A DNA stretch of 30,210 bases from a virus. The first letter of the stretch is position 1. Every line of letters starts with the position of its first letter. The translations under genes were made by a program, and so were the position numbers. Below, one piece after another: positions 1 to 30,210 of this stretch. The notes under the pieces were generated by a model. That model had not been told where the DNA came from. It searched no databases and saw only the letters and a list, made by a program, of their open reading frames with translations. The DNA lies in the IMG/VR virus record IMGVR_UViG_3300031507_000023, positions 1-30,210 of that record. One strand, 5' to 3'.

Positions 1-2
1 TA

Positions 3-593
3 CTTGACCGTTGGAAATACACCGATGGAGGGAGTGAGACTGACCTTGGTGTGCCAAGCGAGTGGGGATCAAACTGCATCCTTGTCATTGATTCCCTCAC
101 GTTTCTATCGGACGCCGCATTTGCGTTCCGCGAGCCTTTGGTCGCACGTGGTAAGGATGGCAAGCATGATGCGCGGGCAGTGTATAAAGACGCTCAAGAT
201 GCAATTGAGAGTGTCTTGGCCTTCGTCACTGGCGAAACCTTTAGAACCAACGTCATCGTCACGAGCCATATACGATATATCGAGAACCCGGATGGTTCGA
301 AGAAGGGTTACCCAACTTCTGTCGGAAGCGCACTTGGGCCTATTATCCCAAGATATTTCAACAGCGTTGCGCTCTGTGAAAACAAAAACGGTAAGAGACA
401 AATAAGTACAGTCGCCACGGCGATGATTGACCTCAAGAACCCAAAGCCATTCGACATGGCAAAGTCATACCCAATCGACATCGGACTTGCAGAATTCTTT
501 GGGGTTCTCAGGGCTACCCCAAAGGTTGCCGAAGCCACTAAGGTGGTTGAGGTGGTTAAGCCAAAGGCCCTTACATTAGCGAGGAAGATCTAA
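3..593 (+). CDS. Sak4-like RecA-fold ATPase, 5' end outside window
   Basis: Partial P-loop ATPase of the phage AAA_24/Sak4 type, which in this family assists single-strand annealing and recombination-dependent replication. The frame is open from the first complete codon at 3, and the residues before the GTG at 51 (LDRWKYTDGG...) fit the family, so that GTG is internal. The Walker A loop must lie upstream of the window. Visible features are a Walker B strand (CILVIDSLTFL), the arginine-rich stretch after it, a sensor-like strand (NVIVTSHI) and the conserved core around SVGSALGPIIPRYFN. The last 30 residues are a Val/Lys-rich tail. The stop overlaps the next start as TAATG, so the two genes are coupled. 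It heads the visible replication block. The family assignment comes from remembered motifs; recombination activity is inferred from the family. Confidence 0.85.
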   Translation, partial: LDRWKYTDGGSETDLGVPSEWGSNCILVIDSLTFLSDAAFAFREPLVARGKDGKHDARAVYKDAQDAIESVLAFVTGETFRTNVIVTSHIRYIENPDGSKKGYPTSVGSALGPIIPRYFNSVALCENKNGKRQISTVATAMIDLKNPKPFDMAKSYPIDIGLAEFFGVLRATPKVAEATKVVEVVKPKALTLARKI

Positions 594-778
594 TGGACGA
601 GAATAAAATACAAATTCTATTGGCCATTCATCATGAGCTATTACCTTCGGCCAATCTATCAGAATATCAGCGACCTTACTCAGTTCAAGCTCGCTTAGAA
701 ACGATTCAGAAACTGATCATGGAGGAAATAGAAAGCAAACCTAAAGCCAAAACCGAAGACGACGACAGCCCATTCTAA
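593..778 (+). CDS. Small protein with SSB-like acidic C-terminal tip
   Basis: A 61-residue protein not recognised from any family. Its ATG overlaps the stop of the ATPase gene (TAATG), and a GAGGA-type ribosome binding site sits inside that gene's last codons. The N-terminal two thirds look helical (QILLAIHHELL, ARLETIQKLIMEEIE), followed by a charged Lys/Pro linker and the end EDDDSPF. That end closely resembles the DDDIPF tip by which bacterial SSB recruits partner proteins. The next gene is a candidate ssDNA-binding protein that lacks such a tip. A role in recruiting host or phage SSB partners is inference; the coding call rests on coupling and position. Confidence 0.7.
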   Translation: MDENKIQILLAIHHELLPSANLSEYQRPYSVQARLETIQKLIMEEIESKPKAKTEDDDSPF

Positions 779-806
779 ACCCAACCAACCGAAAGCAAAC
801 AACCAA

Positions 807-1271
807 ATGGCAAATCAAATCTCCGACATCCTCGACAAGCCCTCAACCCAGATCGACAAGCCCAAGCCCCTTCCCGTCGGCACCTACCTCTGGTCCGTTC
901 AAGGCTTGCCAAAGCATGACAAGTCGACAAAGAAGCAGACGCCATACGTGGAATTCACCTGCAAATGCCTCTCGGCATACGACGACGTGGACGAAGAGGC
1001 CCTTGCCGAATGGGCAACCAAGGCCGATGGCACCATGCGTGCACTGCAAGACTACACCACTCGGCTCACGTTCTACATCACCCCTGACTCCGTCTATCGG
1101 CTTCAGGAGTTCTTGGATCATTGCGGCGTGGCGGATGAGGAAAAGTCCACTCGGCAGTGCATCGACGATACGCCTAATTGCCAGTTTGTGGCGAGCATTA
1201 TTCACTCGGCATCTGACGATGGCACTATGGTATATGCCAATATCGGCAAAACCGCACCGGTTGAGGAATAA
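807..1271 (+). CDS. Putative ssDNA-binding protein (DUF669-like)
   Basis: A 154-residue soluble protein. After about 20 variable residues comes LPVGTYLWSVQG, then the beta strand YVEFTCKCLSAYDDVDEE, an acidic helical insert, a second strand block (TRLTFYITPD), a helix (VYRLQEFLDHCG) and a final strand pair (QFVASIIHS, GTMVYANIGK). This order resembles the DUF669-like or OB-fold-like ssDNA-binding proteins that accompany Sak4 and Pol I genes in phages, and the location between an ATPase and the polymerase agrees. It ends APVEE, without an SSB-type aromatic tip. There is no strong Shine-Dalgarno in the 28-base gap upstream. The assignment is by general pattern and context. Confidence 0.65.
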   Translation: MANQISDILDKPSTQIDKPKPLPVGTYLWSVQGLPKHDKSTKKQTPYVEFTCKCLSAYDDVDEEALAEWATKADGTMRALQDYTTRLTFYITPDSVYRLQEFLDHCGVADEEKSTRQCIDDTPNCQFVASIIHSASDDGTMVYANIGKTAPVEE

Positions 1272-1323
1272 CCACTAACCCTTGGGAGGTCAGCAATGGC
1301 CTCCCATTTTACATGGAGCGACA

Positions 1324-1767
1324 ATGGTCAAACTCCCAGGCATAACCGAAGAACTCAAACGGAGGCCCGTGTTCGATGTTAATTCCTTACTCGGGGAAGC
1401 TGAAAACCACACGGAAGAAAGGCTCAAAACGCGGGTCGAAGTGCCACATGACCCCACTGGAACGGGGTCTAGCCATTTCAGCCCGTCGCGAGGGGATGTC
1501 AATTCTGAAGATAGCCAGAGCCCTAAACCGCAGCGAACTAACGATCATGAATCTGTTGCGGAGGACGTCATCAATCCCACGCACTATCGGCGCCATCCGA
1601 GCGGGATTGAGTGTATCGAAGTCACAAGACATATGAATTTTAATGTGGGGAATGCGGTGAAGTATCTGTGGAGGTGTGATCACAAGCACGCTAGTCCAAT
1701 CAATGATTTGAAAAAGGCACAGTGGTATATTGATGATGAGATTCGCCGGTTGGAGGGGAAGCGGTGA
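1324..1767 (+). CDS. DUF3310 domain protein
   Basis: The C-terminal half is a clear DUF3310 domain: INPTHYRRHPSGIECIEV, then RHMNFNVGNAVKYLWRC, then a helix with DLKKAQWYIDDEI. The family is widespread in phages and its biochemical role is not firmly known, although some members are annotated as nucleotide-kinase-like. The ATG at 1324 has GGAG seven bases upstream and is preferred over the TTG at 1282. Residues 30-80 are polar, lack a recognisable fold and overlap a helix-turn-helix-like ORF in another frame, so the true N-terminus may differ; the GTG at 1441 is the last in-frame start before the domain. The stop overlaps the GTG start of the next gene (GTGA). Confidence 0.8.
   Translation: MVKLPGITEELKRRPVFDVNSLLGEAENHTEERLKTRVEVPHDPTGTGSSHFSPSRGDVNSEDSQSPKPQRTNDHESVAEDVINPTHYRRHPSGIECIEVTRHMNFNVGNAVKYLWRCDHKHASPINDLKKAQWYIDDEIRRLEGKR
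1376..1636 (+). CDS. Candidate helix-turn-helix ORF overlapping DUF3310 gene
   Basis: An 86-codon ORF in frame 2, overlapping the DUF3310 gene in frame 1. It encodes a basic start (KLKTTRKKGSKRGSK) followed by a convincing helix-turn-helix pattern: ERGLAISARREGMSILKIA, then ALNRSELTIMNLLRR, like HTH_38 or resolvase-type DNA-binding segments. A GGAGG lies about ten bases before the ATG. In this stretch the third codon positions look more GC-rich in this frame than in the DUF3310 frame, which reads as low-information polar sequence here. It could be a real overlapping gene, the N-terminal part of an HTH-DUF3310 protein joined by a -1 frameshift or broken by an indel, or a coincidence. Confidence 0.4.
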   Translation: MLIPYSGKLKTTRKKGSKRGSKCHMTPLERGLAISARREGMSILKIARALNRSELTIMNLLRRTSSIPRTIGAIRAGLSVSKSQDI

Positions 1768-2867
1768 CACCCCTCGTCATCGTTGGCGAAGCTTGGGGTT
1801 CCGAAGAAGCCCGTATCAAAGCGCCACTAGTCGGCCCATCCGGCATCGAACTCCTCAACCAACTCGACGAAGCGCAAATCCTCTCCCTAACCGGAGAGGA
1901 TAAGTCGTATCTCAGGCGTTATTGGGACACCCGAGACCCCAACTGCCTTGATGCAATATGGAGGTTACACGCAGATGAAATATTTCGAACAAATGTCCTC
2001 AACTTCCACCCCCACGCCAACAGGCTGGAAACCGTATGTGGTCTTAAGTCAGCAGGAGTGGCAGGATACCCAGCGCTCATCAAATCTGGCTACCTTTCAG
2101 CAGAATACGAGTCGGAGCTTGAACGCCTTGCACAAGAACTTGTTTATCATAACCCTAACCTTATTCTTGCTCTTGGTAATACCCCTTTATGGGCTCTGGC
2201 AGGTAAGACAGGAGTTAGTAAGCTTAGAGGGACAACTCTCTACTCTACGCACACCGCAACCGGCTTCAAGCTCCTCCCCACTTATCATCCCGCAGCCGTG
2301 CTTAGACAATGGGAATTGCGCCCAACCGTAATCATGGACCTAATGAAAGCCAAAAGGGAATCAGCCTATGCCGAAATCATCCGTCCGAATTGCGAAATCT
2401 GGATCGAGCCCAACCTCGACGACATCGCCAGATTCATCACCGAATATGTCCAAACTTGCAGTCTACTATCTGTCGATATTGAAACGGCAGGAATCCGTGT
2501 CACATGCATTGGCTTCGCTCCCAGACCAGACCTTGCAATCGTTATTCCGTTCGATGACGTACGCACAACGACGGGTTGCTATTGGCCTACTAAGCAACAT
2601 GAACAATCAGCATGGAAGCTTATACGTGAGGTGCTTGAGGATCAATCAATCCCCAAACTCTTCCAAAACGGCGTCTACGACATTGGCTTCCTCATGCGAA
2701 GCTACGGAATTCTTGTCAAAGGCGCTAAGGAAGACACGATGCTCGCCCACCACGCGAGGCAGCCGGAGAGTCTTAAAGGACTCGGTTACTTAGGCTCTAT
2801 CTATACCGATCACGGAAGCTGGAAACACATGCGGAAGAAGCATGAAACGGTGAAGAGGGATGAATGA
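1764..2867 (+). CDS. Uracil-DNA glycosylase fused to Pol I-type 3'-5' exonuclease
   Basis: 367 residues from a GTG start with GGAGG upstream. Residues 1-200 are a UDG superfamily domain close to family 4: motif GEAWGSEEA at 8-16 followed by PLVGPSGIEL, the central LALGNTPLWALAG, and the active-site motif with His175 (PTYHPAAVLR). The N-terminal cysteine pair of iron-sulfur family 4 enzymes is absent. From about 230 comes a DnaQ-like exonuclease of family A polymerases: ExoI Asp238-Ile-Glu240 and ExoII Asn302 with Tyr305-Asp306. The ORF stops before ExoIII, which lies at residues 23-27 of the next protein. Expected role: removal of uracil and proofreading at the phage replication fork. The stop overlaps the polymerase start as ATGA. 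A base missing from a short A run could artificially split a single UDG-Exo-Pol protein. Confidence 0.88.
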   Translation: MTPLVIVGEAWGSEEARIKAPLVGPSGIELLNQLDEAQILSLTGEDKSYLRRYWDTRDPNCLDAIWRLHADEIFRTNVLNFHPHANRLETVCGLKSAGVAGYPALIKSGYLSAEYESELERLAQELVYHNPNLILALGNTPLWALAGKTGVSKLRGTTLYSTHTATGFKLLPTYHPAAVLRQWELRPTVIMDLMKAKRESAYAEIIRPNCEIWIEPNLDDIARFITEYVQTCSLLSVDIETAGIRVTCIGFAPRPDLAIVIPFDDVRTTTGCYWPTKQHEQSAWKLIREVLEDQSIPKLFQNGVYDIGFLMRSYGILVKGAKEDTMLAHHARQPESLKGLGYLGSIYTDHGSWKHMRKKHETVKRDE

Positions 2868-4381
2868 AGATCATCTCTACGCAGACATCAGACCCAAGTC
2901 AGTTATCGGAGTTTGAAAAGGATCAATGCTATAACGGACTGGATTGTTGTATTACTCACGAGGTATGGAACGCAATCAAATTCGGCCACAACGAACAAAC
3001 CATGGAGGAAGCGCAGACCTACGCCTTCTCCAAGGCCCTTCAAGGGCCAGTGCTTGAAATGAACGCCCGTGGCATCCTTGTGGATCAAGCCCGGCGCAAC
3101 GAGGTCCTTGAGGAATACCACGACGCCTTAGACCAACTCGAACGCCAGCTAACGCTTATTGTCCTCGAAGGTGTGGGGATGAAGTGGTTTAACTGGCGAT
3201 CGAATGATGATCTTAAAGCCCTGTTCTACACCCACCTTCAAATCCCGGAGATTAAACGCTATGGTAGGCCTACAGTCGATCGTGATGCTTTGGAGAAGAT
3301 GGAGCAATACACCGTTACCAAACAAATCATCGCACATATGTCCGCTATGCGAGAATTGGCAAAGGATATTGGAGTTCTCAAAACCGACATTGATACAGAT
3401 GGCAGGATGCGGACAAGCTATAACATCGCTGGAACTAATACCGGAAGATTTAGCTCGTCTTATTCCGAATACGGAACAGGCGGGAACGTACAGAACATCA
3501 AAGAGTCTCTCAGGTCTGTATTTATTGCTGATCCCGGATTCAAATTCGCCAAATTCGACGCAAAGTCCGGCGAGTCCTACGTCGTCGGCGCAATAGAATG
3601 GAATCTGTTCAATGATCCGACATACCTTGACGCTGTCGATTCCGGTGACGTGCATACAGCCGTTGCAAGAATTTGTTGGCCGGAACTTGGGTGGACTGGC
3701 AATCTCGCCCAAGATAAGGATATCGCTGAGACGCCATTCTATCGTCACTATACATATCGATTTATGTGTAAGAAACTTGGCCACGGTTCGAATTATGAAG
3801 GTCAGCCTACAACACTTGCTCAACAGTCAAAGCTTCCGGTTAACGTGGTTAGGCAATTCCAACCGAAGTATTTTGGTGCGTTCCCGGCCCACCTACGGTG
3901 GCACGCATGGGTCAAGGCGCAGGTATGGGCTAAAGGCTATATCGTCAATATCGCCGGACGGAAGCGATGGTTCTTAGGTCGACGGAATGATGCGGATGTG
4001 ATTCGCGAAGCAATTGCTTATGATCCGCAAGGTTCCCTTGCCGACATTGTTAATCAAGGCATGCTCAACACATGGCGCCAACGCCCAGCCATACTCATGG
4101 CCCAAGACCACGATGCAACAACATGGATGTATCCGGAGGAGATGGAAGATGAAGTTGTCCCAAAGCTAGAAGCAATGCTCGCGGTGGAGGTGCCGCTCAA
4201 CAACGGTCGCCTTTTGGCAATTCCATATGATTGCCAAATAGGTTGGAACCGAGGGAAATATGATGCACGGAAGAATCCCAACGGACTCGTCAACTACAAA
4301 GGGCACGATAATCGCCAAAGACAAACGGAAGCTGGAATCTTGGATAGACAGTTTCGTCGAGCAGACAGGAAATCTAGATAG
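2864..4381 (+). CDS. DNA polymerase I (family A), polymerase part
   Basis: 505 residues, starting in an ATGA overlap with the UDG-exonuclease gene. It begins with the end of the exonuclease domain, including ExoIII Tyr23-x3-Asp27 (CYNGLDCCITHEV). Then come thumb and palm: TNTGRFSSS and GGNVQNIKESLRSVF, and motif A with Asp232 (FAKFDAKSGESYVVG), where Ser/Glu replace the usual SQIEL pattern. The O-helix, motif B, runs Arg299, Lys303, His307, Tyr311. Motif C has His416-Asp417 followed by Ala418 rather than Glu. It replicates the phage genome. The last 40 residues are encoded in a 122-base overlap with the downstream ATPase gene. His307 corresponds to Phe762 of E. coli Pol I, a position linked to fidelity and nucleotide discrimination. 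Confidence 0.93.
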   Translation: MKIISTQTSDPSQLSEFEKDQCYNGLDCCITHEVWNAIKFGHNEQTMEEAQTYAFSKALQGPVLEMNARGILVDQARRNEVLEEYHDALDQLERQLTLIVLEGVGMKWFNWRSNDDLKALFYTHLQIPEIKRYGRPTVDRDALEKMEQYTVTKQIIAHMSAMRELAKDIGVLKTDIDTDGRMRTSYNIAGTNTGRFSSSYSEYGTGGNVQNIKESLRSVFIADPGFKFAKFDAKSGESYVVGAIEWNLFNDPTYLDAVDSGDVHTAVARICWPELGWTGNLAQDKDIAETPFYRHYTYRFMCKKLGHGSNYEGQPTTLAQQSKLPVNVVRQFQPKYFGAFPAHLRWHAWVKAQVWAKGYIVNIAGRKRWFLGRRNDADVIREAIAYDPQGSLADIVNQGMLNTWRQRPAILMAQDHDATTWMYPEEMEDEVVPKLEAMLAVEVPLNNGRLLAIPYDCQIGWNRGKYDARKNPNGLVNYKGHDNRQRQTEAGILDRQFRRADRKSR

Positions 4382-5501
4382 CCCGCTGCTCTTTCGTAAA
4401 TGGAGTGCGATCTCGACCATCGCAGCCGTAGTTGAACAAAAGGTTTGGGTACGGACATCACGTCCTATGCATCCAAATCTTTACGTATTAATCCTCGGCC
4501 ACCCAGGCGTTGGCAAAACCCGAACCATACGAGAGGCACGATCCTATGTCATCGATCTTCCTGATTTCCACCTCGCTCCTATTAGTCTTACTTTTGCTTC
4601 TCTGGTCGATAGTTTGGTACAAGCGAAGCGCTTCATGGTTCGACTCCCTGAAGCACCTTTGGAGTATAACAGTATGTATATTGCTGCTGACGAGCTTGGG
4701 GCTTTTGTTCATAAGCATGAAGATGACATGATTGCGGGACTGAGTGCGTTCTATGATCCTGATCCGTATACTCAATCCCGACGGATGTTTAAAGGCGACA
4801 ATATTAAAATCAAATCCCCCCAACTCAACATGCTATGTGGCTCAACCCCATCAAACCTAATGAAGTTCATGCCTGAGGGTGCTTGGGAACAAGGCTTCAC
4901 CTCACGACTGTTAATGATCTTCAGCGATGAAAGGATAGTTGGCGATGACTTTGCTCCCAAAACCATCAACCATAACAGTGCCCTTGAATACGACCTTAGA
5001 ATTATCAACAGTCTCACTGGGGAATTCGAAGTTACTGAGGATTATAGGGATGCGGTCAATAACTGGAGGGCAGTCGGAGAAATTCCTATTCCATCTCACC
5101 CGAAGCTTATCCATTACGTTACTAGACGACGAGCGCATTTGTATAAACTTTCCATGATCGCCTCACTCGACAAATCCAATAGCCTCATCCTCACAAAAGC
5201 AGACTTCAACCGCGCAATGGGATGGTTGCTTGAAGCCGAATCCGCAATGCCACAGATCTTTAAGGCGGGGGCAGGCTCCGCCGATGGCCAAGCCCTTGAG
5301 GAGATCATGTACTACATCCAAACCTCCGACGTTGGCAAAGGGGTGCCAAAGCACCGAATCATCAACTTCGCCAAAGACAAAATCCCACTCCACTCAATCC
5401 TCCGTATTGTGGAGATCCTTGAGGGGAGTGGGAAGATTCAGGCGATTGGGGTGGATAAGAGAACCGGGCAGCAGGTTTATAAGGTCATCGGCGAGACTTA
5501 A
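4260..5501 (+). CDS. DUF3987-like P-loop ATPase, replicative helicase/primase type
   Basis: 413 residues. It has a Walker A at 80-87 (GHPGVGKT), a Walker B-like acidic pair Asp144-Glu145 (MYIAADELGAF), a sensor-like segment (LNMLCGSTPSNL) and a probable arginine finger region (GFTSRLLMIFSD). The C-terminus looks like a winged helix (LHSILRIVEILEGSGKIQ). This layout is that of DUF3987-like AAA-fold proteins, commonly placed beside phage Pol I genes and presumed to act as helicase or helicase-loader ATPases. The ATG at 4260 (or the adjacent ATG at 4263) has GAGGG just upstream and no later start exists before conserved sequence, so the long overlap with the polymerase gene looks real. It is the last gene of the rightward arm. 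The exact enzymatic role is inferred. Confidence 0.8.
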   Translation: MMHGRIPTDSSTTKGTIIAKDKRKLESWIDSFVEQTGNLDSPLLFRKWSAISTIAAVVEQKVWVRTSRPMHPNLYVLILGHPGVGKTRTIREARSYVIDLPDFHLAPISLTFASLVDSLVQAKRFMVRLPEAPLEYNSMYIAADELGAFVHKHEDDMIAGLSAFYDPDPYTQSRRMFKGDNIKIKSPQLNMLCGSTPSNLMKFMPEGAWEQGFTSRLLMIFSDERIVGDDFAPKTINHNSALEYDLRIINSLTGEFEVTEDYRDAVNNWRAVGEIPIPSHPKLIHYVTRRRAHLYKLSMIASLDKSNSLILTKADFNRAMGWLLEAESAMPQIFKAGAGSADGQALEEIMYYIQTSDVGKGVPKHRIINFAKDKIPLHSILRIVEILEGSGKIQAIGVDKRTGQQVYKVIGET

Positions 5502-5566
5502 GCTGGTCCCTGATCTGACATGCCCGGTAAGTTGCTAGTGCTACCATCGGCAACCCAACCAATGTG

Positions 5567-5911
5567 TTAATGACTAGGCAAATCGTCCTGATGTGCTCTT
5601 CCACGATTGCTCCTTTGAACACTTGTCGTTAGCCGACTCCCTCTTTGATCCGGAGTCTTCCGCAAGAACAACGCAACGGCATTGATCACCATCACAGCCA
5701 ACCCATCCCATTCAAGCAAGCGTAATGATATTGTCGAACCATCTTCTCTTATCGCATTGCATAGCAAAAACACCAATGACCCAAGCGATGCTCGACGTAA
5801 CCATTGAAGCCAAGTTGGTGCCACTTGATTGATAACATCATACTCAGTTAGTGTCATTACAACCAGTACCAAAAACACCCCCGCGATATCAATCCATCCA
5901 TACAGATTCAT
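5567..5911 (-). CDS. Small three-segment membrane protein, holin-like
   Basis: 114 residues with three likely membrane segments: about 9-22 (IAGVFLVLVVMTL), 43-56 (SLGSLVFLLCNAI) and 69-84 (GLAVMVINAVALFL), then a hydrophilic, basic C-terminus of about 30 residues. Its start overlaps the stop of the upstream holin-like gene (ATGA), and AAAGG precedes the ATG. It is the last gene of the leftward late operon, adjoining the convergent junction. Location and topology suggest a holin, antiholin or other lysis accessory, but no family was recognised. Confidence 0.65.
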   Translation of the reverse strand: MNLYGWIDIAGVFLVLVVMTLTEYDVINQVAPTWLQWLRRASLGSLVFLLCNAIREDGSTISLRLLEWDGLAVMVINAVALFLRKTPDQRGSRLTTSVQRSNRGRAHQDDLPSH

Positions 5912-6201
5912 TCCTTAGACCTTTCGTATGGTCGCGAATAAAGGTCGAGCCATCTAAGCACACCAAGGCAGATGACCCAACCTCCTAACCCACAAAAGTA
6001 AACAATTAGATCATGGTAATCGGTTAGGTTCCAATATCGGGCTAAAGCAGGTCCAGCGTAGTTGGCGGTTAATGCGCCAACTACAATAGTCCCAAGTACG
6101 TCCTTCAGCTTCGTGCGACGTAGAATAAATATCCCCGAAAATGCCCCCTGTATACCAATGGCAACGTCTTTAAGATTCAACCCATAGAAATCATTTGGCA
6201 T
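5908..6201 (-). CDS. Holin-like membrane protein
   Basis: About 97 residues with hydrophobic stretches around DVAIGIQGAFSGIFIL, VLGTIVVGALTANYAGPAL and LIVYFCGLGGWVICLGVL, and charged ends. The pattern resembles small phage holin-like proteins with TANYxxPALA motifs. Two start codons lie six bases apart; the second (6201) is preferred because GAGGA is six bases before it and only one base before the first (6207). The gene couples by ATGA to the next membrane protein and follows the papain-fold hydrolase gene. Pore formation at lysis is inferred from size, topology and neighbours. Confidence 0.65.
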   Translation of the reverse strand: MPNDFYGLNLKDVAIGIQGAFSGIFILRRTKLKDVLGTIVVGALTANYAGPALARYWNLTDYHDLIVYFCGLGGWVICLGVLRWLDLYSRPYERSKE

Positions 6202-6210
6202 TTCCATTCC

Positions 6211-6705
6211 TCAATGTGGTATCTCCACGTGGGTTGATAGGATCATCATTAGGTCTCGCGGGTCGACGAGGTGAGCCGGGACTGTGATTGGCCAAGGGAA
6301 GAAGCCAACCTCACGAAGCAAGAGGAACATCTTCGCCGAGCACACGGAATGGTATTTCTTATGATGATGGCCAGGGAATAGGAAGCCCCATGGTGCGGAC
6401 CAGTCATAGGGTTCGCCAATGGCTTTACGGGCGGAGGCATAGAATTGATCGGCCTGAGCTTGGGTGACTGGCAGTTCTATCACAATCGCACATGGCCCAT
6501 AGTTCCGATCGATATAAATCTCCTTCGCATCATATCCCATTGGCCGTTCTTGCATTCCGCCATGGCCGAATTGCCCAATACATGTCCATTCCGGCGTAAC
6601 GCATTCGGCATGGGTGGGGATAAAAGGCATCCCCACCATACCAGATCGCCAAACGATTGCGCCGCAAGCAAAGCCTTTATGGCGAACGAAGCGAATGCGG
6701 ATCAT
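6211..6705 (-). CDS. Permuted papain-fold (NlpC/P60-like) hydrolase
   Basis: 164 residues when started at the ATG that overlaps the preceding stop (ATGA). Longer versions lack support. The order of motifs is that of circularly permuted papain-fold proteins (YiiX/LRAT-like NlpC/P60 superfamily): an early His32 in IPTHAECV, a strand with IGQFGHGGMQERP, later YDWSAPWGFLFPG, and then a cysteine, Cys122, in HSVCSAKMFLLL. Members cleave amide or ester bonds in peptidoglycan peptides or lipids. No signal peptide is seen. Its place between a secreted protein and holin-like genes suggests a second lytic or envelope-acting enzyme, although virion-associated roles are also possible. Confidence 0.75.
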   Translation of the reverse strand: MIRIRFVRHKGFACGAIVWRSGMVGMPFIPTHAECVTPEWTCIGQFGHGGMQERPMGYDAKEIYIDRNYGPCAIVIELPVTQAQADQFYASARKAIGEPYDWSAPWGFLFPGHHHKKYHSVCSAKMFLLLREVGFFPWPITVPAHLVDPRDLMMILSTHVEIPH

Positions 6706-7190
6706 AGGCCAGGGACCAAGGTTGCCAACCCAGCGCCGCCAGAGATTACAATCCCGATAAACCCGACAATATCCTTCTTCACCATCGACGCGACTGGAGA
6801 GCAAGAGATCATGAATGCGGAGTCGGGTTGTAGGGCATTGCGGAGTTCCACAATCCGCTCGAACTTGGATATAAGCCCAGGATCAGGGAATGGAAGTGGC
6901 TGGCCATCGGCTCCGTTGACTGCCTTTTGGCGAACGTTGATTAAGTCGATCCATGCGCCATAGCACGGCCCAGTGACCTTAGACCCTGATGCATCGGCCA
7001 TAAGTTTGGCGTATTGTAGATCCGGCAGGAGCTTGGCATCGAGTGCACCGATGATGTTCTCCAATGGATCACTGGAGGTTGGGGCTTGACGAGGATTCAA
7101 TCCCAATGGATCGATAGGGAGCTTGAGCTTATTCTGAGCGAAGGCTGAGGTCGATACCAATAAAGCCAAAGCCAATACAATCCACTTCAT
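6702..7190 (-). CDS. Secreted protein with C-terminal hydrophobic segment, unknown function
   Basis: 162 residues beginning with a textbook Sec signal peptide (MKWIVLALALLVSTSAFAQ, cleavage likely before Gln19). This fixes the start at 7190; upstream in-frame codons encode arginine-rich nonsense. The mature part has two cysteines (TGPCYGAW and MISCSPV), a proline-rich linker, and ends in a hydrophobic, glycine-rich segment (FIGIVISGGAGLATLVPGL) that could anchor it in a membrane. A G-rich Shine-Dalgarno precedes the ATG, one base after the upstream stop. Similar small proteins follow holin-like genes in related phages by general recollection, but the function is not known. Spanin-like or inner-membrane disruption roles are possible and unproven. 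Confidence 0.7.
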   Translation of the reverse strand: MKWIVLALALLVSTSAFAQNKLKLPIDPLGLNPRQAPTSSDPLENIIGALDAKLLPDLQYAKLMADASGSKVTGPCYGAWIDLINVRQKAVNGADGQPLPFPDPGLISKFERIVELRNALQPDSAFMISCSPVASMVKKDIVGFIGIVISGGAGLATLVPGL

Positions 7191-7191
7191 C

Positions 7192-7542
7192 TCAAACCCC
7201 CTTCGCTGTAGCAGCAACCTGTGCCGTTGAGCCCATTGTGGTATCAATCTTATCCTGCGCTGGATCGACAGCAATCTGTGCCAAAGCCTGATTGGCCTGA
7301 GCATTGACCTTGATTGAATCAATCCCGGGCATCGCCAACACATTCTTAACCTGCGCACTTTGTGAACCGAACATAGTTACAATGCCGCCAAGGATTGAGT
7401 TGCCAAGGCTACACACAGACACAATCATATGAGCCACGTGAGGGCCCATGAGATCAGTTAGTTGCGCCGTAGAACCAATCAACGCACCGTTGATAACTAA
7501 GATGATGCCGAGGATTTGAATTGGAGTGAGGTTTAGATTCAT
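7192..7542 (-). CDS. Putative holin-like protein downstream of endolysin
   Basis: 116 residues from the ATG at 7542, which overlaps the endolysin stop (ATGA) and has AAAGGA upstream. It starts TPIQILGIILVINGALIGST and has a second apolar stretch (VAHMIVSVCSLGNSILGGIVTMF), then a soluble tail with LAMPGIDSIKVN and IAVDPAQDKI. Two membrane spans next to a muramidase gene fit a class II-type holin, and this tail is familiar from small proteins of rhizobial phages and prophages. The function is inferred. Two more membrane proteins at 5567-6201 compete for the holin role. Confidence 0.7.
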   Translation of the reverse strand: MNLNLTPIQILGIILVINGALIGSTAQLTDLMGPHVAHMIVSVCSLGNSILGGIVTMFGSQSAQVKNVLAMPGIDSIKVNAQANQALAQIAVDPAQDKIDTTMGSTAQVAATAKGV

Positions 7543-8063
7543 GTCTGCGGTCCTTTCAGCATTGATAACGCGTTGGTCTTCACACTCGCCGTACGGTTCA
7601 ACCAACCCTGTGTGAATCGTGGTTGGTGGAGGGACTTATACCAATTGGCCTTGGCTGTGGAGAACTTCTCAATCAGGCCTTTGGCATCACAGTTGCGGAT
7701 TGCCTGACGACTGACGGCCCCAATACGCCCGTCAGGGTTCACACCAAGGGCCTTCTGCAACAACACCGCTGCTCGATGTGGACCTGCGTTCACTGCCATG
7801 TCGAAGTAGAGGTAGTCGATGCCGATTGGCAAATCATCGCATAAGGGCATCCAATACTCATCGTGATAAATAGTTGCAATGTCACTATCACCCGCCTTCC
7901 ACACATCCTGCGCAAGCAGTGACTTCTCCCTCCTCCACGCATCATACTCCCTCTGTGTAATCCCACGTGATGTCCGTCCGCCATGGTCTGCTGGATCGTC
8001 GTCATTGCCGCCTTCACTCTGCAATACGAACTTAAGACTGGCCTGAAAGTTGTCTGTGCTCAT
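7539..8063 (-). CDS. Endolysin, GH108 family N-acetylmuramidase
   Basis: 174 residues. The N-terminal catalytic domain has the hallmark Glu17-Gly-Gly followed by DDPADHGGRTSRGITQREYD, as in glycoside hydrolase family 108 phage muramidases, which cut the MurNAc-GlcNAc bond of peptidoglycan. The middle (DYLYFDMAVNAGPHRAAVLL and GVNPDGRIGAVS) matches the usual link to a peptidoglycan-binding C-terminal region. No signal peptide is present, so holin-dependent release is expected. Start is supported by GGAG eight bases upstream. The preceding small gene ends directly at this start (TAA then ATG). Confidence 0.93.
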   Translation of the reverse strand: MSTDNFQASLKFVLQSEGGNDDDPADHGGRTSRGITQREYDAWRREKSLLAQDVWKAGDSDIATIYHDEYWMPLCDDLPIGIDYLYFDMAVNAGPHRAAVLLQKALGVNPDGRIGAVSRQAIRNCDAKGLIEKFSTAKANWYKSLHQPRFTQGWLNRTASVKTNALSMLKGPQT

Positions 8064-8288
8064 TTACTTCTCCTTCGCTGGTTGATGCCATGCAATACCA
8101 ATATAACAATCACAGATATGACAATGAAACGTGTGACAATAAGCATCGCTAACTTCACCAAAGTCTGAGGTCATAGAACCATCCTCATGTTTATCCCATT
8201 TAGCTAAATGTACTTTGTGCGGCCATAAGTTCATATTAACCATGGGTTCATTACAACAAATAGCTTCATAATCCGTCTGCTGTTTCAC
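8064..8288 (-). CDS. Small Cys/His-rich protein, possible zinc knuckle
   Basis: 74 residues from a GTG start with GAGGAAAAG upstream. It contains an N-terminal ICCNEPM and a C-terminal cluster FHCHICDCYIG, with further histidines between, arranged like two knuckles of a zinc ribbon. It sits tightly between the giant internal virion protein gene (one base away) and the endolysin gene, whose ribosome binding site lies in its last codons. No family was recognised and no function is proposed beyond possible metal binding. Confidence 0.65.
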   Translation of the reverse strand: MKQQTDYEAICCNEPMVNMNLWPHKVHLAKWDKHEDGSMTSDFGEVSDAYCHTFHCHICDCYIGIAWHQPAKEK

Positions 8289-8289
8289 T

Positions 8290-11200
8290 TTACTTTTCCT
8301 CTCTGGGTTTGGTCGTGCCTTTCAGCGTCCCCCGTGCAATGTCCCCAAATGTCTTGGGGTGGGCTTGTTGGTTAACAAGATCGATGCCGAAGCGAATGGC
8401 GTTGTCGACTGTCTTTGGTGCCATGCCGGTGCCATGGCCTAGGGCAGTTAGGGTATCGCCAACGGTCTTACCCATTCGGGCTTTGGTGAATGCGTCTTTG
8501 CGGCCGAGATCCTTTGCGGCTTTGACGATGTCATGGAGTGGACTGGAAATTAGCCCCACACCCACATCCTGACCGCTAAGAATACCATGCACAATATCAC
8601 GAGCATAGAGAACCGAGGAAGAAAGGCCAAGAAGGGATGCGGTTGCGGCATGCTCAAGCCATCCTCGTTTGTCATCGGTAGTGAGGCCTGTGACCCATTC
8701 CTCAACTAGGGTTGGCCAAATGACGTAGGCAAAGATGTCAGCGGTGATCGCAGGGATGTTCTTCCCCGCCGCAGTGATATCCCCCTGCTTCGCCAATCCC
8801 CAAGTATCATGAATATCCTGCGCAAGTTCTATCCGTCTCTGCATAACAGTACCAAAAAAACCATACACAGAAGTAAGCCAGTTGTGGAGAGCACCTCCGC
8901 CTCGGACCAGAGTAGGTTGATTAGTGACCGCAGTCGAGCCGTGAGCTAACCGCACCGCTGCGTCAGCTTCGTCGATTGATGGGCCATGATCTAGTCCTCG
9001 TTCTTGGGCATCACGGTAGGCTGCGAGCCATGTGGGTTTGGCGGAGAACATGTCGGATTTGGCTACTAGCCATGAGCCGGCTTGGATTATGTTCTCCCGC
9101 ACGCCCTTAGCCCCTTCGATCTCTGAATGTGCACCAAAGATCGTATCCTGCCAATGCCGTTCACGACGTTGGAGTTCTTCGCTCCACTTCATAGCGAACT
9201 CGTGATTGGCTTCAGTTAGGGATGGTGATCGGCCATAGAGATCTTGGACTGCACGAAGGAAGTTGGTGGTGCCAACTTGTCGGGAGGACATGACAAGGGC
9301 AGTTGGTCCGTGTTTGAAGGCCGTGAAGGGATTAAAGCCAATATAGGTGGAGATAACATTCTGCCTGAGGAACTCAGATATCTGTCGACCTTTAGCAGCA
9401 GCACGTGAGGGGATGGACTCTTGACCAGCAATCGCTTTGAGCCAAGGGAGAAGGAAATTTCTACCATTGTATTCTGCTCCATAGTGTCCGGTGATTGAGT
9501 TGGATAGGCTTGGGTCTTTGAATAGCTTTTGTGTTTCAAGGACGAAGCTCCTGAATGAGATATCATGAATCATCTGCCCAATACGGACAGGTGTCATATC
9601 GGGGTTGAGATCAAGTGGATAGGCTGCTCCGGATCGTTTCTTTGTATACCCATTGGAAGTACTGATATGGCCGAAATCTCCGTCATCATAAGCCCCATCT
9701 CGGATAGGAGACTTACCTTCAATATCGGGGTGTTTAATAAGTGGATGGTACCATCCTTCAAAGTTACCATGTATGTTGGATATTGGTTCGAGGTGGATCT
9801 TGTCGATGGTGATGCCATGGATGTGTTCATACTCCTGATCGGCAAGTTTAACGAGGTCGCCAAAGACATCCTTGCCAAGCTTCTGTGCACGGACCCAATC
9901 CCCTTGGCGAGTGTTGACCTCAAGCCATTTCATCAACGCAGCAGGGTCGGCACCATAACCTTTGGCGAGCACATTCCAGTTGCCCTTGTTGCCTGCGTTT
10001 TGTAGCATAGTGGCAACATTGCCCCGAGTGAAACGAATGAACGGTCTATCGGTGGTTGGATCATTGAACGGCGCTATGACTAGCTTGTCCTTATCCTCGA
10101 TCTCGCCAATGGCCTGATACTTACGTGCGAACTCACGTTGGAGGGCGGATTTACGATTAGCCGCCGCAGCAGCGGGATAGGTTACGTACTTGTTAAAGAC
10201 CGATTGCGGATCACGATTACCCATGCGGTTGAGGAAGGTTTCCATGTTCGTCACGGACGCAAGGAATGTCTTTGGCAAATCCTTCAGCTTATCCCATCGG
10301 GTCTTGGTGGCGTTGATTGGATTAAGTGGAAACTGTTCCACATGATCTTTCATCTCATCAATCACCGCCTTCCGATCCGCACTTTCCCCCGCTTTAATAA
10401 TCTTCTGCTCATCCCGTGCGTTCTTTATCAATGCATCAATCGTCTGCTTCGCACCCATGAAGTCATGAGTGGTAAGACTATCCACGGCCGAGAGTTTGCC
10501 ATCAACAATAACATCAGCAATAGGAATATCCCTATACCCATAGCTCTCTGCCAACTTGGCATCGGCAAATTCCTCCAAGGTCGCTTGTCGACGATCAAGG
10601 TTTTCTTGGATATTCTCCAATGATCGGCCAACTTTGTACCCCATTTGTTGGAGGAGGTTTTGGATATGGTTGAGATATTCGGGTTCGATGCCCTTTACGT
10701 CAGATTTGCGGAATGCCTTTGCGGCCTTGTCGAGTTTGGCCTTGGCCTTTTCTACATCTCGGGCCATCTGAGCGTAGATGGTGTTGAAGTACTGCGCTTG
10801 CTTAGAGGTAAAGGCATCGGCTGGCTTGTTGTTAAGCAATGCCATCTCCGCATTCTTCCCATGCTTCCCTGCTTCCCGCAACCATTTATCACTATCTATT
10901 GCCCGCATAGGAAGTGCGTCGAACTTCTCCTTAGCCGCAGAGACAAGTTGGTCCTTGGTGATTGATCCAAATGTTGACCCTGCCATTCCTGCAAGGGCGT
11001 GAGTCTCTTCGTGGAGTAGGTCGAGTTGGTTTTGGCTGAGGATCTGATCTTTAGCCTCCTCCAGAATGTTCTTTTCAAGGAATCCATGTTCGACTTCCAT
11101 CCTGCGGGCAATTTCTACGTCGATCAGATGACGTTGGAATCGCTCTCTGCCAAGGCCTGTGGCTTTGCGGGTTTCGTTAAGTCGTATAAGGCCAGCGACC

Positions 11201-14019
11201 ATTTGGTCCCCTGTTGGATAACCAAAGAGATGGGCGATGTCGTCGGGTTTAACCCCAGTTCGGCCGGTAATGTAATCATTAGGAAGGGCAGCGAGTTGTT
11301 CTTTGGTAAGGGATTCACGATCGAGCTTATAGGTGTTATCGAGCTTCTTCCCATTAAACTCGGCACTGGCCAGGAACTTATCCGCGGCAACGTCTGGCCG
11401 GGCATTAATGTCACGGAGTACGTCTGGACGCATTGCTTCGGACTTGGCTTTCCAATCCGAGGTTTGGCGCTTGGTTTGATCGGCTAGGACTCGACGGGAG
11501 GACGCTGCCAAGTCCGACGCTTGGCGAGCTTCGATCAACTTCATATACTGTTTATACTGCGGAATGGTCATCCCTACGTCTTTAGCCGCACGGAATGGTG
11601 GGGCGACCTCGGTGCCAGAGCCGGGTTCCATTGGTGCGGATAGCATAGGCGTCACATCAGGCCCAAGCTGCTGCCCACGATCACGAACCTCACCAGATTC
11701 AATCTTGCCAAATAGATCCTGATACGTAGGCTCAGCCCCAAGCACTCGACGGAGATGGCCTTTGATTGCCTCGATTAGTTGATCGAGCTTTTCAAATATC
11801 CGATCCACAGCAGTGAATGTTGCTGGATCACGTTGGCTCTTCTCCGTTCGCCAAGTGCGGAATGCCTCGGCTACGGATTCCTCGAGCTTGCCTCTAGAGT
11901 CTAATGTCTTATAGCGTTTATCAATATCAAACCGTTGATTCCAACCTTCGGCTTCGGATGCGGCTTTAAGCACTCCACGTTCTTCATCCGTGAATCTGTC
12001 CCACAATCCATGTACAGCTTCGTGGCTGAAGATCGCCGCTGGGTCATCCGCACCGAGGGAGATCATGATCAGGTTGCGGCCATCTTGGAACTTTTGATGC
12101 AGACCTGATGCTCGGCCACCGGGGTATTGAATGGAGTCGACGAAATTGACTTTAGTTGACCGTGGAAGGATTCGGTCCGCATCGTTGAGGATGTCGTTGA
12201 TAGTTTGGTTTTCAACCCTAGTGCGATTCTCACCGAACTTGGCAAAGACGTTATAGCCAGGGTATGGTTCGACCCAGGTTCCGGTGGTGAGGTCGCGGAA
12301 TTGTTTATCGGTGGCGGATGGGTCGTGATCGAATTCAGAGAGTTTGATCCTGGGAATTGCAGAAGGTGCGCCTGTGCTACCTGCGGTTTCTCGTGCACCA
12401 GAGACTCGATGACCAGTTATATACTCCGCATTGGGAAACTCAGTCTTAATCTGACGAATCAGTGAGCGCATCAATGCGCCACCAAAGTTATTGGGGTTGT
12501 AGTATTCTCCAAGGCCATTGATCATTTCGACATAGAGATCTTTGCCACCCTTTTGTTCGGAAAGGTTGAGTGTGCCAACAGATTGGCCATTTTCATTAAC
12601 CATGTCGAAGTCATGGAAGCCTTGAAATGCACGAGCATTCGAAGCAGCCATCTTGCCTTCGTCTGAACGTCGCTGAAATTCAGATCGTTGACCTGCGTTC
12701 AAAGTATTCCAATCAAGCCCTTCAGCAGCGGCTAGTTCATCGGGGAAGCGATCATCACCAACATCACGCGCTAGTCGCTTAAGCTCTAGCTTCCTATCCC
12801 CGATTGAAAACATCGGCTCCATGCCATTAGCCGCACGGACTACGGGGATGGTTTCGTCTACGGTTGGGATTGGAGGTGGGGCGACCTTTAGATCCTCGGC
12901 TTCCTTCGCCGTAATCCCCTCAGGCACAACCCGTAGATCATCATGCAGCGCCTTATGCACCTCTGGATCAACCTTGGCAATCCAGTCCGCCATTGGGACT
13001 GTGATATCCGCCCCTGTTTCCTTAGCCACCTCAAGCTGCTCTGCAAGATTCGGCACCCAGCCTAGAATCCCGTCGTCAGCGCTAGGAAGCTTATCACCGT
13101 AAAGTCGTAGAGCCGCTTCACCACTAATCCCCATGGTCGCGCCATTGGTGTGTTGGTCGACGAAGTCACGAAGGAGTTCAGGCGCACGCTCACGACCAGG
13201 GACAGCTTGAGCGTCTTTGATCTTTTCATCAAGCAGGTCGAGTGCGGATTGGTTGAGTTCGGTTTTGAGCTTGTCGATCTCGGGGTGAATGCCTGCTGGA
13301 GGAACCTTGTCTGAGGCAAGCCAAGGACGGGCTTTGTCAAGGACCTGCATTGGGCCTTCGGCTCCGCCACCAAGGCCTTTAACCCCGATATCGCCCCGCA
13401 TCATGGAGTATTCGGCCATGCCAGCTACATCGTCAGCGAGCTTCTTGCCGCCAACGGATTCGAGCATGTCGTGGGAGGCGTGGATTGCGCCGCCGATTGA
13501 ACGAGATAGGCCCTCGAAGCCAACTTCACCCAAGCCTACGATTTGGCCCAAGGCTCCGTATGCGGCCGTTGCGGCGTGACTGCCTCCGGTCATATCAAAG
13601 GTTTTGGCAAATTCTTCGTCGGAGCCAAAGCCGGTGTAGAACTTCCGTGTGTTGATTGGTTGATCGCCAAAGCCTTCGCGAAATGATTTGCCAAGACCGG
13701 TTAGGCCATCGGATAGTTTGTCGAGTTCGCCATAAGAGTCGTTGAAGATCTGGCTATTGAGTGGATGCCGTTGAACGAAGTCAGCGATGTATTGATTCCG
13801 CCCCACGATCACATTCGACGCAGCGACCTTGGTGTTTCGTTCAAAGGATTCAAGGTCGCCAGAGATGATGGATGCGGGAACTCCAGTCACCTTCTCAAGC
13901 TGATAGGCTCGTGCGGAATCATCAGGGTTCACATCAGCATTCGCCGCAACACGAGATGATGCGCCAGCGCCATAGATATTGCGGATCGTGCCGGTGTAGT
14001 CGAGATCGTCATCGGCCAT
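8290..14019 (-). CDS. Giant internal virion (DNA ejection) protein with zincin motif
   Basis: About 1909 residues from the ATG at 14019 (AAAGG upstream, 11-base overlap with the preceding gene); an ATG at 14064 lacks a Shine-Dalgarno. Its size and position after the gp14-like and transglycosylase genes match the large ejected core protein of podoviruses (gp16 role), which helps carry DNA across the envelope. Visible parts: an N-terminal region rich in Gly/Ala helices (around 100-210), an acetyltransferase-like segment at 470-545, a metallopeptidase motif HEAVH at 666-670 with a downstream glutamate helix (LEESVAEAFRTW), a second HEETH at 1003-1007, long charged helices, and a C-terminal third with apolar stretches that may contact membranes. 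It resembles phage polyvalent proteins built of many associated domains. Confidence 0.85.
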   Translation of the reverse strand: MADDDLDYTGTIRNIYGAGASSRVAANADVNPDDSARAYQLEKVTGVPASIISGDLESFERNTKVAASNVIVGRNQYIADFVQRHPLNSQIFNDSYGELDKLSDGLTGLGKSFREGFGDQPINTRKFYTGFGSDEEFAKTFDMTGGSHAATAAYGALGQIVGLGEVGFEGLSRSIGGAIHASHDMLESVGGKKLADDVAGMAEYSMMRGDIGVKGLGGGAEGPMQVLDKARPWLASDKVPPAGIHPEIDKLKTELNQSALDLLDEKIKDAQAVPGRERAPELLRDFVDQHTNGATMGISGEAALRLYGDKLPSADDGILGWVPNLAEQLEVAKETGADITVPMADWIAKVDPEVHKALHDDLRVVPEGITAKEAEDLKVAPPPIPTVDETIPVVRAANGMEPMFSIGDRKLELKRLARDVGDDRFPDELAAAEGLDWNTLNAGQRSEFQRRSDEGKMAASNARAFQGFHDFDMVNENGQSVGTLNLSEQKGGKDLYVEMINGLGEYYNPNNFGGALMRSLIRQIKTEFPNAEYITGHRVSGARETAGSTGAPSAIPRIKLSEFDHDPSATDKQFRDLTTGTWVEPYPGYNVFAKFGENRTRVENQTINDILNDADRILPRSTKVNFVDSIQYPGGRASGLHQKFQDGRNLIMISLGADDPAAIFSHEAVHGLWDRFTDEERGVLKAASEAEGWNQRFDIDKRYKTLDSRGKLEESVAEAFRTWRTEKSQRDPATFTAVDRIFEKLDQLIEAIKGHLRRVLGAEPTYQDLFGKIESGEVRDRGQQLGPDVTPMLSAPMEPGSGTEVAPPFRAAKDVGMTIPQYKQYMKLIEARQASDLAASSRRVLADQTKRQTSDWKAKSEAMRPDVLRDINARPDVAADKFLASAEFNGKKLDNTYKLDRESLTKEQLAALPNDYITGRTGVKPDDIAHLFGYPTGDQMVAGLIRLNETRKATGLGRERFQRHLIDVEIARRMEVEHGFLEKNILEEAKDQILSQNQLDLLHEETHALAGMAGSTFGSITKDQLVSAAKEKFDALPMRAIDSDKWLREAGKHGKNAEMALLNNKPADAFTSKQAQYFNTIYAQMARDVEKAKAKLDKAAKAFRKSDVKGIEPEYLNHIQNLLQQMGYKVGRSLENIQENLDRRQATLEEFADAKLAESYGYRDIPIADVIVDGKLSAVDSLTTHDFMGAKQTIDALIKNARDEQKIIKAGESADRKAVIDEMKDHVEQFPLNPINATKTRWDKLKDLPKTFLASVTNMETFLNRMGNRDPQSVFNKYVTYPAAAAANRKSALQREFARKYQAIGEIEDKDKLVIAPFNDPTTDRPFIRFTRGNVATMLQNAGNKGNWNVLAKGYGADPAALMKWLEVNTRQGDWVRAQKLGKDVFGDLVKLADQEYEHIHGITIDKIHLEPISNIHGNFEGWYHPLIKHPDIEGKSPIRDGAYDDGDFGHISTSNGYTKKRSGAAYPLDLNPDMTPVRIGQMIHDISFRSFVLETQKLFKDPSLSNSITGHYGAEYNGRNFLLPWLKAIAGQESIPSRAAAKGRQISEFLRQNVISTYIGFNPFTAFKHGPTALVMSSRQVGTTNFLRAVQDLYGRSPSLTEANHEFAMKWSEELQRRERHWQDTIFGAHSEIEGAKGVRENIIQAGSWLVAKSDMFSAKPTWLAAYRDAQERGLDHGPSIDEADAAVRLAHGSTAVTNQPTLVRGGGALHNWLTSVYGFFGTVMQRRIELAQDIHDTWGLAKQGDITAAGKNIPAITADIFAYVIWPTLVEEWVTGLTTDDKRGWLEHAATASLLGLSSSVLYARDIVHGILSGQDVGVGLISSPLHDIVKAAKDLGRKDAFTKARMGKTVGDTLTALGHGTGMAPKTVDNAIRFGIDLVNQQAHPKTFGDIARGTLKGTTKPREEK

Positions 14020-16123
14020 CGGCTTTGCCTTTGGTCTGTAGCTGACGTAAGACTTGGCCGGCATAGATGCGTTGGATCATGTCGTCGGTTGGCATAATCC
14101 CACGTTCGTCTTGGACTTGTTGGACGATTGCAGCGCGATGCTTTTCAGGCACACTGACGTTATAGACTGGATCAGAACTGAAGTTGGACCCAAAGTAACC
14201 TGTGCCTGGGACTCGTTGAAGAAGCTGTTGGCCAATCTCGGTTATGGCCTTGGCATCGGCTGGCTTCTTGTTGTCTTGGGCGTAGAATTCTAGAGCATTC
14301 TGAAGCGAGCCAACGAATCGATCATAGCCCTCTGTGTCGCCTTTGCGCGTGATTTGGGCCGATTCCATGGTTGGGCGGAGGATTTGAAGGGCGTGCATAA
14401 CTCGAGGATCGGCCTCGGCATTGGCCTTCTTGGCGATTTGAAGATTGACCAACTCCTTCCTCGCACTCATCGGCAACGCTGCACCAACCACATCCGTGTC
14501 CATAAACGCAGCTGGGTCAGATTGAGCCATGCCTTTGAGGCGTTGGTATTCGATCAGGTTGTCTTGGGTCCAAGCTGTGTCGCCTTTGGCATTGTGAGCC
14601 AGCACAGTCATATATCGGCGTTTGTCACTATCCTGCATCTTTTGCCAAGCGGCTTCGACTTCAGGGCCTTGGCCCTTCAACTCCTCAACAGTGGTTGGGA
14701 TCTTGCCGCCTTTGTCGCCACCGATTAGGCCACCTTCAACCGTCTGGCGATTCTTATAGTCGTCGTCTCGTTTGGCTGCGAGGGTCATGTTGTGGTCGGT
14801 GATAATACGCGACTCGGCATAGTCAGCAAGGAGGGGATCATTCGGCGATTGCTGATCAGCCTTAGTCCGACCCGAGGCGATTTGATCCTGAAGCCCTGCA
14901 TTGCGGGCTAGGATGGCGTTGGTGTTGCGTAGATAGCCTGGGACTGTGGTACCATTGGCATCCTTGGCATTGCCGGCGTCTGCTACGGACTTGCCTGAGA
15001 ACCACTTTGAGGCGGCTTCGTTAAATGATCCGCCATCGGTCATGTATTTGCCAAACACGGATTCAAATAGCTTATCCTGTGCACTCGGTGATTGTAGGAA
15101 CTCCTTCCCTGTCATCGCTGGCATTCCAGCTTGTTTAAGAAAGTCTGGCAGAAACTCCTCCATCACTTGGTATCGACCAAGGGCCCTTCCGTGCGATGTC
15201 TGAACTCCAAGCGATTGGTAATTGTTACCGCTTTCGAAAGTGCCGATTGCAAGTTTCGCTTGTGGCATTGAAACTGGCTTCGATCCCCAGCTAAGATCGC
15301 TACCCGACATAACCTCGCTAGATATATTACGTGCACCAACTGTGTGAGTAGCGTCGCGGACAATCGACGTGAGCCGACCAATGTCTTCACCATTTATCTT
15401 TCCGTCCTTTGTGGCTTGGCTGAGAAGCTTATCTGCCATGAAGGGTTGTTGTCTGGCGAGCCCGGTAATGCGGTCATACCACAGGTCGGAGACGGCTTTG
15501 TGGTTGGCATTGTCGATGGTATCTTGATCGGCACCCTTTTGTTGCCATTGCGCCGTGGTTTCTTTGATGGTCGTGGCGACATGTTCTTGGAAGCCTTTCT
15601 CATCGGTTGGGTCTACGAGTGCGGCGTTGCGGGATGCTTGGACTCGGGCAGCGGATGCGCCGATGGAATAGCTTTTGTTCTCAGACGCGGCATGGCCAGC
15701 ACCATTGAATATGGTCCGACCCATAGTTGAGAAGCTTTCGCTTTCGAATAGCTTCTGGGACATTGGGTTGGATAGGCCGTTTTGGATATCGAGACGGGTC
15801 TTCTTGAGGCTATCAATATAGCTTGGATAGGCCTCAACCGCGTCCTTGCCTTGCAATGCGCTGAAGTCCGCATGTGCCTTACCTGCTTGCTCGGCATAGT
15901 TGGCTGCGGCGGCATTGGCTTCGCTGTGGTTTTTGAGTTGCTGCATAGCATCAGCACGTGACCAAAGCTCATTGCCAACCTGGGAGAATGATCCGCCTAG
16001 TTCGGTTAAGGCCTGGGCTGTGGCACCGCCAAAGGCTGCTGTTGGAGTATCGGCAGAGTAGCGCGGAAGTGGTGCGTCTTCAGGACCAACCGATGGTACG
16101 CCTGAGTATGGGACATTAGCCAT
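14009..16123 (-). CDS. Internal virion protein with lytic transglycosylase domain
   Basis: 704 residues. A long Ala/Gln-rich helical N-terminus (about 30-260) precedes a lysozyme-like SLT domain at about 290-400: catalytic Glu297 in IGTFESGNNY, then SHGRALGRYQVMEEFLPDFL, LFESVFGKYM and EAASKWFSG. Such proteins are packaged in the podovirus head or core, are ejected, and locally open peptidoglycan for the DNA channel. The rest is helical with charged linkers. The start ATG is 8 bases inside the end of the gp14-like gene, and its 3' end overlaps the giant ejection protein gene. In T7 the transglycosylase sits on gp16; here it is on the smaller of the two large core proteins. Confidence 0.9.
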   Translation of the reverse strand: MANVPYSGVPSVGPEDAPLPRYSADTPTAAFGGATAQALTELGGSFSQVGNELWSRADAMQQLKNHSEANAAAANYAEQAGKAHADFSALQGKDAVEAYPSYIDSLKKTRLDIQNGLSNPMSQKLFESESFSTMGRTIFNGAGHAASENKSYSIGASAARVQASRNAALVDPTDEKGFQEHVATTIKETTAQWQQKGADQDTIDNANHKAVSDLWYDRITGLARQQPFMADKLLSQATKDGKINGEDIGRLTSIVRDATHTVGARNISSEVMSGSDLSWGSKPVSMPQAKLAIGTFESGNNYQSLGVQTSHGRALGRYQVMEEFLPDFLKQAGMPAMTGKEFLQSPSAQDKLFESVFGKYMTDGGSFNEAASKWFSGKSVADAGNAKDANGTTVPGYLRNTNAILARNAGLQDQIASGRTKADQQSPNDPLLADYAESRIITDHNMTLAAKRDDDYKNRQTVEGGLIGGDKGGKIPTTVEELKGQGPEVEAAWQKMQDSDKRRYMTVLAHNAKGDTAWTQDNLIEYQRLKGMAQSDPAAFMDTDVVGAALPMSARKELVNLQIAKKANAEADPRVMHALQILRPTMESAQITRKGDTEGYDRFVGSLQNALEFYAQDNKKPADAKAITEIGQQLLQRVPGTGYFGSNFSSDPVYNVSVPEKHRAAIVQQVQDERGIMPTDDMIQRIYAGQVLRQLQTKGKADGR

Positions 16124-16655
16124 TGATCAGCCCCGATTGTTTGCCAGATAGCCATTTGTCGGATACAGATCCAGCGGTAGAGACTAGGCTGGACATCAAG
16201 GCTAGGTCCCCAGCTTGGCTAGCATTGGACGATGCCATTGTGTAGAGCCCAGCTTGGTTGATGTCTTCGACGGATTTGACGTTGTAGTCATATGCGACCT
16301 TAGACGCATTGGCCCGGATTTGATCCATATCCATCCCAGTGATCTTACGTTGGGAGGCTTGAACATCCGCATTGGAACCTTTGTTCACGTCAAAGCCTGA
16401 TGCAGCTTGGGTGGCTTTGATATGACCTAGTTCCTGTGCGCCCTTAAGGCCTTCGATTACTGCCTGCTGTTCGCCTTTATTGATTGCGTAGTCTGCATTC
16501 TGTTTGTCGATGTTAGAGTTGATCTTAGCTACCTGAGATTGGTAGTTGTACACCTGCGACTGGGCTTCATAGGACTGCTTCTTGCCCTCACCTTGCAGAA
16601 TACCACCAATCAAGGTGCTAGCAAGTCCAACACCACCAACCATCGGCCCTGTCAT
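16116..16655 (-). CDS. T7 gp14-like internal core protein
   Basis: 179 residues with a short apolar, glycine-rich N-terminus (VGGVGLASTLIGGILQG), a long alanine/glutamine-rich coiled-coil segment (QSQVYNYQSQVAKINSNID, ADYAINKGEQQAV) and the recurring gp14-type stretch GHIKATQAASGFDVNKGSN. In T7, gp14 is the first core protein ejected and forms the outer-membrane part of the DNA channel. The gene lies between the gp13-like and the transglycosylase genes, the expected order. Its ATG overlaps the stop of the previous gene. Confidence 0.85.
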   Translation of the reverse strand: MTGPMVGGVGLASTLIGGILQGEGKKQSYEAQSQVYNYQSQVAKINSNIDKQNADYAINKGEQQAVIEGLKGAQELGHIKATQAASGFDVNKGSNADVQASQRKITGMDMDQIRANASKVAYDYNVKSVEDINQAGLYTMASSNASQAGDLALMSSLVSTAGSVSDKWLSGKQSGLING

Positions 16656-17071
16656 TATACTGTTCCTATTTCAAACGGGACTAGTTCGCCAATGGGGGAT
16701 GTGAATTTGGCACCGAGCCATTTGAGCCAACGCTGGGAATTGGGGTTGGTGCGGACGCAATGGCCGATGATTAGTGGGTATTTGGTGAGGATCTCGTCGA
16801 TGACTTCCTTCGAATGCCGAGCGAAGACGAACTTATATCGATCGAGATTTGGGGTATCGATGAACCAAAGATAGGCAGCGGAGCAGATTAAGGTCCCAGT
16901 CACGATGCCGAATATGCAGATGATGTTGTCGTCAACCTCAGCAGCCCATACACAGGTTGAGCCCTGAAGATATTGAACGATAACATCTCGCTCGGCATCC
17001 GATTGTGGATTGAGACTAGGCAATAAACCCAACCGCTCTGACCGTGGTATGAGATTGATAGACTTAATCAT
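16655..17071 (-). CDS. T7 gp13-like protein, GNAT-related fold
   Basis: 138 residues. The pattern AYLWFIDTPNLDRYKFVFAR, followed by a helix with HSKEVIDEILTKYP, then NPNSQRWLKWLGAKF and a final PFEIG, is that of the Gp13 family, a reduced acetyltransferase (GNAT) fold found just upstream of the gp14 gene in podoviruses. T7 gp13 is needed for normal virion core assembly but has no known enzymatic product. An acetyl-CoA binding loop is not obvious here. The start overlaps the nozzle gene stop (ATGA). Confidence 0.85.
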   Translation of the reverse strand: MIKSINLIPRSERLGLLPSLNPQSDAERDVIVQYLQGSTCVWAAEVDDNIICIFGIVTGTLICSAAYLWFIDTPNLDRYKFVFARHSKEVIDEILTKYPLIIGHCVRTNPNSQRWLKWLGAKFTSPIGELVPFEIGTV

Positions 17072-19929
17072 CCCCCAGTCCTCTTGGCTTGATGTTCGTC
17101 TACGTTCAATATGACACCTAAGAGTGTAGCGGGGTATGGATTTGATTGACGAAAGCAGGTTTGGCCATAGACGGTATAGGTTGGGTCGAGGATAGATTTG
17201 GCATCGCCAGTGACGAGATCGGTAATGGTTTGGTTTGGGAGACCAGTTAGCATAGAGCTAATATTACCTCGAACTAGATCCTTCATCGCGACTAGGGTTG
17301 TAAAGTCTGAGCCAGTTTGCAGCCCAAGGGTCTCAGCCACACGCGCGTCTACGTCTTGGATCTTCTTCACTCGACCTTGAATGGTTGGTTCGCCAAGGTC
17401 GACTGCGAGGGTTTGGAGATCACACGTATAGCCAATCCCAACCGTTACCTTGGAGGCTGCAACTCCGAGGGTAAACTGTCCGCTAGTTGGCATAACAAAC
17501 GGAGTGATGATAATTCCGTCCGCAAGACCAGTAACCGTAAGGCCAGCTAGATGTTCAGCACCAGAGAAAGAAGTAGTAGGACTGCCAATATACTGAAGAC
17601 CGGCGTCGACACACCAAGCATCAACAACTCCTGCGGTGAAGATTCGTTCGGCAAAGCGCTCGATGTATTGGACGGTGAAGCTGTTAACGGTTCGCTGGAC
17701 GATTGTGTAAACGGCATCGACTGTGCCTGCGGGGGTGGATTGCTCGGTGATGGTTGCGACGGATTGGAATGTGCCAAGTGTTGTGGAATGGGCCCAGCCA
17801 ATGAAATCCTGTTCCTTAAGGAAGGTCAGGGTTAGCATTGTGCCATCGTTGCGAACGGCCCAGACCATTTTGAATGGTTCTTCAGCCCATGCCCAACCGG
17901 TTATGTTGAAGCCGTAGAAGAGATGCGAGGCGAGTATGGAGATGTCTGTGCCGGTGTAGACGTTGGCGTAGATGTTGTATGAGGAGTCACGGACGATTGA
18001 GCCTTTGGCTTGGACGTAGAGAACGTCATAGTTGGAGATAATGGGTTGGACATCTGATATGCCATTGAAGCTTTGAGCATTGGCGACTAGTGCAGTTGGA
18101 GTGATGGCAGAGCCTGGGGACCCACCATTGATTAACCATGAAGCACGATCGGTGAGGGCCAATAGGCCAGTGGTTTGTGAGACTAAGGCTTTGATTGTGT
18201 TAAGCTGGCCTGAGACAAGCGTTGCGGTTATGGAATCTGTGGACTGAGCAGGGCTTGAGACGTTGAAGTTGTAATAGGCTCCAGGCTGGGACATGTAGAA
18301 GGTTTGTGGCGAGGCTGTAGGTCCAGCGAGGATTAGGCGTTGTTGGAAGAACGCTGGGACGGACGGGAATCCGTTGGAATTGGTGGATAGTACAGCAGTG
18401 CCAGCAGCGGTGCCAGAGGAGAAGGTAACGGTGGGGACTGATAGATAGCCAGCACCGGAGTTGAGGACTTGGACTTGGGTTACGCCCCAAGTTACATTGG
18501 CTGTAGCTCCTGTTCCAACACCTGAGGTTGATAGTTGAACCAAGGGATTGGCCGGGGTAGTGCCAGAGCTTACAAGGCCTTGGTTTGATGGAGCGGTGGT
18601 GATTGGGAGCCATGTGGCAACGGCAGTGCCTGCGCGAGTGGCGACTACAAGGATAACGCCATTGGTGAAGGTAACGGTGTCGCCTACTTGGTATCCGGCT
18701 CCACCAGCGCCAATGGTTGGGGTGCCTATGCCTTGGAGTAGGGGTTGGATAGAGCCTGCGATTGTGGATGAGGCACCGGATAGGGTTGCTGTGGGGACGG
18801 TGGTATAGGTTCCGGTGTTTGTGATTGTAATATGATCCACACCCGCGCCAAGGAACGGATTCTTGGCAATTGGCGGAGTTTGGGCAAAGTCTGGGGTTAT
18901 GTTTGAGTCGATGAAGGTCACGCCTGGAGCAGTGACTGAACCAATGAACCCAAATGTATTACCCGCAGGGATGATTGCGAAATAGCTAACATCGGCCTTG
19001 TAGACGTTGTAACCTACAGCACCTGCGACAGCGAACCAACCTATAGATATAGAACCAGCTACAGTACGGATGTCGTAAGTTGGCCCCGCATTAGCTTGAG
19101 GTGAGGGTGAGGATTCTTGGCCATTGGCATCAATTGAGGTGATAACATAGGCATAATAGGTGGAAGCTGGTGCAGCCCCAGGAGCAGGGAATGTAGACAC
19201 TAACCCTGGAGTGCCTGGAGTTGTTGCACTGGTGCCGATAACAATAGGGAGTAAGGTCCAATTAGCTGCGGTGACTAGGGTTAGGACATAGGGTTGGTAA
19301 GAGGGATGGCAAAGGACCATCTGGTTTACGTTTTGGGCGTATTTGACCTTGGCGAGATCGGCTGCGAGATAGGGTGAGGTGATAGTGTAGACACGGGAAG
19401 CGGTGCCGCCGGAGACGTAGGCGCCGTAGGCAGTGGCATCGATTGCTACACCGTTGAGATTGGCAATGGTAACAGCCGCACCGACTACGTTGGTGACTAA
19501 GAAATAGCGCCCGTTGAGTTGGGTCATGCCAACTATACCAGAGACGAATATCCAATCGCCAATGGTAAAGGTATTGCCTGTGACGGATAGTTGGCATGGA
19601 TTTGTTGGTAAGGTGTTGGCGATAGGGAATGAAGGTTCAAGAACTGGTGCACCGTTGAAGAAGAAGCGAACATAGCGATCGCCGAACTCGAGGACATAGC
19701 CTACGGTGAAGGAGGCTTGGAAGGGGATTAGGCGGACGGCGGTAGCGGACTTATAGCATTGGAGGACGTATTTGGTTCCGGTTCGGGTGGAGGCACCTCC
19801 GCGATAGTCGACAAACCAGTTTTGAAGAAGTGCCGCGCCGGATTTGTATTTGGCAAGATCAACGCGGGAGTAGAGCTTGGGGCTCCATTCGCCAGAGTTG
19901 AATGAAGCCTGGATGTGTTGTTCACTCAT
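17068..19929 (-). CDS. Tail nozzle protein (T7 gp12-like tail tubular protein B)
   Basis: 953 residues from the ATG that forms TAATG with the adaptor gene stop. The N-terminus is diagnostic: ASFNSGEWSPKLYSRVDL, LQNWFVDYRGGASTRTGTKY, and then FTVGYVLEFGDRYVRFFFNG. The central part carries an FN3-like insert (about 235-355: YYAYVITSIDANGQESS, AVGYNVYKAD) and three short beta repeats (TNTGTYTTVPTATLSG, GAGGAGYQVGDTVTFTNG, NSGAGYLSVPTVTFSSG). The C-terminal half returns to the conserved propeller-like body (FFQQRLILAGPTASPQTFYMS, SWLINGG). It forms the distal tube of the short tail through which DNA leaves. Confidence 0.92.
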   Translation of the reverse strand: MSEQHIQASFNSGEWSPKLYSRVDLAKYKSGAALLQNWFVDYRGGASTRTGTKYVLQCYKSATAVRLIPFQASFTVGYVLEFGDRYVRFFFNGAPVLEPSFPIANTLPTNPCQLSVTGNTFTIGDWIFVSGIVGMTQLNGRYFLVTNVVGAAVTIANLNGVAIDATAYGAYVSGGTASRVYTITSPYLAADLAKVKYAQNVNQMVLCHPSYQPYVLTLVTAANWTLLPIVIGTSATTPGTPGLVSTFPAPGAAPASTYYAYVITSIDANGQESSPSPQANAGPTYDIRTVAGSISIGWFAVAGAVGYNVYKADVSYFAIIPAGNTFGFIGSVTAPGVTFIDSNITPDFAQTPPIAKNPFLGAGVDHITITNTGTYTTVPTATLSGASSTIAGSIQPLLQGIGTPTIGAGGAGYQVGDTVTFTNGVILVVATRAGTAVATWLPITTAPSNQGLVSSGTTPANPLVQLSTSGVGTGATANVTWGVTQVQVLNSGAGYLSVPTVTFSSGTAAGTAVLSTNSNGFPSVPAFFQQRLILAGPTASPQTFYMSQPGAYYNFNVSSPAQSTDSITATLVSGQLNTIKALVSQTTGLLALTDRASWLINGGSPGSAITPTALVANAQSFNGISDVQPIISNYDVLYVQAKGSIVRDSSYNIYANVYTGTDISILASHLFYGFNITGWAWAEEPFKMVWAVRNDGTMLTLTFLKEQDFIGWAHSTTLGTFQSVATITEQSTPAGTVDAVYTIVQRTVNSFTVQYIERFAERIFTAGVVDAWCVDAGLQYIGSPTTSFSGAEHLAGLTVTGLADGIIITPFVMPTSGQFTLGVAASKVTVGIGYTCDLQTLAVDLGEPTIQGRVKKIQDVDARVAETLGLQTGSDFTTLVAMKDLVRGNISSMLTGLPNQTITDLVTGDAKSILDPTYTVYGQTCFRQSNPYPATLLGVILNVDEHQAKRTGG

Positions 19930-21035
19930 TAGTACATACCAAAGCAATCGCCCCATTGGAACCCATCATATGGCCCAGTGGTGTAGCTATTGCCAAATGC
20001 ATTGCCCCGGATGCGGATGAAGTCAGGGGTCACGTCGTTGATCACAAGGCCTTCGTTGCCATCGGCAACACGGGCTTCCATGATTCGTTCGTTGACGAGT
20101 TTGATTAGAGAGTTGGCCTTATCGCGGGAGTTCTCCTTCAAGGCCATCATCATGGCACTAGCAACGAGGTTGATCCAAGCGGTTTGGAATAAGGAGTCCA
20201 TTACATTTGGATCAGTGACTTGGGCCACATAGCTGAGGGTGGCGAACTCTTGGTTGGTAAGGATCACCCGCGCTGCATTTGCGCCGCCTTGGACGATGTT
20301 AAAGGTTGCGCCAGTGCCAACACCAGTGGTTGAGCCTTGGGCTATTGGGTTGGTTTGGACGCCGAAGTAGAAGCCACTTACACCTGTGCCTAGGCCAACG
20401 GCACCGTTGACTTGGTTGAAGATACCAACGGTAGCAATGACACCTCCTGGGGCGGTGAGGACTTGAAGGGTAGCAGGTGCGCCTATGGGTGGACTGCCCG
20501 ATGGACCCGAGGCTAAGGTGATGATGTCGCCAACGGCATAGCCAGTGCCACCGTTGACGACAGTTGCTGAGCCAGCGAAGAGGAAGTAGTCGGTTTGAAC
20601 CGCATAGCGAATTGGTTGACCCCACCAATAGGATGAGGCACCACCAGTGACCGCTGTGGTGATTGGAATTCCGCTGGTGAAGCCAGTTTGGGTTGAGGGG
20701 ATGATGAAAGCCGGGCGTAGGCAATCGACGGGGTATTGGTATTCATAGGCCCATGGAGGTGGAGGTTGGCCTGGAGCCCATAGGGTTGTGGCGGCTCCGG
20801 TGTTTTCAGGAGTGCCGGGGGAGGAGGTGATGTAGGTGAGATTGGCTGTCCGCATTGCACAATTCCACGGTGCTTTACGGAGCAGGTCATCACGGGCGTT
20901 GGCGAAGATGAGGTTGAACTGAGTGGCTTCGTTGGATAGTGGAACGCCAGTTGGTCCAACCTCACCTGCGGTTACAGTCGTGCGGGTGCCGAGGACTTGT
21001 AGCGATCGGTTGCAGATGTCTACAAGCGCGGTCAT
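19929..21035 (-). CDS. Tail adaptor protein (T7 gp11-like tail tubular protein A)
   Basis: 368 residues; it starts ALVDICNRSLQVLGTR and continues with NARDDLLRKAPWNCAMRTA, the usual helical adaptor core linking portal and nozzle, and WAYEYQYPVDCLRP. A beta-rich insertion at about 155-255 (VVNGGTGYAVGDIITL and following) interrupts the core. The helical body resumes at NQEFATLSYVAQVTDPNVMDS and closes with DFIRIRGNAFG. The inserted module matches the repeats in the neighbouring nozzle protein. GGAAAG precedes the start. The normal family length without insertion is close to 200-250 residues. Confidence 0.9.
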   Translation of the reverse strand: MTALVDICNRSLQVLGTRTTVTAGEVGPTGVPLSNEATQFNLIFANARDDLLRKAPWNCAMRTANLTYITSSPGTPENTGAATTLWAPGQPPPPWAYEYQYPVDCLRPAFIIPSTQTGFTSGIPITTAVTGGASSYWWGQPIRYAVQTDYFLFAGSATVVNGGTGYAVGDIITLASGPSGSPPIGAPATLQVLTAPGGVIATVGIFNQVNGAVGLGTGVSGFYFGVQTNPIAQGSTTGVGTGATFNIVQGGANAARVILTNQEFATLSYVAQVTDPNVMDSLFQTAWINLVASAMMMALKENSRDKANSLIKLVNERIMEARVADGNEGLVINDVTPDFIRIRGNAFGNSYTTGPYDGFQWGDCFGMY

Positions 21036-21038
21036 TGG

Positions 21039-21254
21039 TTATCGCTTTCCTTGCGTTCCGCAAACGCCACAGTTGTCGCCGCCGAGGCCAGGAGAGCCAG
21101 AGGACTGGCCGCCAGATGGCTGTTGACCATTGCCATGGTTGTCACCGTGGAGCCCAGGGCCATTGCCGTCGTAGATGCCTTTGGGCCCTTGAGGCGCCAT
21201 GTAGTTGCGGACATCGCCAACGTTGGGCTTGCCGCCATCGCGGGTGAGGGACAT
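21039..21254 (-). CDS. Small glycine-rich protein
   Basis: 71 residues, start overlapping the previous stop (TAATG). A short conserved-looking opening (GGKPNVGDVRNYMAPQGPKG) is followed by a Gly/Asn/Ser/Gln-rich disordered half and a CGVCG motif near the end. It ends GTQGKR, whose codons supply the ribosome binding site of the adaptor gene. Similar small proteins often precede adaptor genes in podoviruses, but the role is unknown. Confidence 0.65.
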   Translation of the reverse strand: MSLTRDGGKPNVGDVRNYMAPQGPKGIYDGNGPGLHGDNHGNGQQPSGGQSSGSPGLGGDNCGVCGTQGKR

Positions 21255-21475
21255 TAGATTCGCCTTCCGTTGGTTGGAGTATCTTCCTGAAGGGCACCAA
21301 GGGTCAAGGGACCAGCAGTAGGCGGGACTTCATCTGGTTTGGTCAATTCCATGTGAGAGTTGTTGTGCTCATTCAGTTTCCGCATCGCTGCATCGTGGAT
21401 GGCCTTGAGGCTAGGCTGTTCACGGGTGTCCTTCTGGATCTGAAGAAGGGCCGCAATTTCATGCACGTCCATCAT
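21254..21475 (-). CDS. Hypothetical protein
   Basis: 73 residues, coupled to the next gene by TAATG and lying three bases after the previous stop. The N-terminal half is probably helical (DVHEIAALLQIQKDTREQ, LKAIHDAAMRKLNEHNN) and the C-terminal half is proline-rich and disordered. No family was recognised. It is accepted as coding because it fits exactly into the tightly packed operon and has an AGAGGT-like site upstream. Confidence 0.6.
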   Translation of the reverse strand: MMDVHEIAALLQIQKDTREQPSLKAIHDAAMRKLNEHNNSHMELTKPDEVPPTAGPLTLGALQEDTPTNGRRI

Positions 21476-21478
21476 AAC

Positions 21479-21682
21479 TTACCTCTTTCCTTGTGAGCCG
21501 GCTTTGTGGGTGACTTGGCTTACCATTGGGGCTTTGAGCCCCCGGCCTTCGTACATCGGCACCGAGTTGGTGCGGACTTGCTGAATGCCGATGTCGGCAG
21601 TGAAGGCGGGGTTTACTCCTCGGCTCACTGGTTCGGTCTTGGAGCTTTCACTCACGTCTCTAGTAGCTCGGCCTTGTTTCAT
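21479..21682 (-). CDS. Hypothetical small basic protein
   Basis: 67 residues without predicted structure: polar and basic, with the motif NPAFTADIGIQQVRTNSVPM in the middle. It starts in an ATGA overlap with the previous stop and ends HKAGSQGKR, again with the last codons providing the next ribosome binding site, as in the glycine-rich protein two genes further on. A virion minor component is possible from position only. Confidence 0.6.
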   Translation of the reverse strand: MKQGRATRDVSESSKTEPVSRGVNPAFTADIGIQQVRTNSVPMYEGRGLKAPMVSQVTHKAGSQGKR

Positions 21683-22083
21683 GTTGACTCCTTTGGTTTG
21701 GCAATTTGGCGAGTGTGATCATAGCGAGGCTTGACAGGGTGTATAGTCATCTCACGCCGAACCTTTTCAAAATGACCACCATCAGAATGAAGATCGTGGA
21801 GGATTTGCAAGGCGCGGTCGTGATTACGTTCCATCTCTTGGTCAATCTCCTTTGGTGGTATGAGTCCAAGTTCAACATATGCGGCCTTTACATGAACCAC
21901 ATCGTGATAGTAGTTCATGAACCTTCGCATCTTTTCGGGGACTTCCTTTTCGGCTTCCCCCATGGCGTAGAGGGCTTTGGTTACACCTTGGCGGATTGTG
22001 GTGAGTTCACGGAAGATGCGGAAGAGTAGGTCACGTTCGGTAACAGAGTCGTCGAGGGTGTATGGGGTTTCGGCGTCTGCCAT
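21679..22083 (-). CDS. Hypothetical helical protein
   Basis: 134 residues from the ATG at 22083, which has AAGGA at the right distance; the longer in-frame version to 22182 would overlap the esterase gene and reads as nonsense. It is alpha-helical and charged: RDLLFRIFRELTTIRQGVTK, EVPEKMRRFMNYYHDVVHVK, EIDQEMERNHDRALQIL. It lies between the secreted esterase gene and the small genes before the adaptor. No family was recognised; a structural or assembly role is a guess from its place. Confidence 0.65.
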   Translation of the reverse strand: MADAETPYTLDDSVTERDLLFRIFRELTTIRQGVTKALYAMGEAEKEVPEKMRRFMNYYHDVVHVKAAYVELGLIPPKEIDQEMERNHDRALQILHDLHSDGGHFEKVRREMTIHPVKPRYDHTRQIAKPKEST

Positions 22084-22091
22084 TGGGGTCC

Positions 22092-23027
22092 TTAGAAGTT
22101 GTTGTAGATTATGGTTTTGAATAACGGCATCATGGTGTTCTGTCCAGCGGTTGAGGGATGAACTAAGGCATTCACCGCACACCCACCAGCACCGACTTCA
22201 GCATAACGACAAGCAGAAGCTGAACAGGTGTTGTTAATGGCAGTGTCTAAGTCTGGACCTTGAATAATAGTTGTGCCATTAACAACCGCTGCCTGCGCTG
22301 CACGAATTGTAGCCGAGGTACAGCCATAGGCATAGGTCTCGAGTGGAACTATCCATTTGCCAACAAAACCTAGATTTGCCGCAACGGTGAACCAAGTTTG
22401 CATAAAGGCTTGGTAAGCTGACTGAGACGTGCCATTGATACCATCAGATTCGCCTTCCATAGAGATAATGGCATTGACTCGAGAAGGTGGGATTCCCTGT
22501 TCATTAAGAGTAAAGAATGCCAATGGAAGAAGATAACCAAGCGGTCCGCTGGGCATAAATTGAGAGATCGGCTGACCTGCTGAAGATGGATTAACCCAAA
22601 TCACACGATCATATTTGCCACCAGCGATAAGGAGATCACAAAGCTTAGCCCACATGGAAGAATAGACAGGCCAGCCTTGATAGCCATTAGCGCTAAAGGT
22701 AGAACCTATTTCTGTCCCACCGGTGTTGTTTAGATATGCCTTACGATCACCGGTGAAGTTTATGGTTCGGCAATCTTGTGTGGCTACATAGTTTGACTGT
22801 GCGTGAGAGCCGCCTAGGGATTGACCTACGACAACGAATACGAAGGTATTGGCGGTGAGTGCGGCAGAGCTAAGGGTCAGGCCTGAGGTGTTGGTAAATC
22901 GTGTGGCCTCGCCATTGCCTGGAGCGGCATAGAGATTAGGCGGAGCGGTGCCTGAGGAGGCGTGCTGGGCATGGCCTGAGTTGAATGAACCAAGGAGTAG
23001 GAGTAGAACTAAGAATATGCGGCGCAT
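22092..23027 (-). CDS. Secreted SGNH hydrolase, sialate O-acetylesterase-like
   Basis: 311 residues. The Sec signal peptide (residues 1-20, RRIFLVLLLLLGSFNSGHA) is followed by an SGNH esterase pattern: block I strand VFVVVGQS with nucleophile candidate Ser70, a block with GESD at 192-195 (ISMEGESDG) as in carbohydrate-esterase or sialate O-acetylesterase domains, and His290 before PSTAGQ in the last block. The mature part has six cysteines. The enzyme would remove acyl groups from glycans, plausibly host O-antigen or capsule. Phage esterases of this type are usually parts of tail spikes without signal peptides, so export is unexpected. Start overlaps the previous stop (TAATG). Substrate is inferred. 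Confidence 0.78.
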   Translation of the reverse strand: MRRIFLVLLLLLGSFNSGHAQHASSGTAPPNLYAAPGNGEATRFTNTSGLTLSSAALTANTFVFVVVGQSLGGSHAQSNYVATQDCRTINFTGDRKAYLNNTGGTEIGSTFSANGYQGWPVYSSMWAKLCDLLIAGGKYDRVIWVNPSSAGQPISQFMPSGPLGYLLPLAFFTLNEQGIPPSRVNAIISMEGESDGINGTSQSAYQAFMQTWFTVAANLGFVGKWIVPLETYAYGCTSATIRAAQAAVVNGTTIIQGPDLDTAINNTCSASACRYAEVGAGGCAVNALVHPSTAGQNTMMPLFKTIIYNNF

Positions 23028-24244
23028 TAGTTCATAACCTCCCAGAGGTTAATAAACCCACCACCGTTACTGTCATTCCAGCTACAAGTACCTGCGGAGC
23101 TTTTAATGCGGACGGTGTAAGTTAGTGGACCGATGGAGGCAGGGAAGTCAGAGCCAGCGAAGTTAACCACAGTGATATAGGTTGCAGCGGTTGAGCCAAA
23201 TGCGCCGGGGACAGCGGAGCCGACTGGAACACCGCCACGGGCCATTTGAAGGGTGCAGAGGGTGCCTGAAGCTGCGGTTAGGTTGTTCTGGATGCCAAAC
23301 GACCAACCAACGGAATTGACCGGGCTGATTAGTGTGATTGGTGCAGTGACGTTAGTGTCGACTAAGGTAGCGCTAGCGGTGGTTGATCCAGTAGATGCAG
23401 CAAAGTTAACCGTGACACCGTTAAAGGTTTCACCGGGCTTATGAATACCTCGGCCGTAGAGTTGGATCTTACTCGGCGCATTGGCCCATACACCAGAGAC
23501 GGTTTGGCCACTGTTGAAGTCAAAGTAGCCAAGTAGGCGCACTGGAACAGTGGTGAGTGCTGCGGTGGAGTAGTATACTCCTGCGGATGTGGCATTGGTA
23601 CAGGCATTGCATGCGGTTGTGGTAGGGAATGAGGTTTCGTCGATGGTGGTTATGGCATTGGCGGTAGCGGCTTTGATTACACCAAGAGCTACTGTGCCAG
23701 CGTTGTTGAAGGCTACGATCTCGATTCGGGTTGGGGTTGCGTTGGCTGCGCCGAAGGTTGAGCCAGTCGCGCCTGTGGCAAAGGATAAGGCGGCAGTAAC
23801 GGAGACTGAAGTATAGGTTCCGGTTGTGGCCGTAGCGTTGCGGAATGAGATCAGACACGGGACCGCGACAGATGGATCGGCACCAGATTGGGTTTTGAGC
23901 GCAACGCCAAAGGTGTTAGCCGCGCCTGACCAAGCAAGGGTACAGTTGGTGACGGAATCGGAGTCGTTGACGCTAGCGGATGGGGCTGCATAAGTTCCAT
24001 CTGCACGAAGGAAGGTGGTTGTACCACCTGGAAAGGGAATATTTCCAAAGCCTCCAGAGCCATTGTTGGTTTGAAGACTGCCTGTGGCTCCACTAGGACC
24101 GCCAAAGACACTGAATGGAATCTGCCCTGGGATACCCCCAGCGACTGTACCACATGCGGTCTGGGGGGCGAAGACACCGTTGCATTGTGCCAATGCGCAA
24201 GTTGGCAGAAGAAGTAGGGCGAGTGCGAGGAGAATTCGTTTCAT
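23027..24244 (-). CDS. Secreted fibre-like protein
   Basis: 405 residues from the ATG in an ATGA overlap. Residues 1-20 form a Sec signal peptide (KRILLALALLLLPTCALAQ). The mature protein is Gly/Ala/Thr/Ser-rich and beta-rich. It has a fibre-style opening (LQTNNGSGGFGNIPFPGG, TTFLRADGTYAAPS) typical of phage tail-fibre and collar proteins, and a C-terminal beta domain ending GGGFINLWEVMN. Eight cysteines include ACNAC. The combination of fibre-type sequence and export signal is odd. It could be a virion fibre whose hydrophobic N-terminus has another use, or a truly exported surface or decoy protein. Confidence 0.75.
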   Translation of the reverse strand: MKRILLALALLLLPTCALAQCNGVFAPQTACGTVAGGIPGQIPFSVFGGPSGATGSLQTNNGSGGFGNIPFPGGTTTFLRADGTYAAPSASVNDSDSVTNCTLAWSGAANTFGVALKTQSGADPSVAVPCLISFRNATATTGTYTSVSVTAALSFATGATGSTFGAANATPTRIEIVAFNNAGTVALGVIKAATANAITTIDETSFPTTTACNACTNATSAGVYYSTAALTTVPVRLLGYFDFNSGQTVSGVWANAPSKIQLYGRGIHKPGETFNGVTVNFAASTGSTTASATLVDTNVTAPITLISPVNSVGWSFGIQNNLTAASGTLCTLQMARGGVPVGSAVPGAFGSTAATYITVVNFAGSDFPASIGPLTYTVRIKSSAGTCSWNDSNGGGFINLWEVMN

Positions 24245-24666
24245 TGGAGTAACGTCCATCCACCGGTTTCGAGAATTGGTTTGAGAAGGAATGCGCCGAA
24301 GTTGGATTGGAGACGGATAGTAGCAAGGCCAGAGATTGTTTCAGCACCGGATGGGTTGATGGTGTAGGTGTTGGCTGAAGCAAACCCACCAATGTCGACG
24401 ATGGTGATAGGGACTAGAACCCATTGGCCCGGGATGGCTTGAGGGGTTTGTGGTGTGGCTTTGGATGAAGGGAGGTTGATGGTGACGTTGGCATTGGCAT
24501 TGATGGTGATTAGGTTAGTGCCACGGGAGATGGCATAGGTCCCCGTGGCAACTATCGGCAACACAGCTTGTTGCGGAACGGTGATCCAGCCAACCGACGG
24601 ACCAAGGTAGAACCGTTCGAATTGGCGAAAGGTGCCACCTTGGTCGAGGTCGGATTGGCTACCCAT
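24241..24666 (-). CDS. Putative tail fibre/structural protein
   Basis: 141 residues without signal peptide or cysteine. It is beta-rich, with NLITINANANVTINLPSS, NTYTINPSGAETISGLATI and the closing LKPILETGGWTLLQ, a pattern often seen at the end of phage fibre proteins, where ladders of strands build a trimeric shaft or tip. The start overlaps the preceding stop (TAATG) with GGAGAG upstream, and its end overlaps the secreted fibre-like gene (ATGA). A structural role is inferred from composition and position. Confidence 0.7.
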   Translation of the reverse strand: MGSQSDLDQGGTFRQFERFYLGPSVGWITVPQQAVLPIVATGTYAISRGTNLITINANANVTINLPSSKATPQTPQAIPGQWVLVPITIVDIGGFASANTYTINPSGAETISGLATIRLQSNFGAFLLKPILETGGWTLLQ

Positions 24667-25196
24667 TACACTCTCCGTTCAACGGTCTTGGTTGCGGCGA
24701 GGGTCATGATCAGCTGTTGATTCTGAGCAAGCATATCGGACATGGTTTTCATGATCTCTGCCATGCCCTCGATCTTGACGACGTTGGCTTGGGCCTGAGC
24801 CTTAGCCTGTTCATCCTGAAGACCTTCAATGACCTTTTGGCCAAAGGAAATATCTTCGTTGGGAGTTGTGCCCCAACGCTTGGCGAACTTGGCTGAGACG
24901 GCTTTGGCTTCGTCGTCGAGAGGGATCATGTCGGGGGTTGGGTCACCAGCGAAGATGATGTCATCGGCATGAGAGGCATCAGTTCGATGGGCTACGATTA
25001 CTTCGCCTGCTACGATCTCACCTCGCGGATTGCGGAAGGTCACGTTCCAGCAGTTAGGATCATTGATGTCGAGTTGAAGCGGGACTTTAATCCGGGTGCG
25101 AAGCTGCTTGCCCGTTGCACGGTCGGTTTCGTTATACTCCCATTCGTTGTTTTCGACTGAGAGGTAGTGGGAAGTAGAGAGACGCCAGCGAGCCAT
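24666..25196 (-). CDS. Hypothetical virion-region protein
   Basis: 176 residues. The first half is a mixed alpha/beta domain with RLSTSHYLSVENNEWEYNE, QLRTRIKVPLQLDINDP and GEIVAGEVIVAHR; the second half is a long charged helix (QKVIEGLQDEQAKAQAQANV) ending in ATKTVERRV, probably a coiled coil. Such proteins recur near capsid and fibre genes of podoviruses but have no assigned function. AAAGGA lies before the ATG. It is cytoplasmic by sequence, unlike its neighbours. Confidence 0.7.
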   Translation of the reverse strand: MARWRLSTSHYLSVENNEWEYNETDRATGKQLRTRIKVPLQLDINDPNCWNVTFRNPRGEIVAGEVIVAHRTDASHADDIIFAGDPTPDMIPLDDEAKAVSAKFAKRWGTTPNEDISFGQKVIEGLQDEQAKAQAQANVVKIEGMAEIMKTMSDMLAQNQQLIMTLAATKTVERRV

Positions 25197-25210
25197 TGGG
25201 ATGGTCCTTT

Positions 25211-25711
25211 CTATAGTTCAATTGCGATTATGGTAACGTTGTTGAGACTGCAAGTGCCGCCGGTGAGGGCAGTGAGGTCGATGTCATACCAATAGGCGGT
25301 ATTGACTATTAGACCTGTAGCATAGCCCTCAGCCGCAGCACCAAACACAGCCGCAGCGGTGCTGGCGTTATTGACTGTGGCAGATAGAGCCCCGGCTGAT
25401 GTACCTGAGGGAGCAGCGGCGTTGGCTGGTGCGGAGCCTGTGCCGAACTTTATAATCCAAGAACATCCATCGCTAGCAGTGTTGTTGCTGATGCCAAAGG
25501 TGATGAGGAATAGGATATTGCCGGTGGTTTTAGGGGTAATGGTTCCTGCCATCCCCATCATTACGCCAGTGAGTGAAGTGGTACCAGTAGGATTGGCAGG
25601 AGATGCAGTGGTTCGGGCTCCAAGGGGATTGGTGTTGCCACTGATGGTTTGTGCCCCAAGCGGCGTGATGCCAATGGCAAGGGCGAAGAGTGCTGAAAGG
25701 AGCCGCTTCAT
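25211..25711 (-). CDS. Secreted beta-rich small protein
   Basis: 166 residues. The start at 25711 is fixed by an ATGA overlap and by the signal peptide that follows (KRLLSALFALAIGITPLGAQ). The mature part is Thr/Ala/Gly-rich, with strands such as TGNILFLITFGISNN and GYATGLIVNTAYWYDIDLTAL, resembling the head domain of tail-fibre and spike proteins, and ends NNVTIIAIEL. It has two cysteines, in DGCSW and GTCSL. An apparent longer ORF upstream is the shadow of the neighbouring gene. Function unknown; export is predicted from the signal peptide. Confidence 0.72.
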   Translation of the reverse strand: MKRLLSALFALAIGITPLGAQTISGNTNPLGARTTASPANPTGTTSLTGVMMGMAGTITPKTTGNILFLITFGISNNTASDGCSWIIKFGTGSAPANAAAPSGTSAGALSATVNNASTAAAVFGAAAEGYATGLIVNTAYWYDIDLTALTGGTCSLNNVTIIAIEL

Positions 25712-26961
25712 TGGATTGTTCCATGGATGAAGCCAACGGTGGATAGGGTTAGGGTTGAGCAGGCGGTGGAGGAGATAGCCGCAGTTATGCCAACGGAGAA
25801 GAACTCCAACGGTTGCGGAGCGTAGTTGATTGAGCCTATGCCCCCTGCGGCAATTGGGATGCAGTCTTGGAGATTGCCTGAGGCAGTCCCAGCGGTTGTG
25901 GAGCCGTTGGATGGAGCCGTCGCGGAGTTGAAGATCATAAGCCAACATGCAGCGGTGCAATTGGCATAGCTGCCGATTAGATGGCCAGCGGCGATTTTGA
26001 GGACAAGAGACGATGCAACTGAACCAGTAACGGAGGATACTGCCGTTGGTGCATTACCAGCAGTGTCACCGATTGTGACTTGGTTGATTTGCATAGTCGA
26101 TTGGATGCTAGGGCCAACCGATGCGTTGACGACTTCGAACAAGGCGTTGAGTTGGTTAACATCAGGTCCAGCGGAACCACGGGTGGTGAATGCAACCAAT
26201 AGCAATTGGCCATTGGTCTGGTTTTCCATATACCAGAGGATGTTGTCACCACGGAATAGGATGACGTATTTGTAGGAGCCTGTGTCGGTGTGTTGCGGAG
26301 TGCAGTTGCAACCGGCGGAGAAGGCACCAGAGACACCAGCAGTGGCGACTGGGGTAAAGCCTTGGGCAACGGATAGGTCGGCAATGATGGTCTTGCCACC
26401 TGAGGCCCAGGTTACCGCACGTAGCTTGCCATCAGTTCCGTCTTCGAAGCCAACGCAGTTGGTGCAATAGGCAATGGCGGTTGGGGTGGTTGGTGCGGTG
26501 CCAAAGCCAATGAACTCAACGGTATTGGTTGTGGAGGGGTTGGAGAGGTTGATGTTGGATTGGAAGAAGAGATAGCCTGGGTTCTTGTCGAAGAAGGCTA
26601 GTTGGGTTTGAAGTACGGTGAAACCATTTGCGGTGGTGCCACCAGCGAGAGTGGTTTGGCCCACAGCGTTGGATGCAGCCACACCACCATTGCCGGTGGA
26701 TGGGGTTAGCCAACGATTGATGATGTTGAGTGTGCCAGTGGAGAAGTCATCAACGAAGAGTTGTTTGGTTTGATCTGGCCACTGTTGTAGCCATCCGCCA
26801 TTGGTGGTTGGGATGACGCCGATAGGGACGCCTTGGGTTCCGTTGGAGAATGTGCCCGCGATTGGGTTGACGGGCACACCGCCGGGGATTGGGAACTGTT
26901 GGGCGAGAAGGGGTACGATTAGAGCGAGGGATAAGACCAGCCCCGCGATTAGTTTCTTCAT
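25708..26961 (-). CDS. Secreted fibre-like protein with lectin/jelly-roll-like region
   Basis: 417 residues with GGAGG six bases before the ATG. A Sec signal peptide (KKLIAGLVLSLALIVPLLAQ) is followed by a proline/glycine linker, then a beta-sandwich-like region (KQLFVDDFSTGTLNIINRW, NPGYLFFQSNINLSNP, TVEFIGFGT, YKYVILFRGDNILWYMEN) reminiscent of concanavalin A-like lectin or LamG folds, and a C-terminal module (SLVLKIAAGHLIGSYANCTA, GFIHGTIQ). Eight cysteines occur, in close pairs (YCTNC, GCNC, NCTAAC). Binding to glycans is a reasonable inference; no catalytic residues were identified. It may be a spike or an exported adhesin-like product. Confidence 0.75.
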   Translation of the reverse strand: MKKLIAGLVLSLALIVPLLAQQFPIPGGVPVNPIAGTFSNGTQGVPIGVIPTTNGGWLQQWPDQTKQLFVDDFSTGTLNIINRWLTPSTGNGGVAASNAVGQTTLAGGTTANGFTVLQTQLAFFDKNPGYLFFQSNINLSNPSTTNTVEFIGFGTAPTTPTAIAYCTNCVGFEDGTDGKLRAVTWASGGKTIIADLSVAQGFTPVATAGVSGAFSAGCNCTPQHTDTGSYKYVILFRGDNILWYMENQTNGQLLLVAFTTRGSAGPDVNQLNALFEVVNASVGPSIQSTMQINQVTIGDTAGNAPTAVSSVTGSVASSLVLKIAAGHLIGSYANCTAACWLMIFNSATAPSNGSTTAGTASGNLQDCIPIAAGGIGSINYAPQPLEFFSVGITAAISSTACSTLTLSTVGFIHGTIQ

Positions 26962-27302
26962 TTGATCCTCCGATTTCTAAGTTCTCGGCTAAAGGGGAAT
27001 AGGGTGGCTCCGGTACTGACTAAACTCTGGTCTCGGGTCAATAACCCATGGTAGGAGATCAGGTCTGCGGTGACGGATAATAAGGCCAGAAGGGCTAAAG
27101 CCACGTAGAGAATGACCGAGAACGAAGCAACAAATGAACGCTGTGGTTGGGGTATAGAGTGGGAAATAGAAGGTGGCGAGGATGGCAAATCCCCAAACAG
27201 CCATCGAAGGATACCATACCAAAGCGCAACCAAGGGCGGTGAACGGGATGAGTGCGGCGAGTCCGAATTCGAACCAGAGTTGTAGGTAGTCATTGTGTAC
27301 AT
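26958..27302 (-). CDS. Candidate small membrane protein overlapping glycan ligase gene
   Basis: An ORF out of frame with the 3' end of the O-antigen-ligase-like gene. The last 60 codons look protein-like: a membrane segment (VILYVALALLALLSVTADLIS) followed by SYHGLLTRDQSLVSTGATLF and a basic end (SRELRNRRIK). Its stop forms ATGA with the next gene, and its last codons contain that gene's GGAGG. The N-terminal half is low-complexity, so the true start is uncertain and may be an internal GTG. It could be a real small gene or only the shadow of the ligase C-terminus. Confidence 0.35.
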   Translation of the reverse strand: MYTMTTYNSGSNSDSPHSSRSPPLVALWYGILRWLFGDLPSSPPSISHSIPQPQRSFVASFSVILYVALALLALLSVTADLISYHGLLTRDQSLVSTGATLFPFSRELRNRRIK

Positions 27303-28035
27303 ACTCCGGGTGCATTAGATTAGTGGGGGTTAGGATGTAGATACTGATGAAGGAGTTTGCGGACCAACCGAACCAAGAAAGGCCATGGATTGCTGAAGCC
27401 CAAATGGTTAGGCGCTCGATGTCGGATGGGGAAGTTGGGGCAAGGATTAGGAGAATGGCGGTCAGAGCGCAAAACACCCCAACGGACCAATGTAGACGTG
27501 GGGCTACGCCACAGGCGAGCACAACCCATCCACCTCGAGAGCCGCTAAGGATTAGGCCTGGGAGGAGGGATGGGATGTAGAACCATAGGCGATGTTGAAG
27601 TAGGCAAAGAATGAGGAGTGCGGATGTTGCGCCAAGAATGGTTCGGTTGTAGAGCAAGCCAGCGACGTTGCCTTTGTAGGCGACGGGGATAGGGGCGTAG
27701 CCGAACCATTGGAAGATGGCGATTGCGGAGGAGATGGATAGGCCATAGGCTAGGCCCTTGTAGAGTGGAGTTGGATCCTCAGTTGATTGGCCTAGTTGAA
27801 AAGATAGACCCCACAAGACTACTAACATGACGCCGAAGATAGTGTCATCGACTTGTGGGGTCCACAAGGTGCCAAGGATGGCAAAGGCAATGAAGCCAAA
27901 CCATACTCGGGAGATGGGAGCGTAGTGGAGAAGGATAGGCAAGGCGAGGCATAGCACGGCCCATTGCGTCGGGATTGACGCCCCAGTGTAACCTGGGATG
28001 AAGCAAACGGGAAGCAATAGGCCGAAGTAGAACAT
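26989..28035 (-). CDS. O-antigen ligase/polymerase-like membrane protein (Wzy_C family)
   Basis: 348 residues with about 10-12 membrane segments from the N-terminus on (FYFGLLLPVCFIPGY, WAVLCLALPILL, VWFGFIAFAILG and others). It carries Wzy_C landmarks: Arg167 in LSGSRGGWV, the segment RLTIWASAIHGLSWFGWSAN, and a periplasmic loop with His247-Asn248 followed nine residues later by Gly258, which fits the WaaL signature H-N-x9-G exactly. Family members transfer or polymerise lipid-linked O-antigen in the inner membrane. It starts in a TGATG overlap inside the late operon, between genes for secreted proteins. Expected effect: altered host surface glycans. Whether it ligates, polymerises or blocks host enzymes cannot be told. 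Confidence 0.82.
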   Translation of the reverse strand: MFYFGLLLPVCFIPGYTGASIPTQWAVLCLALPILLHYAPISRVWFGFIAFAILGTLWTPQVDDTIFGVMLVVLWGLSFQLGQSTEDPTPLYKGLAYGLSISSAIAIFQWFGYAPIPVAYKGNVAGLLYNRTILGATSALLILCLLQHRLWFYIPSLLPGLILSGSRGGWVVLACGVAPRLHWSVGVFCALTAILLILAPTSPSDIERLTIWASAIHGLSWFGWSANSFISIYILTPTNLMHPEYVHNDYLQLWFEFGLAALIPFTALGCALVWYPSMAVWGFAILATFYFPLYTPTTAFICCFVLGHSLRGFSPSGLIIRHRRPDLLPWVIDPRPEFSQYRSHPIPL

Positions 28036-28469
28036 CAGTTCAAGCTCGGACAGAAGTAGCCGATCTTATTACCCGAGGCGGAGGTTTGGGTAATGGTCAG
28101 GGCGGTGGTGGAGGTGGAGTAGGTCTCAGCAGCGAGCACAGCTTGCCAGCCTAGGATACAGGCTGGGGCGGTGACAAAAGCAGTGCCGAAGACTACGGTT
28201 GCGGTGGTGGCAGAGGTGCCCATGGTGATGACACCGGAAGAGTCGTTGCCAGCAATGGTTGGGGTACCAGTGCCGGTGATTGATGGCCCAGGCCGAGGGG
28301 TGGAGGGGAAGAGGAGATGGCCTGGGAAGTAGACACCGTTGTTGGTGTCTACGGAGAATGCGCCGGTGGTGTCTTGGCTAAGCTGAAGGGCGCGAGTGAT
28401 GGTTTGGGCGAGGGCATAGCCTCCGGCCAAACAGAGGATGAGGATAGATGGGAGTAGGTATTTCTTCAT
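28035..28469 (-). CDS. Secreted small beta-rich protein
   Basis: 144 residues with signal peptide KKYLLPSILILCLAGGYALA, cleaved before Gln. The mature part has ALQLSQDTTGAFSVDTNNGV, a short linker with PSTPRPGPSITGTGTP and a compact beta domain (VITMGTSATTATVVFGTAF, APACILGW, IGYFCPSLN) with two cysteines. The final domain resembles beta domains found at the ends of phage fibre proteins (GTP...G...V.FGTAF...PAC). GAGG lies nine bases before the ATG. Function unknown; it precedes the glycan ligase gene and is coupled to it. Confidence 0.72.
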   Translation of the reverse strand: MKKYLLPSILILCLAGGYALAQTITRALQLSQDTTGAFSVDTNNGVYFPGHLLFPSTPRPGPSITGTGTPTIAGNDSSGVITMGTSATTATVVFGTAFVTAPACILGWQAVLAAETYSTSTTALTITQTSASGNKIGYFCPSLN

Positions 28470-28474
28470 GGCGG

Positions 28475-28954
28475 TTACCTCAGTTCATACCATTTGGTGG
28501 TTCCAGCGGAGTACTGAAACTCAACCGATGTTTTAGCCGTGATGGTTTGGGATGCATAGGTGGTATTGAGGGATGAACCTGCCCCTGCTACAACAGTAAC
28601 CATTGAGGTCAAGGTTGTGTCAGAAGCAACTGTTACAATCTCACCGTCGAATGGTCCAACGGGAAGGTTAACCGTCCATGTAGTAGGGGCGGTGCCAACC
28701 CAGTAGACTGTGGAATTGGCTTGGGTCAGAGTAGTGGTTGGGTTGCCTGAAGCTGATGGGACAACCAATAAACCCGCTCCATTGCGCACTTGATTGATGC
28801 AAAGGAATTGAGATGGTCCACCAGGGCCTTGACCGGCATTCCAGCATTCATTGCCAGAAATAGCATTCTGAGTGACTTGCTGAGCAATGGCTACAGAGGC
28901 TAGGGCTACTGCAATAGCAGCCCCACCGAGGAAGAGTTTGAGGCGTTTGTTCAT
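28475..28954 (-). CDS. Secreted small beta-rich protein
   Basis: 159 residues with signal peptide NKRLKLFLGGAAIAVALAS then VAIAQ, cleavage before Gln. Two cysteines near the start of the mature protein (NECWNAG, FLCINQV) could pair. The C-terminal part (TWTVNLPVGPFDGEIVTVAS, SVEFQYSAGTTKWYELR) is a fibre-tip-like beta domain similar to those of phage structural proteins that end in a KW-Y element. It follows the capsid cement gene and lies six bases before the next secreted gene. Role unknown. Confidence 0.72.
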   Translation of the reverse strand: MNKRLKLFLGGAAIAVALASVAIAQQVTQNAISGNECWNAGQGPGGPSQFLCINQVRNGAGLLVVPSASGNPTTTLTQANSTVYWVGTAPTTWTVNLPVGPFDGEIVTVASDTTLTSMVTVVAGAGSSLNTTYASQTITAKTSVEFQYSAGTTKWYELR

Positions 28955-28963
28955 GATTGCCTC

Positions 28964-29497
28964 TTAGTTAGCAACAGTGATGCCGGCAGGATATCCACCC
29001 ATTACAGCATTGCTGGTGCTGAGATAGGGCTGATCCATACGGTCAAGGACGATGTAGGAAGAGACGGCACCAGCAGTGGTTGTGGCAGCACCGATGACAT
29101 AGCTCAATTGCAAGAAGCGAGGCATGGCGATGCCAGCAGGCGGGCGAGGCATGTCCATATCCATAAGCCGTGCGCCTGCTACGAGGGTGGCAAGAGCATA
29201 GGCAGGCGAGACCCACCAGTCAGAGAAGGCGTTAGCGCCACCAGAGCCGTTGTCGGTTGCGCCTTGGAATTTGACTTGCAGCGTTGCGGCGCCAGCAGAG
29301 GCGACGGTGGTAGTGATTTGGACGAGGATCTTGAGCGCTGGATCGTCGCCAATGCCAATGTCTCGAGCCCCAGAGAGGTTGGCGAGGACAGGAATGCCAG
29401 CCATGTGGAGATCGATGGAGTTGGTGGAGACGATGGTTGAGGCAACCGCAGCGACTGATTGGGCGTTGGAGAATTGAAGTAGTGCGTCGAGAATCAT
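28964..29497 (-). CDS. Bbp16-family capsid cement protein
   Basis: 177 residues. The opening MILDALLQFSNAQSV, TNSIDL, ARDIGIGDDPALKILVQIT, then LQVKFQGATDN and RFLQLSYVIG match the Bbp16 family, which decorates and stabilises the capsid in Bordetella phage BPP-1 and relatives. It directly follows the major capsid gene, as in that family. AAGGAG lies seven bases before the ATG. No signal peptide and no cysteines, in contrast to the genes downstream. Confidence 0.88.
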   Translation of the reverse strand: MILDALLQFSNAQSVAAVASTIVSTNSIDLHMAGIPVLANLSGARDIGIGDDPALKILVQITTTVASAGAATLQVKFQGATDNGSGGANAFSDWWVSPAYALATLVAGARLMDMDMPRPPAGIAMPRFLQLSYVIGAATTTAGAVSSYIVLDRMDQPYLSTSNAVMGGYPAGITVAN

Positions 29498-29508
29498 GGG
29501 TTTGCTCC

Positions 29509-30210
29509 TTAGACGATTTGCGCTTCGTTGTTGAGGATCGCGTCACAGGTGCGAACCGGGATGCCGCGGAAGGTGGTGACGACCTTACCTTGGAATTCCT
29601 CGAGACGGAGCAGGACGTTGGTCTTGTTCATCGCTTGGAGATCAAGGTAGGTGCGGATGACACGATTGGCGTACATGACAACTCGGCCCATGTTGGCTCG
29701 GATGTCAGGGGTGTCACTTGATTGGATGGCGGTTGCTTGGGCCGGTGCGGTGGGCAGGCGATAGAGCGCACGGACCAAGAGGTTGATGAGGTTGGCGGCC
29801 GAGACGCCGGTGAGTTGGGTTACGTCGATATTGCCAACTCGGGCGGTATAGCGCCAATCACGAAGGACCAGCCCGATCTCCCATTTGAAGTGATCTCGAT
29901 AAGCTTGGTAGGTGTTGCCGGATGCGTCTTGCACAGGCCATTCACCCATGTCGCGGTGTTGGAGACCAGTGATCTTGCCCTTGGGGAATGTGGCGTGGGT
30001 GGTGTCAGAGCCCCAGGTTGAGATCCAGATGGAGGTGTTGGTTGAGGAGGTTCCGCCACCATCGAGGACATTGGCAGCGGTTTGAGAGTTGGCAGTGTTC
30101 TTGGTTGAGTAACGAGGAGCAAAGCCAGTGAAGCGCTCAGGGTTGGTGAACTGATTGCCGTAGATGAGCGTTGCGGCGATCTGTTGGGACATACCTTCAA
30201 GGAAGGCACG
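29509..30210 (-). CDS. Major capsid protein (BPP-1 Bbp17-like), 5' end outside window
   Basis: The visible C-terminal 233 codons belong to a major capsid protein of the BPP-1 type: LYRLPTAPAQ, KTNVLLRLEEFQGKVVTTFR and GIPVRTCDAIL near the end, and NPERFTGFAPRY, SIWISTWG, FPKGKITGLQHRDMGEW, WEIGLVLRDWRYTARVGNID further upstream. The frame remains open to the window edge (RAFLEG before the ATG at 30192), so that ATG is internal (it begins the family-typical MSQQIA) and the true start lies beyond 30210. The protein forms the icosahedral shell. The next gene is the cement protein. Confidence 0.92.
   Translation of the reverse strand, partial: RAFLEGMSQQIAATLIYGNQFTNPERFTGFAPRYSTKNTANSQTAANVLDGGGTSSTNTSIWISTWGSDTTHATFPKGKITGLQHRDMGEWPVQDASGNTYQAYRDHFKWEIGLVLRDWRYTARVGNIDVTQLTGVSAANLINLLVRALYRLPTAPAQATAIQSSDTPDIRANMGRVVMYANRVIRTYLDLQAMNKTNVLLRLEEFQGKVVTTFRGIPVRTCDAILNNEAQIV

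Follow-up and report, generated by a model that had tools for sequence, protein, structure and literature searches.

The genes lying between the cement and adaptor genes of the window (the whole stretch of 30,210 nucleotides analysed here) would, as far as their sequences tell, encode the receptor-recognition module of the phage, that is its tail fibre or spike, synthesized in the form of pre-proteins which dock at lysis; the probability of this reading is put at about 0.5, marginally on the favourable side of even. According to the proposed mechanism, late in infection the fibre and its accessory proteins would leave the cytoplasm via the host Sec pathway (Tat in a few relatives), would have the signal removed ahead of a conserved Gln and, as their even and enriched cysteines suggest, would fold and form disulfides in the periplasm. 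A signal-less partner, proposed from its fold and from synteny, would remain cytoplasmic and enter the virion as the anchor, this role being assigned to F15 in the window, to F12 in relatives and to a T7-type N-terminal domain in prophages. Lysis would then mix the two compartments and allow a putative docking of the exported fibre on the anchor via its conserved mature N-terminus, although any such joining would have to contend with dilution once the cell has lysed. The broader picture of a two-compartment particle, with capsid, tail and anchor made in the cytoplasm, a disulfide-bonded distal fibre delivered to the periplasm via Sec or Tat, the two joined at lysis and the split having arisen or spread in several lineages, is tentative and falls somewhat short of even odds.

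Table 1. The block, its borders and the additional signal-bearing gene (window positions; a slash marks the predicted cut, followed by the number of residues removed where given).
Feature	Coordinates	Strand	Cleavage site	Mature N-terminus	Cys	Signal score	Profile match
Cement-like gene, block border	28964..29497	-					phrog_427, 73.5 bits
Exported small protein, family F17	28475..28954	-	SVAIA/Q (24)	QQV	2	6.94	
Exported small protein, family F18	28035..28469	-	GYALA/Q (21)	QTI	2	6.38	
Multi-pass membrane protein, O-antigen-ligase-like (Wzy_C), optional block member	26989..28035	-					PF04932, below cut-off
Exported 417-aa protein	25708..26961	-	VPLLA/Q (20)	QQF		6.08	
Exported 166-aa protein	25211..25711	-	TPLGA/Q (20)	QTI	2	5.58	
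Constant signal-less protein, MARWRL family, block marker	24666..25196	-					
Signal-less partner F15, XD1-like connector fold, candidate virion anchor	24241..24666	-					
Main exported fibre, QCN type	23027..24244	-	TCALA/Q	QCNGVFA	8	7.01	
Exported SGNH/SASA-like carbohydrate esterase (putative)	22092..23027	-	NSGHA/Q (20)		6	6.43	
Tail adaptor gene, block border	19929..21035	-					phrog_394, 108 bits
Seventh signal protein, lysis region, outside the fibre block; hydrophobic C-terminus	6702..7190	-			2	6.44	

Signal Peptides and Marks of Export

Signal peptides were called with a home-made scorer of the n-, h- and c-regions, in which a Sec/SPI signal consists of a positive n-region, a hydrophobic core and an AxA-type site, all within 45 residues of the start. 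By these criteria the six N-termini that the initial annotation had described as Sec signals are strong ones (6/6, scores of 5.6–7.0), each with predicted cleavage before Gln as claimed, while the minus-strand calls of the window that remain besides these and the lysis-region product all score below 3. The scorer gives false positives in 1.1% of shuffled N-termini and in 0.15% of internal stretches taken as N-termini, and control rates of this order (about 0.1–1%) rule out a chance origin of the signals. The same scorer finds no signal in six block genes, either in the window or in relatives: those of the MARWRL protein and F15, and four small genes at 21039-22083.

Block families are almost all-or-none in this respect: a signal is found in 22 of the 23 distinct proteins of the F17 family (24 members) and in 16/17 members of F18, and in none of the 54 MARWRL proteins. 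The F17 protein of the window, 28475-28954, scores 23.9 bits against StcE_b-sandwich PF20944, under the cut-off of 27. The mature signal-bearing proteins are also rich in cysteine, with even counts in 73/89 families (p = 7e-10) and in all six exported block proteins of the window; counted per family, the difference in even:odd ratio between signal-bearing and signal-less block proteins is modest (73:16 vs. 32:17, p = 0.04). Every F18 member has 2 or 4 cysteines, and the 417-aa protein, 74–81% identical to its relatives, has 8 in 7/7 members. A few relatives use twin-arginine signals, since Tat-like N-termini occur in 8 of 3170 proteins and in none of the shuffled ones. The block proteins are thus described here as probably exported, a conclusion well supported by family-consistent signals, which the virion operons of cultured relatives lack, by even cysteine counts and by the Tat signals, and in agreement with the initial annotation.

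Distribution of the Block

The signal-bearing block is a lineage-wide trait of a large group of uncultured soil phages. When the same block was sought in relatives, 42 unique complete blocks were found, and every one carries signal genes (1–8 each). Across 12 near-complete genomes a signal is present in 44/112 conserved block genes, compared with 10/447 conserved genes elsewhere (Fisher p = 3e-25, a nominal value only, because the relatives are not independent).

A DNA-level search among cultured phages gave no close relatives; the phage collection held no match for the fibre, MARWRL and F17 proteins of the window or for the F20 and F18 proteins of its relatives; and a plasmid search with one exported fibre gave none. 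The matches of the genome scan were two MAG contigs only, and when the fibre N-terminus was searched against sampled genomes, few matches were obtained among the limited number of candidates scored for each genome.

Fibre Features of the Exported Proteins

In relatives the exported set includes tail-fibre proteins of collar, C1q and beta-helix-like type. The collar domain (49.4 bits, in a protein of relative L013 that is up to 40–48% identical to tail fibres of cultured phages) and the C1q domain (30.5 bits, in relative L040) are both above cut-off, while the beta-helix and pectate-lyase-like matches are weak. The fibre-like character claimed for the block is thus supported in part, by these members. 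The window's own 23027-24244 has no Pfam or PHROGs match and is placed among the fibres by its position, N-terminus and mosaic pattern. Relatives of this protein align over residues 1–93 only, the body being hypervariable, and among the main exported fibres mean identity is 62–66% over mature residues 1–24 and 20–22% over the last 60 residues. Lectin-like sequences had also been suggested among the mature products; for 25708-26961 the AlphaFold model, with a pLDDT of 31.6, offers no support for this.

The Signal-Less Partner and Split Fibres in Prophages

Each main exported fibre sits after a signal-less partner of one of two types, F15 or F12, and in the window the stop of the F15 gene overlaps the start of the fibre gene. 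The type of partner predicts the mature N-terminus of the fibre (20/22 vs. 0/31, p = 1e-12), and F12 paired with an exported fibre is also present in phages whose capsid gene differs (L171, L173, L175 and L178). A match of partner and N-terminus could come from linkage of adjacent genes alone.

F15 is a protein of 141 aa whose AlphaFold model (pLDDT 81.5) adopts the XD1 beta-sandwich fold over about 95 residues (Foldseek E = 2e-5), and its fold and synteny make it a candidate virion anchor. T4 gp9/gp10 and CBA120 TSP4-N, the hubs of branched tailspikes (PMC8825819), share the XD1 module with this model at Z 10–12 (12.1 for TSP4 XD1, 10.2 for gp9), but F15 stands alone and adjoins exported fibres, and a fold of this kind does not by itself imply a hub role. 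XD1-like folds occur also in the secreted glycan-binding proteases StcE and CpaA (PMC8825819). Profile comparison detected no homology among F15, F12, F17, F18, F20 and F21, the pair F15 and F12 included.

In two bacterial prophages, sequence comparison suggests that a fibre usually made in one piece is divided between a cytoplasmic anchor and a distal protein with a signal. In prophage G081 the signal-less anchor is related to the N-termini of one-piece fibres (31%, E = 1e-8) and is followed by a signal-bearing protein with 3 Cys, which is related to those fibres in their C-terminal part (E = 8e-9). In prophage G748 the anchor aligns with the N-terminus of a one-piece fibre at 45% identity over 248 columns, and the protein after it (376 aa) has a signal of borderline score (4.99). 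Most of the examined anchor-type fibres of this class are one-piece.

Receptor Binding, Decoys or Released Enzymes

The initial annotation had favoured a cassette apart from the virion that masks the host surface or excludes superinfecting phages. The exported proteins would then be decoys, secreted receptor-binding copies which late in infection cover or edit the receptors on cells and debris, resulting in superinfection exclusion or protection of the progeny. This explanation, here considered unlikely though deserving of weight, agrees with the well-supported export and with hypervariable fibre bodies, which would match receptors, and the esterase together with the ligase-like gene could edit glycans. 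The glycan ligase itself is a weak call: 26989-28035 matches PF04932 (Wzy_C) with E = 6e-6 and 26.5 bits, under the gathering score of 31.7, has no NCBIfam match and has an N-terminus of membrane-protein type with no clear signal (score 2.6), and its family, with 5 members in blocks, is present in a minority of them. Against decoys, Sec by itself delivers to the periplasm only, within the outer membrane; a decoy would have no need of a conserved N-terminus linked to a signal-less partner; and the main-fibre slot can also be occupied by a signal-less fibre, as in L038 and L062. By eye, these two clearly have neither signal nor the cysteine pair of the CPTRP motif, and L043 has a signal and no pair, but the overall test of pair against signal (p = 0.5) was compromised by wrongly assigned start sites. 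Finally, no fibre-like gene was seen by eye among the other large genes of the complete relatives G002 and G009. Because of this absence, the N-terminus that tracks the partner and the split prophage fibres, a receptor-binding module fits better than masking, which is no longer the leading reading.

Enzymes or lectins freed at lysis to degrade or bind soil extracellular polysaccharide, in the manner of soluble depolymerases and without docking, are an improbable explanation. It draws on the weak beta-helix and pectate-lyase-like matches and on the SASA-like esterase motifs of 22092-23027, where GQS68-70, GESD192-195 and His290 are invariant across three homologues; the protein reaches only 12.3 bits against Pfam SASA PF03629 (gathering score 24.8), so that the esterase-like call is upheld by its motifs and not by the profile. 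On the other hand, many of the exported proteins are small and devoid of enzyme signatures, collar and C1q domains serve in binding or belong to fibres, and the partner gene is fixed. That the hydrophobic N-termini stay uncleaved, as membrane or virion-assembly segments of ordinary cytoplasmic fibres, is very improbable: the tail parts of phages, fibres included, are as a rule assembled in the cytoplasm, but a full n-h-c structure with AxA before Gln in many unrelated families, the even cysteine counts and the Tat-type signals argue against it.

Comparison With Known Systems

The window belongs to a BPP-1/HTVC010P-like podovirus, with capsid (phrog_212), adaptor (phrog_394) and tail tubular B (TTB, phrog_376) genes in conserved order. 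This order is shared with BPP-1-like (Rauchvirus) and HTVC010P-like podoviruses such as Bordetella phage BPP-1 and Caulobacter phage Jess A, TTB being 30–36% identical; in these phages, by contrast, a few small genes separate capsid from adaptor, the fibre genes lie behind the large internal protein, and no convincing signal genes were found in the virion operons of Vibrio MZH0603, Jess A, BPP-1, HTVC010P and JY33. One-piece fibres of T7 or collar type likewise combine a collar domain, a T7-type N-terminal domain, a conserved N-terminus and a variable C-terminus, but in the present phages a gene of its own encodes the distal part, complete with Sec signal and paired cysteines. Surface morons and superinfection-exclusion proteins (T5 Llp, lambda Lom) are phage-encoded and exported by the host Sec pathway, but as single accessory genes and not as a multi-gene set with fibre domains inside a virion operon. 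Filamentous-phage coat proteins are virion proteins with Sec signals, assembled at the inner membrane without lysis, unlike those of a tailed podovirus with lysis genes.

The open-access literature searched yielded no report of Sec-exported tail fibres, nor of a virion operon that contains an exported superinfection cassette of several genes. Should the exported proteins be the receptor-binding proteins of the virion, a widespread soil group would be an exception to the rule that tailed-phage particles are finished in the cytoplasm, and stabilisation of the fibres by disulfides could plausibly improve extracellular survival; if they are decoys, they would form such a cassette. Either way, annotation as secreted host or auxiliary genes would mislead, and recombinant fibre work in the cytoplasm would go wrong.

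A Seventh Signal Protein

The signal protein noticed earlier in the lysis region was confirmed (score 6.4); of 20 long relatives, just 2 have a homologue of it.

Gene order and predicted signal peptides

The window, which spans an entire virus record of 30,210 bases, belongs to a podovirus whose capsid, adaptor and tail tubular B are all of the BPP-1/HTVC010P type. Its minus strand carries, in this order, the capsid gene, a cement-like gene, a 7.9-kb block, the adaptor gene, tail tubular B, the internal virion proteins and the lysis genes, and no gene stands at the customary fibre position, behind the large internal protein. On the plus strand, the DNA polymerase is apparently encoded as two proteins (assigned by eye), one with a uracil-DNA-glycosylase-like start and an exonuclease-like part, the other polymerase-like, and the identical split is found in relatives G002 and G009. 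The initial annotation had assigned signal peptides to six block genes and to a seventh in the lysis region, and a simple n/h/c-region scorer applied to the N-termini bears this out: the six score 5.6–7.0 and the seventh 6.4, against <3 for all remaining minus-strand calls, with control pass rates of 1.1% for shuffled N-termini and 0.15% for internal stretches.

Coordinates of features in the window and in related loci (L) and genomes (G)
Record	Position	Strand	Feature
Window	1764–2867, 2864–4381	+	DNA polymerase, apparently two proteins
Window	6702–7190	–	Signal-bearing, lysis region
Window	19929–21035	–	Adaptor
Window	22092–23027	–	Signal-bearing, esterase-like
Window	23027–24244	–	Signal-bearing, main exported fibre
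Window	24241–24666	–	Signal-less partner, family F15
Window	25211–25711	–	Signal-bearing
Window	25708–26961	–	Signal-bearing
Window	26958–27302	–	Alternative-frame ORF
Window	26989–28035	–	O-antigen-ligase-like (Wzy_C)
Window	28035–28469	–	Signal-bearing
Window	28475–28954	–	Signal-bearing, family F17
L013	5522–6376		Twin-arginine-type signal
L024	5533–6252		Twin-arginine-type signal
L071	2286–3131, 5221–6072		Twin-arginine-type signal
L079	1155–2393		Twin-arginine-type signal
L084	4280–5695		Twin-arginine-type signal
L085	228–1853		Twin-arginine-type signal
L090	1434–2267		Twin-arginine-type signal
L124	4878–5576		Omp-like, start ADL
G013	34406–35086		Omp-like, start ADL
G008	37221–37925		Omp-like, start ADL
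L238	8775–10190	–	Exported distal fibre, prophage G081

Conservation of the signals and evidence for export

No close cultured phage was found for the window, and the lineage was sampled by two viral-contig scans with the adaptor as query, yielding at least 314 related stretches. The search of related podoviruses proposed with the initial annotation recovered signal-bearing genes in 42 of 42 unique complete blocks, 1 to 8 in each. Of the conserved genes in 12 near-complete relatives, 44 of 112 inside the block carry a signal versus 10 of 447 elsewhere (these 10 mostly lipoprotein-like, holin-like or Omp-like), and its presence is nearly all-or-none per protein family. In cultured relatives, by contrast, capsid and adaptor are separated by just a few small genes, and the virion operon showed no convincing signals. 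Three relatives encode signal-bearing Omp-like proteins starting with ADL, two of them adjoining lysis genes, which may hint in the direction of the host. Limnohabitans phage DC33 (PQ492659, L155) encodes podovirus-type tail genes, yet its record places it under Inoviridae.

Cysteine content provides evidence independent of signal scoring. In 12 genomes it reaches 1.9% in mature signal-bearing proteins versus 0.6% in signal-less block proteins of at least 100 residues; the counts are even in 46 of the former, odd in 4 and zero in 2 (2, 2, 8, 2, 8 and 6 in the six of the window). Taking one value per family, the ratio of even to odd counts is 73:16 for signal-bearing families (p 7e-10) and 32:17 for signal-less families, the contrast having p 0.04. 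Eight proteins of related loci bear twin-arginine-type signals (shuffles 0/3170). Cysteine-rich mature proteins with even counts, together with these signals, point to disulfides formed outside the cytoplasm.

Probable fibre identity of the main exported protein

A phage collar domain was found in a relative's main exported protein (49.4 bits, cut-off 24), relatives' main exported proteins reach up to 40–48% identity to cultured phages' tail fibres, and others have a C1q domain or give weak matches to beta-helices. Inspection by eye of the other proteins of ≥200 residues in two complete relatives revealed no fibre-like gene. The fibre-like character initially ascribed to the exported proteins is supported in part, by domains in relatives, but the window's own fibre gave no domain match, and relatives align to its first 93 residues only. 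Across 16 and 15 fibres of two N-terminal types, identity of the mature protein is 62–66% at residues 1–24, 25–33% at residues 25–74 and 20–22% over the last 60. Signal-less fibres occupy the same slot at two related loci (L038, L062).

In the proposed route, the signals would be cleaved, disulfides would form in the exported proteins, and the exported fibre would dock at lysis onto F15 or F12, the putative anchor. That the exported proteins are decoys instead seems less likely; the putative esterase, which keeps GQS, GESD and His, may act on surface glycans whether it accompanies fibres or decoys. Full-text searches of a collection of open-access papers turned up no report of Sec-exported tail fibres, an absence that is no proof; the fibres themselves are of a known kind, and it is the assembly route that is possibly new.

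Signal-less partners and split fibres

The main exported fibre is preceded by a gene for a signal-less protein from one of two families, F15 or F12. A QCNGVF-type fibre N-terminus accompanies F15 in 20 of 22 cases and F12 in 0 of 31, fibres beside F12 having mostly a CPTRPxGDxSNACASTAFV-type N-terminus; this match is only suggestive of pairing, because neighbouring genes are co-inherited. A scan with the latter N-terminus returned 74 contigs, including phages with a capsid of another family, with signal and adjoining F12 in nearly all; at L206 and L212 a tandem-F12 protein replaces F12. The predicted structure of F15 (pLDDT 81.5) resembles the XD1 module found in CBA120 TSP4, T4 gp9 and gp10 (Z 10–12). 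In TSP4 this module spans residues 80–178, and the secreted proteases StcE and CpaA also contain it (PMC8825819). For the exported F17, a match to the StcE sandwich stayed below threshold.

In a prophage of bacterial genome G081, a 173-aa signal-less protein akin to T7-type fibre N-termini is followed by a 471-aa signal-bearing protein and then an endolysin-like gene. Other genomes, and phage ctVRi840, encode one-piece fibres whose C-terminal part is matched by that of the 471-aa protein. This distal fibre also has an Mtd second-domain match of 23.9 bits, below the cut-off of 24.6. In G748, a 366-aa anchor with 45% identity over 248 columns to a one-piece fibre's N-terminus precedes a protein of 376 aa whose signal is borderline. 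Most of the examined loci with this anchor domain are one-piece and signal-less. The two split cases suggest that the anchor of a fibre and its distal part can be separate proteins, the first cytoplasmic and the second exported.

Ligase-like protein of the block

The glycan ligase of the initial annotation corresponds to a membrane protein inside the block, optional among relatives, whose match to Wzy_C is weak, so that the assignment is tentative. Both ligases and protein O-glycosyltransferases belong to the Wzy_C family, and the product could therefore be a ligase resembling WaaL or a protein glycosyltransferase resembling PglL, with either glycans or the exported proteins as its substrates. 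The 3' end of this gene is overlapped by an ORF in an alternative frame, which extends up to the start codon of the exported gene that follows.

Follow-up and report, generated by a model that had tools for sequence, protein, structure and literature searches.

The window, the whole stretch of DNA that we analyzed, spans positions 1–30,210 of IMG/VR record IMGVR_UViG_3300031507_000023 (30,210 bases) and contains on its minus strand a gene for a Wzy_C membrane protein, here called wzy. The ORF at 26989–28035 had been recognized in an initial annotation, whose coordinates prove exact. It starts with an ATG at 28035 and encodes 348 aa on the minus strand; coding on the plus strand is ruled out since the translation is riddled with stops. 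While the assignment as a Wzy gene stands, that annotation overlooked a second coding frame at 26958–27293, which overlaps wzy in the +1 frame and very probably corresponds to a separate gene. The features of the locus are as follows.

26989–28035, minus strand: wzy, Wzy_C/WaaL-fold membrane glycosyltransferase of 348 aa (ORF, Pfam, AlphaFold2 model, homologs)
26958–27293, minus strand: predicted nested gene of 111 aa, read in the +1 frame relative to wzy, with an N terminus of ~57 aa, one transmembrane (TM) helix, and a conserved tail of 36 aa (conserved in 21 of 23 homologs)
27289–27297, minus strand: codons CAC AAT GAC of H247-N248-D249, holding the nested ATG (27293–27291) in the +1 frame (AAT in 21/21 homologs bearing the nested gene)
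27304–27307, minus strand: Shine-Dalgarno-like GGAG, ~10 nt upstream of the nested ATG, from the P243-E244 codons CCG GAG (GGAG or GGAA in 18/21)
27072–27122, minus strand: predicted TM helix of the nested protein, residues 58–74 (hydropathy)
26961–27068, minus strand: conserved outward tail of the nested protein, ADLISYHG...LFPFSRELRNRRIK (alignments A4, A9, and A15)
28035–28469, minus strand: upstream neighbor, 144 aa, Sec signal peptide; its stop shares bases with the wzy ATG (TGATG), and the same family lies upstream of wzy in relatives
25708–26961, minus strand: downstream neighbor, 417 aa, Sec signal peptide; its start lies inside the stop of the nested gene (ATGA)

The product of wzy is almost certainly a GT-C enzyme of the WaaL type. 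The Pfam profile Wzy_C (PF04932) matches it in a genome search with an E value of 2e-8 and 33.5 bits, above the cut-off of 31.7 bits, while hmmscan on the ORF alone gives 6e-6 and 26.5 bits, slightly below that cut-off; seven of the 11 members of a family alignment (A6) match the same profile at E ≤ 0.01. The protein contains both S166-R167-G168-G169 (SRGG) and H247-N248-x9-G258, and no variation is seen at S166, R167, R208, W212, G223, H247, N248, D249, G258, P292, and G307 in an alignment of 22 sequences at 29–73% identity. This bears out the earlier description of a Wzy_C protein with the SRGG arginine (Arg167) and an H-N-x9-G signature (His247, Asn248, Gly258). An AlphaFold2 model computed from the family alignment (pLDDT 81, pTM 0.83) has WaaL (PDB 7tpg) as its sole significant Foldseek match in the PDB. 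Residues 1–322 of the model align with residues 16–407 of WaaL with a Z score of 18.7 over 287 residues, at 17% identity between the two proteins, and the next structural matches are FtsW (Z 8.8) and RodA (Z 8.5). WaaL was found by structure comparison only, the Wzy profile having no match among PDB sequences. The comparison with WaaL and Wzy structures that had been suggested earlier thus finds a GT-C fold of the WaaL type present rather than missing. The likeness extends to the whole fold, the H-N-x9-G signature, and the invariant arginines (matched at the motif level), but the phage gene differs from WaaL in sitting in a late block and in being overlapped by the nested gene. The model leaves the last residues of Wzy (321–348), its frame-0 tail, disordered, and these are barely conserved among homologs. 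Judging from the chemistry of the family, the enzyme would take an undecaprenyl-pyrophosphate-linked glycan at the periplasmic face and pass it to an acceptor via R167, R208, and H247, although membership in Wzy_C does not by itself tell polymerases, ligases, and O-oligosaccharyltransferases apart.

A second gene is found in the +1 frame of 21 of the 23 wzy genes, and its ATG is embedded in the codons for the catalytic HND residues (cACA-ATG-ACt). It is 109–118 codons long, except in one homolog (L039) with 206 aa. Across 16 diverged lineages, stops in the +1 frame number 34 over the 62 codons leading up to the nested ATG and zero over the 62 codons that follow it. We derived a null expectation by resampling synonymous codons with the codon usage of each contig while keeping the Wzy sequence fixed. 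Under this null, +1 frames open after the ATG in the 16 lineages have a joint probability of ~1e-16, a value which, like the other joint probabilities given here, is an approximation that assumes independent lineages (which should nearly hold for synonymous sites at 30–45% protein identity). The codon AAT, which accounts for 25–55% of Asn codons per contig, is used at N248 in all 16 lineages (joint P 1e-5), and a third-base G precedes the Glu codon, as in the Shine-Dalgarno motif, in 14 of them vs. 6.3 expected (P = 5.6e-5). In seven of the 16, including the window, the nested stop overlaps the start of the next gene (ATGA or GTGA).

Long open +1 frames are not unusual in these viruses, with a 65-codon +1 window open at 9–26% of positions in other genes of the same contigs, and the nested ORF might accordingly be a by-product of codon usage and a conserved Wzy sequence, with no product. 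We consider this highly improbable and have rejected a chance ORF on the open-frame statistics and on control genes that lack a nested frame. Apart from the joint probability of ~1e-16, the conserved tail extends past the Wzy stop, substitutions in it follow a +1 third-position pattern (see below), and the ORF is absent from 11 bacterial Wzy genes, from those of phages D3 and epsilon15, and from a relative whose wzy has no tail. This last gene (L038) has AAC at N248, CAG instead of GAG, +1 stops, and no Shine-Dalgarno motif. In the 11 bacterial Wzy_C genes, about half of which have AAC, only 3–23 +1 codons are open from the equivalent point; the figures for the D3 and epsilon15 polymerases are 17 and 3, and neither gene contains a +1 stretch of 60 codons. 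L037 (5734–5931) keeps the Shine-Dalgarno motif and the ATG, but its nested ORF stops after 65 codons, together with wzy, and lacks the TM tail, which possibly represents a decayed or an ancestral state. Sequence statistics and controls together indicate that the nested frame behaves as overlapping genes do, being open beyond chance and under purifying selection, and we are highly confident on these grounds that the nested gene is real and translated.

The pattern of substitutions shows which part of the overlap is protected in which frame. In close pairs, changes in the tail are concentrated at frame-0 first positions, which are the third positions of +1 codons, and hardly any fall on frame-0 third positions, the opposite of what is seen in the remaining wzy (0.17/0.04/0.02 for L018/L019, 0.08/0/0 for L002/L003, and 0.32/0.17/0.19 for the window and L002). 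The pair L002/L008 is an exception, in which the +1 pattern is absent from the tail. Changes at +1 third positions mean that the tail is protected in the +1 frame. The stretch from the ATG to the TM helix follows frame 0, so Wzy mostly dictates the sequence of the nested protein's N-terminal half. Since constraint passes from frame 0 to the +1 frame at this junction, we also considered +1 programmed ribosomal frameshifting near codon 311, which would extend Wzy at its C terminus by a further TM helix and a periplasmic tail. The 12 sequences aligned have no indel from the last frame-0 motif to the tail, which would fit such an event, as would the bacterial Wzy_C-TM-TPR layout described below, which is a single chain. 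Frameshifting does not, however, predict an ATG, a Shine-Dalgarno motif, and a stop-free +1 frame starting exactly at that ATG ~65 codons earlier. Moreover, there is no conserved slippery motif at the junction, and frame 0 of wzy likewise stays open throughout the tail region. An AlphaFold2 model of the fused chain, one 45-residue helix with a disordered tail, was uninformative, MAFFT having misplaced the short rows of the tail and left it without aligned relatives. Frameshifting is improbable, and we have set it aside as the main explanation on the grounds that protection of the +1 frame begins at the HND ATG and that start and Shine-Dalgarno motif are conserved. Nested initiation at a GTG or TTG beside the TM helix was dismissed because the positions of these codons are not conserved.

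What would be made from this locus, then, is two overlapping membrane proteins, a polytopic Wzy-like enzyme and a nested protein of ~111 aa translated from its own start. The TM segment occurs at a conserved place in all 18 nested proteins tested and is the sole one in 17 of them. Residues ahead of it include basic but no acidic ones, so the protein is probably oriented N-in, C-out, with a predicted cytoplasmic N terminus, a single TM helix, and a conserved periplasmic tail. The tail, with the consensus ADLISYxG...LFP[FW]..[IL]RxR, follows the TM helix and is +1-encoded in all relatives but two. Searches of Pfam and PHROGs with the nested protein gave nothing significant. The best source for its ancestry is the homolog in L039 (5184–5804), whose 206 residues run 370 nt beyond the wzy stop and which is the only one with a tetratricopeptide repeat, or TPR, match (TPR_9, E 0.001, under its curated cut-off). 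In six bacterial Wzy_C proteins, a TM helix and a TPR-like extension can be recognized by eye, in frame after the core, and for one of them (L043) Pfam confirms Wzy_C followed by TPRs. In these bacterial proteins (e.g., G016:C114, locus L043), the Wzy_C core is thus succeeded at the same point by a TM helix and TPR; they differ in that everything is encoded in one frame as one polypeptide, whereas the phages encode the TM helix and tail in the +1 frame, which has a start codon of its own. Sequence homology between the two modules was dropped, hhalign of phage nested tails vs. bacterial in-frame tails giving a probability of 0.3%, which leaves homology unsupported. The bacterial architecture and the TPR in L039 nonetheless lead us to see the nested protein as the equivalent of that C-terminal module, translated on its own. 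By this analogy it may be a partner of the phage Wzy that would assist the enzyme in trans, an idea to which we give slightly less than an even chance.

Relatives of wzy were found in 22 further IMG/VR viral contigs, at about 29–75% identity, and in none of 50,697 cultured-phage records (INPHARED, tblastn). Bacterial genomes gave remote matches only: two genome scans produced a single partial match of 30%, and weak matches occur in 39 of 148 genomes from the phylum of that match. In the window, the late genes lie on the minus strand and encode a GP7-type major capsid protein, a Bbp16-like protein, two tail proteins, internal virion proteins, and a GH108 endolysin, while replication genes on the plus strand encode DNA polymerase A, a uracil-DNA glycosylase (UDG), and a DUF3987 protein. 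The capsid protein is ~43–46% identical to those of epsilon15-type podoviruses. The epsilon15-like relatives L002, L003, L015, L034, L037, and L038 have the same order as the window, with capsid, Bbp16-like, and signal-peptide genes followed by wzy. In six relatives (L002, L003, L008, L015, L034, and L038) wzy is flanked by the signal-peptide gene and the next late gene, which answers the question, raised with the initial annotation, of whether related phages carry it at the same place, and which means that it is not a decayed recent insertion. Elsewhere, with gene names assigned by eye from sequence, wzy lies between portal-like and capsid-side genes (L005), after a capsid-like gene (L039), or ahead of a terminase-like gene (L018, L019, and L024). 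Found beside such different structural and packaging genes, the pair moves between phage backbones while remaining in blocks of this kind.

Known phage Wzy enzymes belong to temperate phages and prophages, namely, the Pseudomonas phage D3 and the Salmonella phage epsilon15 (PMC4815439), VarioGold (PMC9658991), and a prophage of Acinetobacter baumannii K127 (PMC9241936). In VarioGold, the Wzy gene VG_p25 lies near a tyrosine recombinase (PMC9658991), and the A. baumannii K127 Wzy is described as "always in prophage" (PMC9241936). In the annotations of D3 and epsilon15, the polymerase gene and the late genes are on opposite strands, and the integrase and an α-polymerase inhibitor are encoded nearby. 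These are lysogenic-conversion genes, whereas wzy in the window is co-oriented with capsid and tail genes. Genes for lysogenic conversion are expected in temperate phages, beside an integrase; here, tyrosine integrase (PF00589) was not found in 16 records, including ten relatives of ~50–62 kb, nor was resolvase (PF00239) in 12, several of the records being fragments and these two families not covering every route to lysogeny. The remark that no integrase was in view in the window therefore extends to all records tested. The K127 Wzy and VG_p25 resemble wzy as phage-borne Wzy or Wzy_C proteins that change, or are predicted to change, the host surface glycan, but they are prophage or moron genes of temperate phages for which we saw no report of a nested gene. 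The earlier interpretation, an enzyme acting on host glycans just before lysis, is supported in part, for its WaaL/Wzy-type fold, late position, conserved place, and lack of a detected integrase, while missing that the locus is an overlapping gene pair.

The D3 and epsilon15 systems resemble the window pair in one respect, since a phage Wzy-type enzyme is accompanied by a small membrane protein. In these phages, Wzy-β comes with Iap, a small membrane protein that inhibits the host α-polymerase (PMC4815439; annotations), and the nested protein, likewise small, single-TM, and beside a phage Wzy, could be an Iap-like inhibitor of the host O-antigen polymerase or ligase that lets the phage enzyme take the lipid-linked glycan. 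We consider this unlikely. The nested protein has no sequence match to any family, as an inhibitor or otherwise; Iap is encoded by a separate gene in both phages; and the TPR in L039, together with the bacterial in-frame TM-TPR, points to a partner of the same enzyme. The D3 and epsilon15 polymerases have no nested +1 ORF and no significant sequence homology to the Wzy described here. Overlapping frames that yield two membrane or envelope proteins are also known from the Rz/Rz1 spanins, but those proteins are unrelated to the ones described here, and an inner start within the catalytic codons of the outer gene is a feature of the window pair. Our literature search turned up no description of a gene nested within one for Wzy or WaaL.

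Six late genes near wzy, all on the minus strand, encode proteins with clear Sec signal peptides (22092–23027, 23027–24259, 25211–25711, 25708–26961, 28035–28469, and 28475–28954). The signal peptides mostly end A|Q or LAQ, the clustering is repeated in relatives, and one of the six proteins has weak similarity to SASA/SGNH esterases. Exported proteins within a fiber-like block are unusual. The Wzy_C domain is common to O-oligosaccharyltransferases such as PglL, and the phage protein could be such an enzyme, glycosylating the Sec-exported fiber-like proteins encoded nearby. Signal-peptide genes are indeed clustered around wzy: six of the window's seven lie at 22–29 kb, and signal peptides are predicted in 38 of 184 ORFs within 5 kb of wzy vs. 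one of 35 farther off. Against this, the protein has no match to the PglL-specific Pfam domain, and wzy has no signal-peptide neighbors in L018 and L024. We therefore judge this alternative improbable; no phage oligosaccharyltransferase acting on virions was found in the literature search. A broader version, a late-expressed glycosylation system of lytic phages in which the WaaL-fold enzyme acts on Sec-exported fiber-like proteins or on the host surface with the nested protein as an obligatory subunit, seems to us similarly improbable.

We favor surface-glycan remodeling as the role of the enzyme, with slightly more confidence than doubt. The fuller picture, a phage Wzy/WaaL-type enzyme that acts with a small nested membrane partner in late remodeling of host surface glycans, is one that we regard as evenly balanced. 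Both proteins would come from the late transcript, in phages without recognizable integrases, and the host surface glycan would be altered before lysis, so that fewer progeny might be lost to readsorption and rivals might be kept out. Known phage glycan polymerases work in lysogens, while wzy genes of the window type sit in a late operon with no sign of lysogeny, and a glycan change would therefore serve the lytic infection itself. The overlap is unusual in that codons of a catalytic motif, and those just ahead of it, also supply another conserved gene with its start and ribosome-binding site, an arrangement kept over ~16 lineages at ~30–45% identity. Annotation pipelines would probably drop the nested gene. 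Two questions follow from the locus, namely, whether phages in lytic infection change the glycans of their host before it lyses, and whether a Wzy_C enzyme depends on a detachable TM/TPR module. A single silent base change, AAT to AAC, should abolish the nested start and leave the enzyme unaltered.

Several further observations were made in these contigs. In L002, the gene 3′ of the nested ORF (11075–11207) has 44 codons vs. 420 in the close relative L003, probably through a deletion or frameshift. The wzy homolog of L004 contains an in-frame TGA (457–459, RLW*YIP), which could be a nonsense change, a sequencing error, or recoding. A single ORF of 1924 aa (8290–14064) separates the genes for internal virion proteins from those for lysis on the minus strand of the window. 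The plus strand has a domain of the uracil-DNA glycosylase superfamily fused to a 3′-5′ exonuclease domain (1764–2867), followed by a separate gene for the polymerase domain of DNA polymerase A (2864–4381), the two together making up a split family-A polymerase with a UDG head.
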